Below the pieces are notes generated by a model. That model was given only the letters and a program-made list of their open reading frames with translations. It searched no databases and was not told where the DNA came from. From assembly GCF_002931075.1 (NCBI RefSeq), contig NZ_PSTQ01000001.1, positions 1 to 64,000 on the forward strand: a stretch of DNA of 64,000 bases, read 5' to 3'. Below are positions 1-64,000 of this stretch, piece by piece; positions within the stretch are counted from its first letter, which is position 1, and each line of letters begins with the position of its first letter. The position numbers were made by a program, and so were the translations under genes. The DNA comes from Pseudoclavibacter sp. AY1F1. GTDB taxonomy: Bacteria > Actinomycetota > Actinomycetes > Actinomycetales > Microbacteriaceae.

Positions 1-22
1 GCCAAAACGGGAGGGATGGACG

Positions 23-739
23 ATGAGCCACAGGTACGAGTCGAACGTGCGGGGCTACCTGCAGCGGGCGACGCCACAGGAGTGGGCAGTCATGGAGGAT
101 CGGGAGCAGACGGTCGTGGAGCTCGCGTCGCAGATCCGCGAGATGGTCGAGCAGACGGAGAACCAGTTGCTTGGGCAGACGTCTTCGAATCCGGACTACT
201 TGCAGGAAGTGGGTCGGCGGAACCAGGCGAAGCGGACCGCGGAGGAGATCGCGCTGAACCAGGTGCTGTACGAGGCGTACCCAGCGGAGGTGGATCCGGA
301 GGACGACGGGGACGAGCCGCCGACGGAGCCGCCGCTGCGGCCGCTGTGGGAGGACTCCCGGCAGCTCCCGCGGTCGCTGGGCCAGGTGCCGACGCCGGAG
401 CTGTTGGCGCGGCTGCTGGAGACGGAGCGGAAGTTCTGGGGGACCGAACCGGCGTGGATCGTTCCGCCGATGGATCTGGAGCGCGTGCCGATGCCGCCGA
501 CGCTGATCGACTCGAGCCGACCCGCGGAGACGTGGGCGGAAGTGGAGGCGTACTTCGCGGAGCAGGCACCGATCGCGGCGTTCGTGCGATCGCTGACTTG
601 GGAGCAGTGGGCAGCGATCGAGCCGGTGCTCTTCCGGGCGACGGACTCGGATCCGGATCAACTCGACTGGAGCGAACTGTTCAGCGCGGTGCGGCAGGAG
701 CTGCACCGAGGGACGCTGCAAGCAGCGCTTCAGCAGTAG
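23..739 (+). CDS. Unknown acidic element protein (238 aa), possibly the N-terminal part of the next gene product
   Basis: The ATG follows a purine-rich ribosome-binding site (GGGAGGG at about 10-16). The 238-residue protein is acidic and soluble, with no signal peptide, no membrane segment and no motif I recognise. It ends exactly where the next reading frame (one base back) starts to look like methylase-helicase, and that second frame has no good start codon near the junction. Either the two genes overlap with a poorly marked downstream start, or they are one long protein split by a frameshift at about 715-740. Function unknown. Confidence 0.7.
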   Translation: MSHRYESNVRGYLQRATPQEWAVMEDREQTVVELASQIREMVEQTENQLLGQTSSNPDYLQEVGRRNQAKRTAEEIALNQVLYEAYPAEVDPEDDGDEPPTEPPLRPLWEDSRQLPRSLGQVPTPELLARLLETERKFWGTEPAWIVPPMDLERVPMPPTLIDSSRPAETWAEVEAYFAEQAPIAAFVRSLTWEQWAAIEPVLFRATDSDPDQLDWSELFSAVRQELHRGTLQAALQQ

Positions 740-3700
740 TTTTCCGCGTCGAGTCGTCGGCACAACTCGCCCCGTCCGGGCCGAAAGCCCGGTATGCGGC
801 GAACGTCGCGGCGATCCGCCTCGCGTTCCAGCTGCGGGACGAAGAGCGGGCCGCGACCCCAGCCGAGCAGCAGCTCCTGGCACGGTACTCCGGTTGGGGT
901 GCCGTGCCAGGCGTGTTTAATCCCGTCGACGGGGTCTGGGGCGATGAGTACACGGAGTTGCGTGAGCTTCTCAGCCAAGATGCGTGGGCGCAAGCGCGTC
1001 GCACGACCTTGAATGCGCACTTTACCTCGCCGGAATTCACGACGGCCATGTGGGATGGATTGCGTGAGCTCGGCTTCGACAACGGGCGGGTGCTCGAGCC
1101 TGGATCCGGGCTCGGCACGTTCATCGGCACCGCGCCCGACGGGGTTCGCATGACGGGCGTGGAGCTCGATGCGACCACCGCGCTCATCAGTCGCTTGCTG
1201 CAGCCGCAGGCAGAGATCCGCACAGCGAGTTTCGCGGATGTGCGATTCCCTGATGGCTACTTCGATGCGACGATCGGCAACGTTCCCTTCGGCCAGGTGA
1301 AGCTGCGCGACGCGCTCCACAATCCTGGCCGCGCGCTGTCGCTGCACAATCACTTCCTCGCCAAGTCCTTGCACCTGACCCGCCCGGGTGGCATGGTTGT
1401 GGCGCTCACGAGCCGCCACACGCTCGATGCCGCCGACGATTCCGCCAGGCGTCGTCTCTATGAGCTCGGAGACCTGGTGGGCGCGGTCCGCCTCCCCGAG
1501 CGAGCGCACAAGGAGTTGGCCGGGACCGACGTCATCACCGACGTGCTCGTGTTCCGCCGCCGCGAGGAGGGCACCGAACGCGGAGACGCGCGCTGGCTGA
1601 CCGTGGCCGACATCGACACCGAGGGAGACGTGCCGGTGGTGATGAACCGGTACTTCCACGCGCACCCCGAGCACGTCCTCGGTCACGTGTCCGCGGACAT
1701 CGGCCGCTTCGGCCCGGAGCTGCGAGTCGTGGCCGAGAACGCGTCGGACGCGGCCCCGCTGCGGGAGGCGCTGTCCGGCATCGCCCGGACGGCGGTCATG
1801 GCCGGTCACGGCATGACCGCCCGGACACCGGACGCGGACATGAGCGCGGACACGGCCATGACCGACGATCTGACCGCAGCCCCAGAAGGAACGTGGGAGG
1901 GCACGCTCGTTGAGCAGGATGGCCGATTCTTCGAGGTGACCGGTGGTCACCTCGCCCCGGTCAAAGTGGCCAAGGGCGCGCTGACCGAGGTGCGCAGCCT
2001 CGTGGCCATGCGGGACCTGTCCCGCGAGCTGGTGACCCTCGAAGCAGAAACACTGGAGGACACCGCGGAGCTGGCCGAGCTCCGCGCCGAGCTGCGGACC
2101 ACGTACGAGTCGCACCTGGCCGCGTACGGTCCAGTGAACCGCATCAAGCTCATCGAGCTCAAGAGCGTCGACCCGGACACGGGTGAGCCGCGCGTGCAGC
2201 GCCGGACGCCTCCCGCGACGCGCGCGTTCCGGCAAGACCCGGGAGCGGCGCTCGTGTTCGCGCTCGAGAACTACGACGAGCAGGAACAACGTGCCACGCC
2301 CGCGGGCTTGTTGCTTGGACGTGTTCGCGCCCCGCGTCCGGTGGTCACGAGCGTGGACACGCCCGCGGACGCGGTGGCCGTAAGCCTTGACCGGCATGGC
2401 CGCATCGACGTGGGGACGATAGCCGGCCTTTTGGGCGTCGGCGAGGAGTCAGCGCGCTCGCAGCTCGACGGCCTCGCGTTTGAGGATCCCGCGGACAACG
2501 TGCTGCAGCCCCGGGCGGAGTACCTGTCCGGGAACGTCCGCACCAAGCTGCGTGAGGCGAGAGCTGCCGCGTTGGGGGAGCCGCGCTTCCAGATCAACGT
2601 CGCGGCGCTTGAGCGCGTGCAACCAACCCCGCTCGGCGTTGAGGACGTCTACCCGCAGGTCGGGGCGTCATGGATTGACTCGGAAACGTTCCAGGAGTTC
2701 CTGCAGGCGCACTCCAATGACCGGAACGCGCGTGTGGAGCGACTGGGGGCCTCCGAGTGGCGCGTCACGGGAGCCACGTTCGGTGTCGCGAACACCGACG
2801 AGTACGGCACGGCTCGTCGCCCGTTCGGCAAGCTCTTCGGCTCGCTCCTCAACATGAGCGAAATCAAAGTCACGGACCGAGACCCAGACGGGCGCGAGAT
2901 CCCGAACCCAGAAGAGACCGCAGCCGCACTGGAGAAGGCCGACGAGATCCGCGAGAAGTTCCAGGACTGGGTGTTCGATGACCCGGAACGTGCTTCCCGG
3001 CTCCTGGCGATCTACAACGAGCGGTTCAACGCGATCGCGCTGCGGGACTACTCCACAGAAGGGCAGGCGCTGCAGCTGCCTGGCTTGGCGGAGACGTTCA
3101 CACCGCATCCGCATCAGCGGGCTGCGGTCGCTCGCATGATCGCGGAGCCCACGGTCGGGCTCTTCCATGAGGTCGGGGCTGGCAAGACCGCCGAGATGGT
3201 GATTGGCACCATGGAGCTGCGCCGCCTCGGGTTCGTGACCAAACCCGTCGTCGTGGTGCCGAACCACATGCTCGAGCAGTTCTCCCGCGAATGGCTCCAG
3301 CTCTACCCGTCAGCGCGCGTCCTCGCCGCCGAGTCGGGAGACGTGACGAAGGAGAACAGGCGCAAGTTCGTCGCGCGAGCGGTCACGAACCCGTGGGACG
3401 CGATCATCATGACCCGCACCGCGTTCAAGGGCATCCCCGTCTCGCCCGAGTGGGAAGACACCTACAGCCGCCGCGAGCTCGCCGTGCAGTCTTCCTACCT
3501 CGACCGTGCCGTCGAGTCCGGGTCCATGACGATCAAGGAAGCCGAAGACGCCCGCAGCAAGCTCGAACAGGAGCTCGCGAAGAAGGATCCGCTTGTGCGT
3601 GATCTCGGTGTCGCGACGTTCGAGCAGATGGGCATCGACTACCTAGTGGTCGATGAGATGCATGACTTCAAGGGGCTCGCGATCGGCAGCAAACTCACGG

Positions 3701-5676
3701 GCGCGAACATCCCCGCCGTGTCGGGTCGCGCCACCGACCTGCACATGAAGATGGAGCTGCTGCGCGCTACCAGCGAGACGGGCCGTATCGCGACCGTGGC
3801 CACGGCCACGCCGCTCTCGAACTCGCTGGTCGAGGCGTACACGATGCAGCGCTACCTGCGCCCCGACCTGCTCGAGGAAGCAGGCGTGCACGACTTCGAG
3901 GCGTGGGCGGCGACCTTCGGGGAGCTGCACACGGAGATGGAAGTCGACGTCGCGGGTGGCATGAAGACGAAAACGCGTCTGAGTCGGTTCAAGAACCTGC
4001 CCGAAATGCTGCGCCTCTGGCGGGTCGCTGGCGACGTCAAGACCGCCGCGGACCTGAACCTCCCCACTCCCGAGCTCGCGCTCAACAGCAAGGGGCAGGC
4101 GCGCCCCGAGATGGTGATCGTCCCGGCCTCTCCCGCCGTGCGGGAGTACATCGGGGAGCTGCGCGTCCGCATCGACAAGCTCACCCGTGCAGATAAGAGC
4201 GACAACATGCTCCGCATCAGCTCCGACGGCCGCAAGGCCGCGCTGGACGCGGAACTCGTGGGCCTCTCCGACGACGGGGCCGAGACGAAGATCGACCGCG
4301 CCGTGGAGAACATCGCCCGCATCTACCAGGACAACGCCGGGAACTCGTACGCGGATCCCGACACTGGGAACGAGGCAGCGCACAAGGGTGCGCTGCAGAT
4401 CGTGTTCCTGGACCTGGGCACGCCGAACAAGGACCGCGGCTGGTCCGTGTACGAGAAGATGCGCGACCGGCTCGCGGCCGCGGGCGTGCCCCGGTCGGAG
4501 ATCGCGTTCGTCCAGGACGCGAAGGGCAGCGCCAAGAAGGCGGCACTCTTCAAGGCTGCCCGCGACGGGCAGGTGTCGGTGCTGTTCGGGTCGACGGAGA
4601 CGATGGGCGTCGGCACCAACGTGCAGCGCCGCGCGATCGCGCTCCACGACATCGACTGCCCCTGGCGCCCATCCGACCTGCAGCAGCGGGCCGGACGCAT
4701 CATGCGCCAGGGCAACCAGAACGACGTCGTGCAGCACTACCGGTACGCGACGTCCCACTCCTTCGACGCGTTCATGTGGCAGAAGCAGGAGCAGAAGGGG
4801 CGCTTCATCGCGCAAGCCATGCGTGGGGATGCTCGCGTGCGAGACCTCGAGGACATCGGCACCGCCGAGCTTGAAGCGGGCGAAGCGAAGGCGCTGGCCA
4901 CGGGGAACCCGAAGCTCGTGCAGCACGCGCAACTGCGCACCGACGTGACGAAGCTCCGCCGCCTCGAGCGAGCACACGCCCAATCCCAAGCAACGCTGCG
5001 CATGACTGTCGACAACGCGCGAGCACGCGTCTCCCGGCTCGAGCGGGAGATCGAGCAGTTGGAAGCAGCCTTGCCTCACATGCGCGAGCTCGACGGCGAT
5101 CGCTTCAGCATGACTCTCGGGCGAGGCACCTTCTCGAAGCGCACCGAGGCAGGGCAGCAACTCGTGCGGCTCTTCCATCGCGGCGGGATCCCACAGGGAC
5201 GTGGCGGATACAGCGCGTCATCCGCGCGCGCTGCCGTGGGGGAGCTCAGCGGTATGACCGTGCTCGCATCCCAGGGCCGCGACTACGGGCAACGCCTCGT
5301 GTACCTGGAGCTGCAGGACGTTCCCGGCAGCGAAGTCTCCGTCGACGCGGAGCGGTTCCTGCAGAGCCCGGAAGGCGCGGTCACCCGTCTCGCGAACCGC
5401 GTTGCCGCGATCCCTGCAGGGCTGGCCGAGCGACGCCTCGACCGGGACGAGAAGCACCGAGTCGCCACAGAAGCCAAGGAACGCATCGGCTTGCCCTTCC
5501 GCCGAGCTGACGAGCTCCGCGACAAGTGGGCCGCGTTCCAAGCCCTGAACAAGGAACTCGCCCGCGAAGCAGCCCGCCCCAAGACTCCCGAAGAGCGTCC
5601 CGCTCGCCCGGTCGACATCCACGCCGACCACACCCACACCAGACCCGTCAGCGGCCCCGCTGGCGCGTCCATCTGA
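607..5676 (+). CDS. DarB-like N6-adenine methylase fused to SNF2-type helicase (element anti-restriction protein)
   Basis: A very large protein (about 1,690 aa from the GTG at 607; start uncertain). The N-terminal methylase carries motif I EPGSGLGTF at 1096 and a NVPFG catalytic motif at 1279, the variant of NPPF usual in this plasmid/phage family. The SF2 helicase part has Walker A HEVGAGKT at 3166, Walker B DEMH at 3652, TATPLSN at 3802 and motif VI starting QQRAGRIMRQGN at 4681, followed by a coiled-coil region. Homologues such as P1 DarB protect incoming DNA from restriction in cis. The frame is open back to position 16, but the part before about 700 has shadow-type composition. The tail (ARPVDIHADH, ending GPAGASI) recurs in other element proteins. 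It starts an operon with the next two genes. Confidence 0.85.
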   Translation: MGSDRAGALPGDGLGSGSTRLERTVQRGAAGAAPRDAASSASAVVFRVESSAQLAPSGPKARYAANVAAIRLAFQLRDEERAATPAEQQLLARYSGWGAVPGVFNPVDGVWGDEYTELRELLSQDAWAQARRTTLNAHFTSPEFTTAMWDGLRELGFDNGRVLEPGSGLGTFIGTAPDGVRMTGVELDATTALISRLLQPQAEIRTASFADVRFPDGYFDATIGNVPFGQVKLRDALHNPGRALSLHNHFLAKSLHLTRPGGMVVALTSRHTLDAADDSARRRLYELGDLVGAVRLPERAHKELAGTDVITDVLVFRRREEGTERGDARWLTVADIDTEGDVPVVMNRYFHAHPEHVLGHVSADIGRFGPELRVVAENASDAAPLREALSGIARTAVMAGHGMTARTPDADMSADTAMTDDLTAAPEGTWEGTLVEQDGRFFEVTGGHLAPVKVAKGALTEVRSLVAMRDLSRELVTLEAETLEDTAELAELRAELRTTYESHLAAYGPVNRIKLIELKSVDPDTGEPRVQRRTPPATRAFRQDPGAALVFALENYDEQEQRATPAGLLLGRVRAPRPVVTSVDTPADAVAVSLDRHGRIDVGTIAGLLGVGEESARSQLDGLAFEDPADNVLQPRAEYLSGNVRTKLREARAAALGEPRFQINVAALERVQPTPLGVEDVYPQVGASWIDSETFQEFLQAHSNDRNARVERLGASEWRVTGATFGVANTDEYGTARRPFGKLFGSLLNMSEIKVTDRDPDGREIPNPEETAAALEKADEIREKFQDWVFDDPERASRLLAIYNERFNAIALRDYSTEGQALQLPGLAETFTPHPHQRAAVARMIAEPTVGLFHEVGAGKTAEMVIGTMELRRLGFVTKPVVVVPNHMLEQFSREWLQLYPSARVLAAESGDVTKENRRKFVARAVTNPWDAIIMTRTAFKGIPVSPEWEDTYSRRELAVQSSYLDRAVESGSMTIKEAEDARSKLEQELAKKDPLVRDLGVATFEQMGIDYLVVDEMHDFKGLAIGSKLTGANIPAVSGRATDLHMKMELLRATSETGRIATVATATPLSNSLVEAYTMQRYLRPDLLEEAGVHDFEAWAATFGELHTEMEVDVAGGMKTKTRLSRFKNLPEMLRLWRVAGDVKTAADLNLPTPELALNSKGQARPEMVIVPASPAVREYIGELRVRIDKLTRADKSDNMLRISSDGRKAALDAELVGLSDDGAETKIDRAVENIARIYQDNAGNSYADPDTGNEAAHKGALQIVFLDLGTPNKDRGWSVYEKMRDRLAAAGVPRSEIAFVQDAKGSAKKAALFKAARDGQVSVLFGSTETMGVGTNVQRRAIALHDIDCPWRPSDLQQRAGRIMRQGNQNDVVQHYRYATSHSFDAFMWQKQEQKGRFIAQAMRGDARVRDLEDIGTAELEAGEAKALATGNPKLVQHAQLRTDVTKLRRLERAHAQSQATLRMTVDNARARVSRLEREIEQLEAALPHMRELDGDRFSMTLGRGTFSKRTEAGQQLVRLFHRGGIPQGRGGYSASSARAAVGELSGMTVLASQGRDYGQRLVYLELQDVPGSEVSVDAERFLQSPEGAVTRLANRVAAIPAGLAERRLDRDEKHRVATEAKERIGLPFRRADELRDKWAAFQALNKELAREAARPKTPEERPARPVDIHADHTHTRPVSGPAGASI

Positions 5677-5687
5677 AAGGAACCCTC

Positions 5688-6947
5688 ATGAGCCGTCGAT
5701 ACCGCAAAGCGGTCGAACAGTACCTCACCACCCACGCACCCACAGCCCTCAAGCGGTCGAACGATCCGAAGCAGCTCATCAACACGTACGCCGCAGAGAT
5801 CGCTGACGCGGTGAGAGACGACGTGGACTTCGTGGCGGTGAACAACCTCGAGCGACCCACGCGCGAACTGCGTACCCGCGTCGAGCGTGTCGTGTTCCCC
5901 GTCATCATGACGCGCGTCGCGCCACCCGAGCTCGAGAAGGCCAAGGGCATCGTGGAAGCCGAGACCTTCTACATCGCGCTCTCCGACACCATCACCAGCG
6001 TTCCGACGCCGATGCGGTTGCGCGCGATGGAGGCCTACGACACGTTCCGGTGGGACACGAACCAGCCCGTGTTCCTCGTGAGCGGCGAGGTCGCGACCTC
6101 TCGGGAGCAGATCGACCAGGACCACCAGCTGCAGCGAGCGGCACTGCAGCAGTTGCGGCAACTCGACGGGCAGAGCCTCGCCGACACGGAGGACTTGATC
6201 ACAGCGGCCCTCGGCCCGGACGGGGCGAAAGGGCCGTGGGGGTCCGCGACGTGGGCCGGGACGGTTCGTGTCATGACGCAGGAGATCGCTGCAGGGACCT
6301 TCGAGACGCCATCGACTCCGCCGCAGCTCGTGCGCTCGGAACTCGAGCAAGCCGGTGAATCGGAGATGTACGCCGGTCGCAACGAGGTAGGCGACCGCTT
6401 CCGGCTCCGCACCCACCTCTACAACCTCGCAAACCCAGGCCAAGAGATAGCCGAGCGTATGCCGGAGGCGCTGCGGGCGACAACAGCCGCGACCCTGGAC
6501 TACGACTTCGTGCAATACACCGTGCAGACCTTCCAACGCGACGCGGATCCCGCAACGCGAGCTGCCGTGTCCGTGCTGCAAACGATCCGCCCAGAGCGCG
6601 TGGAGCAGCTTCGCGACCTGATCCGGTACGAGCACGTCGCGCCGGGAGCTGACCACCAGCGACTGTCCACAGCAAAACTCCTGGAATCGATCAAGGAGGA
6701 AATCGACGGGAACACCTTCACGGCCCCCAGTCAACGTCCGCACACGCCCGCCTTCGGGGACCACCACGGTCACCTCGACAACGACGAGCGGGACGAATAC
6801 TGGGAACGAGCTGCAGTCGACTACGCGCGTGACGTGTTCCGTGCCGACGCCTACGAGCGCAGCACGGCCAGACCCAACGACATCCACGCGACAGCAAGCA
6901 TTCCGCGCCCAGCATCGTCCGCGGCCGTCGCCGCCCCAGGCCTCTGA
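5688..6947 (+). CDS. Unknown element protein (419 aa) with the shared C-terminal tail
   Basis: The ATG at 5688 lies 11 bases after the methylase-helicase stop and is preceded by GAAAGGA, so the two are almost certainly co-transcribed. The 419-residue product is soluble, helical and rich in charged residues, with no recognisable catalytic motif, signal peptide or membrane segment. Its C-terminus (ARPNDIHA at 6867-6890, then a Pro/Ala-rich end) closely resembles the tails of the methylase-helicase (ARPVDIHA) and the relaxase (ARPVDVHA). By position and tail I infer a partner protein of the methylase-helicase, perhaps playing the part DarA plays for DarB; the family itself is not recognised. Confidence 0.75.
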   Translation: MSRRYRKAVEQYLTTHAPTALKRSNDPKQLINTYAAEIADAVRDDVDFVAVNNLERPTRELRTRVERVVFPVIMTRVAPPELEKAKGIVEAETFYIALSDTITSVPTPMRLRAMEAYDTFRWDTNQPVFLVSGEVATSREQIDQDHQLQRAALQQLRQLDGQSLADTEDLITAALGPDGAKGPWGSATWAGTVRVMTQEIAAGTFETPSTPPQLVRSELEQAGESEMYAGRNEVGDRFRLRTHLYNLANPGQEIAERMPEALRATTAATLDYDFVQYTVQTFQRDADPATRAAVSVLQTIRPERVEQLRDLIRYEHVAPGADHQRLSTAKLLESIKEEIDGNTFTAPSQRPHTPAFGDHHGHLDNDERDEYWERAAVDYARDVFRADAYERSTARPNDIHATASIPRPASSAAVAAPGL

Positions 6948-6958
6948 GAGAGACGCGC

Positions 6959-8083
6959 ATGATCACCAAAGCCAACGCCGCGGTCGGACGCACAGTTCGC
7001 AGCTACTTCACCGACGGCCCCGCCGTCGACGGATTCGAGGACGTCGAAGACCAGGAGAACTTCCTGCACCACGTCGCGTGGAGCGCCACCCGAGAGATGC
7101 GCGCACACGCCGTCGAATACGTGGCACGTCGAGGCCAGACCGGAGACCTCAAGGACGTGAAGCGCAGCGCTGGACGCCGCGCACTGCGTCTCGCCGTCCC
7201 CATCTGGCTCGAGTCCCGCTACCCGAGGCACGACCTGGCCCGCACAGCGCTCCCCGCGCAGTTACGGCAGTCCGAGCGCGAGGGAGGCATGCCCACCGAG
7301 CAACTGCTCCACTTGCGCCACGAGCTCCGCCTGGAACAGTTCACGCACAACGAGCAGATCCTGCGAACGTTGCCGCCCGCGAACACATTCGGAGCTCGTC
7401 CCGGCCCGTACGCGATTGGCAAACGCGAAATGGAAGCCGTGACGCTCGACTGGCTGGACGCCGCCCACCAGGCGGAGGTCACTTCCGTGCGGCTCCTCAG
7501 CGCGCTCGACACGCACCAGATCTCGGACCTCGGTGGACTCGTGCGCTTCTCGAGCGGCCTCGCCCGAACCGAGAGCGCGCCCTGGTCGACGTACGCGCAC
7601 GTCCTGCAGGAAGAACGCGCGCGAGGTAGCCTCGCCGCCTACCTCGTCTCTCGGATTCCGGAAGTCGCGCCCGTGACCCCCACCGTGAAGGCGCTGTCGG
7701 ACGAGTTCCGCGCGTACGCGCACAACACCAGCCTTTCGCGGCTCGCGCTCGTCAACAACAACGAACGCATTGAGCGCCGAGAAGCGGCACAGGTGGAAAC
7801 GATGAACAACGCTCGTGGATACGGCATTCTTCAGTTCGAGCTCAACGGACCCGCTCGCTCCATCGCCATGGGTACCAAGCTGCTGCGAGGAGACGAGGCC
7901 GAATCGGACCGTCTCCGCGACGTTCTCCGTACGCCGTTCGCTCGAGCAGAAGAGCTGAGGCAAGCGACGAGAGGCCTCGACCTCCACAAGCTCGCTAAAG
8001 CGTCGGCGGGCATTCGGTTCCGAAGCGATGCGCGGTCACCCGTGCCCGCACCCGCTACTGGACACGCAGGAGCGTCGTTGTAG
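6959..8083 (+). CDS. Unknown element protein (374 aa), third gene of the methylase-helicase operon
   Basis: Starts 11 bases after the previous stop, with GAGAGACGC upstream. The soluble, mostly helical product has no motif I can name. Its end, PVPAPATGHAGASL, resembles the last residues of the methylase-helicase (PVSGPAGASI). The C-terminal two thirds, from about residue 140, is duplicated as a broken copy at 9588-10301. That copy retains long identical stretches such as APWSTYAHVLQEERARG. A strong hairpin at 8141-8175 follows the stop, marking the end of the operon. Confidence 0.75.
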   Translation: MITKANAAVGRTVRSYFTDGPAVDGFEDVEDQENFLHHVAWSATREMRAHAVEYVARRGQTGDLKDVKRSAGRRALRLAVPIWLESRYPRHDLARTALPAQLRQSEREGGMPTEQLLHLRHELRLEQFTHNEQILRTLPPANTFGARPGPYAIGKREMEAVTLDWLDAAHQAEVTSVRLLSALDTHQISDLGGLVRFSSGLARTESAPWSTYAHVLQEERARGSLAAYLVSRIPEVAPVTPTVKALSDEFRAYAHNTSLSRLALVNNNERIERREAAQVETMNNARGYGILQFELNGPARSIAMGTKLLRGDEAESDRLRDVLRTPFARAEELRQATRGLDLHKLAKASAGIRFRSDARSPVPAPATGHAGASL

Positions 8084-8140
8084 TCGTTGTGTGAGCGCAT
8101 GCGCCGGCGGCGCGATCGCCAGTGCGATCGCACAACTACA

Positions 8141-8175
8141 CGCGGCCCCGAAACCACCCTGGTTTCGGGGCCGCG
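8141..8175 (+). terminator. Perfect 16-bp stem terminator closing the methylase-helicase operon
   Basis: Arms 8141-8156 and 8160-8175 are perfectly complementary around a CCC loop. There is no T-tract, as is common in high-GC actinobacteria. It lies 57 bases after the stop of the 374-aa gene. Confidence 0.8.
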
Positions 8176-8221
8176 TTGTCGATGGCCTGCGAATGTCGGT
8201 GCAGACTCCTACAGTGTCGTC

Positions 8222-9067
8222 ATGGACACTCAGGGGGCATCGTTGATCACATGGTCTTCGCTGCGATGGGCGAGCGGACGCGCCACCGTCATGGCGGGCA
8301 CGCTGCTCGCTGCCCTGGCCCTGCTGGCGTGGCTGGTCGGTGGGACCGTGGTCGACGTGCTGCGAGACACACTTGGATGGTGGCTCGCCGGATTCGGCGC
8401 GGCCGCGCTCGTGTGTGCAGTCGTGACCGAGATTGCGATGTGGTGGATGCGCGGCGGATCCCGGTGGGGGTACTTCGCGAGCGACGAAGCCAAACTCGAC
8501 TACCTCGAGTCCGTCATGCGGCTCTGCCCCTCGGATGCCAGGCTTGTGCGGGTGGGACGCCTCGACGGGGCGTACCCAACGGGCTCGCGCTGCGCCGTGA
8601 AGGACGTGGACGGGGACGAGTCATCATCGTGGTTCGCGGAGGCATGGCCCACGCGGGGAGACGTACTCCTCGTGCGAGGCGCATACGGTCACGGACACCA
8701 CTGGGGAGACTCCAACGTGCTCTACGTGAACGAAGTCCTCACGCGCCTCCCGTCCTGGGTCTGGGGAGCGCTCCGGCGCAGCGCGCGCCGGGAGGCCCGG
8801 GAGGCCCGGCAATGGCAGCGCGCCGAACGGCGTGAGCAGGAAGAACTTGCCAGGGACGCGAAGTACGCAGTCCAGATCCCAGAAGCTGCACCCATACCGG
8901 GTGCGGACTTCACGGAGAGGGACGCACCGCGAGTGGAGTTCGCCCCAACCGAGCACGATGAAACCAGACCTTGGCCCGCCGTGCAGTTCTGTCCGACCCT
9001 GGCTCTCATTCCGGAGGTCGAACCATCGTCAGACAGGCCCTGGCTCCGGGGGCGGCCGCTCTCTTGA
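8222..9067 (+). CDS. Membrane-anchored unknown protein (281 aa, two N-terminal membrane helices)
   Basis: Start taken at the ATG at 8222, just before the two hydrophobic stretches (about residues 22-45 and 52-75); no clear ribosome-binding site is visible and the open frame runs further upstream. After the helices comes a cytoplasmic domain with a Trp/His-rich patch (GAYGHGHHWGDSNVLYVNE), then a charged Arg/Glu-rich helix and a Pro-rich end. No family recognised. It may be an element accessory protein; it lacks the shared C-terminal tail. Its last bases border the helicase debris on the opposite strand. Confidence 0.6.
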   Translation: MDTQGASLITWSSLRWASGRATVMAGTLLAALALLAWLVGGTVVDVLRDTLGWWLAGFGAAALVCAVVTEIAMWWMRGGSRWGYFASDEAKLDYLESVMRLCPSDARLVRVGRLDGAYPTGSRCAVKDVDGDESSSWFAEAWPTRGDVLLVRGAYGHGHHWGDSNVLYVNEVLTRLPSWVWGALRRSARREAREARQWQRAERREQEELARDAKYAVQIPEAAPIPGADFTERDAPRVEFAPTEHDETRPWPAVQFCPTLALIPEVEPSSDRPWLRGRPLS

Positions 9068-9129
9068 GTCCGCGTATCGGCAGCAGGCGAAGGGGCGGAC
9101 GGGGCTGGTTCCGTGCGGACGTTTGGCGG

Positions 9130-9575
9130 CGACCAGTAGGGATGCGCGCACCCTCCGGCGCTGTCGAGGACGAACGCGACACTCTGCTCAGCGCGGGTTA
9201 CACCGACGTAGAGCTTCGCTGCCGATAATTCCTCAAGCGGTTCGCCCTTTTGCAGTAGCTTCCGCATTTTCTCTGTGGGAAGGATCAGTATGCGTTCTCG
9301 CGTCAGGCCCTTTGCGGTGCCAAAGGTGAGGAAGTCGAGGTGGCTGTGTGTCGTGGCTGATCTGCTGTCCCATCGCAGTGGTTGGGGGCGAATTGCTTCA
9401 TGTACGCGTCAACGTCTTCGGTGCGGACAAGGAACACGCGGTCGTGGTCAGTACGCGGGTGTTCCGCGAGCGTGTCCGTTTGAACCCCCACTCGTTAGAG
9501 AAGAGGTCGTCGGAGAGCGCAGCAAGTTCGGGGTGGCACCGCCACGTCTCGTGCCGCTGGGTGATCGTCGACCGT
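9130..9575 (-). pseudogene. Frameshifted C-terminal remnant of a UvrD/Rep-like helicase
   Basis: Reading the minus strand, three frames in succession give helicase-like sequence. First comes RCHPELAALSDDLF (about 9500-9550), then DRVFLVRTEDVDAYMKQFAP (about 9395-9460), then DFLTFGTAKGLTRERILILP followed by KLYVGVTRAEQSVAFVLD (about 9160-9340). The last piece matches motifs V and VI of UvrD-family SF1 helicases. The frame changes near 9480 and 9350 and the absent N-terminal half show it is not functional. Its upstream end is joined directly to the duplicated gene fragment at 9588. Such helicases are often defence cargo on mobile elements, but which system it came from cannot be told. Confidence 0.7.
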
Positions 9576-9587
9576 TGTTTGTGTTCC

Positions 9588-10301
9588 CCTGCCGCCCACG
9601 AACGCATTCGGGTCTCGCCCGGGCTCCTACGCGATCGGCAAGCGGGAGACACCGGTGCAGACGCCGGATTGGCTGGATGCTGCCTATCAGTCGGAACTCG
9701 CGAGCGTGCGACTCCTGCGCGACCTCGACGCACATCAGTGTTCAGACCTCTACGGTCTCGTGCGCTTCTCCAGCAGCCTCGACCTGCCTGAAACCGCACC
9801 CTGGTCGACGTACGCGCACGTTCTGCAGGAAGAACGCGCGCGAGGTGGCCTCGCCGCCTACCTCGTCTCTCGGATTCCGGAAGTCGCGCCCGTGACCCCC
9901 GCCGTGAAGGCACTGTCCGATGAGTTCCGCGCCTACGCGCACAACACCAGCCTCTCCCGGCTCGCGCTCGTCAACAACAACAACCGCATCGAGCACCAAG
10001 AAGCGGCAGAGCGGACACGATGAACAACGCTCGCGGATACGGCATCCTCCAGTTCGAGCTCAACGGGCCGGCCCGCTCCATCGCCATGGGCAACAAACTG
10101 CGCCGCCAAGACGAGGCAGAGTCAGGCCGCCTCAGCGACGTCCTCCGGACTCCGTTCGCGCGAGCAGAGGAGCTGCGGCAAGCGACGAGAGGCCCCGATC
10201 TCCACAGGTTCGCCAAAGCGTCGACGGGCATTCGTTTTCGGAACGAGCCGCGGGCGCCCGTGCCCGCGACTGACCAGGCGGGAGCATTCGTGTATTGGTA
10301 G
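9588..10301 (+). pseudogene. Truncated, frameshifted duplicate of the 6,959-8,083 gene
   Basis: Homology to the 374-aa gene starts at the position equivalent to 7367 and runs to its 3' end, at roughly 85-90 percent nucleotide identity by eye. The 5' third is missing. A one-base deletion near 10008-10012 shifts the frame just before MNNARGYGILQFELNGPARS, so the copy reads as two pieces (to 10023, then 10020-10301). The tail is altered to end QAGAFVYW instead of HAGASL. Sequence upstream of 9588 is unrelated (helicase debris). This is a recombination scar rather than a working gene, unless the second piece is translated from its own ATG at 10020. Confidence 0.8.
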
Positions 10302-10306
10302 GAGGA

Positions 10307-10414
10307 ATGAATGTGCAGAAACGCTACTGGGTCCAGTTGAACATGGGCACGGGGCCTGAATACTTACGTCGCTTCGGCCCGCTTTCTCACAGCGAGTCAC
10401 ATCTCGGCGAGTAA
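10307..10414 (+). CDS. Short ORF (35 aa) after the duplicate, possible gene remnant
   Basis: The ATG at 10307 overlaps the end of a strong GGAGG sequence, so spacing is tight. The peptide starts MNVQKRYWVQLNMGTGPEYL, which looks like the beginning of a real protein, and stops after 35 codons. It may be the first exon-like stump of a gene that once followed the 374-aa gene copy. No family recognised. Confidence 0.3.
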   Translation: MNVQKRYWVQLNMGTGPEYLRRFGPLSHSESHLGE

Positions 10415-10489
10415 GAAGGATCCGGTGCTGACTAGACGCTCAGCCTTCACGTTTTCATGTCGGGATCATCAGCGGATAACCCTTCGGGG

Positions 10490-11449
10490 TCAAGCCGTGA
10501 TTTCGAAGTCCTCTTTCGACTTGCTTTCGACGGTTTCCGTCGCGAGACTGGTCATGGGGAGGGATTCCTTAGATCCCGGCCCGTTGATTAGTCGGCGCAG
10601 AGCTCTTGCGGAACGGAAACCGGATAGGGGGGCCACGCGACGAATGTCACTGGCTGAGGAAGCAGTACCGTCAAGCAAATCCAACGCAATCTGCAGTCTG
10701 GTTTGGCGAAGCCTCGTCCCCGCCGCGGCTCCGGTGTGCTCGAAGATTCGGTGCAGCTGGGACTTGGAACAATTCAAGGCAAGGGCGAGTTCTGTTGTCG
10801 AGAAATCTGGGTCGCGGGCGTTAGCGGAAATCAGTTGTGCTGCCCTCTCGAACATCGGGTGGCGCGCCTGACTGGGGGAAATGGGCAGCAGCGGTGTGCT
10901 CGATGCGGCAAAGATGAGATGCTCTATGCCCTTTTTCCAAGATTTATAGGACTCCTCGCGGCCTTCGCTGCTCGGCCGTTCGTTGAGCGAGGCCATCACG
11001 CCAGCTTGCAGGATCGGCCAGTATGCCCCTTCCGCGGTCGATACTGCAGTGGAAATGAGCGCTTCCCAACGCGTTCCAGCGAAGCGCGCCGACGGCACGC
11101 CAAAAAAGAGACGCGCGTGGCTTTTTTCGGATGAGATTGTGACTGGATCGGCCGGACCGTGGACGTAGAAGTCTCCAGGCGCCAGAACTCGGCTCAGGAT
11201 TCGAGACTGCAAGTGAACAGTTCCAGTGAGAATGAAGGTCATGAAGGTGAGTCCCGGCGCGCAGGCGCCGGGATTCACAGTAAGTCTCATGGGGGAGTTC
11301 CATAGGCGACCCAGCGTGAACGTTGGTGACCAGATGATGTCGGCGTATACGCGAACGTCTTTGCTTAGGGGCTCCGCGGACCATCCCTGGTCGGCTAGCC
11401 ATGCCAAGGCCTCAGTGCCTTGGAGCATGGTGTTGAATTCGGAACGCAC
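10490..11449 (-). CDS. AraC-family transcriptional regulator
   Basis: GTG start at 11449 with GAAGGA five bases upstream. The 319-residue protein has a cupin-like N-terminal sensing region (about 1-170) and a C-terminal AraC double helix-turn-helix (about 205-290). The latter includes DFSTTELALALNCSKSQLHRIFE and the second-helix region ending in GFRSARALRRLI. The ligand and targets cannot be deduced. GC content at third positions is lower than in the neighbouring operon, and no partner gene adjoins it, so it looks like separately acquired cargo or a moron-type gene in the element. Confidence 0.8.
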   Translation of the reverse strand: MRSEFNTMLQGTEALAWLADQGWSAEPLSKDVRVYADIIWSPTFTLGRLWNSPMRLTVNPGACAPGLTFMTFILTGTVHLQSRILSRVLAPGDFYVHGPADPVTISSEKSHARLFFGVPSARFAGTRWEALISTAVSTAEGAYWPILQAGVMASLNERPSSEGREESYKSWKKGIEHLIFAASSTPLLPISPSQARHPMFERAAQLISANARDPDFSTTELALALNCSKSQLHRIFEHTGAAAGTRLRQTRLQIALDLLDGTASSASDIRRVAPLSGFRSARALRRLINGPGSKESLPMTSLATETVESKSKEDFEITA

Positions 11450-11740
11450 AAGCTTCCTTCGGGGTGGGGAGATGGAAACTAAACCAGAGAGGGGGGAGAG
11501 GCAGCGCGTGACGTGGGGAGCGCCCAGCTGTCAGAGAAATCTTCGCTGATCGACGAGTTGGATGCGGCCTCTTTGGGAAAAAACTGCAGATTTTTGAATG
11601 ATTTTGGATGTTTTGGCCCAGATCAGTACCACATTTGCACGTAGATGGCAATCCTAGCGGCGTGATGGGCTCGTGAGCAGTAGTGTGCTGGCTGCAGGCG
11701 TGCCTCGCCGGGGGCGGTTGTCTGGGGTCATTATTCAAGA
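11450..11740. other. Intergenic region, AT-richer than surroundings
   Basis: Upstream of the AraC gene and of the 11,741 ORF. It contains an A/T-rich patch at about 11575-11615 in an otherwise GC-rich element, a plausible divergent promoter region. No convincing gene seen. Confidence 0.5.
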
Positions 11741-12256
11741 TTGGGTGTCATCATTCCGTATCCGCTCTTTGCGCATGGCCGACTGACTTGGTCTGCGGAC
11801 GTGGCAATTTTCGCGCCGGGGATGCGTGAGATTGAGACCTCAGTGTTGAGTCTTCAACTCCGGGTGGGGCCCTCAGCTTCAGCTGTAAAGATGAATTCGA
11901 AGTGGGATGACGGCGTCGGGATTGTGGTTGCTGGAGACGGGACCAACGCCGGTCGCTCCATTGGGCCCCGGAGCTGGTTTCGGCTTCTGTCAAGAACGTC
12001 GCCAACTATGGGGAACGAAAGTGCAGTGATGCTCGTCCAGTGGCGACATGAATCCCCTGGCGTTGCGCTTGAGTCCATCACGAAGGAAGATCAGGGTAGT
12101 GTGCTGCCCTCAGAGTGGGCAGCGCTGGTTTCTACCGTGATGGCTTCGTTCGACGTCGTGCTGCCTGTCGGAGATGGCCGCGAGCATTGGGAGATCTCGA
12201 TCCTCGAACTCACGAAGTCAGCGTTGTTGTCGAGTAACAGATCCGGGCGTGGATAG
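11741..12256 (+). CDS. Unknown protein (171 aa), TTG start
   Basis: The frame gives a protein-like sequence with beta-strand-like alternation (for example SVLSLQLRVGPSASAVKMNS and GIVVAGDGTNAGRSIGPRSW) and no competing frame of similar quality. The only start near the 5' end is TTG at 11741 with no strong ribosome-binding site, so the true start is uncertain. No signal peptide, membrane helix or known motif. Base composition is lower in GC than the conjugation genes, suggesting cargo. Confidence 0.45.
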   Translation: MGVIIPYPLFAHGRLTWSADVAIFAPGMREIETSVLSLQLRVGPSASAVKMNSKWDDGVGIVVAGDGTNAGRSIGPRSWFRLLSRTSPTMGNESAVMLVQWRHESPGVALESITKEDQGSVLPSEWAALVSTVMASFDVVLPVGDGREHWEISILELTKSALLSSNRSGRG

Positions 12257-12841
12257 CTAGGCTTCTCGTCGAGCTTCTGCCCTACTCTGGCGGGGCGTCG
12301 GGGGCGGCGGTTAGGTGGCGTTAGTTTGCCGTGCGTGTGCCGATGGTCCTCGTCTTCTGTCCAAGTTTGCGTGTCCGAAGCGCCGGGAAGCTTCTCGAGA
12401 TGTACCGTCGCCGTCCGAAAAGAGATTCTCTGACACGGGAAGCGAGCAAAGGCCGGTCCTCTGCGGGATGTCGGGGGAGAATGCCGAAGACCACGGGCCG
12501 CCCGGAGTACGGCGTCGTAGTGGCTCCCGTGGGAGATCTCGGACCGTCCAAGTGGCTCGAGCATCAGGCTGCACGCTGGTTCGGCTTCTTCGCGCAGCCC
12601 ACTTCAGGTGAGACCTGGTAGCCAACGCGAACGCGAAGATCCCATGACGGCGTTCACTGGAGGCTCGCTCGACGAGTGCGATCGGCCGATTGCACCGAGC
12701 GAGGGGGGAGATCCGACACGGTGCCAGGGTGAGCGACACGATGATGTCGCGATTCTGTCATCTCTGGTCTGTGCCCAGGGCTGGAATCCGCGCGAGTTTC
12801 CCGCGTCGCACGTATTCCAGCCCCGTAGGCCGGGGTAACCG
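12257..12841. other. Gene-poor stretch without a convincing gene
   Basis: Several open frames exist on both strands but none has protein-like composition and a good start. The stretch holds an inverted repeat CTGGAAT/ATTCCAG (12781-12787 and 12814-12820). A small hairpin at 12821-12835 sits right after the stop of the minus-strand glycine-rich gene and may act as its terminator. Confidence 0.5.
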
Positions 12842-13828
12842 CTACCAGGTTAGTTTCACTGTGGCCACAGGCAAGGGCGGAAGGGAATCTGTTGCCGAGT
12901 AGGTGCCGATTGCGCCAGGTAGCGTGGCCGCACCCTTGATAAAGCTCGACCCGGCACCACCGCCCGACCCGACAGTGTTGCCTGGGTTGTTGACTGGATC
13001 TGGCCTCCACGCTGAGCCGCCGCCGCCGCCGGTGTAACCGCCGCCGCCGCCGCCGCCACCACCCGCAAACTGTCCGTTGGAGCCACCGACGCCGCCGTTA
13101 CCGGCGGGCGCGTTACCTCCGGTCTGACCGCTCTGGCCGTTGCTCGACACCTGGCCTCCGACTCCTCCGGTCGCGCCTCCTCCGAGACCGCCGGACGTGG
13201 TCTGGTTGCCGATGCGGCCACCCGTTCCGCCCCCAGCGTTCAGCTGTCCGCTACCCCCGGTACCGGCGGCTGTGGGCGTGACGCTGCCGCTGCCGTTCGC
13301 GCCGCCGCCGCCACCGCCAGCGACCACCAGTAGGGTCGATCCGATTCGTATGGCGCTGGAGCCGCCCCCATCGCCTCCGTCCCGAACTCCCGAGCGCAGA
13401 CCGCCGGCTCCCCCGAAGCTCCAGCCACTGCTCGCGCTTGCACCCGTGGTTCCACGACCTTGACCCCGGCCCCCCACCCAGTATTCGAGGACGTGCGGGG
13501 TGGGGGATGCAACGAGAGTAATTGTGCCTCTGATGATCGCGCCGCTTCCCGCATAGCCACCGGCGTCGCCACCACCACCACCAATTAGCGCGTAGTCGAT
13601 CTTGGTGACGCAGCCTGGAATCTGGACGGTCCGTGCGATGTTGCCCGTGGAGCGCGTCGAGTTCTCAAACGATCCGTGCTCGTTGCAAGTACTGGCAGCA
13701 GCGAATGGAGTGCTGACAGCACTTGCGATGACTGGCACAGTCCATGCTGCCCCAGTAACGAGAGTGCGGCGCCCAACTCGTGCCGTCGAGTTCCTGATAC
13801 TCGTGTGCTCGTGGTTCTCTTCCTGCAT
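12842..13828 (-). CDS. Tat-exported glycine-rich surface protein
   Basis: A 328-residue protein. The N-terminus has a twin-arginine signal (VGRRTLVTGAAWTVPVIAS, about residues 18-36) with an Ala-rich cleavage region near 45, so it should be exported folded through Tat. The mature part contains IDYALIGGGGG, LEYWVGGRGQ and LLVVAGGGGGG, the pattern of the Gly_rich (PF12810-like) beta-sandwich domain. It is followed by long Gly/Asn/Thr-rich stretches from about 150 to 300. There is no sortase signal or C-terminal membrane helix. Probably a cell-wall-associated or released surface protein; function unknown. It stands alone, next to gene-poor DNA. Confidence 0.75.
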   Translation of the reverse strand: MQEENHEHTSIRNSTARVGRRTLVTGAAWTVPVIASAVSTPFAAASTCNEHGSFENSTRSTGNIARTVQIPGCVTKIDYALIGGGGGDAGGYAGSGAIIRGTITLVASPTPHVLEYWVGGRGQGRGTTGASASSGWSFGGAGGLRSGVRDGGDGGGSSAIRIGSTLLVVAGGGGGGANGSGSVTPTAAGTGGSGQLNAGGGTGGRIGNQTTSGGLGGGATGGVGGQVSSNGQSGQTGGNAPAGNGGVGGSNGQFAGGGGGGGGGYTGGGGGSAWRPDPVNNPGNTVGSGGGAGSSFIKGAATLPGAIGTYSATDSLPPLPVATVKLTW

Positions 13829-14834
13829 GTTGCTCCTCGGATCCTAGTCGTGCCCGCGCGGTCCATCCGAAAACGATCAATCAGCGTTCTTGCGCGGGAA
13901 GCCGTCGATTCAAGCTAGGTCGCAGGCGTACGTGGATAGGCGATTCTGGGACGTATACGCACCTTTTCGGCCTCTTCTTGCCGGAGGCGGAGATGTCGAG
14001 CTGCCCTGGTGCCGGACTACGGGCGAGGTCGATTCCACACCGGCCCCTTCATCGGTACAACTCCAGTTTCGGACGGCCGCGGCTGTGTGCCTTGCAGACG
14101 AGTCATGCCCGATCTGAGCGGGGGCAGCTGTGGCGAAAAGTCCCGGCTTCTCACAACTCTGTTCCAGGGTCCGCCTCGAATGCCGCTGATCTCGGGGGTA
14201 TGTGTTTCTCTAGTTCCCGGGCCAGCAGCCGGTCGTGCATCTGGGGAGTTCACGACTTCTCCTCGCGACGCTTAGCCGTTGCGATATCGCTCGCTGTGTC
14301 CCGCCCCTCGTGGAAGGTTCCCCCTTCACGAGGGGCATTTCATTGTCTGAGTCGATCCGGTCGCTCCTGCAGGTCTTGGTATCGACTGGATCGGGTCAAC
14401 GGTCGCTGTATTTGCTAGGGCAGGGGTCCTGGGGGTCGCGGGCTGGCGCTTTGAAGTGGGCAGCAGCGTGGTTGGACCGCCTGAAAGGCTGGCGACACTC
14501 ATGGCACAAACGTTCCCTCGACCGCGTGCAAACGTGGAGTACACCGCTCGTGTTCCCTGCGTCCGGACGTGATCGGATGGAGCCCGAGGTGAGCAGACGG
14601 CAAGCGCCTCTGGCGCGTGTAATGGCTCCCCGCCGCCCCTGGATATGTGAGGTGCGGCGAGCAGATAGAACGGAACAGTCTCAAGGCGAAGCGCTTTCGG
14701 GGCTCCGCTCGATCGTCGGGGCGGAGAACGGGCCAGCGCTGAATCCTGCGCTTTGTTGGACCTCGATCTGATCCAGCTGGGTCAGTGCTGGTGACCATGT
14801 ATCTGGGGAGTTGGATCCCCCATGCGGCCAGTAC
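13829..14834. other. One-kilobase gene-poor region
   Basis: No frame has both a start and convincing protein-like composition. One plus-strand frame at about 14351-14565 reads protein-like (IDWIGSTVAVFARAGVLGV and on) but follows a stop and has no start codon, so it may be a gene remnant. A hairpin at 14303-14336 is described separately. Confidence 0.5.
14303..14336. terminator. Hairpin with 14-bp stem and one bulge
   Basis: Arms 14303-14317 and 14323-14336 pair (GCCCCTCGTG-GAAGG with CCTTCACGAGGGGC) with one unpaired G. It stands in gene-poor DNA, so what it terminates is unclear; possibly a lost gene. Confidence 0.5.
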
Positions 14835-17800
14835 TCACGTCTTGAGTTCGGATGACCCTCGTGGCCCTTGGTCCAAGACCGCGCGGTTGACGTGAGCGGC
14901 ATGGACATCGACGGGTCGCGCGCCAACGCCTCGGTGTTGTCGCGTTTCCAGAGCACGTTCCTGGTTCTCTCTGGTCGACGTACCCGCGTCAATCAGACGC
15001 TCACGGGTAACGCGTTCAGCGTGGATCATGTCGAGCCTGCGTAGCGCTGGCATCGAGGCCTTCGTCGCTTCACGTTCGAGCCCGCGTGCTTCGTTCACCT
15101 GGACCTGGAGGGCATCGATGTCCGCAAACTCCGGTCCCTCGCAGCGGCGCTTGTCTGCGTTCGCGTCGTTGCGGGTCTGACGGAGCTGCCGCAGCTCGAC
15201 TTCGAGGCGGTCGGCAGTGTCCTTGATGGCCTGCAGCTCCGCGTGCGTGTGCGCCGGGAGGATCTGCGCCTCGGCGGCGTCGAGGTCGAGCAGGTGCCCC
15301 GCGGGCCGCTGCTGCCAAGGCGCGGGCGCAAAGACACCTTCGCGGGCCGAGATCCCGAGCTCGCGGTGCAGCGCCCGGTAGTTGTCGTGCAGGTTGGCTT
15401 CGAGGTCGCCGCGGCGCAGCGACTCCACGAGCTGCCGTTCCGCGGTGGCGTCGTCGCTCGCGACGAGGAATGCTTCATTGACGCGTTTCCCGCGGGTGAG
15501 CCCGACGTAGAGGCCGGCGGCGTCGACGCCGGGGCCGACGATGGAGCCGTGGACGGTTTCGCCCTGGATGCCGTGGATCGTGGATGCGTAGGCGAGGGCG
15601 AGCTTGTCGGCCGCGTAGTCCGCGTCGACCGTGGTGGTGAGTCCCTTCTGATCGACGGACTCGAGGAGCAGCTTCCCGGACAGTGTCTTCTTGCGGACGG
15701 TCCACACCTGACGGTTCTCTACGTTCTGGTCGCTGTCGTTCTGCCGGGTTTGCACGACGTCGCCCGCGTAGATGACCGACCCGTCCGTGGTGCTGGACAG
15801 GACCTTGCCGGTTACCTGTCCGCGGACGATGCGTTCTTCTTGGATGAGGTCGTTGAGGGTGACCGCTTCCTCGTTCGTGGCCACACACAACGCGGCCCGG
15901 TCCTTGTGTCCGGCCAACTCTAGGTAGCGGTCACGCATGGCCGCGTGCAGCTCGGTCATGTTGGCCGCTGTCCGGACGTGACCTGTGGTCACGAGCTCGT
16001 GCGCCACCGCGTCCGGCCCGTCGCCTGACCGCATGCGCAGCGTCAGGTCCGCGTAGGCCGTGTCCGTCTCGCCGTCTCCGGTGCGGAAGCGGTGCACGGA
16101 TTCGAGATCGACGTGCGTGTCCGCGTAGCGCTGGCCGAGCGCCATCGCCCCGGTGTGGCCGACCGGGTTCACCTGGGCGGGATCCCCGACGAGCGCGATC
16201 CCGGCGCCCGTCTCGGCAGTCACCTGGAGCAGCGCGTGCATGGTGTGGAGGTCGACCATGCCCGCCTCGTCCACGACGATGCGCGTCTTCCGGCCAACGA
16301 CGGCGCTGTCCTTCGGTCCCCGGTAGGCGTGGCCGTCTTTGGACATGGGGTCTTTCTGGCCGATGGCCAGGCGCTGCCAGACTGGCCGTCCCGTGTCTTT
16401 GTCCGCGCTCCACCGGAACCCGTACTGGAACAGCAGCGCGTGCAGGCTGGTCGCGTCAGCTCCCGTCTCGCGTCCGGCCACGGACGACGCCTTCTTCGTC
16501 GGCGCGACGATGAGCACCTTCCGGCCCTGGCCGGACAGGGACGCCCTGGCCACCTTCAGCATGGTCGTCTTGCCCGCACCCGCGGGGCCGATGACCGTGA
16601 CCAGGCGCGACGAACCAGCGATCGCGCACGCTGCCGCGGTCTGCTGCTCGTCCAGGCCGTGCTCGCCGCCGATCTTCGTGTTGCTGGCGAGCTGGGCGAT
16701 GAGGTGCGTCGCCACGTTCTTCCCGCGCTTCGCCTGCGCCCGCATGCCCTCATCGACGTCGCGCTTCAGCGCGGCGGTTTCGGCCAGCATGTACCGGCCA
16801 ACCCCACCCGGCACGTCGATGGTGTCCGCTGCCAAATCGATCAGGTAGTGGCCGCGTGCCCGGTCGAGGGCAGCGTCCACCGCGGACGCGAGCACGTCGC
16901 GATCGCCGGTGGACACGACGCGAGCGACCGCGCGGACCGCGCCCGCGCGCAGCGTGAAGTCCGAGAACCGGCCACTTGACGAGGTGGACCGGGAGTCGGC
17001 GTCCGCGATGGCCAGCCTGGCCACGCGGTCAATGTCCGCCCCGGACACGCGGACAGCCCGGTCAGTGACCGGGGGAGTGACCGGCTTCCCCTGCTTCAGC
17101 AGGGCCGGGTCGAGGTCAGTGAGCTCGCGGCGGACACTGTCCGCCCAATCCTCCTCGGACACCATGTCCGGCTTCTCGGGACGTCCGACCGCCCACGCGC
17201 GCCGATCAATGGCCATCTCGTCATTGACCGTCGGCTCCTGTCCGGGGTGGTCAGCCTGCCACTCGGCCAGGAAGCGGGCCTTGGCCGCTTCGATCTGGTT
17301 TGACCGCTTCGAGAACGCCCGGACAAGATGCTGGAGCTGCGAGATCTCACCCGTGGCCGGGTCGATCGTGAAGCCCTTGGCCGCGAGCGTGGCCACCCAT
17401 TCGGTGTCCGTGGCCGCGGCCAGCTGGCCTTCGGCGTTGACAAGGGTTTGAAAGCGCAGCATTGTCCGGGAGTCGAGGTTTGACCAGCGGCCATCCTGGC
17501 CGAGGACACGGGCGTTCAACCACATGTGGGTGTGGGCGTGCGGGTCGAGGGAGCGGGAGCGGGCGTGCTTCAGCTCGACGACCTCGATCTGCGCGAGGTC
17601 CATGCTGATGCGGCCTTGCGCGCCGCGGCGCGAGTTCAGCTCCGTGCGCCACATGTCGATCGTGCGATAGCGGATCCGCTCCTGCAGAGCGTCGAACGCG
17701 GCAGCGATCTCCGGGTCCAGCAGTGCCGCGAGCGACAGCGTTTTCGGTGCGTTCACGGTCGCATCGAACAGCAGATCCGCATCTGGGCCCTGCATCTGGT

Positions 17801-18068
17801 AGCCGCGGTGCACGCCCGTGGCCGGGTCGCTGCCCGCGACCCACGCTTTCAGCTGCTCCACGCCCAGCTCGTCGGCGGCGATGCCCGCTTCGGTGGCGGT
17901 GAAGCGGGTCACGGTCGATCCCGCGTGGGCATACCCGATCGCGGCGTCGACCGACGCGAGCCGATCGGCTCGAGCGCCGTCGCAGACGCCGTCGAAGGCG
18001 TAGTGGACCGCGGCTCGCAGGCCATGGCCTGCGACGCCCCGCTTCCATCTCGCTACTCCGCCGCGCAC
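14835..18068 (-). CDS. MobF (TrwC/TraA-type) conjugative relaxase-helicase
   Basis: About 1,077 residues from the GTG at 18068. That start was chosen because VRGGV resembles the N-termini of actinobacterial MobF relaxases; the frame stays open further upstream. The relaxase domain has a three-histidine metal site (His 177, 179, 181 in PHAHTHMW). The SF1B helicase has Walker A GPAGAGKTTML (about residue 493), Walker B VVDEAGM, LVGDPAQVNPVG, ASTIHGIQGETVHG and YVGLTRGK. It nicks DNA at oriT and unwinds the transferred strand. The C-terminus carries ARPVDVHAAH, matching the tail of the methylase-helicase. The nicking tyrosine could not be assigned with certainty because the N-terminus is divergent. 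Confidence 0.9.
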   Translation of the reverse strand: MRGGVARWKRGVAGHGLRAAVHYAFDGVCDGARADRLASVDAAIGYAHAGSTVTRFTATEAGIAADELGVEQLKAWVAGSDPATGVHRGYQMQGPDADLLFDATVNAPKTLSLAALLDPEIAAAFDALQERIRYRTIDMWRTELNSRRGAQGRISMDLAQIEVVELKHARSRSLDPHAHTHMWLNARVLGQDGRWSNLDSRTMLRFQTLVNAEGQLAAATDTEWVATLAAKGFTIDPATGEISQLQHLVRAFSKRSNQIEAAKARFLAEWQADHPGQEPTVNDEMAIDRRAWAVGRPEKPDMVSEEDWADSVRRELTDLDPALLKQGKPVTPPVTDRAVRVSGADIDRVARLAIADADSRSTSSSGRFSDFTLRAGAVRAVARVVSTGDRDVLASAVDAALDRARGHYLIDLAADTIDVPGGVGRYMLAETAALKRDVDEGMRAQAKRGKNVATHLIAQLASNTKIGGEHGLDEQQTAAACAIAGSSRLVTVIGPAGAGKTTMLKVARASLSGQGRKVLIVAPTKKASSVAGRETGADATSLHALLFQYGFRWSADKDTGRPVWQRLAIGQKDPMSKDGHAYRGPKDSAVVGRKTRIVVDEAGMVDLHTMHALLQVTAETGAGIALVGDPAQVNPVGHTGAMALGQRYADTHVDLESVHRFRTGDGETDTAYADLTLRMRSGDGPDAVAHELVTTGHVRTAANMTELHAAMRDRYLELAGHKDRAALCVATNEEAVTLNDLIQEERIVRGQVTGKVLSSTTDGSVIYAGDVVQTRQNDSDQNVENRQVWTVRKKTLSGKLLLESVDQKGLTTTVDADYAADKLALAYASTIHGIQGETVHGSIVGPGVDAAGLYVGLTRGKRVNEAFLVASDDATAERQLVESLRRGDLEANLHDNYRALHRELGISAREGVFAPAPWQQRPAGHLLDLDAAEAQILPAHTHAELQAIKDTADRLEVELRQLRQTRNDANADKRRCEGPEFADIDALQVQVNEARGLEREATKASMPALRRLDMIHAERVTRERLIDAGTSTRENQERALETRQHRGVGARPVDVHAAHVNRAVLDQGPRGSSELKT

Positions 18069-18436
18069 GCACTGAGCGTAGCCCACACTAAAAGTGCCTG
18101 CGTGCCCTACATCCCTTCTCTCTTCGTGTCCGTCACCTTCCCTCCTCCTAGTTCCCTCGTCCTCTTCACTCCTTCCTCCCTGATTTCGTCGTTCCTCGTT
18201 CTCTCTCGTCGTTCCCATTCGTTCGCTGCTCTTGCTTCCTGGTGTCCTCTCCGCGTGACTTTGACCGTTCATGTCTCGACGTGAATCGAGGCGGTTCGGG
18301 CGTCGGTGACGCGTTCCGACCGAGTCGACGCATAGGAGGGGAGGGAGAGCGCAGGGCTCGTCCTCCGGGAACGCCCAGCGCCGACCCGGGAATACCGTCG
18401 GGCGCGGCAATGCGGCCCGGCGAGGAGAGGTCAGTC
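18069..18436. other. Divergent upstream region of the relaxase with a long polypyrimidine tract
   Basis: From about 18105 to 18250 the plus strand is overwhelmingly C and T, so the relaxase coding strand reads mostly A and G here. The relaxase frame is open through it, giving a low-complexity Arg/Glu/Gly-rich sequence that I take as untranslated leader. The rest of the stretch contains the presumed divergent promoters for the relaxase and the 59-aa gene. Confidence 0.5.
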
Positions 18437-18616
18437 GTGACACGCACGAACCGCACCGCAGCGAACGAGCTCCGCAAGCTCGACCAGCAGTGGGCAGCCG
18501 AGGAACATCAGGCGCTCGTCGCCTGGTTCACGAGATACCCGGACACGGCCGCAGGGGAGCTTCTCGAGCTCAAGGGATACCTGTCCACCCTCGACCTCCG
18601 GTCGGTCCGCCGCTAG
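18437..18616 (+). CDS. Small helical protein (59 aa) divergent from the relaxase
   Basis: GTG start at 18437 preceded by GGAGAGG at a good distance. The product (RTAANELRKLDQQWAAEEHQ followed by a second amphipathic helix) is short, charged and helical. No known family. Its position beside the relaxase promoter and candidate oriT would suit a small accessory or regulatory protein, but that is inference from location only. Confidence 0.6.
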   Translation: MTRTNRTAANELRKLDQQWAAEEHQALVAWFTRYPDTAAGELLELKGYLSTLDLRSVRR

Positions 18617-18999
18617 ACAACGCTGACCGGAAACCGATCAGGCGGACACTGGACATGTCCGGCAACGAGGTCGGACGCGCTCACAGGACCGAGGACTGAC
18701 CGGGACCGGTCGCTGACCGGGCCAAGAGCTGTGGCCGGACACTCGATAAAGCACCGCCAGTGTCCGGCCACGGCCACACGCGACCCGCTCAGCTACGGCC
18801 GGTCATGCGGATAGTCGGGCGCAAGCGTTTTCACGTCGGACGAGTAGCACCCATGCGGCGGTGCGCATGCCTGTAGGCAGAGTTCAGGGCGGCGTTCGTT
18901 CGTAGCCAGCTGTTGTCTTGGAGCGGCTGTTGACCCTTAGGGACTCGCTGTGCGCGAAAATCGTCCAAATTGCACCGCTCAGACTGCTATCGTGACGCC
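18617..18999. other. Non-coding region rich in GACCGG/GTCCGG words, candidate oriT
   Basis: No gene seen. It contains GGACATGTCC (18651-18660), many GACCGG, TGTCCGG and GGCC words between 18620 and 18810, and the long inverted repeat at 18731-18771. Non-coding DNA with inverted repeats next to a relaxase gene is where oriT is usually found. Confidence 0.45.
18731..18771. repeat. 13-bp perfect inverted repeat, candidate oriT hairpin
   Basis: Arms 18731-18743 (GTGGCCGGACACT) and 18759-18771 (AGTGTCCGGCCAC) are perfectly complementary across a 15-base loop containing the A/T-rich CGATAAAG. Relaxases often bind such a hairpin beside nic. It could instead be a terminator for the 59-aa gene, although it lies 115 bases past its stop. 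Confidence 0.5.
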
Positions 19000-20361
19000 A
19001 TGATCCTTCTGAGCTTCACCGTGCGCAACCACAGGAGCATTCGAGATCAGCTCACGCTGGACCTCGTCAAGCCGTCGTTCCGAACTCTGCAGCCCAAGGA
19101 TGGGGACTGGGCGAGCGCTGCCTACCCGGTCGCGGGGATCTTCGGCGGGAACGCAACGGGGAAGTCCGCCTTGCTGGATGCGCTGAAGTATGTGCAGACC
19201 GCCATCCGGTACACCTCCACTCAGTGGCAAGACGAGCCACAAATGCCGCGCCTGCCATTCGCTTTGAATGGCACTGCGAAGACGTCGTCCAGTACCTACG
19301 AACTCGATTTCGTCCACGAGGGTCGGCGACACTTCTACTTCTTCGAAGTGGACGCCCGAGGCATCGTCCGGGAGTCGTTGCAAGACATCCCCACTACTCG
19401 GCGACGCACGCTTTTGGTCCGCACTCGCGACGAAGGCGACGGCGGGAGGGACGTCCGAACTCACAGCACCATCAAGGGTCTCGGAGGAGTGTCAGACCGC
19501 GAACTGGCCCTTAGCCGCGCACACGTGCTCCGCCTTCCCAAACTCTTCGAAATCGCGGCGGACCTGATCGAGCACCTGGACTTCGTCCTTGTGTCAACCA
19601 CGCATCGCGAGGGACGGCTGCGGAGCATCGCCGAGTCCCTCGGGGATGGCGGGATCACCTTCGCTGACCTGGAGGCGCTTCTCCAAGTCGCCGACATCGG
19701 AGTCACGAAGATCGGACTCGAAGAGCGCGAGTACCCCTTCGACGTTCGGGAGCTTTCGAAGGCGATCGCGAAGCTCATGCGGGACCGCAACGGCTCCGCA
19801 GCCGATGAGAATGCAGTTGCCCCAGAAGACGAGGACCAGTCCGCTGACCTCGATGAGGAAGAATCAGAGGCCGTTATCCGGAGCTTGGTCTTCAAGCATC
19901 GAGGAAGCGACCCAGACAGCCGACCGTTCTCGATCAGCGAGGAGAGCGACGGAACCATCGCTTGGCTCGCCATCGCCGTTCCCGCTCTGGAGACACTCCG
20001 GCAGGGCGGCGTCTTGTGCGTCGACGAGATCGACGCAAGCCTGCACCCTCACCTCTTGGATCTCCTCTTGGGTGCGTTCGCGGATCCCCGTATCAACATC
20101 AAGCACGCACAGATCATCTTCACGAGCCATGAATCTTACGTACTCTCCCCACTGAGTGAGACAAACCTCGAGCCCGAACAGGTTTGGTTCACGGACAAGA
20201 GCGCTGACGGCGCAACGGAGCTGTCTTGCCTCGCAGATTTCCCGCGGCACTCAGACGCCAACGTGGCTCGGCGCTACCTGACCGGGCGCTACGGCGGAAC
20301 GCCAAGGCTCTCTCCGTCTGTCTTCACCCGGCTCGTGACGCAAAACTCTACGGACGCGTGA
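19000..20361 (+). CDS. RloA/AbiLi-like AAA15-family ATPase (defence)
   Basis: 453 residues. Walker A is GGNATGKSALL at residues 49-59, right after the N-terminal SFTVRNHRSIRDQLTLDL that is typical of COG1106 ATPases. The C-terminal half carries Walker B VLCVDEIDASLHPHLLDLLL and the switch histidine in FTSHESYVLS. A very acidic insert (about 265-290) precedes the signature region. The next gene, an RloB protein, overlaps its stop (TGATG), so the two are translationally coupled. This pairing matches the RloA/RloB and lactococcal AbiLi/AbiLii abortive-infection pairs. The ATG at 19000 is preferred to upstream starts because it begins the conserved region. Confidence 0.8.
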   Translation: MILLSFTVRNHRSIRDQLTLDLVKPSFRTLQPKDGDWASAAYPVAGIFGGNATGKSALLDALKYVQTAIRYTSTQWQDEPQMPRLPFALNGTAKTSSSTYELDFVHEGRRHFYFFEVDARGIVRESLQDIPTTRRRTLLVRTRDEGDGGRDVRTHSTIKGLGGVSDRELALSRAHVLRLPKLFEIAADLIEHLDFVLVSTTHREGRLRSIAESLGDGGITFADLEALLQVADIGVTKIGLEEREYPFDVRELSKAIAKLMRDRNGSAADENAVAPEDEDQSADLDEEESEAVIRSLVFKHRGSDPDSRPFSISEESDGTIAWLAIAVPALETLRQGGVLCVDEIDASLHPHLLDLLLGAFADPRINIKHAQIIFTSHESYVLSPLSETNLEPEQVWFTDKSADGATELSCLADFPRHSDANVARRYLTGRYGGTPRLSPSVFTRLVTQNSTDA

Positions 20362-20960
20362 TGCCACGTCAACGAGGTGGCTCAACCCAGCGCAAGCCCC
20401 GACCTGGCAGGACCGACGTTCAACGCATCCTCGTGGTCACGGAGGGTACGGCCACCGAACCCGAGTATTTGGAGCAGCTAGCTTCACACCTGCGAAGCCC
20501 GAACACTACAACTCATGTCAAAACGGTCCCCGTGGGACGCGACCCGTTGACCGTCGTTCGGAAATGCATCAAGCTCAAAGAAGAGTTCTCAGATTCAGGC
20601 AAAGCCTACGATCACCACGTCTGTCTCGTAGATGTCGACGAACACCAGACATTAGCGGCCGCGTGCGAGCTCGCTGAGCGGGAGTCGATAGAAATGTACA
20701 TCTGCAACCTCAAGTTTGAGGTTTGGCTCAGATGGCACAAGGAAGACAAGCGCTCCGTCCTGAGTACTCGCCAGCTCGACGCGCTCATGATTCGGCTCGA
20801 ACTCGCCAACGACAAGCGCCTGCTTCCCAAGTTTCCCTTCGAAGGCGTGGATCAAGCTTGCCGCATCGCGAGACAAGTCGACCCAGATCTCGCGTCGCGC
20901 CGGATCGGCCCCAATCCCTCATCAGCGATGCCACTGCTCATCGACCTGATGAAAGGCTAA
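20361..20960 (+). CDS. RloB/AbiLii-like family protein, partner of the ATPase
   Basis: 199 residues; the ATG overlaps the ATPase stop by one base. After a basic N-terminus come the family hallmarks: VVTEGTATEPEYLEQL (about 26-41), an acidic LVDVDEH (about 95-101) and CNLKFEVWLRWHKED (about 117-131), equivalent to the NPxFExWLLLH motif of RloB proteins. RloB is thought to have a TOPRIM-like nuclease fold, which the early Glu and the DxD-type motif would fit. With the ATPase it most likely forms a phage- or plasmid-exclusion system carried as element cargo. The trigger and target are unknown. Confidence 0.8.
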   Translation: MPRQRGGSTQRKPRPGRTDVQRILVVTEGTATEPEYLEQLASHLRSPNTTTHVKTVPVGRDPLTVVRKCIKLKEEFSDSGKAYDHHVCLVDVDEHQTLAAACELAERESIEMYICNLKFEVWLRWHKEDKRSVLSTRQLDALMIRLELANDKRLLPKFPFEGVDQACRIARQVDPDLASRRIGPNPSSAMPLLIDLMKG

Positions 20961-21214
20961 GCCAGCGTTCGAATCGCATGGGCTGATTTTTGCGAGGATT
21001 TTTGGACATGCCAGGACGTGGTAATCCGCGATCCAGTCCATATCGATTCGATGTGCATCGCGCGAATCACATCTGCGTCACCCTCTACGCGGATCTCTAG
21101 TAGTACCGACGCATTCATGACTGGCTCGCTTTCATCCTCATAAACGGACCTATGCCTGATTCTCGCTGAGCTAGACTTTGGCTTCCCCCCACCACCTCGA
21201 AAACTCGAGCGCAC
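20957..21214 (-). CDS. Possible small unknown protein (85 aa), tail-to-tail with rloB
   Basis: The frame gives a plausible alternating hydrophobic stretch (MNASVLLEIRVEGDADVIRA) but the upstream part is low-complexity and no clear ribosome-binding site was found. A shorter version from the internal ATG is equally possible. It overlaps the rloB stop by four bases in convergent orientation. No family recognised. Confidence 0.3.
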   Translation of the reverse strand: MRSSFRGGGGKPKSSSARIRHRSVYEDESEPVMNASVLLEIRVEGDADVIRAMHIESIWTGSRITTSWHVQKSSQKSAHAIRTLA

Positions 21215-21357
21215 GGTGACTACCGCTCCGGGAACATCACCACCTCGGACAGTCAGGCAGCCTCCCCTTGGAGGCGTGGGATCGCTCGGAGCGCAGCGGA
21301 GAGCGATCGCGCGGCAACCCAGCCGCAGGCTGGCTCTCGGGAACCGTGCCCTACGCG

Positions 21358-21774
21358 CTAAGAGCTGGGGTGAGCTCGTTCAAGACCTTGCGTGTCCCAA
21401 GAGACCCCACGGTCGCGTTGCTCGCGCGCGAACTCCGCCCACTCTCGTTCGGGGCGTGCGATCGGCATGCTGCGACGCCACTGACGACGGATCCTGGCCG
21501 ACCCATCATGTCGACGCACAAGCCAAGCGATGAGCAGCACCCAATTGAGAGTGATGATCCCCATCCACCACCACAGGCTCTCCGAGAACGCCATCGTTCC
21601 GGGGCTCTGGATGTACTCGTTCGCCCAGAACCGTGACAAGACGAACGTCGCGATGAGGGACTGGCCGAGCCAGAAGGTGCACAGCCACAGGGCTGTGATG
21701 AGGATGGCGGGCATCCACGCGAACGGGTTGAACAGGACAGCGCTGATACGGAACGGGTAGCGGATCCAAGGCAT
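21358..21774 (-). CDS. Small membrane protein (138 aa, two helices)
   Basis: Two clear membrane segments (about residues 17-45 and 66-86, the second WWWMGIITLNWVLLIAWLV) are followed by an Arg-rich cytoplasmic tail (RRHDGSARIRRQWRRSMPIA). The aromatic-rich N-terminus MPWIRYPFRISAVLFNPF looks genuine. No known family. It stands convergent to the preceding region and divergent from the surface-protein cluster. Confidence 0.6.
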   Translation of the reverse strand: MPWIRYPFRISAVLFNPFAWMPAILITALWLCTFWLGQSLIATFVLSRFWANEYIQSPGTMAFSESLWWWMGIITLNWVLLIAWLVRRHDGSARIRRQWRRSMPIARPEREWAEFAREQRDRGVSWDTQGLERAHPSS

Positions 21775-21902
21775 GTCCGCACGCTAGCGGCGACCACGGA
21801 CATTCGTGAATGGAACTTCCTGAATTCGTGCGCATTTCGTGCGCAAACGGTCGGCTTCTCGTCAATGGGTGGTGAACATGTTCGCTAATCGAGAGGATGC
21901 AC

Positions 21903-22439
21903 ATGCCGTCTACAGGAGGGCTGGCCGCGGCCGCGGCCGCCGTCTGTGGGGCAGGTCTGCTCATACTGACCGCCCCCGTGGCACACGCCACCGCATCAGA
22001 ATCACCGCCCGAATCCAGCATCACCATCGACGCACCCGACCTGGGCACAGACAACCCGCAACCCATCGAGACCACCGACCCAGGCGAGACCACCGACCCT
22101 GAGCCATCCACGGACCCGGTCGAGACCACGGATCCAGTTGAGACGACAGATCCCGTCGAGCCGGCGACGCCCAGCGTGCCCGGAGGCAGCGGGACCGGGT
22201 CATCGCCCATCCTCGCGGTTCCTGAGCAGGCTGCTCCTGCAGGACAGCCCGAGGAGGGCACCTGGAGCGATGACACGGATTCGTCGTCCAGCTCCGAAAC
22301 CGCGGACACGTCGGGATCGGCGTCGCTCGCAAAGACCGGCAGCGACGACACCCTCACGGGCGTCGGTCTCGCCGGACTGCTCGCGGTTGCCGCGGGTGTC
22401 ACCACCAAACTTGTTCGTTCAGCTCGGAGGGAAGCATGA
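21903..22439 (+). CDS. Sortase-anchored surface protein with Thr/Pro/Glu-rich stalk (178 aa)
   Basis: The ATG at 21903 is six bases after GAGAGG; an ATG at 21897 directly abuts it and is less likely. A signal peptide (about 1-30, ending AHATA) precedes a stalk made of repeated ETTDP units (about 48-80) and a Ser-rich stretch. The C-terminus has LAKTG at about 142, a hydrophobic helix and a basic end, the LAxTG signal used by actinobacterial class E sortases. Its stop overlaps the start of the next gene (ATGA). Likely a short cell-wall-anchored partner or pilin-like component of the larger adhesin. Confidence 0.75.
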   Translation: MPSTGGLAAAAAAVCGAGLLILTAPVAHATASESPPESSITIDAPDLGTDNPQPIETTDPGETTDPEPSTDPVETTDPVETTDPVEPATPSVPGGSGTGSSPILAVPEQAAPAGQPEEGTWSDDTDSSSSSETADTSGSASLAKTGSDDTLTGVGLAGLLAVAAGVTTKLVRSARREA

Positions 22440-24208
22440 CAGTCAACATCGGCGCACGTATGCGTGCCATTCTCGCGGGGACAGGAGCCGTCGCAATCGC
22501 GGCAGGTCTCCTCGTCGCATCCGCACCAGCCGCACAGGCGGCAACTCACGGCCACGGCATCCGCGCCGGGGACCGCGGGCACATCGGCTCTTACCTGACC
22601 GAGAGCGGCGAGTACGTGCTCTGTGGTGAGGAAGAGAACGAGGTCTGGCCAGGCGTTGGCGAGAGCGTGCAGGAAGAGACCGTCTCGACCTGGAAGCAGG
22701 CTTCCGGCGACACGCTCGCTCAGGTGAACTGGGCCATCGACCAGTTCGCGAACACCGATGACTACTCCGCAGCTGCCGCGCAGCTGTTCATCTGGTCGGC
22801 CATCGACCCCGGAACGTTCGCCTCCAAGGGTGGCGTGACCGGGTACACCTCCCTCATGGGCGACGCCGGAACCACGGTCGAGCAGTACTTCAACAACATC
22901 ACCGACGCATCCGCAGCGGTCACCGCAGCGACCGCACCCGTCGAAGGATCAGTTGAGTTCGTTGAGGGCTCGACGCCCGCGACCGGCACGGTCACCGCCA
23001 AGGCGACCGGCGCTTCCTCCGGCACGCTGACCCTTACCGGTGCAACGTTCGAGGACGGCAGCTCGAGCAAGACGGTCAACCTGGGCGAGACGTATAAGTA
23101 CACGGCACCTGTCGCCGCTCCCGGTGCATCCACGTCGTTCTCCGGAACAGTTGCGGGCACCGTCAAGGGCTACCCGGCAGAGGTCTCCGTCTGGGGCGTC
23201 GCTGACCGCGGCGACGCACAGAAGACGCTCCTCGGTGCAGGGCCCAAGGAGTTCCCATGGGAGTTCTCGGGTCAGGCGCGCGTAGATGTGCCGCTGCCGC
23301 CCGTCCCGACGATCACGACCAAGGCCATCGCCTCGGTCACGGTTGGTGACGACGCGCACGACGTCGCGATCGTGAAGGGCGAAGTCCAGGCTGGCTCGAA
23401 GATCACGTTCGAAGCGTTCATCCAGAAGAAGGGCGAAAAGCTCGTCTGCGACGACACCAACAAGGTGTTCGACACGAAGAACTCGCCCATCGAGATCTCC
23501 AAGGCCGGTGAGTACACGTCCGGCAAGTACACGACCAAGGAGGTCGGCAACCTCAACTGGATCGAGACGCTGCGCGACCCGTCCGGCAAGGTCATCGGCA
23601 AGGGTGAGTGCGGAACTCCGAACGAAACCACCGTCGTCAAGCCCCTCCCGACCATCACCACCAAGGCCATCCCGTCCGTGACCGTGGGCGACAAGGCGCA
23701 CGACGTCGCAATCGTGACCGGCGAGGTCAAGAAGGGCTCGACCATCACGTTCGAGGCCTTCATCCAGAAGACCGGCGAAAAGCTCGTCTGCGAGGACGCC
23801 AACAAGGTGTTCGACACCAAGGGCTCGCCCATCGAGATCTCCAAGGCTGGCGAGTACACCTCGGAGGAGTACGTGACGGCTACGGTCGGTAACCTCAACT
23901 GGATCGAGACGCTGCGCGACCCGTCCGGCAAGGTCATCGGCAAGGGCGACTGTGGAGCTCCGAACGAGACCACCGTCGTGAACCCGCTCCCGCCCGTGCC
24001 GACCACGCCGCCAGCAGCGACGACGCCTCCTGCGCCGTCGACTCCTCCGGTAGCAACGCCTCCGCTGGCAACGACGGGTGCTGACGGCATGCTCCCGCTC
24101 GGACTCGGCACCGCAGGCGTGCTCCTCGCAGCCGCCGTGGCCCTCCTGATCACGCAGCGCGTCCGCGCAAAGCGTGAGCTCAAGACCACCGAGCAGATCG
24201 CGGAGTAG
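22436..24208 (+). CDS. Large sortase-anchored adhesin with thioester-like N-terminal domain and two tandem repeats
   Basis: 590 residues. Signal peptide about 1-36. The N-terminal domain has Cys63 (EYVLCGEEE) and Gln116 in AAAQLFIW, the spacing and context of Cys-Gln thioester domains that bond covalently to host or neighbour surfaces. Residues 291-404 and 405-518 are two near-identical 114-residue repeats (DNA 23306-23647 and 23648-23989) sharing blocks such as GNLNWIETLRDPSGKVIGKG. A Pro/Thr stalk leads to LATTG at 544, a membrane helix and a basic tail. The ATG overlaps the previous stop. The thioester assignment is inference from motif; surface anchoring is well supported. Confidence 0.8.
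   Translation: MTVNIGARMRAILAGTGAVAIAAGLLVASAPAAQAATHGHGIRAGDRGHIGSYLTESGEYVLCGEEENEVWPGVGESVQEETVSTWKQASGDTLAQVNWAIDQFANTDDYSAAAAQLFIWSAIDPGTFASKGGVTGYTSLMGDAGTTVEQYFNNITDASAAVTAATAPVEGSVEFVEGSTPATGTVTAKATGASSGTLTLTGATFEDGSSSKTVNLGETYKYTAPVAAPGASTSFSGTVAGTVKGYPAEVSVWGVADRGDAQKTLLGAGPKEFPWEFSGQARVDVPLPPVPTITTKAIASVTVGDDAHDVAIVKGEVQAGSKITFEAFIQKKGEKLVCDDTNKVFDTKNSPIEISKAGEYTSGKYTTKEVGNLNWIETLRDPSGKVIGKGECGTPNETTVVKPLPTITTKAIPSVTVGDKAHDVAIVTGEVKKGSTITFEAFIQKTGEKLVCEDANKVFDTKGSPIEISKAGEYTSEEYVTATVGNLNWIETLRDPSGKVIGKGDCGAPNETTVVNPLPPVPTTPPAATTPPAPSTPPVATPPLATTGADGMLPLGLGTAGVLLAAAVALLITQRVRAKRELKTTEQIAE
23306..23989 (+). repeat. Two tandem 342-bp coding repeats in the adhesin
   Basis: Units 23306-23647 and 23648-23989 encode the two 114-residue immunoglobulin-like repeats. 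They are very similar at the DNA level, so unit number may vary by recombination. Confidence 0.85.
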
Positions 24209-24244
24209 CCCACACCAGGTAGCAGCCGCTGCCTGAGCTGCGCG

Positions 24245-24276
24245 ATGGCCCGTACCCACTTCTGGGTGCGGGCCAT
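24245..24276 (+). terminator. Terminator after the adhesin gene
   Basis: ATGGCCCG and ACCCA on the left pair with TGGGT and CGGGCCAT on the right around a short CTTC loop. It lies 36 bases past the adhesin stop and before the sortase-like gene, which has its own ribosome-binding site. Confidence 0.7.
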
Positions 24277-24319
24277 TGCGCACTGACACCGCTTCACGAC
24301 TAGCAGATGAAGGAGTCGC

Positions 24320-24910
24320 ATGCGCACGTCCGCTGCATCCCCAGATCGACTGCCCACGCGCCGGACGCTCCGCCTCGCGCGTCGACGTCGACAGCGCCTC
24401 ACGAACGTCGCCTCGTTGGCCTTGATCGCGATGGGCGCCGCAGCGATCGCCGTGTCCGTCCTCGCCCCGGACCTCACCCAGCAGGCCGTCGGCCAGGTCA
24501 GACACGTGGCGCAGGCCGTGGAGCTCTACGCCGAGAGCACCGATCCGGTGGCCGGTCCCGCGCTGCCGACCGTGCGCCTGGGCGAGCTTGGCCCCGAAGC
24601 GCTCCTGGACGTGTGTGACGGCAGCTTCCCCGAGCTCGAGCAGTACCGGGTGGAAGCCACCCTGCAGCCGGTCTACGCCGCACACAACAACTGCGGTGGC
24701 GACATCGTCCTTCCCTGGCAGCTCGGCACGAACGTCACCGTTCAGCAGCAGGACGGAAGGACCGCAACGTATGTTGTCACCGACGCCCGCGACGTCGCCA
24801 AGCACGGCAGTACCACCGGCGATGTTGTTGGCCTCAGCGGCACGCTCCTGCTCCAGTCCTGCTACTGGGGACAGGACACGATGCGGTTCGTCGCGCTGAC
24901 ACCTGCATAA
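24320..24910 (+). CDS. Membrane-anchored sortase-like protein (196 aa)
   Basis: ATG at 24320 with GAAGGAG upstream. A basic N-terminus leads into one membrane helix (about 30-49), leaving the rest outside. The outer domain has His122 (YAAHNN), a beta-strand pattern LGTNVTVQQQDGRTATYVV, then Cys181 in GTLLLQSCYW and Arg189 in MRFVALTP. The order and spacing match the His-Cys-Arg triad and the TLxTC-type strand of sortases. It is shorter and more divergent than housekeeping sortases. It follows two LAxTG proteins, so I infer a dedicated attachment or processing enzyme for them. Possibly inactive as a classical sortase because the context of the His is unusual. Confidence 0.6.
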   Translation: MRTSAASPDRLPTRRTLRLARRRRQRLTNVASLALIAMGAAAIAVSVLAPDLTQQAVGQVRHVAQAVELYAESTDPVAGPALPTVRLGELGPEALLDVCDGSFPELEQYRVEATLQPVYAAHNNCGGDIVLPWQLGTNVTVQQQDGRTATYVVTDARDVAKHGSTTGDVVGLSGTLLLQSCYWGQDTMRFVALTPA

Positions 24911-24933
24911 GCCCACAACGCCTCCAGACAGCG

Positions 24934-24966
24934 CTGCGCCCCCTTCTCTTTGAGAAGGGGGCGCAG
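24934..24966. terminator. Perfect 15-bp bidirectional terminator
   Basis: Arms 24934-24948 and 24952-24966 around a TTT loop. It lies between the convergent sortase-like gene and the minus-strand 24,983-25,585 gene and probably serves both. Confidence 0.85.
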
Positions 24967-24982
24967 TCGCGTTGGTGGACCG

Positions 24983-25585
24983 CTAGATCTTCGGGGGCTT
25001 CCTCCAACGGGGTGCAGGCTTGGTGTCAACGAGACGCCAGCTCGAAGCGGGGTAGAACCCAGACGGCCACACCACGTCGCGGATCGAGACGCCAAGAGGT
25101 GAGACCGTCTCGTAGACGAGCGCGATCGGCACCTCTCGATGGGCTGCCCGTTCGTTCACCCACACTCCCGGGATCAACTGCGGAGGGTCTGTCACGTCCT
25201 TCAGGAGCTCGACGCGCTCAGCTTCATCGACCTGTTCCCACCCAGCCGTCAGTGCGTCCAGGGCGGCGAGCACCTCGGCTCGCTCGAGCGCCTCGACGGG
25301 GGCCAGGACTGCTTGGTGCGCCTCACGGATCTTCGCGGCCGCGTCCAAAGTCAACTCAGCACGCTCCTGCGCGGATCCCGCAACGTCCAAACGTGCCAAC
25401 TGTTCCCCGACATGCTCCGTGATCGCATGCAAGCGCCCAGCCACCTCCCGCGTCCCCGCTTCCAACTCGCTCGGAGTGCCGAAGCGATGCTGCACTCCGC
25501 GTGCGTCGATCCCCTCGTTGTCCAGGGGTGAGCGCGTCGCCTGGTGCATGCCGGCGTAAAAGGCCGGCGCGGGTGCGTGGGTCAT
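24983..25585 (-). CDS. Unknown element protein (200 aa), last gene of the integrase operon
   Basis: ATG at 25585 with GGAAGGA about nine bases upstream. It overlaps the stop of the preceding gene by four bases (ATGA), so it is read as the third gene after the integrase. The first half is a long amphipathic, coiled-coil-like helix (about 40-125). The second half ends in an aromatic and Pro-rich segment (VVWPSGFYPASSWRLVDTKP). No motif recognised. Confidence 0.65.
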   Translation of the reverse strand: MTHAPAPAFYAGMHQATRSPLDNEGIDARGVQHRFGTPSELEAGTREVAGRLHAITEHVGEQLARLDVAGSAQERAELTLDAAAKIREAHQAVLAPVEALERAEVLAALDALTAGWEQVDEAERVELLKDVTDPPQLIPGVWVNERAAHREVPIALVYETVSPLGVSIRDVVWPSGFYPASSWRLVDTKPAPRWRKPPKI

Positions 25586-26250
25586 GGTCGTTGTCCTTCC
25601 GTTGTGAGGGTGTAGATCTCGAACGCTTGTCGGCCACCGCTCGCCCCTGGATACACATCCGTGAACTGGTCGCCTTGCCGAACGTCCAAGGTCTCGAACA
25701 CCCACCGCCAGAACTGAGCGGGCTTGTGCATCGTGGCTTGCTGCCGGTCCAGGCGTCGTGTGTTCAGGCGCACCGGTGGAACCTCGCCCGACATCGCGGG
25801 CGGCGTGCTTCCGAACAGGACAGCGTCCACCGCGTCCGCGTTCCCCGGACGATGAATCGGGCCGAGCCGTGCGCCTGGACATAGCTCAAGGGCGGCGGGG
25901 GCGACTGACCAGCGAAGAGCCAACGCCCACGCCTCAAACATGCCGAGCTCGTGTACGAGAGCGGCGAGACCGGATTCGCCGCTGTGCAGCGCCCTCACCG
26001 TATCCGTGCGACCGTCGCGGCGTTCGCTCGCAAGTTCTGCGAAGCCGAAGGAAACCGGATTTCCTGCGCTGCGGGCCGGGGCACATCCGATGCTCGCGCG
26101 GTAACGGGAGAGCGGCTTCCGACATGCAGCCGAGCACGCCCGTGCGTCCGATCGCATCGATACGGGTATGGGGAAGCGGCACCAGACACAGGTCCGACCC
26201 TGGACGAGCATGACCTCCGGAACACGTCGAGCTCGATTCTCAACCCTCAT
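25582..26250 (-). CDS. Zinc-ribbon protein with degenerate phage-type DNA methylase-like C-terminus (222 aa)
   Basis: ATG at 26250 overlaps the integrase stop (ATGA). Near the N-terminus two CxxC/CxxxC pairs (TCVWCRFPIP and ACSAACRKP) form a likely zinc ribbon. The C-terminal segment KPAQFWRWVFETLDVRQGDQ followed by FTDVYPGASGGRQAFE resembles the KP-W-(hydrophobic)-GD-DLFPGSG block of small phage DNA methylases. The full catalytic motif is not visible, so activity is doubtful. Translational coupling to the integrase suggests a role near excision or integration control, but that rests only on position. Confidence 0.55.
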   Translation of the reverse strand: MRVENRARRVPEVMLVQGRTCVWCRFPIPVSMRSDARACSAACRKPLSRYRASIGCAPARSAGNPVSFGFAELASERRDGRTDTVRALHSGESGLAALVHELGMFEAWALALRWSVAPAALELCPGARLGPIHRPGNADAVDAVLFGSTPPAMSGEVPPVRLNTRRLDRQQATMHKPAQFWRWVFETLDVRQGDQFTDVYPGASGGRQAFEIYTLTTEGQRP

Positions 26251-27221
26251 TGCACACCTACCGTCGCGTCCGGGGCTGGCTGTGACGATCGGATGATCTG
26301 CACATCCCAACCGAACGGAGCGAGCTGGCTGCCGAGCTTCGCAGCTGCTTCGATCAGGTCTTCCAAGCCGGTGAGAGGTTGGGAACTTGGATTACGTATC
26401 CGACTCATGCTGGTTGCCCTGGTCAGAGCTGCAACATCGCGCAGATCGGACTCGATGTAGACCTCGGTCGTCGCGAGAGACGCATGCCCGAGTAGCTCTT
26501 GAGTGGCCCGGATGTCCTTCGTCTCGCGGAACCCCTTAGTCCCTGCTCGGTGTCGAAGTGAGTGGGGAAACTCCTCGGGCATGAGCCGTTTGACGTACTC
26601 GTAGACGGTATGGCTGTGAAGGTGGGTTCCCGGGAAGCGTCCGGGGAAGTAGTAGTGCTGTCCCGGGAGGACCTGTCCCTCGAGTTCGACTAAGAGGTGC
26701 AGCGTGTCCGAGTCGAGTGGCAGAACTCGCTCCCGTGATCCCTTACCGACGACTCTGAGCGTGCTGCCGTCTCTGGCCGAGAGCGGCAGGCTGGCAATCT
26801 CGTTGCGTCGAAGCCCCATCGACGCCGCCAGCGCAATGATTGCCCGCTCCACCAGTGTTCCGCTGTCGAACGCTGCTAGCACGACTTCATCTGGCGCTGG
26901 GCGGCGGGCTCGGCGCTTGGGGACCTTGATGGGTGGAAGGCTCTCGCTCGGGTCTTCGGATGCTCGTCCGTCCTGGACTCTCCACTGGTAGTAGCTCCGG
27001 AGCGTGCCGCGAATCCGTTTGCTGTACGAAGGGCTCCAGTCCGAGTAGCCGTTTGACATGTAGGTGAGCAGTTCGCGTGCGGTTGCTTTGCGGGGCAGGA
27101 GCCCAGTCGTGCGCTGGAAGCGTTCTAGGTCGCCTAGCCTCTGCTCGATAGTCCCCGGAGCTTTCCGGCCTGCGTAGAGGTAGTGACGGTAGTCCCTGTA
27201 CTCGTCGTTCACTGTATCCAT
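26247..27221 (-). CDS. Tyrosine recombinase (element integrase)
   Basis: 324 residues. An N-terminal SAM-like core-binding domain (about 5-95) is followed by the catalytic domain with Arg138 (GLRRNE), His220 and Arg223 (HSLRHRAG), His246 (LLGHASLATTEVY) and Tyr255. The complete R-H-R-H-Y set suggests an active enzyme. The gene starts about 130 bases from the tRNA fragment that forms attR, the usual arrangement for site-specific integration. It leads a three-gene overlapping operon that runs leftwards into the element. Confidence 0.93.
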   Translation of the reverse strand: MDTVNDEYRDYRHYLYAGRKAPGTIEQRLGDLERFQRTTGLLPRKATARELLTYMSNGYSDWSPSYSKRIRGTLRSYYQWRVQDGRASEDPSESLPPIKVPKRRARRPAPDEVVLAAFDSGTLVERAIIALAASMGLRRNEIASLPLSARDGSTLRVVGKGSRERVLPLDSDTLHLLVELEGQVLPGQHYYFPGRFPGTHLHSHTVYEYVKRLMPEEFPHSLRHRAGTKGFRETKDIRATQELLGHASLATTEVYIESDLRDVAALTRATSMSRIRNPSSQPLTGLEDLIEAAAKLGSQLAPFGWDVQIIRSSQPAPDATVGVQ

Positions 27222-27352
27222 GTAGCAGAATCCGGGGATCGGGACAGTCCCGTAGAATTACCGGTTATCTCGTTGGTGCTGAAGGTGGCTGAGGGCAAGA
27301 CCCAGGATGGTCAGTGGGGCGGCCCAGAACGTTGGCTGCCCGAGGTTTGAAA

Positions 27353-27396
27353 CTTCATAATCCGCGGGTCGTGGGTTCGAGCCCCACCGGGCCCAC
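27353..27396 (+). repeat. attR: 3' fragment of a CAU-anticodon tRNA
   Basis: The anticodon CAT sits at 27356-27358. It is followed by the 3' anticodon-stem strand, variable loop, T-arm (GTGGG TTCGAGC CCCAC at 27371-27387), acceptor strand CGGGCCC and discriminator A (27395). The 5' half of a tRNA is absent: the bases before 27353 do not pair with the 3' strands. This is the duplicated 3' end left by integration into a tRNA-Met type gene, with the integrase alongside. The intact tRNA and the second copy should lie at the other end of the element. Confidence 0.85.
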
Positions 27397-27402
27397 TCCT
27401 CC

Positions 27403-27939
27403 TCATGTCGTTGCTGCAGCCCAGTTTCGGCGTAGGTAGTCGGCGACGAAGATGTTGCCGATGAGCGGACCTGCGGCGAAGATGACAAGTCCCACCAGCC
27501 AGGCGTCGCTCCCGCGGAATACGAGCAGACCGAGCGTCGAGACGACGATCACGGCGACGGATGCGAGGATCCCGTTCCTGCGGACTTTGCCCTGCCAGTG
27601 CGCTCCGGAGGCGATCATGACAAGTCCCGCGATCCACCCCAGGACGGGCACGAGGTACCAGCCGGCGACGAGCACGACCAACGTCACGATGGCGTAGCCG
27701 CGCGGTGTCTCTGTTGTCGCTGGCGGTGCGGCCTCCTCGCGTGCGGCGGCCGCGATCACTCGAGGGTCGCCGAGTTCCGTCAAGCGAATCCGCGTCGCGC
27801 CTTCGTCGAGCCCACGAAGGTCGTCGGCGATGTCGCTGAGGATCTCCGCCTGGAGATACTTCGGGGTGTCCGCGAGCGCCGCATCCAGTTCCCTCAGGTA
27901 GCCCAGGGCGACTTCATTCTGCGATTCGAAAGGCTTCAT
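27403..27939 (-). CDS. HAAS/DUF1700-like membrane protein paired with PadR
   Basis: 178 residues from the ATG at 27939; the upstream open frame is shadow. The N-terminal half is a soluble helical domain with LGYLRELDAALADTPKYLQA and IRLTELGDPRVIAAAARE, typical of the HAAS signalling domain. Three or four membrane helices follow (about 90-170). It begins two bases after the stop of the PadR-type regulator gene and shares its operon. HAAS proteins generally pass envelope signals alongside a PadR repressor. Confidence 0.75.
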   Translation of the reverse strand: MKPFESQNEVALGYLRELDAALADTPKYLQAEILSDIADDLRGLDEGATRIRLTELGDPRVIAAAAREEAAPPATTETPRGYAIVTLVVLVAGWYLVPVLGWIAGLVMIASGAHWQGKVRRNGILASVAVIVVSTLGLLVFRGSDAWLVGLVIFAAGPLIGNIFVADYLRRNWAAATT

Positions 27940-27941
27940 TC

Positions 27942-28322
27942 CTAGCCTGCTTCCTTCTGGTCGAGCGGGCGGCCGGCGTCGGGGTGCGCCAGGTCGGTAT
28001 GGGGTTCGATGACTGCTCCGACGGCTGCCGCGAACGGCAGCCACTGTGCACGGAACTGCTCCAGCTGGGCGAGTCCTTCTTCAGTGATGGCGAAGTACTT
28101 GCGGGGGCGGGCAGAATCTGACTCGTCGGCGTGCGCGACGATCAGGCGTCGCTCGCGCAGCCGGTTCAGCAAGGGGTAGAGGGTGCCGATGCTGCCGATG
28201 AGGCCAAGCTCGACCAGGCGTTCGGAGATGCGCCACCCGTAGGCGGGCCCCTGTTGGAGCAGCCCCAGGACGCAGTACTCGACGACGCCCTTGCGAAGTT
28301 GTGCGCCAACGGGAGTGGTCAT
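27942..28322 (-). CDS. PadR-family transcriptional repressor
   Basis: 126 residues from ATG 28322. The winged helix begins LRKGVVEYCVLGLLQQGPAY and continues GTLYPLLNRLRERRLI (recognition helix) and RPRKYFAITEEG (wing), all standard for PadR. A short acidic, partly helical C-terminus completes a PadR-s2 type protein. It heads a two-gene unit with the HAAS membrane protein. A 19-bp palindrome lies 12 bases upstream of the start, the expected autoregulatory site. Confidence 0.88.
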   Translation of the reverse strand: MTTPVGAQLRKGVVEYCVLGLLQQGPAYGWRISERLVELGLIGSIGTLYPLLNRLRERRLIVAHADESDSARPRKYFAITEEGLAQLEQFRAQWLPFAAAVGAVIEPHTDLAHPDAGRPLDQKEAG

Positions 28323-28333
28323 GCATTGCACAC

Positions 28334-28352
28334 TATCTTGCATTGCAAGATA
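28334..28352. promoter_or_regulatory. PadR operator palindrome
   Basis: A perfect 19-bp palindrome, TATCTTGCA-T-TGCAAGATA, immediately upstream of the padR start. A further TGCATTGCA copy of the half-site lies at about 28322-28330, overlapping the start codon. Together they suggest autorepression. Confidence 0.8.
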
Positions 28353-28560
28353 AAACCAGGAGATGGCTGTGGCTCAAGTAGAAACGAAGGGAGCGGTCTG
28401 AGGCGGGCCAGGCTCCGTTACGCTCGCGGGGTGAATGCTGACGACGAGACGGCTATCCGCGCCACACCAAACGCGTCATGGCTTCCCACAGGCGGGAGGG
28501 CAGAGGTGGTTCGTCGTGCCAGCGTTCCGAGCCCGATGTGCATGGTCCGCCTTTTGCTTC

Positions 28561-29076
28561 GCCGAGGCGACGCAGTGCATCGTCGTGATGAACAGGGGTC
28601 GCATCGAGCAGGTGGATGTCCCGGACACGGTCTATCGGCGACCCGAATCAGTGTTCGTCGCCGACTTCATCGGCCGCGCGACGTTCCTCGACGCAACCCT
28701 CCTGGCGGAGCCGGCGGATGGACGGGCGCGCGTTGTCGCGCTCGGCCGGGAGTTCGAGACCGACTGCCAGGACGGCGTCACGATCGACACGGAGGTGCTC
28801 CTCATGATCAGGCCGGAGTCGGTCCGCCTCTCCGAGCGCGTCGAGGCTGAAGAGGTGCACGGGGACATCGGGCGCGTCCTCAACGCCATCTTCCACGGAG
28901 ACAGCGTCGAGTACGAGATCGAGACAGACACAGGAACGATCGTCGCGCAGGTCTCGGACCCCTCGGTGGAGGACATCCTGAAGCCGATGGACTGCGTGCG
29001 CGTGAGCCTCGCACAGGACCGCGGATGGCTGCTGCCGAAGACGGACTACGAGGACGACGGGACGGCGGCACACTAG
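28561..29076 (+). pseudogene. C-terminal remnant of a PotA-type ABC transporter ATPase
   Basis: From about 28570 the frame reads EATQCIVVMNRGRIEQVDVP followed by DTVYRRPESVFVADFIGR, the end of a spermidine/Fe-type ABC ATPase. A complete TOBE-like domain follows to the stop at 29076. The nucleotide-binding domain (Walker A, signature and Walker B) is missing, and sequence before 28560 is unrelated. It cannot power transport. An in-frame ATG at 28588 could still express the regulatory domain alone. Confidence 0.75.
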
Positions 29077-29204
29077 CGACGCGCGTTCCGCGACCGGCCG
29101 CTGGCGTCCTGCATCCACTGCTCGTCGGGTCACTCTCTTTCTCGGAGAGGGTGACCCGGTCCGCTTCGCCAATCGCCCGCATCCGAGCCGCTATAGTCAC
29201 GAAC

Positions 29205-30227
29205 ATGGAGCCTGAAGACACCTCCCCAGTGGGGATGGCGAGCATCGCCGCCGCCGCGGGCGTTTCCGTCTCCACCGTCTCGAGGGCGCTCAGCGGGGTG
29301 CCGGGAGTCTCGACCGCGAAGCGCGCCGAGATCCGCCGGATCGCACGCGCGCAGGGCTACCTGGCCGACGAATCGGCCCGGGATGCGGGCAGAGATGTTC
29401 GAGCCGCGGGTCGGATCACGGCTGTCATCCCGGAACCCGACCGCTGGGTGTTCGGTTCGATCCTGGCGGGGCTGCACGACGTGCTGACTCCGACGGGTGC
29501 GACGCTCACGGTCTATCAGGGCCTGTCCGGCAGCGAGCGGGCGAAGCTCTTTGAGGCAACCGCCCTCTCTCGCAACAGCGACGTCGTTGTGCTTGTCCCG
29601 ATGCCACGGCGCATGCCGGTCCCCGACGTGCGCCGCCTCGGCGTGCCCGTCGTGGTCGCGGGGTCCCTTGTGGAGGGCGTGGCGAGCGTCGGCATCGACG
29701 ACGACATTGTCGGCCAGCAGGCCACCAACTACCTCATCAACAGCGGATGCAAGAGCATCGTCTACGTGTCGAGCACCGACCACGAGGGCACGCCAGGCAA
29801 CGCCTCCCGTCGGCGTGCCGAGGGCTTCGCGGCGCGGATGCAGCGCGCCGGGCTCGACCCCAGCTGGCAGGTGCAGGTGCCGTTCGGGACAGGCGCGGGC
29901 CAAGCCGCGGCCGAGCAGCTCCTGGCGGGCGATCGCCTCCCCGACGCCGTCTTCGCGTCGTCCGATGATCTCGCTTCCGGCATGATGTCGGCGTTCCGGA
30001 AGGCGGGGGTGCGCATCCCGGAGGACCTCTCGATCATCGGAGTCGACGACAGCCCCATTGCGAGCCTCATGCACCTGACGACGATCGCGCAGCCGGCGCG
30101 TCAGCAGGGCCACCTCGCTGCATCTATGGCGTTGCGAGCGCTCCAGGGGGACCCGCCGAGCGAGCCGGTCACGCTCGAGACACGCCTCGTCGTGCGCGAG
30201 TCGACGGGGCGTTCCACCTCGAGCTGA
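29205..30227 (+). CDS. LacI-family repressor of the trehalose genes
   Basis: 340 residues from ATG 29205. The N-terminal helix-turn-helix and hinge (IAAAAGVSVSTVSRALSG, about 14-31) precede a periplasmic-binding-protein-like sensor with the usual IIGVDDSPIASLMHLTTIAQ near the C-terminus. It is transcribed toward treC and the PTS permease, which follow it in the same direction. A palindromic TTGCGCAA site lies in front of treC, so it probably represses those genes in the absence of trehalose or trehalose-6-phosphate. The target assignment is from gene order. Confidence 0.87.
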   Translation: MEPEDTSPVGMASIAAAAGVSVSTVSRALSGVPGVSTAKRAEIRRIARAQGYLADESARDAGRDVRAAGRITAVIPEPDRWVFGSILAGLHDVLTPTGATLTVYQGLSGSERAKLFEATALSRNSDVVVLVPMPRRMPVPDVRRLGVPVVVAGSLVEGVASVGIDDDIVGQQATNYLINSGCKSIVYVSSTDHEGTPGNASRRRAEGFAARMQRAGLDPSWQVQVPFGTGAGQAAAEQLLAGDRLPDAVFASSDDLASGMMSAFRKAGVRIPEDLSIIGVDDSPIASLMHLTTIAQPARQQGHLAASMALRALQGDPPSEPVTLETRLVVRESTGRSTSS

Positions 30228-30233
30228 CGAGCG

Positions 30234-30323
30234 TTGCGCGCTGTGCTCTCTCCGGCTTACGCGCTGTGCTCTTTCTCTCTTGCGCACTGTGCTCTTTCCA
30301 CTTGCGCGCTGTGCTCTTTCCAC
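30234..30323. repeat. Four tandem 22-23 bp repeats upstream of treC
   Basis: Units at 30234-30256, 30257-30279, 30280-30301 and 30302-30323 share TTGCGCGCTGTGCTCTTTCC with few changes. They sit between the repressor stop and the operator-like palindrome. The fifth position starts with the same TTGCGC but turns into the palindrome. Confidence 0.9.
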
Positions 30324-30334
30324 TTGCGCAAAGT
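30322..30334. promoter_or_regulatory. LacI-type operator upstream of treC
   Basis: ACTTGCGCAAAGT, with the palindromic core TTGCGCAA at 30324-30331, about 60 bases before the treC start. It is followed by two TCACGCAA copies (30334-30341 and 30345-30352). A central CG flanked by inverted repeats is characteristic of LacI-family operators. Confidence 0.65.
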
Positions 30335-30393
30335 CACGCAACAGTCACGCAAGCGCCCGAAAAGGCCTCGCTTCCGGTTCTAGGCTTTGGCCG

Positions 30394-32073
30394 ATGCGTA
30401 CAGAATCCAACGGCGGCTTCCAGCAGAGCACCGTCTACCAGATCTACCCGAAGTCGTTTCTCGACTCCACGGGGAGCGGCGTCGGCGACCTGCGCGGCGT
30501 GATCCAGAAGATCCCGTACATCGCCTCCCTCGGCGTCGACATGGTGTGGTTCAACCCGTTCTTCGAGTCGCCGCAGGCCGACAACGGCTACGACATCTCC
30601 GACTACTACCGCATCGACCCCGAGATGGGAACGATGGCGGATTTCGAGGAGCTTGTCGAGGGCCTCAAGGCCGAGGGCATCGAGGTCATGCTCGACATGG
30701 TGCTCAACCACACGTCGACAGAGCACGTGTGGTTCCAACGGGCGCTCGCGGGGGATCCCGAGTACTGCGACTTCTATTACGTGCGACCGGCTGGCTCAGA
30801 CGGGGGACTGCCGAACAACTGGGTCTCGAAGTTCGGTGGTCCGGCGTGGAGCCGCTTCGGTGAGACCGACGACTACTACCTGCACCTCTTCGACCGCACG
30901 CAGGCTGATCTCAACTGGCATAATCCTCGAGTTCGCCGCGAGATGGCGAAGGTCGTCGAGTTCTGGCGCGTGAAGGGCGTGCGCGGTTTCCGCTTCGACG
31001 TCATCAACCTCATCTCGAAACCCGTCGACCTGCCCTCGGCTCCTGAAGGCGCCGACGACCGGTTCATGTACACCGATGGCGACCTCGTCACGACGTTCCT
31101 CCGCGAGCTGGCTGAGGCCTCCTACGGGAAGGACGCCGGATGCGTGACGGTCGGCGAGATGTCCTCGACCTCCATCGAGCGGTGCGTCGAGTACTCGCAT
31201 CCCGACTCCGGCGCCCTCTCCATGGTGTTCAACTTCCACCACCTCAAGGTCGACTACGCGGACGGGAAGAAGTGGTCGCGTGCACGCTTCGAGCTCGACG
31301 ACCTCCGTCGTGTCCTGATGGAGTGGGCTGATGGCATGCAGGCTGGCGGTGGCTGGAATGCCCTGTTCTGGAACAACCACGACCAGCCGCGCGCGCTCAA
31401 CCGCTTCGGCGACCCGACGGCGTACAGGGTCGAGTCGGCGACCATGCACGCCACCGTCCTGCACCTCTTCCGCGGCACGCCGTACGTGTACATGGGCGAG
31501 GAGATCGGCATGACCGACCCCGAGTACATGAGCATCGGCGACTACGTTGACGTCGAGGCGGTGAACGCCCACAAAGCACTGGTCGGCACCGGGATGTCCG
31601 ACGAGGATGCGCTGGAGATCGTGCGCGCGAAGGCCCGCGACAACGCACGCACCCCGATGCAGTGGGACGCGGGCCCGAGCGCCGGCTTCACTGCGGGCAC
31701 ACCATGGCTCAGGCCCACGAACGGCGACCTCATCAACGTGGCCGCCGAGGAGACCGACGGGCGCATCTTGCCCTACTACCGCACGCTCATCGAGCTGCGG
31801 AAGACGCATCCCGTGATCAGTCACGGTGAGGTCGCTGGCGTCGCTCTCGACCACCCTCACGTGTTCGCCTACGAGCGCACCCACGGGACGACGCGGCTGC
31901 TTGTCCTCGCGAACTTCTCCGCAGCCTCGACCCGAATCGAGGTGCCGGCCGAGTTCATCTCCGGTCGTGTGCTCATTTCCAACACCGATCGCCTCGACGC
32001 ACCGGCCATCTCCGACGTCGAGCTGGCGCCGTACGAGGCGCTCGCGATCATCCTCGAATCTTCCGAAAGCTAG
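30394..32073 (+). CDS. treC: Trehalose-6-phosphate hydrolase (GH13)
   Basis: 559 residues, close to E. coli TreC (551). It matches that enzyme through the whole length: VYQIYPKSFLDSTGSGVGDL near the start, LDMVLNHTS, the catalytic nucleophile Asp in GFRFDVINLISK, the acid/base Glu in VTVGEMSSTS, FNFHHLKVDY, NNHDQPRALNRFG and TPMQW. It hydrolyses trehalose-6-phosphate to glucose and glucose-6-phosphate in the cytoplasm. The PTS permease begins eight bases after its stop, so import and hydrolysis are co-expressed. The upstream open frame runs through the tandem repeats and is not coding. Confidence 0.93.
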   Translation: MRTESNGGFQQSTVYQIYPKSFLDSTGSGVGDLRGVIQKIPYIASLGVDMVWFNPFFESPQADNGYDISDYYRIDPEMGTMADFEELVEGLKAEGIEVMLDMVLNHTSTEHVWFQRALAGDPEYCDFYYVRPAGSDGGLPNNWVSKFGGPAWSRFGETDDYYLHLFDRTQADLNWHNPRVRREMAKVVEFWRVKGVRGFRFDVINLISKPVDLPSAPEGADDRFMYTDGDLVTTFLRELAEASYGKDAGCVTVGEMSSTSIERCVEYSHPDSGALSMVFNFHHLKVDYADGKKWSRARFELDDLRRVLMEWADGMQAGGGWNALFWNNHDQPRALNRFGDPTAYRVESATMHATVLHLFRGTPYVYMGEEIGMTDPEYMSIGDYVDVEAVNAHKALVGTGMSDEDALEIVRAKARDNARTPMQWDAGPSAGFTAGTPWLRPTNGDLINVAAEETDGRILPYYRTLIELRKTHPVISHGEVAGVALDHPHVFAYERTHGTTRLLVLANFSAASTRIEVPAEFISGRVLISNTDRLDAPAISDVELAPYEALAIILESSES

Positions 32074-32081
32074 GAGCAGTA

Positions 32082-34163
32082 ATGTCAGAAACCGAACTGA
32101 GTGGTGGCATCGTCGCGCCGCTCGCCGGCGCGATGGTCGCCATCACCGACGTCCCAGACCCCGTGTTCGCCTCGAAGGCGATGGGCGACGGGTTCGCCGT
32201 GGCACCGAGCGCTGACGACGTCGTCGCGCCGTGCGCTGGAACCGTCATCATGGTCGCCAAGACCGCGCACGCGTTCGGGATCCGCACCGACGACGGGCTC
32301 GAGGTCCTGGTGCACATGGGCATCGACACCGTCGAGCTCGAAGGGGCGCCGTTCTCGATGCACGTCGAAGTCGACGAACGCGTCGAGGCGGGGCAGCCAC
32401 TTGGACGGATGGACCTCGCGGCCGTCGAGGCGGCAGGCAAGAGCACGATGACCATGGTCATCTTCCTGAACCTGGCCCAGAAGAAGGGGACCGTGCAGGC
32501 AGTGACCGGACCCATCGGGCTCGGCGAGCGTGCCGCGACCCTCGACATTCCCGAGGCGGATGCACCTGCACCGGCGGCAGCGCCGATCGCCGCACCCGCG
32601 GACGCTGACCCTGCGACCGTGGTGGCGGCGACGGGCAAGCCAGAGGTCGCGGCGGGGCACCCATCCGGCAAGACCGGTTTCGACGCCCTCGCCTACGACA
32701 TCGTGGAGGGAGTGGGTGGCAAGGACAACATCCGCACTGTGATCCACTGCATCACCCGTGTGCGCTTCACGCTCAAGGACGAGTCGATCGCCAACGATGA
32801 CCTCGTCTCGAACCTCGGCGGCGTCATCGACGTCATGAAGGCCGGCGGTCAGTATCAGGTGGTCATCGGACCGGACGTCGAGGACGTCTATGACGCCGTG
32901 GTTCGCGTGATCGGCGGCACGGGGGAGGCATCCGCCGATGCTGAGCCGGTCGAGCGGCCGACCACCGTCGTCGGCTGGTTCCAGTTCGGCTTCAGCTCCC
33001 TCATCGGCGTCATCACGGGGTCGATGATCCCCGTGATCGGCCTGCTCGCCGCATCCGGAATCCTCAAGGGCATCCTCGCCCTCCTGACGCAGTTCGGCGT
33101 GGTCGAGAGCGACAGCTCAACGTACGCGCTCATCGACGCCATGTCGTCGTCGATGTTCTACTTCCTGCCCATCATCATCGGCTTCACGGCTGCGAAGCGC
33201 TTCGGTGCCGACCCCATCATCGTCGCGATCATCGGCGGCGTGCTCGTGTTCCCGTCGGTCGTCACGATGTCGAACCCGGAAGCCGACGGTTACATGGTCG
33301 TCAGCCAATTCGGCAACACGATCTTCAACGCCGACTTCTTCGGCATCCCCGTCGCGCTCCCGCAGGGCAATGCCTACGCGTACTCGATCTTCCCGATCAT
33401 CGTGGCCGCCTACCTGGCGTCGCTGCTCGAGCCGCAGCTGAAGAAGTACATCCCGTCGGTTGTGCGGATGATCTTCGCGCCTCTCCTCGAGGTGTTCATC
33501 ATCTCGACCGTGATGCTCGTCGTCTTCGGCCCGATCATCATGTTCATCTCTGGCGGTATCGCCAACGGCATCAACGGAGTGCTCGAGCTCAACTACGCCA
33601 TCGCGGGGCTCGTCATCGGCGCCTTCTACCAGTGCCTCGTCATCTTCGGCCTGCACTGGGCGGTCATCCCGCTTGTCGCCTCGCAGATCGCGATCGACGG
33701 CTCGTCGCCGCTCAACGCGATCATCTCGGCCACCATGGTCGCTCAGGGTGGCGGTGCGCTTGCCATCTGGATCAAGACGCGCAGCCAGAAGATCAAGACC
33801 CTCGCGGGCCCCGCTACCATCTCGGCGTTCGCCGGCATCACCGAGCCTGCCATGTATGGCCTCAACCTCAAGTACGGGCGCGTCTTCATCACCGCGTCAG
33901 CTGGTGGAGCGGTCGGCGGGTTCCTCACGGGGCTCATGGATGTGAATATGTACGGCTTCACTGGCGCGTTCGTCGGGTTCCCCTCGTTTGTCAACCCTGA
34001 GGGGCTCGACCACAGCTTCTGGGGCTTCCTCATCGCCTCAGCGGCGGCGCTCGTCGTGTCGTTCACGCTCACGTACTTCTTCGGGTACAGCGATAACGAC
34101 CTCGAGACCGAGCGCGCCGTCAAGAAGGTGCGTCTCGGGAAGCGCGAGCCCGCGGGCGTCTAG
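32082..34163 (+). CDS. Trehalose PTS permease with unusual IIA-IIB-IIC order
   Basis: 693 residues. The N-terminal IIA domain (about 1-165) is Crr-like with the phospho-histidine region VLVHMGIDTVELEG. After an Ala/Pro linker the IIB domain (about 200-285) has the phospho-cysteine in HCITRVRF. The C-terminal IIC domain (about 295-680) has eight or more membrane helices and GITEPAMYGLN near the end. The Glc/beta-glucoside superfamily usually runs IIB-IIC-IIA or lacks IIA, so a leading IIA is notable. Placement after treC points to trehalose as substrate; the sequence alone would also allow another glucoside. Confidence 0.87.
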   Translation: MSETELSGGIVAPLAGAMVAITDVPDPVFASKAMGDGFAVAPSADDVVAPCAGTVIMVAKTAHAFGIRTDDGLEVLVHMGIDTVELEGAPFSMHVEVDERVEAGQPLGRMDLAAVEAAGKSTMTMVIFLNLAQKKGTVQAVTGPIGLGERAATLDIPEADAPAPAAAPIAAPADADPATVVAATGKPEVAAGHPSGKTGFDALAYDIVEGVGGKDNIRTVIHCITRVRFTLKDESIANDDLVSNLGGVIDVMKAGGQYQVVIGPDVEDVYDAVVRVIGGTGEASADAEPVERPTTVVGWFQFGFSSLIGVITGSMIPVIGLLAASGILKGILALLTQFGVVESDSSTYALIDAMSSSMFYFLPIIIGFTAAKRFGADPIIVAIIGGVLVFPSVVTMSNPEADGYMVVSQFGNTIFNADFFGIPVALPQGNAYAYSIFPIIVAAYLASLLEPQLKKYIPSVVRMIFAPLLEVFIISTVMLVVFGPIIMFISGGIANGINGVLELNYAIAGLVIGAFYQCLVIFGLHWAVIPLVASQIAIDGSSPLNAIISATMVAQGGGALAIWIKTRSQKIKTLAGPATISAFAGITEPAMYGLNLKYGRVFITASAGGAVGGFLTGLMDVNMYGFTGAFVGFPSFVNPEGLDHSFWGFLIASAAALVVSFTLTYFFGYSDNDLETERAVKKVRLGKREPAGV

Positions 34164-34208
34164 AGTTCCCTCTTCGCCACCTCGGTGGCGGTGAGGGGCG
34201 GCAGAGCG

Positions 34209-34261
34209 AAAACCCCGGTAGTCGGTCGAGGATGCGCACTCGAACGGCTGCCGGGGATTTT
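34209..34261 (+). terminator. Terminator of the trehalose operon
   Basis: AAAACCCCGGTAG (34209-34221) pairs with CTGCCGGGGATTTT (34248-34261) with inner pairing GTCGGTCGAG/CTCGAACGGC. It ends in TTTT and lies 45 bases after the PTS stop. Confidence 0.75.
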
Positions 34262-34337
34262 CGGTCTTGGGTCGCTCGTCGGCGTCAGCCGTACTCGCGC
34301 AATGCCGCGCCGGCGTCCTCGACGATGACGTCCGCCC

Positions 34338-34466
34338 GGCCGAGGTGCGGATATCGGTGAGTGCGGGCCCGTCGATGAGTGCGCGGCACAGCGCGTCCAC
34401 TGCCGCCGCCGGAGTCAGCAGAGCCTCGACATCGGTGGCGTCGAGGTACGGGATGCGCGCGCTCAT
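34338..34466 (-). pseudogene. N-terminal stub of an ornithine cyclodeaminase-family gene
   Basis: From the ATG at 34466 the minus strand reads SARIPYLDATDVEALLTPAA then AVDALCRALIDGP, the typical start of ornithine cyclodeaminase/mu-crystallin proteins. After about 40 residues the similarity stops and the frame runs into the trehalose operon terminator. The catalytic and NAD-binding parts are gone. Identification rests on a short segment. Confidence 0.45.
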
Positions 34467-34596
34467 CGCAGCACGAACCCTGGCGTCATCGCAATCACAC
34501 TCAAGGACGGTGTGCCCGGACGGTAGGGCGGGTGCGTGACACGCGACGCGCGCATCCCTCGAACACCCCGTAGTACATAGGTACGATGGTTCGGTC

Positions 34597-35634
34597 ATGA
34601 ACTCGTACCTGCTCCACGCCGACGCCGATTCCTTCTTCGCGTCCGTCGCCCTGCGCGACCGGCCGGAGCTCGCGGCCAAGCCCGTCGCCGCGGTGGCGCA
34701 CCTCTTCATCGCGAGCGCCAACTATCCGGCGCGGGAGTTCGGCATCCACGCCGGCATGCTCGTGACGGAAGCGCGGGAGCTGTGCCCGCGCATCCTCCTC
34801 GTCGAGTCCTACCGGCAGGAAGTCGAGTCGGTGGGGGATTCTCTCTTCGCCCTCTTCGACTCCCTGGCGCGCGGCATCGAGCCTGGCTCGATCGAGGAGG
34901 CGTTCCTTGACGTCAGCGCCCGCACGGCGGAGGAGGCGCTGGGGGTCGCGCACGAGCTGCGGCGGCGCGCCGCGACTGAGCTGCGCATCCCGGTCAGCGT
35001 CGGCATCGGCCGCACGAAGCTCATGGCGAAGCTCGCCTCGCGCGCGGCGAAGCCGGACGGCGTGCACGTCATCGACGAGGCGCGCGAACTCGAGCTGCGC
35101 ACGGAGTTGCCGATCGGCGAGGTGTGGGGCATCGGCGCGCGCACGGAGGCGAGGCTCATCAAGCTCGGCGTCTCGCGCATCGGCGACGTGGATGTCATCC
35201 CGCGTGACGAGCTGCTGCGCGTGTGCGGGACTGGGATGGCCAGGAGGCTCTGGCGGATCCGCGCCGGCACGGATGAGGCGACGATCTCGCCCATCAGGCA
35301 CCGCACGACCCTCACCTCGGAGTCTTCGACGTCCGGTTACGCGCGCGCCGACCGAACCCCAGAGGAAGTGGTCGAGGGGTGCGTCGAGCGTGTGTGCCAT
35401 CGCGCGAGTAGGGCGGGCCTCAGTGCGACCGGTATCAAGCTGGAGCTGCGGCCGATAGGGCTCGGCCCGGTCAGGGAGAAGTACTCGGGAATCGACTCGA
35501 GCGCCTCGTTCGACGTGTGGATGCCCGTGGCGAGGAAGCTGCTAGTCGCTTCGAACACGTCCGAGCTCGAGTCTGCCAGCGTGACCCTCACGGGCCTCGT
35601 CCCAGTCGAGATGGTGCAGCCCACGCTCTTCTAA
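34597..35634 (+). CDS. Y-family DNA polymerase (DinB-like)
   Basis: 345 residues. The palm motif HADADSFFASVALRDRPELA opens the protein and the second acidic motif is SIEEAFLDVS, where the usual SIDEAFLD has Asp in place of the first Glu. Helix-hairpin-helix elements (WGIGARTEARLIKLGVSRIG and a following repeat) and a little-finger domain follow. The last residues QPTLF form a consensus beta-clamp-binding peptide. It should carry out translesion synthesis. It is not in an SOS cassette here; no clear LexA box was seen upstream. The Asp-to-Glu change may alter metal binding. Confidence 0.87.
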   Translation: MNSYLLHADADSFFASVALRDRPELAAKPVAAVAHLFIASANYPAREFGIHAGMLVTEARELCPRILLVESYRQEVESVGDSLFALFDSLARGIEPGSIEEAFLDVSARTAEEALGVAHELRRRAATELRIPVSVGIGRTKLMAKLASRAAKPDGVHVIDEARELELRTELPIGEVWGIGARTEARLIKLGVSRIGDVDVIPRDELLRVCGTGMARRLWRIRAGTDEATISPIRHRTTLTSESSTSGYARADRTPEEVVEGCVERVCHRASRAGLSATGIKLELRPIGLGPVREKYSGIDSSASFDVWMPVARKLLVASNTSELESASVTLTGLVPVEMVQPTLF

Positions 35635-35674
35635 GCCGCGCGTGCCTGGATCTGCTGCGTGCCGGTGAGGGGTG

Positions 35675-36148
35675 TCAGCCTGCGGAAAGCCATCCGCGAA
35701 CGCCATCCCACGCGCCTGGTGTGGCGTCGTCGACCGATGCGGCGAGATCCGCGATTGAGACGCCGCGCAGCGAGTCGCGCCAGGCGATCTCGGCCCTTGC
35801 CATGACCTTCGCGATGCCGCACGGCGTTGTGCAGGCCTCCGGTGGCGAGGCGAGGGGCCCCTGTTGGCGTATCTCGGTGCACCTGAAAGCGCGCTCTGGC
35901 CCATCGATAGCACGTACGACGTCGTACACGGTGATGTCCTCGGGCCGACGGGAAAGTCGGTAGCCGCCGTCGCGCCCCTCGACGGCGGCGATGATGTTGG
36001 CCTTGGAAAGCGCCTGCATGTGCTTGGCCAGGTAGGTCTTCGAGACGCCATGCAACTCGGCCAGCTGTGCAACGGGAACCGGCGCTTCGCTGGCGCTGAG
36101 GACGGCGCAGCAGTGGAGGCCCCACTCGACCCCCGCGGACATCTTCAC
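35675..36148 (-). CDS. Rrf2-family regulator with a three-cysteine cluster
   Basis: 157 residues from the GTG at 36148, giving the usual MKMS-GVEW-LHCC start; an in-frame ATG at 36160 would add four residues. The winged helix (VPVAQLAELHGVSKTYLAKH) is followed by a segment with three cysteines (RCTEIRQQ ... ACTTPC), placed as in Fe-S or thiol-based Rrf2 sensors such as NsrR and IscR. It is divergent from an NAD(P)-binding reductase gene and shares palindromic sites with it. It probably senses redox or electrophile stress and represses the reductase. Confidence 0.85.
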   Translation of the reverse strand: MKMSAGVEWGLHCCAVLSASEAPVPVAQLAELHGVSKTYLAKHMQALSKANIIAAVEGRDGGYRLSRRPEDITVYDVVRAIDGPERAFRCTEIRQQGPLASPPEACTTPCGIAKVMARAEIAWRDSLRGVSIADLAASVDDATPGAWDGVRGWLSAG

Positions 36149-36160
36149 GTCTCCGATCAT

Positions 36161-36216
36161 ACTCGGATACGTGTTGTCTGTGTATGCTCGAGTACGCGGA
36201 TAAAAGTTATCCGAGT
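36161..36216. promoter_or_regulatory. Candidate Rrf2 operator between divergent genes
   Basis: GGATAAAAGTTATCC (about 36198-36212) is an interrupted palindrome, followed by GAG. A second half, ACTCGGATA, which is the complement of TATCCGAGT, lies at 36161-36169 beside the Rrf2 start. Spacing of about three helical turns would allow control of both genes. Confidence 0.6.
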
Positions 36217-36232
36217 TAGCGAGGGAGTCATC

Positions 36233-36967
36233 ATGCGCATCGCAATCGCCGGATCCACCGGTCTCGTCGGCCGCAACGTCGTTCACGAAGCTGCCGCCGC
36301 AGGCCACGACGTCGTCGAACTGTCGCGCCAGAACGGCGTCGATCTCACGTCATCAGAGGGACTCGCTGAGCGCCTCGCCGGCGTCGACGCAGTCATCGAC
36401 GTCACCCAGAGCCCAACACTCGACGAGGCTGAATCAACGCAGTTCTTCACCACCGTTGCCGGCAACCTCGGCGACGCGGCGAAAACCGCCGGAGTCGCCC
36501 GCACCGTCACGCTCTCGATCATCGGCATCGATCAAGTTCCCGACTACGGCTACTACGTAGCCAAGCTCGCCCAGGAGCAAACGGCAGTCGCGCACGGACC
36601 GGACGCGTGCATCCTGCGAGCCGCCCAGTTCCTCGAGTTCCCAGGGCAGATGCTGGACTGGAACCGAGACGGCGACAAGGTGGTCATCCCAGAGCTCAAG
36701 ACCCAGCCGGTGGCCGTCACCGAGATCGCGAGCCTCCTGGTGCAGATCGCTGACGGGCGCGTCGACGAAGCGCTTGTCGAACTCGCCGGCCCGGAAGCGG
36801 GGGAGCTGACCGACTTCGTGCGCAGTGTCGCCGCGGCGCGCGGCACCGAGGTCGAGGTTGTCGGCGTGCGCGCCAGCGAAGGAATGGCGGACGGAGCGTG
36901 CCTGCCTGGGGCCGGCGCTAGAATCGCCGGCCCGGGATTCAGCGAATGGCTCGCCGGTCAGGCCTAG
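36233..36967 (+). CDS. NmrA-like NAD(P)-binding oxidoreductase
   Basis: 244 residues. Rossmann motif GSTGLVGRNVVHEAAAAGHD at the N-terminus, an active-site-like YYVAKLAQE, and a C-terminal part that matches atypical short-chain dehydrogenases of the NmrA/SDR_a5 type. GGGAG precedes the ATG. Controlled from the shared region with the Rrf2 regulator, it may reduce quinones or other electrophiles; the substrate is not evident. Confidence 0.83.
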   Translation: MRIAIAGSTGLVGRNVVHEAAAAGHDVVELSRQNGVDLTSSEGLAERLAGVDAVIDVTQSPTLDEAESTQFFTTVAGNLGDAAKTAGVARTVTLSIIGIDQVPDYGYYVAKLAQEQTAVAHGPDACILRAAQFLEFPGQMLDWNRDGDKVVIPELKTQPVAVTEIASLLVQIADGRVDEALVELAGPEAGELTDFVRSVAAARGTEVEVVGVRASEGMADGACLPGAGARIAGPGFSEWLAGQA

Positions 36968-37067
36968 GCACCGCCATCGTCGCCTCGCCGTTTCGCCCGC
37001 CCGCCGCCCTGCCTCTACGCTGAACTGCAGATCGCGGGATGCGCGAGCGGACGAGACGAGGACCTGG

Positions 37068-38249
37068 ATGACAAGCAGCACCTCGCCGCGCGAGGGCATC
37101 CTTCGCCCCATCTCGGCCGGCGTCGTCTCGGCACTCGTCGCGTTCACGAGCTCGTTCATCGTGGTGCTGACCGGTCTCACCGCCGTCGGGGCGAGCCCAG
37201 ACCAAGCGTCGAGCGGGCTCCTCGCAGTGAGCGTCACGATGGGCCTCGGCTGCATCGTCCTCGCGACCTGGACCCGCCTGCCGATCACCGTCGCGTGGTC
37301 GACGCCAGGAGCTGCGCTGCTCGCCGCGACGGGAACCGTAGAGGGCGGCTGGCCCGTCGCAGTCGGCGCCTTCCTCATCACGGGAATCCTCATCGTCGTC
37401 ACGGGGCTCATTCCGCAGCTCGGTGCACTCGTGTCCCGCATCCCCGTCTCCGTCGCGCAGGCCATGCTCGCCGGGGTGCTGTTCCAGCTCTGCCTCGGCC
37501 CGATCACGGGCATGGCGGAGAACCCGCTTGCCGTCGCGCCCGTCGTCGTGGCCTGGCTGCTGGCCCTGCGCTTCCTGCCGCGCTGGGCGGCGCCGATCTC
37601 GTTCCTCGTCGCCGCCATCGTCATCGGCGTGCACATCGTCTCGTCGGGGGCGTCGATCAGCGCCGCCGACCTTACACCCCGTGTTCAGTTCACGGCGCCA
37701 GAATTCTCCGTCACCGGGATGGTCGGCATCGCGCTCCCGCTGTACCTCGTGACGATGGCGTCGCAGAACGTGCCTGGCGTCGCCGTCATGAAGGGCCTCG
37801 GCTACGAGGTCCCATGGCGCCGGTCGCTCCTCGCAACCGGTATCGGCACCGTTGTCGGCGCCCCCGCCGGCGGGCACGCCATCAACCTCGCTGCCATCAG
37901 CGCAGCCCTCGCCGCGGGCCCGGAGGCAGGCGACGACCGCTCGAGGCGGTGGATCGCGAGCGTCACGAACGGGGTTGTTGTCATCATCCTCGGCGTCGCC
38001 TCCGCCGCATTCGGGACGCTCGTGCTGCTGGCCCCCGCGGGCGTCATCGCGGCCGTCGCGGGGCTTGCGCTCATCGGAACGCTGGCTGCGTCGCTCAAGG
38101 CTGCGCTTGCGGAGACGGGCGAGCTCGTGCCGGCCGTCGTCGCGTTCGCGACCGCCGCATCCGGCATCGCTATCGGCGGCGTCAGCGCGGCGTTCTGGGC
38201 GCTCGTGGCGGGCCTCATCGTGCGCTTCGTCGTGCGGCCCCGCACCTAG
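37068..38249 (+). CDS. BenE-family benzoate/H+ symporter-like transporter
   Basis: 393 residues with about twelve membrane helices. Family features include ITVAWSTPGAALLAATG early on and LYLVTMASQNVPGVAVMKGL and GAPAGGHAINLAAISAALAA in the second half, all typical of BenE. It is a single-gene unit; no aromatic degradation genes are nearby, so the substrate may not be benzoate. ATG at 37068 chosen because the upstream open frame has no membrane or family character. Confidence 0.87.
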   Translation: MTSSTSPREGILRPISAGVVSALVAFTSSFIVVLTGLTAVGASPDQASSGLLAVSVTMGLGCIVLATWTRLPITVAWSTPGAALLAATGTVEGGWPVAVGAFLITGILIVVTGLIPQLGALVSRIPVSVAQAMLAGVLFQLCLGPITGMAENPLAVAPVVVAWLLALRFLPRWAAPISFLVAAIVIGVHIVSSGASISAADLTPRVQFTAPEFSVTGMVGIALPLYLVTMASQNVPGVAVMKGLGYEVPWRRSLLATGIGTVVGAPAGGHAINLAAISAALAAGPEAGDDRSRRWIASVTNGVVVIILGVASAAFGTLVLLAPAGVIAAVAGLALIGTLAASLKAALAETGELVPAVVAFATAASGIAIGGVSAAFWALVAGLIVRFVVRPRT

Positions 38250-38269
38250 GTGGCCCGCCCAGCCGCACG

Positions 38270-38542
38270 CTAGTCGTTACGCGGTGCCGTGAGGCGCACG
38301 ATGACGAGGTACGCGGCGAGCGAGACGATGGCGCCCACGATCGCCGAGGTCCAGTTCGGCAGCGAGAACGGGTTGCTGGTGCTGCTCCAGAACAGGACGC
38401 TGCCGAGCCAGCCGCCGAAGAGCGCGCCGAGGGCGCCGACGAAGAGGGGAGCCACCCAGTCGTCCTGCTTGCGGGTCGGTAAGAAGCGCTTCGCGACCAC
38501 CCCCGCGAGCAGACCGATGGCGAGGAAGGCGAAGTAGCTCAC
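38270..38542 (-). CDS. GlsB/YeaQ/YmgE-like small membrane protein
   Basis: 90 residues with three membrane helices and the Gly-rich pattern LAIGLLAGVVAKRFLP ... GALGALFGGWLGSVLF of the transglycosylase-associated (PF04226) family. The GTG start overlaps the stop of the upstream CDF transporter (GTGA), making it translationally coupled to it. Often linked to envelope stress; the molecular role is unknown. Confidence 0.8.
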   Translation of the reverse strand: MSYFAFLAIGLLAGVVAKRFLPTRKQDDWVAPLFVGALGALFGGWLGSVLFWSSTSNPFSLPNWTSAIVGAIVSLAAYLVIVRLTAPRND

Positions 38543-39522
38543 GCGTGCTCCTGGGATTCGGGGGATGATTTGATGGGCTTGAGCTCCCGGTAGGCAAATG
38601 ACGGGATGTCTGCGACCGGAACCAGGACAACGTCCTGCAGCTTCCAATCCAGCTCACGACAATCCTCCGTGAGTTGCTCCAGTTCCGCCAACTCGAGCGC
38701 GTGGCCTTCAAGGGGGACGACGAAGACTTCCGCCTGCAGCTCGTGCCCTTGGTCTCGCACCCGGCAGCCGACCCGCGCGACCCACTGGCGGGCATCCACG
38801 AGGGAATTCAGCCGCCCGGCGAGCGGATGAGGGCGTTCGCCGTCATACGTGCGCGCCTGCTCGTCCATGAGGTCGAGGACGGCGATGCGGAGGTTGCGCA
38901 CCCCGTCGTACATGATGCTCGCTGAGATGAAGAGCGCGGCGACCGAGTCCAGCCACCAGAGGCCGATGCCGATGCCGGCAACGCCGACCGCAGAGCCGAC
39001 GGCGGTCTGCCAATCAGCCTTGTTCATGTCGGCGTCGGCGTACAGGACCTTGTCGTGCAGCTTCGAAGCGAGCTTCATCTTGCGGTGCCCGATGATGACT
39101 GGGGGCCACGCGATGAACAGCATGACGCCGATCATCAACCACCCCAGCCAGATCTGCAGCCCGAACAGCTCGACGGAGCCGATCGTCGGATGCTCCTGCG
39201 CGAGAAGCCCGGAGCTCGAGTCGACGATGAGGAACACAGCCATCGACGTCAGCGCGATCCCGGAGACGAGATGCCCGATCGCCACTGCCCTGTGGTAGCC
39301 GTACGGGTGCTCCACCGTCGCCGCCTTGCGGCTGATGCGAGCGGCTATGAGGAACGCGAACGGTGGGATGAATGACAGCAGGTCTTCGAGCCAGGCCGCC
39401 TTCATCGCCTGAGAATTGCCGAGCACGAGGTAGACGAGCGTAACCGTGACAGCCAGGAAGCCGATCGTGATCCATTCGAGCCGGATCGCCTGACGCCGCA
39501 CCTCGTCGCTCGAGTCGCTCAT
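38539..39522 (-). CDS. Cation diffusion facilitator (CDF) metal transporter
   Basis: 327 residues with about five or six membrane helices. HPYGYHRAVAIGHLVSGIAL and YADADMNKADWQTAVGSAVG carry the His/Asp metal-site residues of the CDF family. A cytoplasmic C-terminal domain (about 225-327) follows. It probably exports a divalent metal such as zinc, manganese or iron in exchange for protons. It overlaps the lipoprotein gene upstream (ATGA) and the small membrane protein downstream. Confidence 0.87.
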   Translation of the reverse strand: MSDSSDEVRRQAIRLEWITIGFLAVTVTLVYLVLGNSQAMKAAWLEDLLSFIPPFAFLIAARISRKAATVEHPYGYHRAVAIGHLVSGIALTSMAVFLIVDSSSGLLAQEHPTIGSVELFGLQIWLGWLMIGVMLFIAWPPVIIGHRKMKLASKLHDKVLYADADMNKADWQTAVGSAVGVAGIGIGLWWLDSVAALFISASIMYDGVRNLRIAVLDLMDEQARTYDGERPHPLAGRLNSLVDARQWVARVGCRVRDQGHELQAEVFVVPLEGHALELAELEQLTEDCRELDWKLQDVVLVPVADIPSFAYRELKPIKSSPESQEHA

Positions 39523-40025
39523 GAGGTCGCCTCGGCGAGGTACGTCTCGAGCTCTACGAGGAACGCGTTCTCGCCCATCGGCGTGAGCATCACGTGGGAG
39601 ATTTTGCCGCCCGCCGAGTCCTCCGTCTCCAGGAACGGTCTCGTCGAGCCGGCCTCGTCCACGTAGGGGGAATCGTCGCGGAACCCTGCGACCGCAAGGT
39701 CCAGGTTTCCGTCTTCGAGTCCTTGCACGAGGGCAGCTTCTGAGCCCGCGACCCAGGTGACGGATGCATTGAGTTCGTCAGCAAATCCCTCGACGAGCTC
39801 GACTTCGACGCCCGTCGGTTCAGCACCCGCGGCAAGATGCGTGAACGGCGGATTGTGTGAGATCCCGACCCGCAACTCACCGCCGCGCACCCGCTCAAGC
39901 GTTCCGTCCGGGTCGCTTGGGACGCGCATCCCGCATCCCGCGACCAGCACGGCGACGAGGGCCGCCGTGACCAACGCGGCGATCACCCGCCCTATCCTCC
40001 TCAACCCTCCAACGCGCAGAGCCAT
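39519..40025 (-). CDS. Short solute-binding-like lipoprotein paired with the CDF transporter
   Basis: 168 residues. A signal peptide ends at a lipobox VLVAGC (about residue 31), so it is a membrane-anchored lipoprotein. The mature part has the first lobe of a family-3 solute-binding protein (RGGELRVGISHNPPFTHLAA, GVEVELVEGFADELNASVTW, GNLDLAVAGFRDDSPYV). It then goes straight to the C-terminal segment, lacking the second lobe. No ABC permease is nearby; the gene overlaps the CDF gene, suggesting a metal-related sensing or delivery role. Confidence 0.75.
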   Translation of the reverse strand: MALRVGGLRRIGRVIAALVTAALVAVLVAGCGMRVPSDPDGTLERVRGGELRVGISHNPPFTHLAAGAEPTGVEVELVEGFADELNASVTWVAGSEAALVQGLEDGNLDLAVAGFRDDSPYVDEAGSTRPFLETEDSAGGKISHVMLTPMGENAFLVELETYLAEATS

Positions 40026-40034
40026 ACCCCGAGC

Positions 40035-40913
40035 CTATGATTCGTCGCTGTGGCTGCGCTCAGCGCTCGCGGAATTGCCCGGTTCGTGGACGACGACGCA
40101 CGGCTCGTCACCGACGCCGCCCTTGAGGAGGCCCTGATCCCGGAACGCCTGCAGCCAGCCGACCATCGGCCACGCCGACCAGCGTTCCCTGAAGAGGTTC
40201 GCGTTCCGTGCTATGTCGTGGAGGTGCTGAACCGGCGGGTTCGAGGTGGGATGCCACTGGTGGTACGCGCGTGCGCCACCGACCCAGGCGAGCCCCGCCC
40301 CTGCCTGCGAAGCGACGCGGGCGAAGTCCGTGTCCTCGGCTCCGTAGCCTCGGTAGCCCTCGTGGAAGCCGCCGATGCTGCGCCAGGTGTCGGCGGTCAC
40401 GGCGAAGGAGAGCGACCAGAAGAGATTGCTGTCGGTGCCAGGTTGCACCTCGCCGGGTGTCGGGGCAGGACGGGCGGTGTGCGGAGCATCCTTCAGCTCA
40501 ACGCGTTCGGCGTCGTAACCGTTCGGCCCGGGAGGCTCAAGGTACGTCACCGGCCCGCTGAGCAAGCACGATGCCCATCGATCATCGCGCGCGGTGTCCT
40601 GGTATGCCTCGACGAGCCCACGACCCGGGATGCAGTCGACGTCGAGGAACACGAGCAGCTCGGCACCCCGCTGGAGCGCGACCCGCGCGCCTTCGTTGCG
40701 TGCCGCCGCGAGCGGGAGCGCGCTTGCCTGGGCGGGCATCTCGACGATGATTCCCGGGAGAAGGCCGTCGGAGATGAGCTCAGCGATCTGGGGGTCATCC
40801 ATGGCCACGACGATGGCGTCATCCACCGGCACCGACTGTCGGAGGAGCCCTCGTCGCTGCTCGAGCAGGTGTCGATGGCGCCCGTGTGCCACCGTGATCG
40901 TCGCGGTCCTCAT
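40035..40913 (-). CDS. Family 2 glycosyltransferase
   Basis: 292 residues. AARNEGARVALQRGAELLVFLDVDC carries the GT-A nucleotide-binding motif with DVD, and GFHEGYRGYGAEDTDFARVA is the C-terminal galactosyltransferase-like motif ending in the ED that binds the acceptor. It is the last of four glycosyltransferase genes joined by ATGA overlaps. It should add a sugar to a cell-surface glycan or glycolipid made by the cluster. Confidence 0.85.
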   Translation of the reverse strand: MRTATITVAHGRHRHLLEQRRGLLRQSVPVDDAIVVAMDDPQIAELISDGLLPGIIVEMPAQASALPLAAARNEGARVALQRGAELLVFLDVDCIPGRGLVEAYQDTARDDRWASCLLSGPVTYLEPPGPNGYDAERVELKDAPHTARPAPTPGEVQPGTDSNLFWSLSFAVTADTWRSIGGFHEGYRGYGAEDTDFARVASQAGAGLAWVGGARAYHQWHPTSNPPVQHLHDIARNANLFRERWSAWPMVGWLQAFRDQGLLKGGVGDEPCVVVHEPGNSASAERSHSDES

Positions 40914-41929
40914 CGGCGTGCCAAGCGGTCAAGCAGCGCGGCGGCGCGCAGCGCCCCGGCACCGTCGTTCCACGCCGCCCAGTTCCGGCCGTCGAGCCCT
41001 GCAGCTGTTTCCAGGAGCGACGCCCAGTCGTCTCGTTCGAAGGTGTCGGTGACGATGACAGGCAGCTCGGGCGTCGATGCGAGCACCTGCGCGGCCGCGA
41101 ACTGCTCGTCGTGGGGCCGATCCTGGGGCACGACGATGGCGGGCACCTGCGCGGCCGCGACGTCGGCGATCGACCCTTGGCCGGCGTGCGTGATGACGAG
41201 GGATGCTTCGCGGATGCGCGGGCCCGGGTCGGCGACTCGGTTCCCTGGCGTGGTGCCGATCTCGTCCCACTCGACGCCTGGGGTCTGCCGTTTGGCCTCG
41301 CGGATCTGAGCTGAGGACATGCCTCCTCCGCCGACCCCCGCCAGTACCAGGACACGCGTGATGGGGCCAGGCCCTCGACCGGGCGAGCGTTGGGCAGCGG
41401 AGATCGAGCCGACCGCATGCAGTCGGGCGAGCACGCGGGATGATGCTCCAGGCAGCATCCCCTCGGCGCTCGCCGGCCAGGCGGCCAGGATCGCGTCGGA
41501 GAGGCCGAAGCCGAGCGTGTGCGCCGCGTCGGTGCGCACGCCGGGCAGTGCCACTGAGACGACGGGCACGCCGTGCAGACGCGCGAGGGCGGCGACCTCC
41601 ACGGAGACGTCGGAGACGAAGAGCGTCGGTTCGGTGTCTGCGATCCACGCCGAGATGCGGGCCATGCGTCGGCGCATGCCCTCGTCGTCGACGGGCGCCC
41701 AATGCAGGGCACCGTTGGCCGTGGGCTCGAGCGGCGAGACGGCGAGATCGTCGCGCTCGAGCCGGATCCACGGGCCCAGCCATGCCTCCGGCTTGGGGAG
41801 GGTCGAGAGCCCCGTCACCGGGGTCGTGCACTCCCGTGCGATGGCCAGTGCGCGCCTCGCGTGCCCTCCGCCCTGATGGTGCACGTAGTAGCCGATGCTC
41901 CCGGCACCGGGCGAGCCTGTCTCGGTCAT
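40910..41929 (-). CDS. GT-B (MurG/UGT-like) glycosyltransferase
   Basis: 339 residues from ATG 41929. YYVHHQGGGHARRALAIARE is the Gly/His-rich N-terminal acceptor loop. The C-terminal lobe has LVITHAGQGSIADVAAAQVP and IVVPQDRPHDEQFAAAQVL, the donor-binding signature of UDP-sugar transferases of the MurG/UGT fold. Both ends overlap the neighbouring transferase genes. Donor and acceptor unknown. Confidence 0.85.
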   Translation of the reverse strand: MTETGSPGAGSIGYYVHHQGGGHARRALAIARECTTPVTGLSTLPKPEAWLGPWIRLERDDLAVSPLEPTANGALHWAPVDDEGMRRRMARISAWIADTEPTLFVSDVSVEVAALARLHGVPVVSVALPGVRTDAAHTLGFGLSDAILAAWPASAEGMLPGASSRVLARLHAVGSISAAQRSPGRGPGPITRVLVLAGVGGGGMSSAQIREAKRQTPGVEWDEIGTTPGNRVADPGPRIREASLVITHAGQGSIADVAAAQVPAIVVPQDRPHDEQFAAAQVLASTPELPVIVTDTFERDDWASLLETAAGLDGRNWAAWNDGAGALRAAALLDRLARR

Positions 41930-42993
41930 GCCGCTTCCCGCCTTTCCACCTGGGCGCCGAGCAGCGCCTCGTATTCGTCGACCATCCGCACGAGGGAGCA
42001 GAAGGCCACAGCCCGACGCCTGGCACCTTCTCGAGGTAGCCCTGCCGCCTCGAGAAGCGCGGCGGCCAGCGCCGGCACATCGTCGGGTGCCGCGAGCCTG
42101 CCGCTGTGCTCGTCGATGATCTGGGGCAGCGCGCCCCTGTCGAACGCAGCCACGGGTGTGCCCGCGGCGAGTGACTCTGCTGCGACAAGCCCGTAGGGCT
42201 CGTCCCACCTCGGCGTCACGATTGTCACGCTTGCCCGGCCGAGGTGCTCGAAGAGGGTCGCGTGGTCGAGGTGCCCGAGGTAGCGGATTCGGGGGCCGAG
42301 GCGTGGCCGGATGGCGCTTTCGAAGTAGTCGGCGTCGAAGATGGGCCCCGCGATGTCCAGGGCCGTCCCGGCGTGGACCGCGGCGTCGATGGCAAGCTCC
42401 AAGCCCTTCTCCGGCACGATGCGGCCCGACCAGAAGGCGGCCCCGCCGCCCGGTCCGGGCTGCAGTCGCTCGGTGTCGACGCCGTTGAGGATCACCTCGC
42501 AGTCGACGCTCGCCGCCCAGGCGTCCCGCATGTGCTGGCTGACGGCGATGAAGGTCCCAGTCGAGCCGCCAATGCGCACGGCGGACTCGATCCAGCCGAC
42601 GGGGGGCGTGTGCAGGGTCGTGAAGAACGGCACCTCGAGGAGGCCCGACATCGCGACGGGAAGGTGGTGGATGCTGACGTTGAGGACCGCGTCGAAGCGT
42701 GCTGGGGCCGTGCGCGCGAGGTCCAGCATGAGTGCGAGGTAGGCATGATGCTCGTGCATCCACTCGATCGGCATCGCGCCGACGTCGCGGCGGGCCATCT
42801 CACTCATCGTGAAGCTCTGCACGGCGAGATGCTCGACGCCGAGCGCTGGGTCGGAGCCCGGGGCCGCGAAGAGCGTCACCTCGTGGCCGCGACGCTTGAG
42901 CTCGAGGATGAGCGCGTGCGTGTGCGATTCGAGCCCGCCCGCGAATGGCTCGCTGATGGGGAAGCGCGAGGGGCCGATGATGCAGATCCTCAA
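41926..42993 (-). CDS. GT4-family glycosyltransferase
   Basis: 355 residues. GPSRFPISEPFAGGLESHTH is the N-terminal Gly-rich loop and the C-terminal half carries FWSGRIVPEKGLELAIDAAV and PRWDEPYGLVAAESLAAGTP with the ExxxxxxxE motif of GT4 retaining transferases. It overlaps the genes on both sides. Part of a surface-glycan assembly operon. Confidence 0.88.
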   Translation of the reverse strand: MRICIIGPSRFPISEPFAGGLESHTHALILELKRRGHEVTLFAAPGSDPALGVEHLAVQSFTMSEMARRDVGAMPIEWMHEHHAYLALMLDLARTAPARFDAVLNVSIHHLPVAMSGLLEVPFFTTLHTPPVGWIESAVRIGGSTGTFIAVSQHMRDAWAASVDCEVILNGVDTERLQPGPGGGAAFWSGRIVPEKGLELAIDAAVHAGTALDIAGPIFDADYFESAIRPRLGPRIRYLGHLDHATLFEHLGRASVTIVTPRWDEPYGLVAAESLAAGTPVAAFDRGALPQIIDEHSGRLAAPDDVPALAAALLEAAGLPREGARRRAVAFCSLVRMVDEYEALLGAQVERREAA

Positions 42994-44132
42994 CGTGACA
43001 CTCCTTCCAGGCTCAGGACGGATTCGTAGACGGATGCGTGGGCCGCGGCGACCCGTGCGCGCTCTGCCGTTCGTGCCTCGGGGGAGTGGCGGTGCGCGGG
43101 CGAGCGCGCTGCGTCGAGCACCGCGGCCCGCAGCGATTCGGGGTCGAGCCCGCTAGACGGGTCACGGTGGTACGTGAAGACCGGCCCCTGATCGGCGTAG
43201 TAGCCGACATCCGGGGCTACGACTGCGGTTCCGAGATCCAGGCACGCTTCGAGCCAGCCCGAGTGCGTGCCGAAACGGTACGGCAGCACGGAGGCGTCGA
43301 GCGACGCCAGGTAGCGCCACAGCTCGGCGTCATTCAGGTAGTCGTGGACACGCAGCTCGATGAGTCCGGCGTCGGCGAGCTCTCGGAGCCGTGCCGCCAG
43401 TGCTGCTTCGTAGTTCATGCCACCCGGGTCGAGGACATCACGGTGTCCGTTGACCTGCACCGCGATGCGGGGGTCGAGAGTGGTGAGTTCGGCGAGCGCT
43501 TCGATGACAGGCAGCGGGTCCATGCTCGCGCGCAGACTTTTCGCGTGCAGGCCGACGCGGAAGCGCCCGTTACGGTCTTCCCGCGCGGCGATCGCGGCCT
43601 CAGCCTCGCCTGGCTCCACGATGTGCGGGTGCGGGACAACAACCGGTCGGCGGCCCCAGCGTCGCTCGATCTCGTCGGCTGCCCCCGGCGTGAGCGTGAT
43701 GAGCTCAGCCGCGGCGGGGATCAGGATGTCGAGGTGTGCCGTGTGCGCCTCTGGCGTCGCGTGGTGGGGGTTCGTGAGGTCGTGCACCGTGTAGACGAGG
43801 GGCTTCGCTCGTCGGCGCAGCGCATCCACGACACTCTGCAGTGTTTCGGGGGAGAGGGCGTCGAAGCCGAAGTGCAGGTGGAAGACGTCGAAGTCGTCCG
43901 CGTGCTCGTCGATCCAGGTGGGCTCGAGCATGACCGGCGGCCACCAGCGGTCCTCGGCAACGCGTCCCGAGCCGTCAGGATGCGGGTCGGGGAGGCGGAT
44001 GACACGCACAGAAGGCGCCTCAATGCCGGTGGCTGCGAGGTGCCTAACGTAGACGTGCCCTGACGGGACACTCGCGACCCGAATGCTTCGGCTGGAGTCG
44101 CCGACGACGTGGGAAGTGCTGGGGGATGACAC
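42990..44132 (-). CDS. Glycosyltransferase (GT4-like), first gene of the cluster
   Basis: 380 residues from the ATG at 44132. The N-terminal lobe has DDFDVFHLHFGFDALSPETL and LVYTVHDLTNPHHATPEAH; the C-terminal lobe has GRFRVGLHAKSLRASMD and SVLPYRFGTHSGWLEACLDL, a variant GT-B donor site. It lacks the clear EPYG motif of its neighbour, so it is a divergent member. It leads the four overlapping genes. Confidence 0.82.
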   Translation of the reverse strand: MSSPSTSHVVGDSSRSIRVASVPSGHVYVRHLAATGIEAPSVRVIRLPDPHPDGSGRVAEDRWWPPVMLEPTWIDEHADDFDVFHLHFGFDALSPETLQSVVDALRRRAKPLVYTVHDLTNPHHATPEAHTAHLDILIPAAAELITLTPGAADEIERRWGRRPVVVPHPHIVEPGEAEAAIAAREDRNGRFRVGLHAKSLRASMDPLPVIEALAELTTLDPRIAVQVNGHRDVLDPGGMNYEAALAARLRELADAGLIELRVHDYLNDAELWRYLASLDASVLPYRFGTHSGWLEACLDLGTAVVAPDVGYYADQGPVFTYHRDPSSGLDPESLRAAVLDAARSPAHRHSPEARTAERARVAAAHASVYESVLSLEGVSR

Positions 44133-44222
44133 TCCTCCACATAACCAGTCGAGGCCGAGGAGCGTCCGCCTCTTGACAGCCCACGGTCAGCGTGCTTGCG
44201 CGAGCTGAGGCTACTGCTCAGC

Positions 44223-44444
44223 TCAGTCGCCCGGGTATGGCTCCACGACCACGATGCCGGTTCCGGGACCGACGAGCAGATTGGCAGGTTCGAGTCGGCC
44301 CTCGCCGCGATCGCCGCGGACCCAGAACCATTCGCCTGCGGCCACACGGTCGCGGATGTCGTCGCGGAACGCGTCGACATCATCCACGAGCCTCGAGAAG
44401 GTCTCGCCCTGATACAGGAGCTCGATCCTGGTCTGTCCGTTCAT
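44223..44444 (-). CDS. Small unknown protein (73 aa), coupled to the DUF7882-like gene
   Basis: ATG at 44444 overlaps the preceding stop (ATGA). The peptide MNGQTRIELLYQGETFSRLV ... GEWFWVRGDRGEGRLEPANL is short, acidic and strand-rich. No known motif. Its coupling suggests it works with the 102-aa protein. Confidence 0.7.
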   Translation of the reverse strand: MNGQTRIELLYQGETFSRLVDDVDAFRDDIRDRVAAGEWFWVRGDRGEGRLEPANLLVGPGTGIVVVEPYPGD

Positions 44445-44749
44445 GACACCCTCTCAGCGGGTTCCGCGATGACGGCCAAGCCGGCCTGTGAGTTCGCACC
44501 CTGCACGAGGGCCTCGACCCACGAGCGATTGATGTGCACCTGCCTGCTGCCGAGGAACTTGAAGCGGATCGGCACGGCGGGGTGCATCCAGACAGTACTA
44601 CGGCCGTCGCCGCCGGCGTTGTTGTCCTTCCAGCTGAAGAAGAACGACTCCCCACGGCGGAGCTTCGTGCCGATCGCGAGCTGCAGGTGCGCGAGCAGGC
44701 GGTCTTCGAAGTCGACGGTGACCTCGGAGTTATAGATGAACTTCCCCAC
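44441..44749 (-). CDS. DUF7882-like small protein
   Basis: 102 residues. FEDRLLAHLQLAIGTKLRRG, ESFFFSWKD and STVWMHPAVPIRFKFLGSRQ match a small family common in Microbacteriaceae, often mislabelled as an ATP-dependent DNA ligase. No ligase motif is present. Function unknown. It is followed by an overlapping 73-aa gene. Confidence 0.78.
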   Translation of the reverse strand: MGKFIYNSEVTVDFEDRLLAHLQLAIGTKLRRGESFFFSWKDNNAGGDGRSTVWMHPAVPIRFKFLGSRQVHINRSWVEALVQGANSQAGLAVIAEPAERVS

Positions 44750-44835
44750 GCTGATCCTGCTTTCTTGTCACTGGCGTTTTGTGCGCGCCGTCCATTATCA
44801 CTGTGCGGGAGCCGGTCCTTGACCAGCGAGCCACG

Positions 44836-45195
44836 CTAGAGCTCGTCGAGCCAGTCGGGATGCGGCACGCGTGGGTCGTTCGACGAGCCCTCCTCGACGA
44901 GACCCTCTGGCACTGAGACCTCGTCTGCCAGTGCGGCGCGCAGCCTGCGGAAGTTCGCCAGAGCCTCGCTGTCGTCGAACTCGGGAAGCTCGGTGTCGAC
45001 CGTCTCTGTCGCGATCTGACTCGATGGGCCGACCAGTACGGAGAGGACATTCGCGGTGCCGTCGCTATGCCGGACCGGGATCTCGACGACGCTTGCCTGG
45101 TGAACTTCGGCGAGAGCCGCCGCGTAGCCCACCAGCTCTCGCGCGATCTTCGTGCTCGTGAAGTAGACGCCACCTGCGTAGTGAAGTTGGTCCAT
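44836..45195 (-). CDS. Unknown Microbacteriaceae-type protein (119 aa)
   Basis: ATG at 45195 with GGAGGGAC upstream. ARELVGYAAALAEVHQASVV and VLSVLVGPSSQIATETVDTE give an alpha/beta soluble protein resembling small conserved proteins that neighbour DUF7882 genes. The start MDQLHYAGGVYFT is conserved in style with them. Function unknown. Confidence 0.72.
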   Translation of the reverse strand: MDQLHYAGGVYFTSTKIARELVGYAAALAEVHQASVVEIPVRHSDGTANVLSVLVGPSSQIATETVDTELPEFDDSEALANFRRLRAALADEVSVPEGLVEEGSSNDPRVPHPDWLDEL

Positions 45196-45393
45196 CGTCC
45201 CTCCAGACGGTCGCACGCGATCAGAACTCGAAGAGTCTTTCAGCGTCAGTTGTGTGCGCTCGGAGTATTGCGTTCTGCATCGTTGTATGAAGCGGAATCA
45301 GCTGTTTGCCAAATCGAAACGAAGCGTCTGCCTATCCGGCGCTACGCTCAGACCAGATCCCTATGTATTGGCTGTGCCTGATTGGAGCCCGTG

Positions 45394-45840
45394 ATGTCTA
45401 CCCCTCAGCTCGACGCCCCGCTCTACCCGCCGCTCTACGGAGCCAGCCTCGGTCAGGCGGTGAAGCGATTCTTCAAGAAGTACGCCGTCTTCTCCGGCCG
45501 GGCCAGCCGCAGCGAGTACTGGTGGTGGTGGCTCGTCGGCGTCATCGTGAACGCGCTCTTCTTCCTCATCGGCTCGCTCACCGGCACAACCTCCGTGGAC
45601 ACGACGGATGGGTTCGCGGCAGCGAGCATGGGGAACCCGGTCGTCACGGTCATCCAGTCGATCTGGAGCCTCGCGATCCTGGTGCCGAGCTTCGCACTGC
45701 TGTTCCGTCGACTGCACGACACGAACCGCTCCGGTTGGTGGTGGTTCATTGTCTTCGTCCCGATCGCGGGTCCGATCATCCTGCTCGTCTTCGTGCTGGG
45801 CGCCTCGCGTCCTGAGGGTGCCCGGTTCGACACGCAGTAA
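45394..45840 (+). CDS. DUF805-family membrane protein
   Basis: 148 residues with three to four membrane helices. The family signature KKYAVFSGRASRSEYWWWWL is at the N-terminus and RRLHDTNRSGWWWFIVFVPI in the middle, followed by the usual Gly-x-x-G-P helix. Function of the family is unknown. It is a single gene closed by a strong hairpin. Confidence 0.88.
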   Translation: MSTPQLDAPLYPPLYGASLGQAVKRFFKKYAVFSGRASRSEYWWWWLVGVIVNALFFLIGSLTGTTSVDTTDGFAAASMGNPVVTVIQSIWSLAILVPSFALLFRRLHDTNRSGWWWFIVFVPIAGPIILLVFVLGASRPEGARFDTQ

Positions 45841-45860
45841 CGGCCCCGTATTCCGCGAAA

Positions 45861-45892
45861 GAACCGCCGCCCTCGTGTGAGGGCGGCGGTTC
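45861..45892 (+). terminator. Terminator after the DUF805 gene, also facing marR
   Basis: Arms 45861-45874 and 45879-45892 are perfectly complementary (14 bp) around GTGT. It lies between convergent genes and may serve both. Confidence 0.85.
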
Positions 45893-45947
45893 CTGCTGTC
45901 GGGCAGCGGGGCGTGCGTTGTCGGGCCGCGGGGCAACCGCGCGGTGC

Positions 45948-46430
45948 TTATTGCGCGGGGGTGACGGCCTCGCCGACGGCGCCGAATCGGCCGAGGAGGC
46001 CCGAGAAGACGCGAAGCTCCTCCGGGGTCCAGTCGCGCAGCACGGCGTGCAATCGGTGGCGGTTGCGTGCCCGCACCTCGGTGACGCGTTCGACCGCGAA
46101 CGGGGTGGGGGTGAGGATGCGCGCCCGACCGTCGTTCGGGTCGGATCCGACCGTCAGGAGCTGGAACTCCTCGAGCATCCGAACCTGGCGGCTCATGACG
46201 CTCTTGTCGATCGCGAGCTGCTCGCCGAGCGTCCCCACGTGGGCCGTGCCGTGCTGCACAAGCGCCGAGAGGATCTTGTAGCCGATGGGCTGCAGTGACG
46301 CGTGAACCGCGACGGCAGACTCGCTCCAGGTGGTGCGCACGCGTCGGTAGAACGTGCCAAGCTCCGACTCGACCGAGGCGATCGCCTCGGCGAAGTCGGC
46401 GTCGTCTGGGGACTCTGGCATGGTCATCAT
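45948..46430 (-). CDS. MarR-family repressor of the efflux pump
   Basis: 160 residues from ATG 46430 (ATGs at 46427 and 46421 are alternatives). The winged helix is ILSALVQHGTAHVGTLGEQL, IDKSVMSRQVRMLEEFQLLT and SDPNDGRARILTPT, characteristic of MarR. It follows the MFS pump gene by one base and is transcribed from the same promoter, which contains a large double operator. It likely represses both genes and is released by a drug-like ligand. Confidence 0.88.
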   Translation of the reverse strand: MMTMPESPDDADFAEAIASVESELGTFYRRVRTTWSESAVAVHASLQPIGYKILSALVQHGTAHVGTLGEQLAIDKSVMSRQVRMLEEFQLLTVGSDPNDGRARILTPTPFAVERVTEVRARNRHRLHAVLRDWTPEELRVFSGLLGRFGAVGEAVTPAQ

Positions 46431-46431
46431 C

Positions 46432-48153
46432 CTAGGTGCGGTCTGCCTTGCGTCCCGAGTCGCCGAGGATGGGGATGGCCCCCGTGCGGGGGATGCCCAC
46501 CATGGCCTCCGCGACTTCCACAAGTTCTTCCGAGGTCGACTCGGCGCCCGCGCGCTCGGCGGCGGAGTCCTCACCCTTCGCGCGTTGCACGGCGTTCTGC
46601 GTGCCGAGCTGTGCGTTCGGCAGGAACGAGACAGCGATGAGGGTGACGATTGCCAGCGGGAGGGCGGCGAGGAAGATCGCGCCAACCGAGGTGCCGTAGG
46701 CGTCCTCGACGAGGATCCGCAGCCAGTCCGGGAGAGTCGCGAGCTGCGGGATGCTGCCGCCGGCAAGCGACTGGGCCGCTACAGCCTGCTGCTCTGGCGG
46801 CAGCGCCTTGACGCTCGTGGAGATCGTCTCGGCGACGACCGTTCCGAGGATCGAGCCCATAACCGAGACACCGATCGTGCCGCCGAGGCTGCGGAAGAAC
46901 GTGACAGCGCTCGTGGCGACGCCCATGTTCTTGACCTCTGCCTTGTTCTGCACGACCAGGACGAGGTTCTGCATGACCATGCCCACGCCGGCGCCGAGCG
47001 CGAACATCGAGAGGCCCACGTAGAGGTAGGGGGTGTCGTAGTGCAGGCGGCTCAGCAGGAAGAGGCCGACGACCATGAGCGCGCTTCCCGTGACGACAAA
47101 CGCCTTCCACTTGCCACGACGGCTGATGAGATTGCCGACGATCGTCGATGCGACGAGCAGTCCCGCCATCATCGGGATCGTGAGAATGCCCGACTCGGTC
47201 GGGGTCGCGCCTCGCGCGAGCTGCATGTACTGGCTCAGGAAGACGCTTGTGCCGAACATGGCGACGCCGACTGAGACGCTCGCGACGACCGCGAGGGTGA
47301 ACGTGCGGTCGCGGAAGAGCGTCAGGGGGATGAGCGGCTCTTTGACGCGCAGCTCGACCAGGATGGCGATGACAAGCAGCAGGACGCCGCCGATGACCAT
47401 GAGGTAGGAGGGGAGCGAGTTCCACTCGAACTGCGAGCCGGCGAGGGTCACCCAGATCAGGAGCAGCGAGACTCCGCTTGAGATGAGCACGATGCCGAAG
47501 TAGTCGATGCTCACCTTGCGCTTCTTCGGCTTCGGCAGGTGCAGCGTCACCTGCAGCAGGATGAGGGCGACAACTGCGAACGGCAGGCCGACGAAGAAGT
47601 TCCAGCGCCACCCGAAGGCGTCCGTGATGACGCCGCCAAGCAGCGGGCCGCCAACCGTCGCGAGCGCCATCACTGCGCCGAAGAAGCCGGCGTAGCGGCC
47701 GCGCTCGCGTGGGCTGAGGATGTCAGCCATGACGATCTGGCTGAGCGCTCCGAGTCCGCCGGCGCCGAGGCCCTGGAACACACGCATCGTGATGAGCATG
47801 GACGTGTCCTGCGCGAAGCCGGCGATCGCCGAGCTCACGACGAAGATGACGAGCGAGATCTGCAGCAGCAGCTTGCGGTTTGTGAGGTCGGCGAGCTTGC
47901 CCCAGATCGGGGTGGAGACGGTGGTGGCGAGCAGCGTCGCGGTGACGACCCAGGTGAAGGCGCTCTGATCGCCCTTGAGGTCGCTGATGATGAGGGGGAG
48001 CGACGTGCTCACGACGGTGGAGGCGAGCATCGACACGAACATGCCGAGCATGAGGCCGGAGAGGGCCTGCAGTACCTGGCGGCGGCTCATGCCGGACTCG
48101 GTGAGCTCGCCTGCTGGCTTGCTGCTTGATCTGGGGTTCTTGCTAGACGACAT
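46432..48153 (-). CDS. MFS drug:H+ antiporter, DHA2/14-TMS type
   Basis: 573 residues from ATG 48153 with about fourteen membrane helices. Features include PLIISDLKGDQSAFTWVVTA, WGKLADLTNRK (motif A), RVFQGLGAGGLGALSQIVMA and GRYAGFFGAVMALATVGGPL (motif C). A long acidic C-terminal tail follows. It is first in a two-gene operon with the MarR regulator and most resembles EmrB/QacA-type multidrug exporters. Open frame upstream of 48153 runs through the operator and is not considered coding. Confidence 0.9.
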   Translation of the reverse strand: MSSSKNPRSSSKPAGELTESGMSRRQVLQALSGLMLGMFVSMLASTVVSTSLPLIISDLKGDQSAFTWVVTATLLATTVSTPIWGKLADLTNRKLLLQISLVIFVVSSAIAGFAQDTSMLITMRVFQGLGAGGLGALSQIVMADILSPRERGRYAGFFGAVMALATVGGPLLGGVITDAFGWRWNFFVGLPFAVVALILLQVTLHLPKPKKRKVSIDYFGIVLISSGVSLLLIWVTLAGSQFEWNSLPSYLMVIGGVLLLVIAILVELRVKEPLIPLTLFRDRTFTLAVVASVSVGVAMFGTSVFLSQYMQLARGATPTESGILTIPMMAGLLVASTIVGNLISRRGKWKAFVVTGSALMVVGLFLLSRLHYDTPYLYVGLSMFALGAGVGMVMQNLVLVVQNKAEVKNMGVATSAVTFFRSLGGTIGVSVMGSILGTVVAETISTSVKALPPEQQAVAAQSLAGGSIPQLATLPDWLRILVEDAYGTSVGAIFLAALPLAIVTLIAVSFLPNAQLGTQNAVQRAKGEDSAAERAGAESTSEELVEVAEAMVGIPRTGAIPILGDSGRKADRT

Positions 48154-48171
48154 CGACGCGAGTTCTCCTAA

Positions 48172-48219
48172 TAGTTGACGACGGTCAACCATACATAGAT
48201 GGTTGACCGTCGTCAACTA
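48172..48219. promoter_or_regulatory. 48-bp double operator of the MarR/MFS operon
   Basis: A perfect 21-bp inverted repeat (48172-48192 and 48199-48219) with a 6-base spacer. Each arm itself holds a small dyad, TTGAC-N4-GTCAA, so there are two MarR-type sites arranged symmetrically. It lies 19 bases upstream of the pump start. Confidence 0.85.
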
Positions 48220-48225
48220 CCGGAA

Positions 48226-48247
48226 AGGGCCCCGCGAACGGGGCCCT
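48226..48247 (-). terminator. Terminator of the CsbD-like gene
   Basis: AGGGCCCCG and CGGGGCCCT pair around CGAA, just after the csbD-type stop on the minus strand and next to the pump operator. Confidence 0.75.
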
Positions 48248-48279
48248 GATCCTGCGTGCTGCCGACTGCGGCGTTGCGG

Positions 48280-48483
48280 CTAGTCGATCTTGCGCTTGAG
48301 GTTGTCGAGGCCCTCCCTGGCGGCGTCCTTGACATCCTCGACCTTGTCCTTGAATCCGGCCTTCGCCTGGTCGGACCGGCCCTCGGCTTTCAGCTCCTCG
48401 TTGCCGGATACCGCTCCAGCGGCCTCCTTCGCGCGTCCGCCGAAGTCTTCTGACTTGTTCTGAATACGATCGTCGATTCCCAT
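48280..48483 (-). CDS. CsbD-family stress protein
   Basis: 67 residues, highly charged and helical. DRIQNKSEDFGGRAKEAAGA and NEELKAEGRSDQAKAGFKDK match the CsbD repeat pattern. Such proteins accumulate under general stress; the molecular role is unknown. Single gene. Confidence 0.88.
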   Translation of the reverse strand: MGIDDRIQNKSEDFGGRAKEAAGAVSGNEELKAEGRSDQAKAGFKDKVEDVKDAAREGLDNLKRKID

Positions 48484-48566
48484 GAGGGGATGCTCTCAGC
48501 CCAAGTTGGGCGGAGTCTGTGTCGGCGCCACGAGTTGGGCAGGCGCGGAGACGTAGGCGCGGCGCG

Positions 48567-48968
48567 CTAGGCGCGGCCGTGGTGCTCGGCCGAGATCGAA
48601 AACGCCTCGAACACCGCGGCGACCGCCTCGTCGTCGCTCACGCCGAGCTCGCGGGCCTCCACGGCAAACGCGCGAGCAGCAGCCGTGAGCCGAACGTCCC
48701 CGTGCCTGCTGTCGTCAGTAACAAAGGTTCCTGCCCGGCCGCGACCCACAACAACACCCTGCTTCTCGAGGGTCGTGTAGCACTTCGCCACGGTTCCCGG
48801 CGCGACGCCGAGCGTCCCAGCGAGGGTGCGAACCGGCGGCAGTCGCTCGCCCGGCTCGAGGTCGCCCCGCTCGACGGCGTCAATGATCGCATCGCGCAAC
48901 TGCTTGCCTGGCGGGCGCGACGAGTCCCCGCCGATCGACAGATGCTCGAAGAAGTCGCCAGCGCTCAT
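48567..48968 (-). CDS. Short GntR-family (YtrA-type) regulator
   Basis: 133 residues. The winged helix PPGKQLRDAIIDAVERGDLE, LPPVRTLAGTLGVAPGTVAK and GVVVGRGRAGTFV is typical, with only a short C-terminal helix pair, as in the YtrA subgroup. Its ATG overlaps the stop of a membrane protein (ATGA), so the two form a unit. It probably controls its own operon, although no operator was identified. Confidence 0.87.
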   Translation of the reverse strand: MSAGDFFEHLSIGGDSSRPPGKQLRDAIIDAVERGDLEPGERLPPVRTLAGTLGVAPGTVAKCYTTLEKQGVVVGRGRAGTFVTDDSRHGDVRLTAAARAFAVEARELGVSDDEAVAAVFEAFSISAEHHGRA

Positions 48969-49672
48969 GGGCGGGGACGCTTGCCCGGGCTGGTGTTCTC
49001 GTCGATTGCCGTCTCCGAGCCGAGGGAGATCTCCTCGTCGTCGTCTGGGTCGACGAGGTCGTCGAACATCGCGGCGCTCACGGCCTCGTCGTGCTGCTTC
49101 GCGCGTTGCGGACCGAACCCGAGCCACTTGCGAGTCGGGTAGTGCAGCTTCTCGCGCCGCCACCACAGCGTCGCCAGCACCAGCGTCGCAATGCTCGGTA
49201 CGAGCGCCAGCCAAGCGCCGTACGCGATGGGGTACTCGCCGTTGGCCGCATCCACTCGCAACGTCGCGAAGGCGAAGAGAAACAGGACTCCGAGCGTCGC
49301 GAACGCCGCGTAGAGCTGCAGGATCTTCGCAGAGATGACCGCCACCCCGGAGATACGCAAGATCAGGACCACGACGAGGCCGAGAAGGGGGAGCGTCGGC
49401 ACGAGACCGAACAGGAACGTGCCGAACCAGTTGTAGCCGAGAGCTTCGTCCATCTGGCTCAGGCCCGTACCGGCGAGGAAGAGCTGCCACCCATTCAGCG
49501 TCGGCGCGATCCGGTTGAGCGGGATCTCCGAGTTCCACCAGGGGAAGAACATCGTCACGACCAGCAGCACAGCCAGCACCCCGAACGCGATCTGCTTGGG
49601 GCGGTAGGCCGGGTACGACGACATCGCCGCCGTATCCTCGACCAGCGAATCTTCGTCCTGCGGAGTAGCCAT
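48965..49672 (-). CDS. Membrane protein coupled to the GntR regulator
   Basis: 235 residues with four membrane helices (about 28-48, 85-105, 112-140, 150-170) and cytoplasmic ends. The C-terminal tail is acidic (FDDLVDPDDDEEISLGSE). The N-terminus is the first in a conserved pattern with PFWW-like MFFPWWNSE. No family recognised. YtrA-type regulators often sit beside ABC transporter genes, but this protein has no ABC features. Confidence 0.7.
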   Translation of the reverse strand: MATPQDEDSLVEDTAAMSSYPAYRPKQIAFGVLAVLLVVTMFFPWWNSEIPLNRIAPTLNGWQLFLAGTGLSQMDEALGYNWFGTFLFGLVPTLPLLGLVVVLILRISGVAVISAKILQLYAAFATLGVLFLFAFATLRVDAANGEYPIAYGAWLALVPSIATLVLATLWWRREKLHYPTRKWLGFGPQRAKQHDEAVSAAMFDDLVDPDDDEEISLGSETAIDENTSPGKRPRP

Positions 49673-49773
49673 ACCCCCAGCCTACGAGGCAGGTTCGCAA
49701 TCGCGGCTCCGAACGCGCAGACTGGATGCGGCCGTGACGAGGCCGAACGGTCTCAGGCGGCGAGAGGGGCAGC

Positions 49774-50403
49774 ATGACGGAACGACACCACAGGCCCGTG
49801 CGCGTGCCATCGCAGGCGTTCGAGGCGCTCATCGGAGCCGACGACCCGGCGACCGTGAGCCGCGTCGCGCACGACACGGCGAGGGCTCTCCTCCAGCGAG
49901 CACGCGGAGAAGGCGACCAGGCCGTCGTGGCACGCCTCGTCGCCTACGCCGACGAGCACGGAATCGACGAGATCGCCGAGCTCTGGGCGGGTGCCACGTC
50001 GCGGTCGCTGCCAGGGGCCCTCTGGCGCCTCTACCTGCTGCGCCAGGCCGTGCGGGCCAACCCGGCCGAGACGAGCTACCTGTTCCGCCGCGGGTACGAG
50101 GTCGACCGCTCCATCAGCTCCGTCGTCGCCGGAGCCGCCACTCCGACCGGCCCGGAAGAAGTTGTCGCGCTCGCCGATGTCATCCTCCACGGAGCCTTCT
50201 CTGGCGACTTCGCACTCGCTCTCGAGCGAGCCGCCGCCTTCTGCCTCGTCATGTCGCAGGGCGCGACGAGCCTGGCAAAAGACGAAGAAGGCGTTGCGCC
50301 CGCCCGCGCCCGGCAGTCGACGCGGCGCGCCATCCGGTACCTCGAGATGGGCGAAGACCTCCACGCCTCCGCCGGCATGTGGCGCCTCGACACGCTCGAC
50401 TGA
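49774..50403 (+). CDS. Microbacteriaceae-type protein of unknown role (209 aa)
   Basis: ATG at 49774 with AGAGGGGC upstream. Helical throughout; VPSQAFEALIGADDPATVSR, LWRLYLLRQAVRANPAETSY and VALADVILHGAFSGDFALAL resemble a family common in Microbacteriaceae that databases often wrongly name RNA polymerase subunit beta. No polymerase motif is present. Function unknown. Confidence 0.75.
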   Translation: MTERHHRPVRVPSQAFEALIGADDPATVSRVAHDTARALLQRARGEGDQAVVARLVAYADEHGIDEIAELWAGATSRSLPGALWRLYLLRQAVRANPAETSYLFRRGYEVDRSISSVVAGAATPTGPEEVVALADVILHGAFSGDFALALERAAAFCLVMSQGATSLAKDEEGVAPARARQSTRRAIRYLEMGEDLHASAGMWRLDTLD

Positions 50404-51023
50404 GCTCGCGAGCGCGCTCCGCTCCGCCCGCCCTGCCCGGTGGCGCTCGCGCACCCGCTGGACGCCGCTTCGCCCGCGACTTGCCCCCAAAGAGTCGTCA
50501 AGCTCGCTTTTTGACGACCCTCTGTGCCAACTCGAGCGCAGAGAGGGGCCTCAGACGTGTTCGCGGAGAGCCGATCCGGCTTCCGATGCGCTCGAGGTTC
50601 GGTAAACTCGACGTCGCCGGGCCGCAGTAACCCCGGGCTCCAATATTCGCCGCTGCGAGCGGCCTTCCGCCGAGAGGCGTTCCTGCGGCCTGGCTTTCCT
50701 CTGCTCCGCAGGCGCCGCCGTTGCTTCCTGGGGGTCGGTCTCCGAGCCACTGCTCCTGCGATTCTGCGATCCTGCGCCTCCGCACGGCCGCCTGCATCCA
50801 GACCGCTTCACCCTTGTTTCGGGATTGCTTGCTCATCTCTAGATGGGTTGCAAGCCATCCCGAGACAAGAAACCCATCCCGAGATGGGGATGAGGGCCTC
50901 GCCGCGGCGTGCGGACTCAGAGCGGGCGGACTCAGAGCGTGCGGCTGCAAGCGAGCGGATGCGCGACGAAGGCCCCGGCGCGCGTACGCCGGGGCCTTCG
51001 TCGTGAAGCGGGGGGAGCGCGGC
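50404..51023. other. Intergenic region with small repeats, no gene seen
   Basis: Contains the inverted repeat GTCGTCAA ... TTGACGAC (about 50493-50516), a segment of related AGATGGGT/ACCCATCCCGAGAT repeats (50840-50890) and a direct repeat of CGGACTCAGAGCG (about 50917-50942). Nothing protein-like on either strand. It ends in the pst operon terminator. Confidence 0.6.
50966..51001 (-). terminator. Terminator of the pst operon
   Basis: Arms 50966-50980 and 50987-51001 are perfectly complementary (15 bp) around CGCGTA, 23 bases beyond the pstB stop. Confidence 0.85.
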
Positions 51024-51803
51024 CTAGCCGAAGCGGCCCGAGACGTAGTCCTCAGTGGCCTGGACTGACGGGTTCTCGAAGATCGTCTTCGTCGTGTCGT
51101 ACTCGATGAGCTTGCCCGGCATGCCGGTGCCAGCGATGTTGAAGAACGCCGTCTTGTCAGAAACGCGCGACGCCTGCTGCATGTTGTGCGTCACGATGAC
51201 GATCGTGTACTCGGTCTTGAGCTCCTCGATGAGGTCCTCGATGGCGAGCGTGGAAATCGGGTCGAGGGCCGAGCAGGGCTCATCCATGAGGAGCACGTCG
51301 GGGGAGACGGCGATCGCACGGGCGATGCAGAGTCGCTGCTGCTGGCCGCCGGAGAGTCCGGAGCCGGGAAGGTCGAGGCGGTCCTTGACTTCCTTCCAGA
51401 GATTGGCACCCTGCAGCGACTTCTCGACGAGGGCGTCGCCGTCGCTCTTGGAGATCTTCGTGTTGTTGAGCTTCACGCCGGCCAGCACGTTCTCGCGGAT
51501 GCTCATCGTCGGGAACGGGTTGGGGCGCTGGAAGACCATCCCGACCTGGCGGCGGACGAGCACCGGGTCGACGCCGGGGCCGTAGAGGTTGTTGCCGTCG
51601 ATGAGGACTTCGCCGTCGACCCATGCCTTCGGGATGACCTCGTGCATGCGGTTGAGCGTGCGGAGGAAGGTCGACTTGCCGCAGCCGGACGGGCCGATGA
51701 ACGCGGTGACGCTGCGGGGCTCGATGACCATGGAGACGTCTTCGACGGCCTTGAACTTGTCGTAGTAGACGTTGAGGTCGTTGACTTCGATGCGCTTAGA
51801 CAC
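51024..51803 (-). CDS. pstB: Phosphate ABC transporter ATPase PstB
   Basis: 259 residues. Walker [21 protein letters not shown]-loop [15 protein letters not shown], signature [15 protein letters not shown], Walker [14 protein letters not shown] and the switch His in [14 protein letters not shown] are all present and intact. It powers phosphate import by PstSCA. Last gene of the operon pstS-pstC-pstA-pstB, 47 bases after pstA. Confidence 0.95.
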
Positions 51804-51850
51804 TGTATTTCCCTAACTTCCTGGCTGGTCAGCCTGGTCCGTCTGGCCTG

Positions 51851-52963
51851 TTAGCCCTTGGGGGCGAAGAGCTTGGTGATCATGCGTGCGACGAGGTTGA
51901 GCAGCATGACGATGATGAGGAGGACGAGGGCGCCCGTCCAGGCGAGGTTGAGCATGTTCTCGGCTCCCGCGCCGACCTGCTGGGTGTAGGAGCGGTAGAC
52001 GAACACGGGGAGGCTCATCATGGCGCCCTGTGTCATGTTGTAGTTCATGTAGATGTTGAAGCCGGCCGCGATGAGGAGAGGTGCGCTCTCGCCGATGACG
52101 CGCGAGATGGCGAGCATCACGCCCGTCGTGATGCCGGCGAGTGCGGTGGGGAGCACCACTTTGGAGATCGTGAGCCACTTCGGCACGCCGAGCGCGTAGG
52201 AGGCTTCGCGGAGCTCGTTCGGGACGAGGCGGATCATCTCTTCGGAGGAGCGCACGACGGTCGGGATCATGAGGACCGTGAGGGCGATTGAGCCGGCGAG
52301 TCCCGTGCGCACGTTGGTGAGCGGGATGCCGAGCGTCTGCAGGATGAGCATGATCATCGTGTAGGCGAAGAGACCGGCGACGATCGACGGGACGCCCGTC
52401 ATGACATCCACAAAGAAGTTGATGGCCTGCGAGAGGCGACCCTTGCCGTACTCGACGAGGTAGATCGACGTGAAGAGACCGATCGGCACCGAGATGAGGG
52501 TCGCGACCAGCGTGATGAGCAGCGTGCCGACGATGGCGTGGATGCCGCCGCCGCCTTCGGTGACGACGCCCACCATGGAGGAGGAGAAGAACGTCATGTC
52601 GAAGCGGGCGAGGCCGTTCGCGACGAGGGTGAAGAGCAGCGAGAGCAATGGCACGAGGGCCAGGACGAACGCGGCGGTGACAAGCGAGGTCACGAAGCGG
52701 TTCGTGGCCTGGCGGGAGCCCTCGATGATGCGGGCGATGATCCACTGGCCGGCGATGTAGAGGATCGCGCCGAGGACGGCGAAGCCCGTCCAGTTAAACT
52801 CGCCGCCGCCCGCGGCGAGGAGCAGCATGATGATGGCCGAGAGGACGAAGCCGCCGACGAGGATGGCGTACGGCCCCCACTTGGGGAGGCGCCCGTGCGT
52901 GAGCGGGTTGATCATCTCTGGAGCCGTCTGGTTCTGGGCTGGTTTCTGCAGTGTTGAGGTCAT
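51851..52963 (-). CDS. pstA: Phosphate ABC transporter permease PstA
   Basis: 370 residues from ATG 52963 with about eight membrane helices (the first three in an extra N-terminal extension of some 90 residues relative to E. coli PstA). The EAA loop is YALGVPKWLTISKVVLPTAL, followed by ITTGVMLAISRVIGESAPLL. It overlaps the pstC stop by one base. The open frame continuing upstream of 52963 lies in pstC and is shadow. Confidence 0.93.
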   Translation of the reverse strand: MTSTLQKPAQNQTAPEMINPLTHGRLPKWGPYAILVGGFVLSAIIMLLLAAGGGEFNWTGFAVLGAILYIAGQWIIARIIEGSRQATNRFVTSLVTAAFVLALVPLLSLLFTLVANGLARFDMTFFSSSMVGVVTEGGGGIHAIVGTLLITLVATLISVPIGLFTSIYLVEYGKGRLSQAINFFVDVMTGVPSIVAGLFAYTMIMLILQTLGIPLTNVRTGLAGSIALTVLMIPTVVRSSEEMIRLVPNELREASYALGVPKWLTISKVVLPTALAGITTGVMLAISRVIGESAPLLIAAGFNIYMNYNMTQGAMMSLPVFVYRSYTQQVGAGAENMLNLAWTGALVLLIIVMLLNLVARMITKLFAPKG

Positions 52964-53952
52964 CAGTTGGCTCCTGAGAATTCCTTGCGGCGGCTCACGA
53001 TCCATCGTGCGAGGGAGTTCACGAGGAGGGTGATGGCGAAGAGCACGAGACCGGATGCGATGAGCACGTTGATGTCGAGGTTCGACGCCTCTGGGAACGA
53101 GAGGGCGATGTTGGCGGCGATCGTCGACGGGTTGGTGTTCGAGGTCAGCTGGAACGTGATCACGCCGGTTGCGGAGAGCACCATGGCGACGGCCATGGTC
53201 TCGCCGAGGGCGCGTCCGAGGCCGAGCATGATGGAGGACACCATGCCGCCGCGTGCGAAGGGCAGCACAGCCATTTTGACCATTTCCCAGCGAGTGGCGC
53301 CAAGGGCCAGCGATGCCTCTTCGTGGAGGCGCGGCGTCTGGAGGAACACCTCGCGGGTGAGGGCGGTGACGATGGGGAGCACCATGACGGCGAGCACGAT
53401 GGCGGCGGTCAGGATGGTGCGCCCGGTGGCGGAGACCTGGCCCTGGAAGAAGGGCAGCCAGGAGAGGTTTTCGTTGAGCCACACGTAGAACGGCTGCACG
53501 AACGGTCCGAGCACGGTGGCGCCCCAGAGGCCGAAGACGACCGAGGGGACCGCCGCGAGGAGGTCGATGACGTAGCCGAGGGGGGCCGCGAGCTTGCGCG
53601 AGGCGTAGTGCGTGATGAACAGCGCGACGCCGATGGCGACTGGCACGGCCATGATGAGCGCGAGCAGCGAAGCCCAGAGCGTTCCGAAGATGAGCGGAAG
53701 CACGTACCAGAAGAAGTTGCCTTCGGCCTCTGGCTCGGCGAGGTTGCTCGCCCCGGCCACGAAGTGGCTGTTCTCGGCCGCGTCGGGGAAGAAGGCCGGG
53801 AGTCCCTGGAAGAGCAGGAAGAAGAACACGGCGGCGAGGATCGCGAGGATGAGCGATCCGGAGAACGTCGAGAGGAAGCTGAAGACGCGGTCGCCCGGGC
53901 GCGACTTGGCCTTCACCGATGTGCCCGCATCTGGGGCGAGTTCTGCAGTCAT
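52963..53952 (-). CDS. pstC: Phosphate ABC transporter permease PstC
   Basis: 329 residues with six or seven membrane helices. The EAA region is SLALGATRWEMVKMAVLPFA and GLGRALGETMAVAMVLSA follows. Overlaps pstA at its 3' end. It forms the channel together with PstA. Confidence 0.94.
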   Translation of the reverse strand: MTAELAPDAGTSVKAKSRPGDRVFSFLSTFSGSLILAILAAVFFFLLFQGLPAFFPDAAENSHFVAGASNLAEPEAEGNFFWYVLPLIFGTLWASLLALIMAVPVAIGVALFITHYASRKLAAPLGYVIDLLAAVPSVVFGLWGATVLGPFVQPFYVWLNENLSWLPFFQGQVSATGRTILTAAIVLAVMVLPIVTALTREVFLQTPRLHEEASLALGATRWEMVKMAVLPFARGGMVSSIMLGLGRALGETMAVAMVLSATGVITFQLTSNTNPSTIAANIALSFPEASNLDINVLIASGLVLFAITLLVNSLARWIVSRRKEFSGAN

Positions 53953-54015
53953 CTGCTGAGGGTTTCCCTAAGTCATTTGGGTGGAGCGGGGCGAGTGGCG
54001 GCTGAGAGCCGAATC

Positions 54016-54050
54016 GCCCGGTGCCATGCTTTCACAGCACGGCACCGGGC
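54016..54050 (-). terminator. Hairpin between pstS and pstC, possible attenuator
   Basis: GCCCGGTGCC (54016-54025) pairs with GGCACCGGGC (54041-54050), with TGCT/AGCA extending the stem inside. It lies 27 bases after the pstS stop. As pstS product is needed in excess over the permease, partial termination here would suit. Confidence 0.7.
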
Positions 54051-54076
54051 TGAAACGGAACTTCAGTACTCGCGGT

Positions 54077-55171
54077 CTACTTGATGGCGTCGACTGCGGC
54101 CTGGGCCTGGCCGCGCAGGTCTTCCGAGATGGGCGCGGAGCCCGCGTTCTCGGCTGCGGCGTCCTGAGCCTCAGAGCTGATGACGTAGTTGAAGTACGCC
54201 TTGACGTTGGCACCGACAGTCGGGTCGGTGTACTCGGCGCAGCCGATGAGGTACGAGACCAGGACGATCGGGTAGACGCCCTCAGCCGAGCGGTCGAGCT
54301 CGAACGAGAGGTCGGTCGCTGCGCGGCCTTCCTCGAGCGTGGAGTTGTCGACGACGGCGGCTGCCGCCTCGGGGGAGAGCTCGACGAACTCGGAGCCCGT
54401 CTGGATGGCTGCGGTGCTGAGGTCGCCGGCCGCGGATGCGTCGAGGTAGCCGATCGTGCCGTTACCGGAGGTCAGTGCCTGCTGCACACCGGGGGTCTCC
54501 TGAGCGGCCTCGCCGCCTTCGATGGGCCAGTCGTCGCTGTCCTCGAAGGTCCAGACGTCGGGTGCTGCCTCGACGAGGTAGGACGTGAAGTTGCCCGTCG
54601 TGCCCGACGTGTCGGAGCGGTGCACCGGCGTGATGGCGAGGTCGGGGAACGTGACGCCCGAGTTGAGCGCCGCGATCTCCGGGGCGTTCCAGTTGGTGAT
54701 CTCGCCCTTGAAGATCTTGGCGAGGGTCGCGGGGTCGAGGTTCAGCGTGTCAACGCCCTCGACGTTGAACGCGACCGCGATCGGGGAGATGTAGGCGGGG
54801 ATCTCGACGAGGTCGGTGCCGTCGACGCAGTTGCCGAAGCCGCCAGCCTCGATCTCTTCCATCTTGAACGCGCGGTCGGAGCCGATGAAGGCCGACGTGC
54901 CGTTCGTGAAGTCGGTGCGGCCGGCGCCGGAGCCGCCGCCTGCGTAGTTGATCTGGATGCCGGGCTGGACGGCCTGGAAGCCCGCGATCCACGAGGTCTG
55001 GGCGGTGCCCTGCGACGATGCGCCCGACGCGGCGAGGGTGCCCGTGAGTGCTGTTGCGTCGCTGTCGGATCCCGGCTGTGCTGCGGGGGTCTCGTTGCCG
55101 GCGCAGGCAGCAAGCGTGAGTGCGGCGATTGCGGCCATGGCGACCGATGCGCCTACTCGCGTGAACTTCAT
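54077..55171 (-). CDS. pstS: Phosphate-binding lipoprotein PstS (operon copy)
   Basis: 364 residues. Signal peptide with lipobox LAAC (about residue 23). LAASGASSQGTAQTSWIAGF, NYAGGGSGAGRTDFTNGTSA and ITPVHRSDTSGTTGNFTSYL contain the Ser/Thr/Arg/Asp residues that bind phosphate in PstS. First gene of the pst operon. Upstream is a PHO box. It is a close paralogue of the next gene upstream. Confidence 0.93.
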   Translation of the reverse strand: MKFTRVGASVAMAAIAALTLAACAGNETPAAQPGSDSDATALTGTLAASGASSQGTAQTSWIAGFQAVQPGIQINYAGGGSGAGRTDFTNGTSAFIGSDRAFKMEEIEAGGFGNCVDGTDLVEIPAYISPIAVAFNVEGVDTLNLDPATLAKIFKGEITNWNAPEIAALNSGVTFPDLAITPVHRSDTSGTTGNFTSYLVEAAPDVWTFEDSDDWPIEGGEAAQETPGVQQALTSGNGTIGYLDASAAGDLSTAAIQTGSEFVELSPEAAAAVVDNSTLEEGRAATDLSFELDRSAEGVYPIVLVSYLIGCAEYTDPTVGANVKAYFNYVISSEAQDAAAENAGSAPISEDLRGQAQAAVDAIK

Positions 55172-55239
55172 GGAGTTTCCCTTCGGGGACAGGTGACATT
55201 CCGTTGGATCAGTTGCGATCCGTCGGTGACGCTATGCGC

Positions 55240-55283
55240 GAAGGGTGACGAGGAGGGGCGGGGAAAGTGAACGGAGGGTGAAC
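55240..55283 (-). promoter_or_regulatory. PHO box upstream of pstS
   Basis: On the minus strand GTTCACCCTCC and GTTCACTTTCC form two adjacent 11-base direct repeats (55262-55283). A weaker copy lies exactly two units further at 55240-55250. This is the actinobacterial PhoP site layout, predicting induction by phosphate starvation. Confidence 0.8.
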
Positions 55284-55319
55284 GGGCTGGGAATGCGCGC
55301 AGATTTCACCCGCATCCGC

Positions 55320-56402
55320 CTACTTCATCTGCTCCAGAACCGGCTCGATCTGAGCCCGGAGGGTGTCTGAGATGGGCGCGGAGCCGGCTGCCTCGGCTGA
55401 GGCTGCCTGGCCCTCCTCGCTCACGACAAAGCTGAAGTATGCCTTGGCGTTGTTGCCCTCGTCGGGGTCGGCATACTCGGCGCAGCCGATGAGGTAGGAA
55501 ACGAGCACGATCGGGTAGACGCCGGGAGTTGAACGGTTGAGCTCGAACGCGAGGTCGGTGGCTGCCCGCCCGGACTCGATGGTCGAGTTGTCCATCACAG
55601 CCGCGGCCGCCTCGGGGGAGAACGGCACGAACTCGCCGCCCGTCTCGACGGAGGCGGTCTTCAGGCCGGCGGCAGCGGAGGCGTCCATGTAGCCGATCGT
55701 GCCGTTGGCGCGCAGCGCCTGCTGCATACCCGCGCTCTCTTGGGCCGCCTCGCCGCTCTGCACTGGCCATTCGTCGACTTCGCCGAAGCTCCAGGCGTCG
55801 CCCGCGGCCTCATCGAGGTACGCGGTGAAGTTGCCCGTCGTCCCCGACTTGTCGGAGCGGTGGACGGGGGTGATGGCAAGCGAGGGGAGTGTGGCGTCTG
55901 GGTTCAGGGCCGCGATCTCGGGCGCGTCCCAGGATGTGATGTCGCCCGCGAAGATGCCGGCGATCGTGGCCGCATCGAGCCGGAGCTCGTCGACTCCCTC
56001 AAGGGCGAACGCCACGGCGATGGGCGAGATATACGCGGGGATCTCGACGAGGTCACTGCCGTCGGCGCACGTGCGGAACGGGCCCTCTTCGATCTCGTCG
56101 ACATCGAAGGCGCGGTCGGAGCCGATGAAAGCGGAAGTCCCGTTCTGGAAGTCGGAGCGCCCTGCGCCGGAGCCGCCGCCTGCGTAGTTGACGCGCACGT
56201 CCGGCTCGATGGGGTAGAAGCCGGCGATCCACGCCGTCTGCGCGACGCCTTGCGACGAGGCCCCAGACGCGCTCAGCACGCCAGAGAGGTGCTGTGATCC
56301 GGGGTCCTTGCTGACCGATATCTCGTTGAGCGCGCATCCGCTTGTCGCGAGAACGGTGGTTGCGAGGAGCGCCAAGGCGGCGAGTGCTCGGGAGTGGTGC
56401 AT
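55320..56402 (-). CDS. Second phosphate-binding lipoprotein (PstS paralogue)
   Basis: 360 residues. Lipobox ATSGC near residue 22. It keeps the phosphate-site motifs of the operon copy (LSASGASSQGVAQTAWIAGF, NYAGGGSGAGRSDFQNGTSA, ITPVHRSDKSGTTGNFTAYL) with many substitutions elsewhere. It has its own PHO box and stands directly upstream of the operon copy, in the same direction. Probably arose by tandem duplication; it may differ in affinity or expression level. Confidence 0.9.
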   Translation of the reverse strand: MHHSRALAALALLATTVLATSGCALNEISVSKDPGSQHLSGVLSASGASSQGVAQTAWIAGFYPIEPDVRVNYAGGGSGAGRSDFQNGTSAFIGSDRAFDVDEIEEGPFRTCADGSDLVEIPAYISPIAVAFALEGVDELRLDAATIAGIFAGDITSWDAPEIAALNPDATLPSLAITPVHRSDKSGTTGNFTAYLDEAAGDAWSFGEVDEWPVQSGEAAQESAGMQQALRANGTIGYMDASAAAGLKTASVETGGEFVPFSPEAAAAVMDNSTIESGRAATDLAFELNRSTPGVYPIVLVSYLIGCAEYADPDEGNNAKAYFSFVVSEEGQAASAEAAGSAPISDTLRAQIEPVLEQMK

Positions 56403-56462
56403 CGAGTTCCTTCTGCCATCAGGTGTCAGGCGATCGCAAGATCCGCCTGAATCAGTATGAAG

Positions 56463-56506
56463 GAGAAGTGGACGAGAGGTGGACGCGGGGTGAGCTGCGC
56501 GTGAAC
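56463..56506 (-). promoter_or_regulatory. Four-unit PHO box upstream of the second pstS
   Basis: On the plus strand four consecutive 11-base units at 56463, 56474, 56485 and 56496 end in GTGGAC, GTGGAC, GTGAGC and GTGAAC, the complement of the GTTCAC-type PhoP repeat. The last two units overlap the terminator of the neighbouring gene. Confidence 0.75.
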
Positions 56507-56518
56507 GCGCAGCTCACC
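56489..56518 (-). terminator. Terminator of the NUDIX gene, overlapping the PHO box
   Basis: GGTGAGCTGCGCG (56489-56501) pairs perfectly with CGCGCAGCTCACC (56506-56518) around TGAA, 24 bases after the stop of the NUDIX gene. Confidence 0.8.
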
Positions 56519-56541
56519 CTTGGCGCTTCCACTGCCGCAGG

Positions 56542-57501
56542 TCAGGTGATCGGACCGTGCGTCTCGGCTGCCACGACGCCAGCCCCCGGGTGGTTGACGG
56601 GCACGTGGATGACGGAGCACTCGCCAGTCGAGAGCATGGCGTGCCTCGCGAGCGAGCTCGGGCGCGTCGCCGTGTGGAGGGCGATGGAGCGAACGATGGC
56701 CGGCATGACCGGGGAGTGGCTGCAGATGACGGTGCTGCGGCGCTTCGCGATGAGCTTGCGCACGACCTCGTCGAGCTCCTCCTCGTCGCGCGAATAGGAG
56801 CCTTGCGCGATGCTTCGCTCGACCTGCGGGGTGAGCTCGAGGAGCGAGCTGATCGGGGCGACGGTCGAGCGGCAGCGCACAGCGTTCGACGTGACGACGG
56901 CCTCCGGGCCGAACGCGCGGAGAATCGGCACGACGGTCTCCGCTTGCTCGAGGCCTCGGGCCGTGATCGGCCGCGAGTCGTCGTCGCCCGGCCAGGACTG
57001 CGGGGGCACGGCCGTGGCATGGCGAAGCACGAGGATGGCGAACGTCCGGTGCAGGCCGCGGCGGTACCGGTCTGCGAAGACCTCGAGCAGCTCTCGGTCC
57101 CTGTCGTAGCTGAGGAGCTTCTTGGCCTTCTTGAGCGAGACCCAGTCGATGGCGTCGACTTCGTCGTTCGGCTCGAAGACGTGCGCCTGGAAGGAGGCCT
57201 CGTCGACCTCGGCGGTCCAGTAGTGGACCTCCTTCGGCCGACCGTTCGGCATGACGTACTCGATGTACCCGAGGGGAGCGCCGAGCGTCGCGCGGTAGCC
57301 GGTCTCCTCCTCGACCTCGCGGGCCGCGGTCTCCGGCAGCGTCTCGCCCGGGTCGACCTTTCCCTTCGGGAGCGAGTAGTCGCCGTGCCGTCCGCGGTGG
57401 ATGACAAGCACCTTGAGCTTGTCGTCTTCAACGTCTTCGTGCCACAGCACAGCGCCTGCCGCGTAGACGGTGCGCGAGGCGGCAGGAGTGTCGATCGTCA
57501 T
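56542..57501 (-). CDS. NUDIX hydrolase with C-terminal histidine phosphatase (MutT1-like)
   Basis: 319 residues. The NUDIX box GKVDPGETLPETAAREVEEE plus TG (about 47-68) is complete. The second domain begins LVLRHATAVPPQSWPGDDDS, with the RH of histidine phosphatases, and has a distal SHSPVMPAIV. This two-domain layout is that of mycobacterial MutT1, which cleans 8-oxo-GTP or acts on Ap4A and other nucleotides. It is next to ppk as in other actinobacteria. Confidence 0.9.
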   Translation of the reverse strand: MTIDTPAASRTVYAAGAVLWHEDVEDDKLKVLVIHRGRHGDYSLPKGKVDPGETLPETAAREVEEETGYRATLGAPLGYIEYVMPNGRPKEVHYWTAEVDEASFQAHVFEPNDEVDAIDWVSLKKAKKLLSYDRDRELLEVFADRYRRGLHRTFAILVLRHATAVPPQSWPGDDDSRPITARGLEQAETVVPILRAFGPEAVVTSNAVRCRSTVAPISSLLELTPQVERSIAQGSYSRDEEELDEVVRKLIAKRRSTVICSHSPVMPAIVRSIALHTATRPSSLARHAMLSTGECSVIHVPVNHPGAGVVAAETHGPIT

Positions 57502-57505
57502 CCGG

Positions 57506-59635
57506 TCAGGCCAGCGTGGTGGGCCTGCGACGCTTGCTGATACGGCGCATCATCTCGTCGTGGAGGTCGGTGAGGCGCTCACCGCTCTCGTCGCGCGCGT
57601 GGCGCACCCATTCGGCGTCCGAGCCGAGGTGCCACGTCGCTGTCGTGTCGGCCATCGCCAGGTCGAACATGGCGGCGATGTCGGCGGCGTGGTGCTCGTC
57701 GATGATGCGCACGAGCGCCTCGATGCGACGGTCGAGGTTGCGGTGCATCATGTCGGCGGAGCCGATGAACACGCGCTCGTCTCCGTCGTTCGCGAAGCAG
57801 AAGATGCGCGAGTGCTCGAGGTAGCGGCCGACGACGGAGCGCACGCGGATGGTCTCGCTGAGCCCGGGCACGCCTGGGCGCAGGCCGCAGATGCCGCGTA
57901 CCCAGATATCGACGGGCACGCCGGCCTGGCTCGCGCGGTACAGCGCGTCGATGATCTCCTCGTCGACCATGGAGTTCACCTTGATGCGGATGCGGCTCGG
58001 CTTGCCCTCAAGCGCGTTCTTGCGCTCCTTGTCGATGAGATTGAGCAGCCCTGGGCGCAGATGCATGGGTGCCACGAGGAGGCGCGTGAACTTGCGCTCA
58101 ATGGCGTACCCGGAGAGCTGGTTGAAGAGACGCGTGATGTCGCGCGAAATCTTCTCGTTGCAGGTGAAGAGGCCGAGGTCTTCGTAGATGCGGCTCGTCT
58201 TCGGGTTGTAGTTGCCCGTGCCGATGTGGTTGTACATCTTGAGCTCGTTGTCTTCCTTGCGGATGACCTGGAGGAGCTTGCAGTGCGTCTTGAGCCCGAC
58301 GGTCCCGTAGACGACGTGCACGCCGGCCTTCTCGAGCTTGCGCGCCCAGACGATGTTGTTCTGCTCGTCGAAGCGCGCCTTGATCTCGACGAGAACCAGC
58401 ACCTGCTTGCCGGACTCTGCGGCCTTGATGAGCGCGTTCACGATGGGGCTGTCGCCGGATGTGCGGTACAGGGTCTGCTTGATCGCGAGCACGTTTGGGT
58501 CGGCGGCGGCGACCTCGAGGAAGGCCTGCACGCTCGTCGAGAACGCCTCGTATGGGTGCTGCACGAGCACGTCGCGGCGCGCGATGGCACCGAACATGTC
58601 GGGCTTCTCGTCGCTCTCTGAGGTGCGGAACGCGGCCGCCGTGACGGGAACGTGCGTCGGGTACTTGAGGTCTGGGCGCTTGATCGCGCCGAGCGCGAAG
58701 AGGCCACCGAGGTCGAGCGGCCCCGGAAGCACGTAGACCTCGTTGTGGGTGATGTCGAGCTCGGTCATGAGCAGCTCGAGCGTCACGTCGTCCATGTCGT
58801 TCGAGACCTCGAGCCGGATGGGCGGCCCGAAGCGTCGGCGCAGGAGCTCCTTCTCGAGGGCCTGCAGGAGGTTCTCGGTCTCGTCCTCCTCGATCGTCAT
58901 GTCCTCGTTGCGGGTGAGGCGGAACGCGTGGTGGTCGAGGATCTTCATGCCGGGGAAGACGTGGCCCAGGTGCTGGGCGATGAGGTCCTCGAGCAGAATG
59001 AAGCGCGCCTTGCCGTGGTCTGACTGCAGCGGGTAGAAGCGAGGCAGGACCGGCGGGACCTTGAGGCGCGCGAACTCCTCCTTCTCGCTGCGCGGGTTGT
59101 AGACACGCACGGAGATGTTGAGAGAGAGCCCCGAGATGTAGGGGAATGGATGCACCGGGTCGACCGCGAGTGGCATGAGGACCGGGAAGATCTGCTCGTC
59201 GAACAGGTCGCCAAGCTCAACGCGCTCGGCGTCGGAGAGCTCGTCCCAGCTGACGATGTGGATGCCCTGCTCCGCGAGCTCAGGACGCACGCTGTCGTTG
59301 AAGATCGCCGCGTGGCGCTTCTGGAGGTCGTAGGCCTTCGAACGGATCGTGTCGAGCGCCTCCTGCGGCGGGACGCCGGCAGGCGTCGGCACGGCGAGGC
59401 CGGTCGCGATGCGGCGCTTGAGGCCCGCGACGCGCACCATGAAGAACTCGTCGAGGTTCGACGAGAAGATCGCGAGGAAGTTCGCTCGCTCGAGGAGCGG
59501 CGTCGACGGGTCCTCGCCGAGTTCAAGCACGCGCTGGTTGAACGCGAGCCAGCTCAGCTCACGGTCGACGAAGCGGCTGCGCGGCATCTCCTGCGAGTCT
59601 GCACCGGCCTCGGGAGCGCGGAGTTCGATAGTCAT
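57506..59635 (-). CDS. ppk1: Polyphosphate kinase
   Basis: 709 residues, of usual length. The N-terminal [20 protein letters not shown], the phospho-histidine region [20 protein letters not shown] and the later [20 protein letters not shown] mark PPK1. It makes long polyphosphate from ATP. Set between the NUDIX gene and mshD, in the phosphate-related block; four bases separate it from the NUDIX start. Confidence 0.95.
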
Positions 59636-59743
59636 GCGGTCATCCTTCCAGGTCTACGGAGAGGAACGGTGTCACGGTGTCCAACTCCGGCAGGATCGAA
59701 GAGGTCCTGCCGAGGTGAAGATCAACAGAGCCACGCAAACGGA

Positions 59744-60613
59744 TCATGAACGAGCGTGCGTGTACTGCACGTCGATCGAGAGCTGCTCGTAGCCGAGCGA
59801 GCGGTAGAGGGAGAGGGCCGCCTCGTTGTCGCCCTCCACGTACAGCGACGTGCGGGCGGCGCCGGTCGCGTGCATCCGCGCGAGACCGGCCTGCATGAGG
59901 GCACGGCCGAGACCGCGACCCGCCGCGTCCGGCGCGATGCCGACGACGTAGATCTCGACCTCGTCGCCCTCGCGTTTGAGCCAGTTGTAGCCGAGGAGGG
60001 TGCCGTCGGCGTCGCGGAGCAGCAGGAAGTCGTCTGCATCGAACCACTCGGTGGCCCGCCTGGCGTCGAGCCCGTGTGCGTCGAGCGCGCCCTGCTCAGG
60101 GTGGCTGCGGAAGACGACGGAGTTCAAGGTGAGAAAGTCCGCCGAGTCTGCGGCCGTGAAGGGGGCGATCGTGAGCCCCTCCGGGGCCGGCGTGGCCTTG
60201 GCGTCGCCGTCGGTGATGGACCGGCCGAGCTTCAACAGGGTGCGGACAGCGGCGAGGCCTCTGCTCGATGCGAGAGCTGAGGCCCCCGCCAGATTGCCGT
60301 GTGCCCAGAGCACTGGGGGAGCGTCCGTCGCCGACGCTACGGCGTCGAAGAGCTTCCCGCCGAGCCCGTGGCGTCGGCGGTCCGGATGCACAACGAGCTC
60401 GCCCTCGATGGTCCCGTCGCCGATATCCCGCGTGAGGGCTGCGGCGATGAGCTGGCCAGAGTCTTCGATAGCGGTCAGCAGCCGTGCGTCCAGCGAGAGC
60501 ATCGTGTCCTCGTTGAAGGGCGAGACGCCGTCCGCCGCCGATGCGGCGTCCGCGAGGGCGCGGACCTCCGCACCGCGTGCCTCAGCGGAAGCTGCGGTGA
60601 AGATCTCGGGCAT
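59744..60613 (-). CDS. mshD: Mycothiol synthase
   Basis: 289 residues from ATG 60613, two GNAT domains in tandem as in MshD. GELVVHPDRRRHGLGGKLFD is the acetyl-CoA loop of the first and GIAPDAAGRGLGRALMQAGL of the second; DADDFLLLRD and LYVEGDNEAALSLYRSLGYE lie in the second. It completes mycothiol by acetylating Cys-GlcN-Ins. Indicates a mycothiol-using actinobacterium. Confidence 0.92.
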   Translation of the reverse strand: MPEIFTAASAEARGAEVRALADAASAADGVSPFNEDTMLSLDARLLTAIEDSGQLIAAALTRDIGDGTIEGELVVHPDRRRHGLGGKLFDAVASATDAPPVLWAHGNLAGASALASSRGLAAVRTLLKLGRSITDGDAKATPAPEGLTIAPFTAADSADFLTLNSVVFRSHPEQGALDAHGLDARRATEWFDADDFLLLRDADGTLLGYNWLKREGDEVEIYVVGIAPDAAGRGLGRALMQAGLARMHATGAARTSLYVEGDNEAALSLYRSLGYEQLSIDVQYTHARS

Positions 60614-60621
60614 GTCGGCTC

Positions 60622-61338
60622 CTAGGACCTGATGGCGTCGTCGGAGGACGCGCCCGTCGACGCCGGCTCGTCGCGCGCACCCTCGCCCCCGCGAAGGAGG
60701 CGGTAGCCGACGTTGCGCACCGTGCCGATCACGCTCTCCTGGTCGCCGAGCTTGGCGCGGAGGCGACGCACGTGCACGTCGACCGTGCGGGTGCCACCGA
60801 AGTAGTCGTAGCCCCACACCTCGCTCAGCAGCCGCTCACGCGTGAAGACGTGGTCTGGGTGCGAGGCGAGGTACCTGAGGAGCTCGAACTCTTTGAACGT
60901 CAGGTCGAGCGTGCGGCCGCGATACCTCGCGGTGTAGCTGTGCTCGTCGATCGTGAGGGGGCCGATCGCGATCGTGCCGCTCGGCTCCTCCACTGCGGCC
61001 TGCGGGCGAAGGAGACGGATGCGAGCATCCACCTCCGCCGGTCCGGCAGTTCGCAGGATGACGTCACCGATGCCCCAGTCGGAGGAGATGGCAGGAAGGC
61101 CGCCCTCCGTGATGGCAAGCAGGACGGGAACCGACGACTCGATCGTGTTGAGGACGCCGCACAAGCGTTTCGCGCTCGGGAGGTCGCTCGTGCCGTCGAT
61201 GATGTTCGCGTCGGCTTGCGGGGCCGAGGCGAGGGCTGATGCGGTCGGAGGGAGCACCCGGACGCGGTGCGCCAGCAAAGTGAGGGAAGGGAGAGCGTGC
61301 TCGACGCCGCCGGCGCTGAACAAGAGGACGTCTGCCAA
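60622..61338 (-). CDS. glnR: GlnR-type orphan nitrogen/phosphate response regulator
   Basis: 238 residues; the TTG at 61338 follows AGGAGG. The receiver-like N-terminus ([20 protein letters not shown]-like block as in GlnR) lacks the full phosphoacceptor set, typical for atypical orphan regulators. The OmpR-type DNA-binding domain [40 protein letters not shown] and [11 protein letters not shown] is very close to Streptomyces GlnR. Gene order beside mshD, ppk and pst matches the Streptomyces region. It should control nitrogen assimilation genes and link them to phosphate state. Confidence 0.88.
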
Positions 61339-61419
61339 ATGTGGCCTCCTCGATGTTTGGTCGGACTCGCTGGCTAGTCTACGCACCCTCGGGACAGCTC
61401 CAGCGTGCACAATGGGTCA

Positions 61420-61710
61420 ATGACCCGCGAACGAGTGAGCATCGGCATCGTCTGGCTGGCCGCAGTGGTCGGAGTGTTCGGCGTCGCCATCCTCGCTGAT
61501 CCCTCTCGTCACCTGGTCTGGGTGAGCATCCTCATGCTGACGCTCATCTGCCTGACCTGCCTCCTCCAGTTGCGTCTGCAGGAGAGCGACGGGTTCATCA
61601 TGCGGATGAGCATGAGCCTCGTGGGGGCGCTGGTCATCCTCGGCATAGCCTCGCTTGGCTTCGCTCTGCTCGGCGGCGACGCCGTTGTCGGCACGCCGAA
61701 TCACAGCTGA
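61420..61710 (+). CDS. Small membrane protein (96 aa)
   Basis: Three membrane helices (about 9-27, 32-50, 65-85). ATG at 61420; little ribosome-binding sequence upstream, possibly leaderless. Divergent from glnR. No family recognised; MRMSMSLVGALVILGIASLG is the third helix. Confidence 0.72.
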   Translation: MTRERVSIGIVWLAAVVGVFGVAILADPSRHLVWVSILMLTLICLTCLLQLRLQESDGFIMRMSMSLVGALVILGIASLGFALLGGDAVVGTPNHS

Positions 61711-61746
61711 GTCGCACCGTCTGCTGCGCACTGCCGCAACGATAGG

Positions 61747-61872
61747 ATGAACGGCATGGACACCGTGCTTGTTATCGAAATCATCTTCACCGGCCTGCTG
61801 GTGCTCGCGCTCGTCGCCATCAGCTTCGTCTCCGTGGTTGTACTCAAGAACCTCTTCAAGGGCCAGAACTAA
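61747..61872 (+). CDS. Single-helix mini membrane protein (41 aa)
   Basis: MDTVLVIEIIFTGLLVLALV followed by AISFVSVVVLKNLFKGQN, one long membrane helix with a basic cytoplasmic end. A nested ATG at 61756 is an alternative start. Small proteins of this form commonly precede FABP-like genes in actinobacteria. Function unknown. Confidence 0.65.
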   Translation: MNGMDTVLVIEIIFTGLLVLALVAISFVSVVVLKNLFKGQN

Positions 61873-61921
61873 CCAGCCCCTGCGCGCCCTAGCAGCTGAC
61901 GGATCGAGAGGAAACCCCCCG

Positions 61922-62536
61922 ATGGTCTACGACATCCCCACTGACCTCCCGCCCGAGATCGTGCCCCTCTCCTGGCTGATCGGCGTCTGGGAAGGTAGCG
62001 GCCACGTCGAGTACAAGGTGGGCGACGAGGTGCGCGAGCAGGCGTTCCGCCAGCGCGTGAGCTTCAGCCATGACGGCCTCGCTTATCTCAACTATTCAGC
62101 CCAACTGTGGCTCGAAGAAGGCACGGGCGACGAGCCAGTGCAGATCCCGCTCACGGGCGAGACCGGCTTCTGGCGCTTGGCGCGGGCGAGGGACGACGGC
62201 GATGTCGGCCCCGGTTACCTGCCGCCGACGGCGCCGCCGACGATCACCGACGCTGATGGCGTCGAGGGTCTGCGCGATGACGAGCAGGCGTTCCCCCTCG
62301 AGGTGTCGATCGTGCATCCGACTGGTCTGCTCGAGCGGTACAGCGGGAGTGCCCGCGGCCCGCGCATCGACCTCAAAACCGAGGAAGTGCTGCTGGCGCC
62401 AGGCGCGAAGGAATTCACCGCCTCGACCCGCATGTACGGCTACGTCGCGGGTGAGTTGCTGTGGGCGTGGGACATCGCTGCCCTCGGCCAGGAGCTCGCG
62501 ACGCACGCGTCCGCGAAGCTGGCCAAGCTTGACTGA
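61922..62536 (+). CDS. Nitrobindin-like heme-binding beta-barrel protein
   Basis: 204 residues. GVWEGSGHVEY (the GxWxGxG signature) near the N-terminus, internal strand pairs and the C-terminal LLWAWDIAALGQELATHASA pattern place it in the FABP/THAP4-like family that binds ferric heme and may scavenge peroxynitrite. GAGAGGA lies upstream of ATG 61922. The ygfZ-like gene overlaps its stop. Confidence 0.85.
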   Translation: MVYDIPTDLPPEIVPLSWLIGVWEGSGHVEYKVGDEVREQAFRQRVSFSHDGLAYLNYSAQLWLEEGTGDEPVQIPLTGETGFWRLARARDDGDVGPGYLPPTAPPTITDADGVEGLRDDEQAFPLEVSIVHPTGLLERYSGSARGPRIDLKTEEVLLAPGAKEFTASTRMYGYVAGELLWAWDIAALGQELATHASAKLAKLD

Positions 62537-63734
62537 GCACTCCGCCTCGAATGAGTCGTCGGCCGGTGCCGACGAGCCTCAGCCGTACCGGTCGCCCTTC
62601 CTGGCGCTTCCGGGTGCGGTGGAAGGCACTGGCATCGACGGCGGCGTCGCCTGGCACTACGGGCAGGTCACGGCCGACCAGCGGGAGCTTGCTGCCGGGC
62701 GTTCGATCGTGGATGCGTCGCACTTCGGCATCATCCGCCTGACCGGCAGCGACCGGCTCAGCTGGCTCGATTCGCTGACGTCGCAGCGGCTCACAACGCT
62801 GCAGCCGGGTGAGAGCGCCGAGACCCTGCTGCTCGATATCCAGGGTCACATCGAGCACGGTGCCGGCGTGATCGACGATGGCACCGCGACTTGGCTCATC
62901 ACCGAGCGCGAGTCCGCGCCTGCATTCGCAGCGTGGCTGAACCGGATGCGCTTCCTCCTCGACGTGCAGGTGGCAGAGGTCACGGACGAGCTCGCGGTCG
63001 TCGCGACGCTCGGAGAGCACGACCTGGGCGCGGCAGCCCCGAACGGCACGCCGCTCGTCTGGAACGACCCGTGGGCTGCGCCACCCGCGCACGGCTGGAG
63101 CTACTCCCAGTTCCCGGTAGTGCCGGCAGAGGGCGCCGTAGACGGCCACCCTGGCGCCGACTTCCCGCTCAAGCTGCACGTTGTCGATCGGGCCAGCCTG
63201 CAGGCGATCGTCGAACGCGTCGCCACCGGCGAGCTGCCGATTGCAGGAATGCACGCGCTGGAAGCGTTGCGCATCGCCGCCCTGCGGCCGCGCCTCGGCG
63301 CCGAGATCGATCCAAGGGCGATCCCGCACGAGTTCGACTGGCTCCGCAGCGCCGTGCACCTCGAAAAGGGCTGCTACCGCGGGCAGGAGACGGTCGCGAA
63401 GGTCCACTTCCTCGGTCGCCCACCGCGTCGCATCGTCCTCCTCGACCTCGACGGTTCGCTCGGCGAGCTTCCCGCAGCGGGCAGCTCGCTGTCGGTCGAG
63501 GGCGACGCCAACGCGCAGACCGTCGGGCGCGTCAGCTCCGTGGCTATCCACCACGAGGACGGGCCCATCGCGCTTGCGCTCGTGAAGCGGTCCCTTGCGG
63601 AGGACGCGACCCTCGTCGTGCACCTCGCCGACGGCCAGCAGGTCACCGCCAGTGCGACGACGATCGTCTCGCCGACGGCTGGTCGAGCGGCGGACGTGCC
63701 TCGGCTGCCGCGCCTCGAGCGCCGCGGGCAGTAG
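62529..63734 (+). CDS. ygfZ: YgfZ/GcvT-domain protein (Fe-S cluster or folate-linked)
   Basis: 401 residues from TTG 62529, which overlaps the preceding stop by eight bases. The hallmark KGCYRGQETVAKVHF is intact with its functional Cys. A GcvT-type folate fold precedes it (RLSWLDSLTSQRLTTLQPGE). YgfZ proteins support repair or assembly of certain Fe-S enzymes. Translational coupling to the nitrobindin-like gene suggests a shared oxidative or nitrosative theme. Confidence 0.87.
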   Translation: MTEHSASNESSAGADEPQPYRSPFLALPGAVEGTGIDGGVAWHYGQVTADQRELAAGRSIVDASHFGIIRLTGSDRLSWLDSLTSQRLTTLQPGESAETLLLDIQGHIEHGAGVIDDGTATWLITERESAPAFAAWLNRMRFLLDVQVAEVTDELAVVATLGEHDLGAAAPNGTPLVWNDPWAAPPAHGWSYSQFPVVPAEGAVDGHPGADFPLKLHVVDRASLQAIVERVATGELPIAGMHALEALRIAALRPRLGAEIDPRAIPHEFDWLRSAVHLEKGCYRGQETVAKVHFLGRPPRRIVLLDLDGSLGELPAAGSSLSVEGDANAQTVGRVSSVAIHHEDGPIALALVKRSLAEDATLVVHLADGQQVTASATTIVSPTAGRAADVPRLPRLERRGQ

Positions 63735-63736
63735 AC

Positions 63737-64000
63737 GTGGCGGCTCCGGCGGCTGGCGTCGGGGCCGCGTTCGCCCGCCTGCGGGCATCCCTTCCCGCCG
63801 TGCTGCAGATCACGGCGGCGGCCTTCGCCGCCTACGCCATCGCGCACTGGGGCCTCGGGCATCCCATCCCGTTCCTCGCGGTGACGGTCGCGATCACGAG
63901 CCTGGGGCTGCAGCGTGACGCTCGCCCGCGGCGCGTGTTCGACACGGCGCTCGGCATCACCTTCGGCGTGCTGCTCTCCAATCTTTCACTTGTGGTCTTT
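63737..64000 (+). CDS. FUSC-family membrane protein, start only
   Basis: GTG at 63737, two bases after the ygfZ stop. The first 88 residues contain a membrane segment (LQITAAAFAAYAIAHWGLGH, PIPFLAVTVAITSLGLQRDA) and the start of RRVFDTALGITFGVLLSNLS, as in FUSC/aromatic-acid exporter proteins. The gene runs out of the window. Confidence 0.75.
   Translation, partial: MAAPAAGVGAAFARLRASLPAVLQITAAAFAAYAIAHWGLGHPIPFLAVTVAITSLGLQRDARPRRVFDTALGITFGVLLSNLSLVVF

What the first reader, a model, noticed from the sequence alone, without database searches (positions are those of the whole stretch)
5590..14925. A shared C-terminal tail on four element proteins, possibly a conjugative export signal
Seen directly: the methylase-helicase ends ARPVDIHADH...PVSGPAGASI, the next protein has ARPNDIHA near its end, the MobF relaxase on the opposite strand has ARPVDVHAAH...GPRGSS, and the third operon protein ends PVPAPATGHAGASL. 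The bodies of these proteins are unrelated and codon use in the tails differs, so the likeness is at protein level. Established: relaxases are moved by type IV secretion through C-terminal signals, and DarA/DarB of phage P1 are delivered with the DNA to block restriction. Inference: these proteins travel with the relaxase into the recipient and protect the incoming strand. I know of no description of this set in an actinobacterial element.
Basis: partly seen in the sequence, partly recalled or inferred. Interest (0 to 1): 0.82.

Follow-up and report, generated by a model that had tools for sequence, protein, structure and literature searches.

The report
Shared export tail on conjugation proteins
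Unrelated proteins of a bacterial mobile element (the enzyme that leads its DNA into a new cell, a DNA-protecting protein and, in relatives, toxins) end in the same short tail, which most likely acts as an address label for the DNA-transfer channel; related labels turn up on many mobile elements of this bacterial group.

Summary
DarB-like methylase-helicase, protein 2 and MobF relaxase share ARPxD[IV]HA near their C-termini (box 1); DarB, protein 2 and protein 3 share a hydrophobic-ending tip (AGASI, AAPGL, AGASL). Box 1 occurs 4 times in the 4.1-Mb genome, all in these proteins or a paralogue; tail-less bodies are unrelated. Related elements repeat the tails and add an NrdH glutaredoxin and an AbiEii toxin. 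A contig with a conjugation coupling protein overlaps the window start.

Box 1 is private to this family; the tip is not. In a pre-registered test GPx[LIVMF]x0-3-end marks 14/58 MobF relaxases against 5/719 other ORFs. On six MOBP-type plasmids Gx[DEGST]R-end marks 12/17 relaxases, post-relaxase proteins and toxins against 4/291. DarB and relaxase tips match within elements. Other carriers include ArdC, DprA, zeta and VbhT-like Fic proteins. Against: generic tail similarity was no higher within loci than between.

Best reading: a C-terminal type IV secretion signal in element-specific dialects, exporting protective proteins and toxins with the relaxase. Translocation is inferred, not shown. 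No description found in the papers searched.

The parts
736..5676 (+). DarB-like N6-methylase/SF2 helicase (true start not determined; conserved part from about 736)
   Evidence: phrog_10089 'DarB-like antirestriction' 1301 bits, E 0; relatives at 42-50% identity on plasmids and in genomes
5596..5673 (+). DarB tail: box 1 ARPVDIHA plus tip GPAGASI
   Evidence: same tail on contig C14
5688..6947 (+). Protein 2, 419 aa, function unknown
   Evidence: no Pfam, NCBIfam, PHROGs or PADLOC match; 73% identical copy on C14
6867..6944 (+). Protein 2 tail: box 1 ARPNDIHA plus tip AAPGL
6959..8083 (+). Protein 3, 374 aa, function unknown
   Evidence: no match; copies in C14 and G005
8036..8080 (+). Protein 3 tail: tip AGASL, no box 1
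   Evidence: copies end AGASM and TGASM
14835..18443 (-). MobF relaxase-helicase (start uncertain)
   Evidence: PF08751 116.3 bits, PF13604 130.5 bits; NF041492 MobF 95.4 bits, under its cut-off of 100
14838..14921 (-). Relaxase tail: box 1 ARPVDVHA; tip absent (ends SSELKT)
   Evidence: paralogues keep a tip
1..99 (.). 99 bases identical to the end of contig C18 (coupling protein, SSB and tailed NrdH), and to the end of C14
   Evidence: C18 content
26247..27221 (-). Tyrosine integrase of the element
   Evidence: PF00589 E 5.6e-19
27374..27396 (+). tRNA-3'-end-like repeat, probable att site; also at the start of C18 and of C14

Best explanation
The tail is a C-terminal type IV secretion signal. 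After the catalytic domain comes a flexible Pro/Arg/Ala/Thr-rich linker; the last 4-7 residues (a Gly/Pro/Ala/Ser-rich turn with a hydrophobic residue or Arg close to the free carboxyl end) are read by the element's coupling protein or by an adaptor beside it. A protein that gains such a tip is loaded into the conjugation channel with the relaxase. The carriers suit an arriving single strand: DarB and ArdC (anti-restriction), DprA, NrdH, and toxins (zeta, Fic, AbiEii) that would act in the recipient. Each element family uses its own dialect; in the window family a second box, RPxD[IV]HA, precedes the tip. Shown: the tails, their sharing, their enrichment on relaxases and on these proteins, and a coupling protein on the adjoining contig. 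Inferred: recognition, translocation, and action in the recipient.
For: Box 1 restricted to these proteins in the genome. Bodies unrelated. Linkers diverge while the box is kept: relaxase body 92% identical, tail 10 of 22. Same tails on NrdH and AbiEii proteins of sister elements. Pre-registered GP motif: 14/58 relaxases, 5/719 other ORFs, Fisher 3e-13; the 5 others lie in 2 loci whose relaxase also matches. DarB-relaxase tips matched within 17 elements, p <= 1e-4, and within MOB class p 0.020/0.030/0.011 for the last 4/6/10 residues. MOBP-type plasmids: 12/17 against 4/291. On one Microbacterium plasmid DarB, zeta, Fic (beside a VbhA-family antitoxin) and relaxase end GPSLS, GPVLR, GPNL, GPSLG. 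DprA near relaxases ends L/I/M in 12/14, other DprA in 1/12. Precedent: VbhT carries its relaxase's signal and is translocated (PMC5675462, passages).
Against: No transfer experiment. Generic tail similarity same-locus versus cross-locus is not different (12/698 against 471/40424 at score 30 or more). The GP motif covers only 14 of 58 MobF relaxases. The window relaxase lacks the tip and protein 3 lacks the box. Identity of the very last residue is not significant within MOB class (9 of 12, p 0.18; 2 of 5, p 0.18). ArdC contrast is weak (6/10 against 3/14). Two PezT/Fic-bearing plasmids show no tip on Fic (L244, L246).
Confidence: 0.75

Rival explanations
1. Docking tag without export: the tails gather relaxase, DarB and partners into a donor-side relaxosome or onto the coupling protein, but only the relaxase is transported.
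For: Sharing and matching of tips within elements would look the same; proteins 2 and 3 have no known function.
Against: Carriers include toxins and anti-restriction proteins, which make little sense as donor-side relaxosome parts.
Confidence: 0.12
2. Degron or tail-specific protease tag: a C-terminal hydrophobic or small-residue end marks the proteins for proteolysis in donor or recipient.
For: Free C-terminal hydrophobic tips also suit protease recognition (from recall, no call).
Against: The R-ending dialect, matching to the element's own relaxase and the rarity on other ORFs of the same loci are not expected of a host protease tag.
Confidence: 0.05
3. Low-complexity drift or recent exchange of 3' gene ends: Pro/Arg/Ala-rich ends resemble each other by composition or recombination and do nothing.
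For: Generic similarity does not differ within and between loci.
Against: Box 1 kept while linkers diverge; different codons in the box; tip enrichment against ORFs of the same regions.
Confidence: 0.05

Closest known systems
VbhT-BID of Bartonella plasmid pVbh (PMC5675462, passages read)
   Same: A toxin carries the secretion signal of its own plasmid's relaxase and is translocated with conjugation; here a VbhT-like Fic protein beside a VbhA-family antitoxin shares a tail with the relaxase.
   Different: BID is a folded domain; here the shared part is a tip of 4-7 residues on a linker, and no BID family was matched by the window proteins.
C-terminal translocation signals of type IV substrates, for example the F plasmid conjutome (PMC11288057, passages read)
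   Same: C-terminal, described there as charged or hydrophobic motifs on otherwise unrelated proteins.
   Different: There signals vary within one system; here tips are matched within an element and differ between elements, in Actinobacteria.
Polyvalent proteins, DarB and ArdC of conjugative elements (PMC5512222, passages read)
   Same: Same cargo families, proposed there to be transferred with the DNA.
   Different: In the passages read, carriers were found by domains and gene context; no shared C-terminal signal is described in them.

Membership tests
C-terminal type IV secretion signal (general kind) | At the C-terminus, outside the catalytic domain, on relaxase and other proteins | tested here: met
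C-terminal type IV secretion signal (general kind) | Element encodes a coupling protein | tested here: met
   TraG-D_C 69.7 bits on C18, which overlaps the window start by 99 bases
C-terminal type IV secretion signal (general kind) | Necessary and sufficient for translocation | not testable with these tools
   needs a translocation assay
BID domain | Match to a BID family on the tailed proteins | tested here: not met
   no BID family among Pfam matches of the four window proteins at E <= 0.01
DarB-like anti-restriction protein | Methylase-helicase homologous to DarB | tested here: met
   phrog_10089, 1301 bits
DarB-like anti-restriction protein | Protects incoming DNA from restriction | not testable with these tools
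   no assay
MobF relaxase | TrwC relaxase domain plus AAA helicase domain | tested here: met
   PF08751 and PF13604 over their cut-offs; NCBIfam MobF model just under its cut-off
VbhT-type translocated Fic toxin (L056) | Fic domain with VbhA-family antitoxin and the relaxase's signal | tested here: inconclusive
   PF02661 over cut-off, annotated VbhA neighbour, shared tip; NF045983 VbhT 43 bits, far below its cut-off of 800

The most novel reading that the evidence does not exclude
Actinobacterial conjugative elements share a C-terminal postcode with at least three dialects: GPx-hydrophobic and R[SG]L on MobF elements, G-x-[DEGS]-R on MOBP elements. Tips move freely onto new proteins, so cargo can be predicted from the last residues. 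They mark anti-restriction proteins, DprA, NrdH and, strikingly, zeta, Fic and AbiEii toxins, which would make those toxin modules injected effectors of conjugation rather than plain addiction modules.
Probability: 0.55. Interest if true: 0.9.

Novelty: new variant of a known kind. Interest (0 to 1): 0.84.

Why it matters
The papers searched and the passages read of four of them gave no shared substrate signal for actinobacterial conjugation. A tip readable from sequence would let one list which proteins enter a recipient with the DNA, suggests that many plasmid toxins are delivered to recipients, and offers 5-residue mutations as direct tests.

Tried and rejected
Box 1 as a general signal: rejected. 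In the last 60 residues P.[DE][VI]H is on 12 of 1323 ORFs of the compared elements, 9 of them in this family, and on 2 of 777 ORFs of the test loci, one a relaxase (L222); the loose DNA pattern is noisy.

Within-locus tail similarity by local alignment: no difference from cross-locus pairs.

ArdC: of 30 loci, 10 have a listed relaxase within 25 kb on the same contig and 6 of them end relaxase-like; 14 complete ones have no listed relaxase on the contig and 3 end so; left out were 2 cut rows and 4 with a relaxase farther off. One of the 6 prompted the check. Suggestive only.

DprA: 7 of the 14 near copies prompted the test; 5 of the 7 others end L/I/M. Two copies on contigs without a listed relaxase were left out (both end so). 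ORF picking was faulty for some rows and was redone.

Zeta toxins: of 30 loci, 21 end in Arg and 4 have the GP motif (2 of these were known before); some rows may be the wrong ORF, and their neighbourhoods were not read.

Full report
What is there. The window begins inside an integrated element that ends near 27.4 kb with a tyrosine integrase (26247-27221 -) and a repeat resembling a tRNA 3' end (27374-27396); LacI, amylase and PTS genes follow. The host belongs to the genus of G005, whose contig matches Pseudoclavibacter sp. AY1H1 (93% DarB). Contig C18 (18.8 kb) ends in 99 bases identical to the window start and also to the end of contig C14, which holds a second, related element (88% over the first 9 kb). 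C18 carries a TraG/TraD coupling protein, a single-strand binding protein and, at its right end, an NrdH-type glutaredoxin; the rest of its genes were not identified by search. The tRNA-like repeat is also at the start of C18 and of C14. That C18 belongs to both elements is inferred from the overlaps.

The observation. DarB, protein 2 and the relaxase share ARPxD[IV]HA; DarB, protein 2 and protein 3 end AGASI, AAPGL and AGASL. The box has 3 hits in the window against 0.04 expected and 4 in the genome, all on these proteins or the paralogous DarB, with 1 for the reversed control. With tails removed no pair of bodies is related (best E 0.68), and the box codons differ. Between window and C14 the relaxase body is 92% identical and the tail 10 of 22, protein 2 74% and 11 of 23, protein 3 78% and 7 of 16; box 1 is kept in the first two. 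The window relaxase lacks the tip that both paralogues have.

More carriers in the family. The NrdH protein ends RPVDVHA...AGASRSI in G005 and RAADVHA...AGVSRSL on C18. An AbiEii nucleotidyltransferase (L043:17275-18081, PF08843 E 3e-12) ends RPRDIHA...GPQLA.

Generality, MobF. On the Microbacterium amylolyticum plasmid NZ_CP049254.1 DarB, zeta, Fic and relaxase end GPSLS, GPVLR, GPNL and GPSLG. I wrote the motif GPx[LIVMF]x0-3-end down before fetching 60 TrwC loci of the order. 14 of 58 relaxases and 5 of 719 other ORFs matched (Fisher 3e-13); two looser motifs gave 15/58 against 11/719 and 17/58 against 32/719. The 5 others lie in two loci whose relaxase also matches. Post hoc, terminal Leu is on 29/58 relaxases against 51/719 others. 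Next to relaxases some DprA and ArdC proteins end GRSL, GRSI or GRGL. DprA near relaxases ends L, I or M in 12/14 and elsewhere in 1/12; 7 of the 14 had prompted the test, and 5 of the 7 new ones agree. ArdC gives 6/10 against 3/14.

Generality, MOBP. DarB, relaxase and the protein encoded after the relaxase end, for example, GMDR/DYGR/GPSR (L058), GFER/GIGR/GFGRG (L241) and GLEL/GMEL/GMGLG (L239). Over 17 elements of both MOB classes DarB and relaxase tips are more alike within than between elements (p <= 1e-4; within class 0.020, 0.030, 0.011 for 4, 6 and 10 residues; last-residue identity alone not significant within class). On six plasmids fetched because they encode Fic proteins, Gx[DEGST]R-end marks 12 of 17 relaxases, post-relaxase proteins, Fic and AbiEii proteins against 4 of 291 other ORFs. 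In the rows printed the coupling proteins (2), SSB (1), NrdH or glutaredoxin (2) and short ArdC proteins (5) of those plasmids lack it. Fic proteins of two other plasmids, L244 and L246, also lack a tip.

Results against. Generic tail similarity does not separate same-locus from cross-locus pairs (12/698 against 471/40424 at score 30 or more), so the signal is in the tip. The GP motif covers a quarter of MobF relaxases. Box 1 does not generalise. No experiment shows transfer.

Mechanism. Best reading: the coupling protein, or an adaptor beside it, reads the free C-terminal tip; the linker makes it reachable; proteins with the tip are exported with the relaxase-DNA complex. The carriers fit: DarB and ArdC, DprA, a redox partner, toxins. 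Bartonella VbhT, which shares its relaxase's BID signal and is translocated (PMC5675462, passages), is the closest precedent in action; the window proteins match no BID family. Confidence 0.75.

Novelty. Eight paper searches and passages of PMC5512222, PMC11288057, PMC5675462 and PMC12857230 gave no description of such a signal in Actinobacteria. Most subscription papers and all bioRxiv preprints lie outside that library. The kind is known; this form and its spread over cargo look new.

Noticed in passing
9587-10301: Broken second copy of protein 3 (75% DNA identity to the C14 gene), in two frames, ending without the AGASL tip.
   Followed up: partly
C14 and C18 of the host genome: C14 overlaps both ends of C18 (99 bases at one end, the tRNA-like repeat region at the other), so C14 plus C18 could close into a circle of about 58 kb: a circular, tandem or collapsed second element.
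   Followed up: partly
L305-L334: Zeta toxins of the family often carry a Pro/Arg-rich C-terminal extension; 21 of 30 end in Arg, among them one on contig C23 of the host genome ending TLDHDR.
   Followed up: partly
L339:32834-33916 and 33922-35634: Two adjacent proteins without annotated function end DGPER and DVGVER like the relaxase of the same plasmid (GAER): candidate new cargo.
   Followed up: no
L225, L230: Unidentified proteins next to GP-tipped relaxases also end GPNL, GPEF, GPGLG and GPTL; the three of L225 have no Pfam match.
   Followed up: partly
L335, L337, L339, L340: VbhA-family antitoxin, Fic, recombinase, mobC and relaxase occur in the same order on four plasmids of different genera.
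   Followed up: partly
12842-13828: Gly-rich 328-aa ORF on the minus strand between protein 3 and the relaxase, with an RRTLVTGAAWTVPVIASAV start resembling a secretion signal.
   Followed up: no
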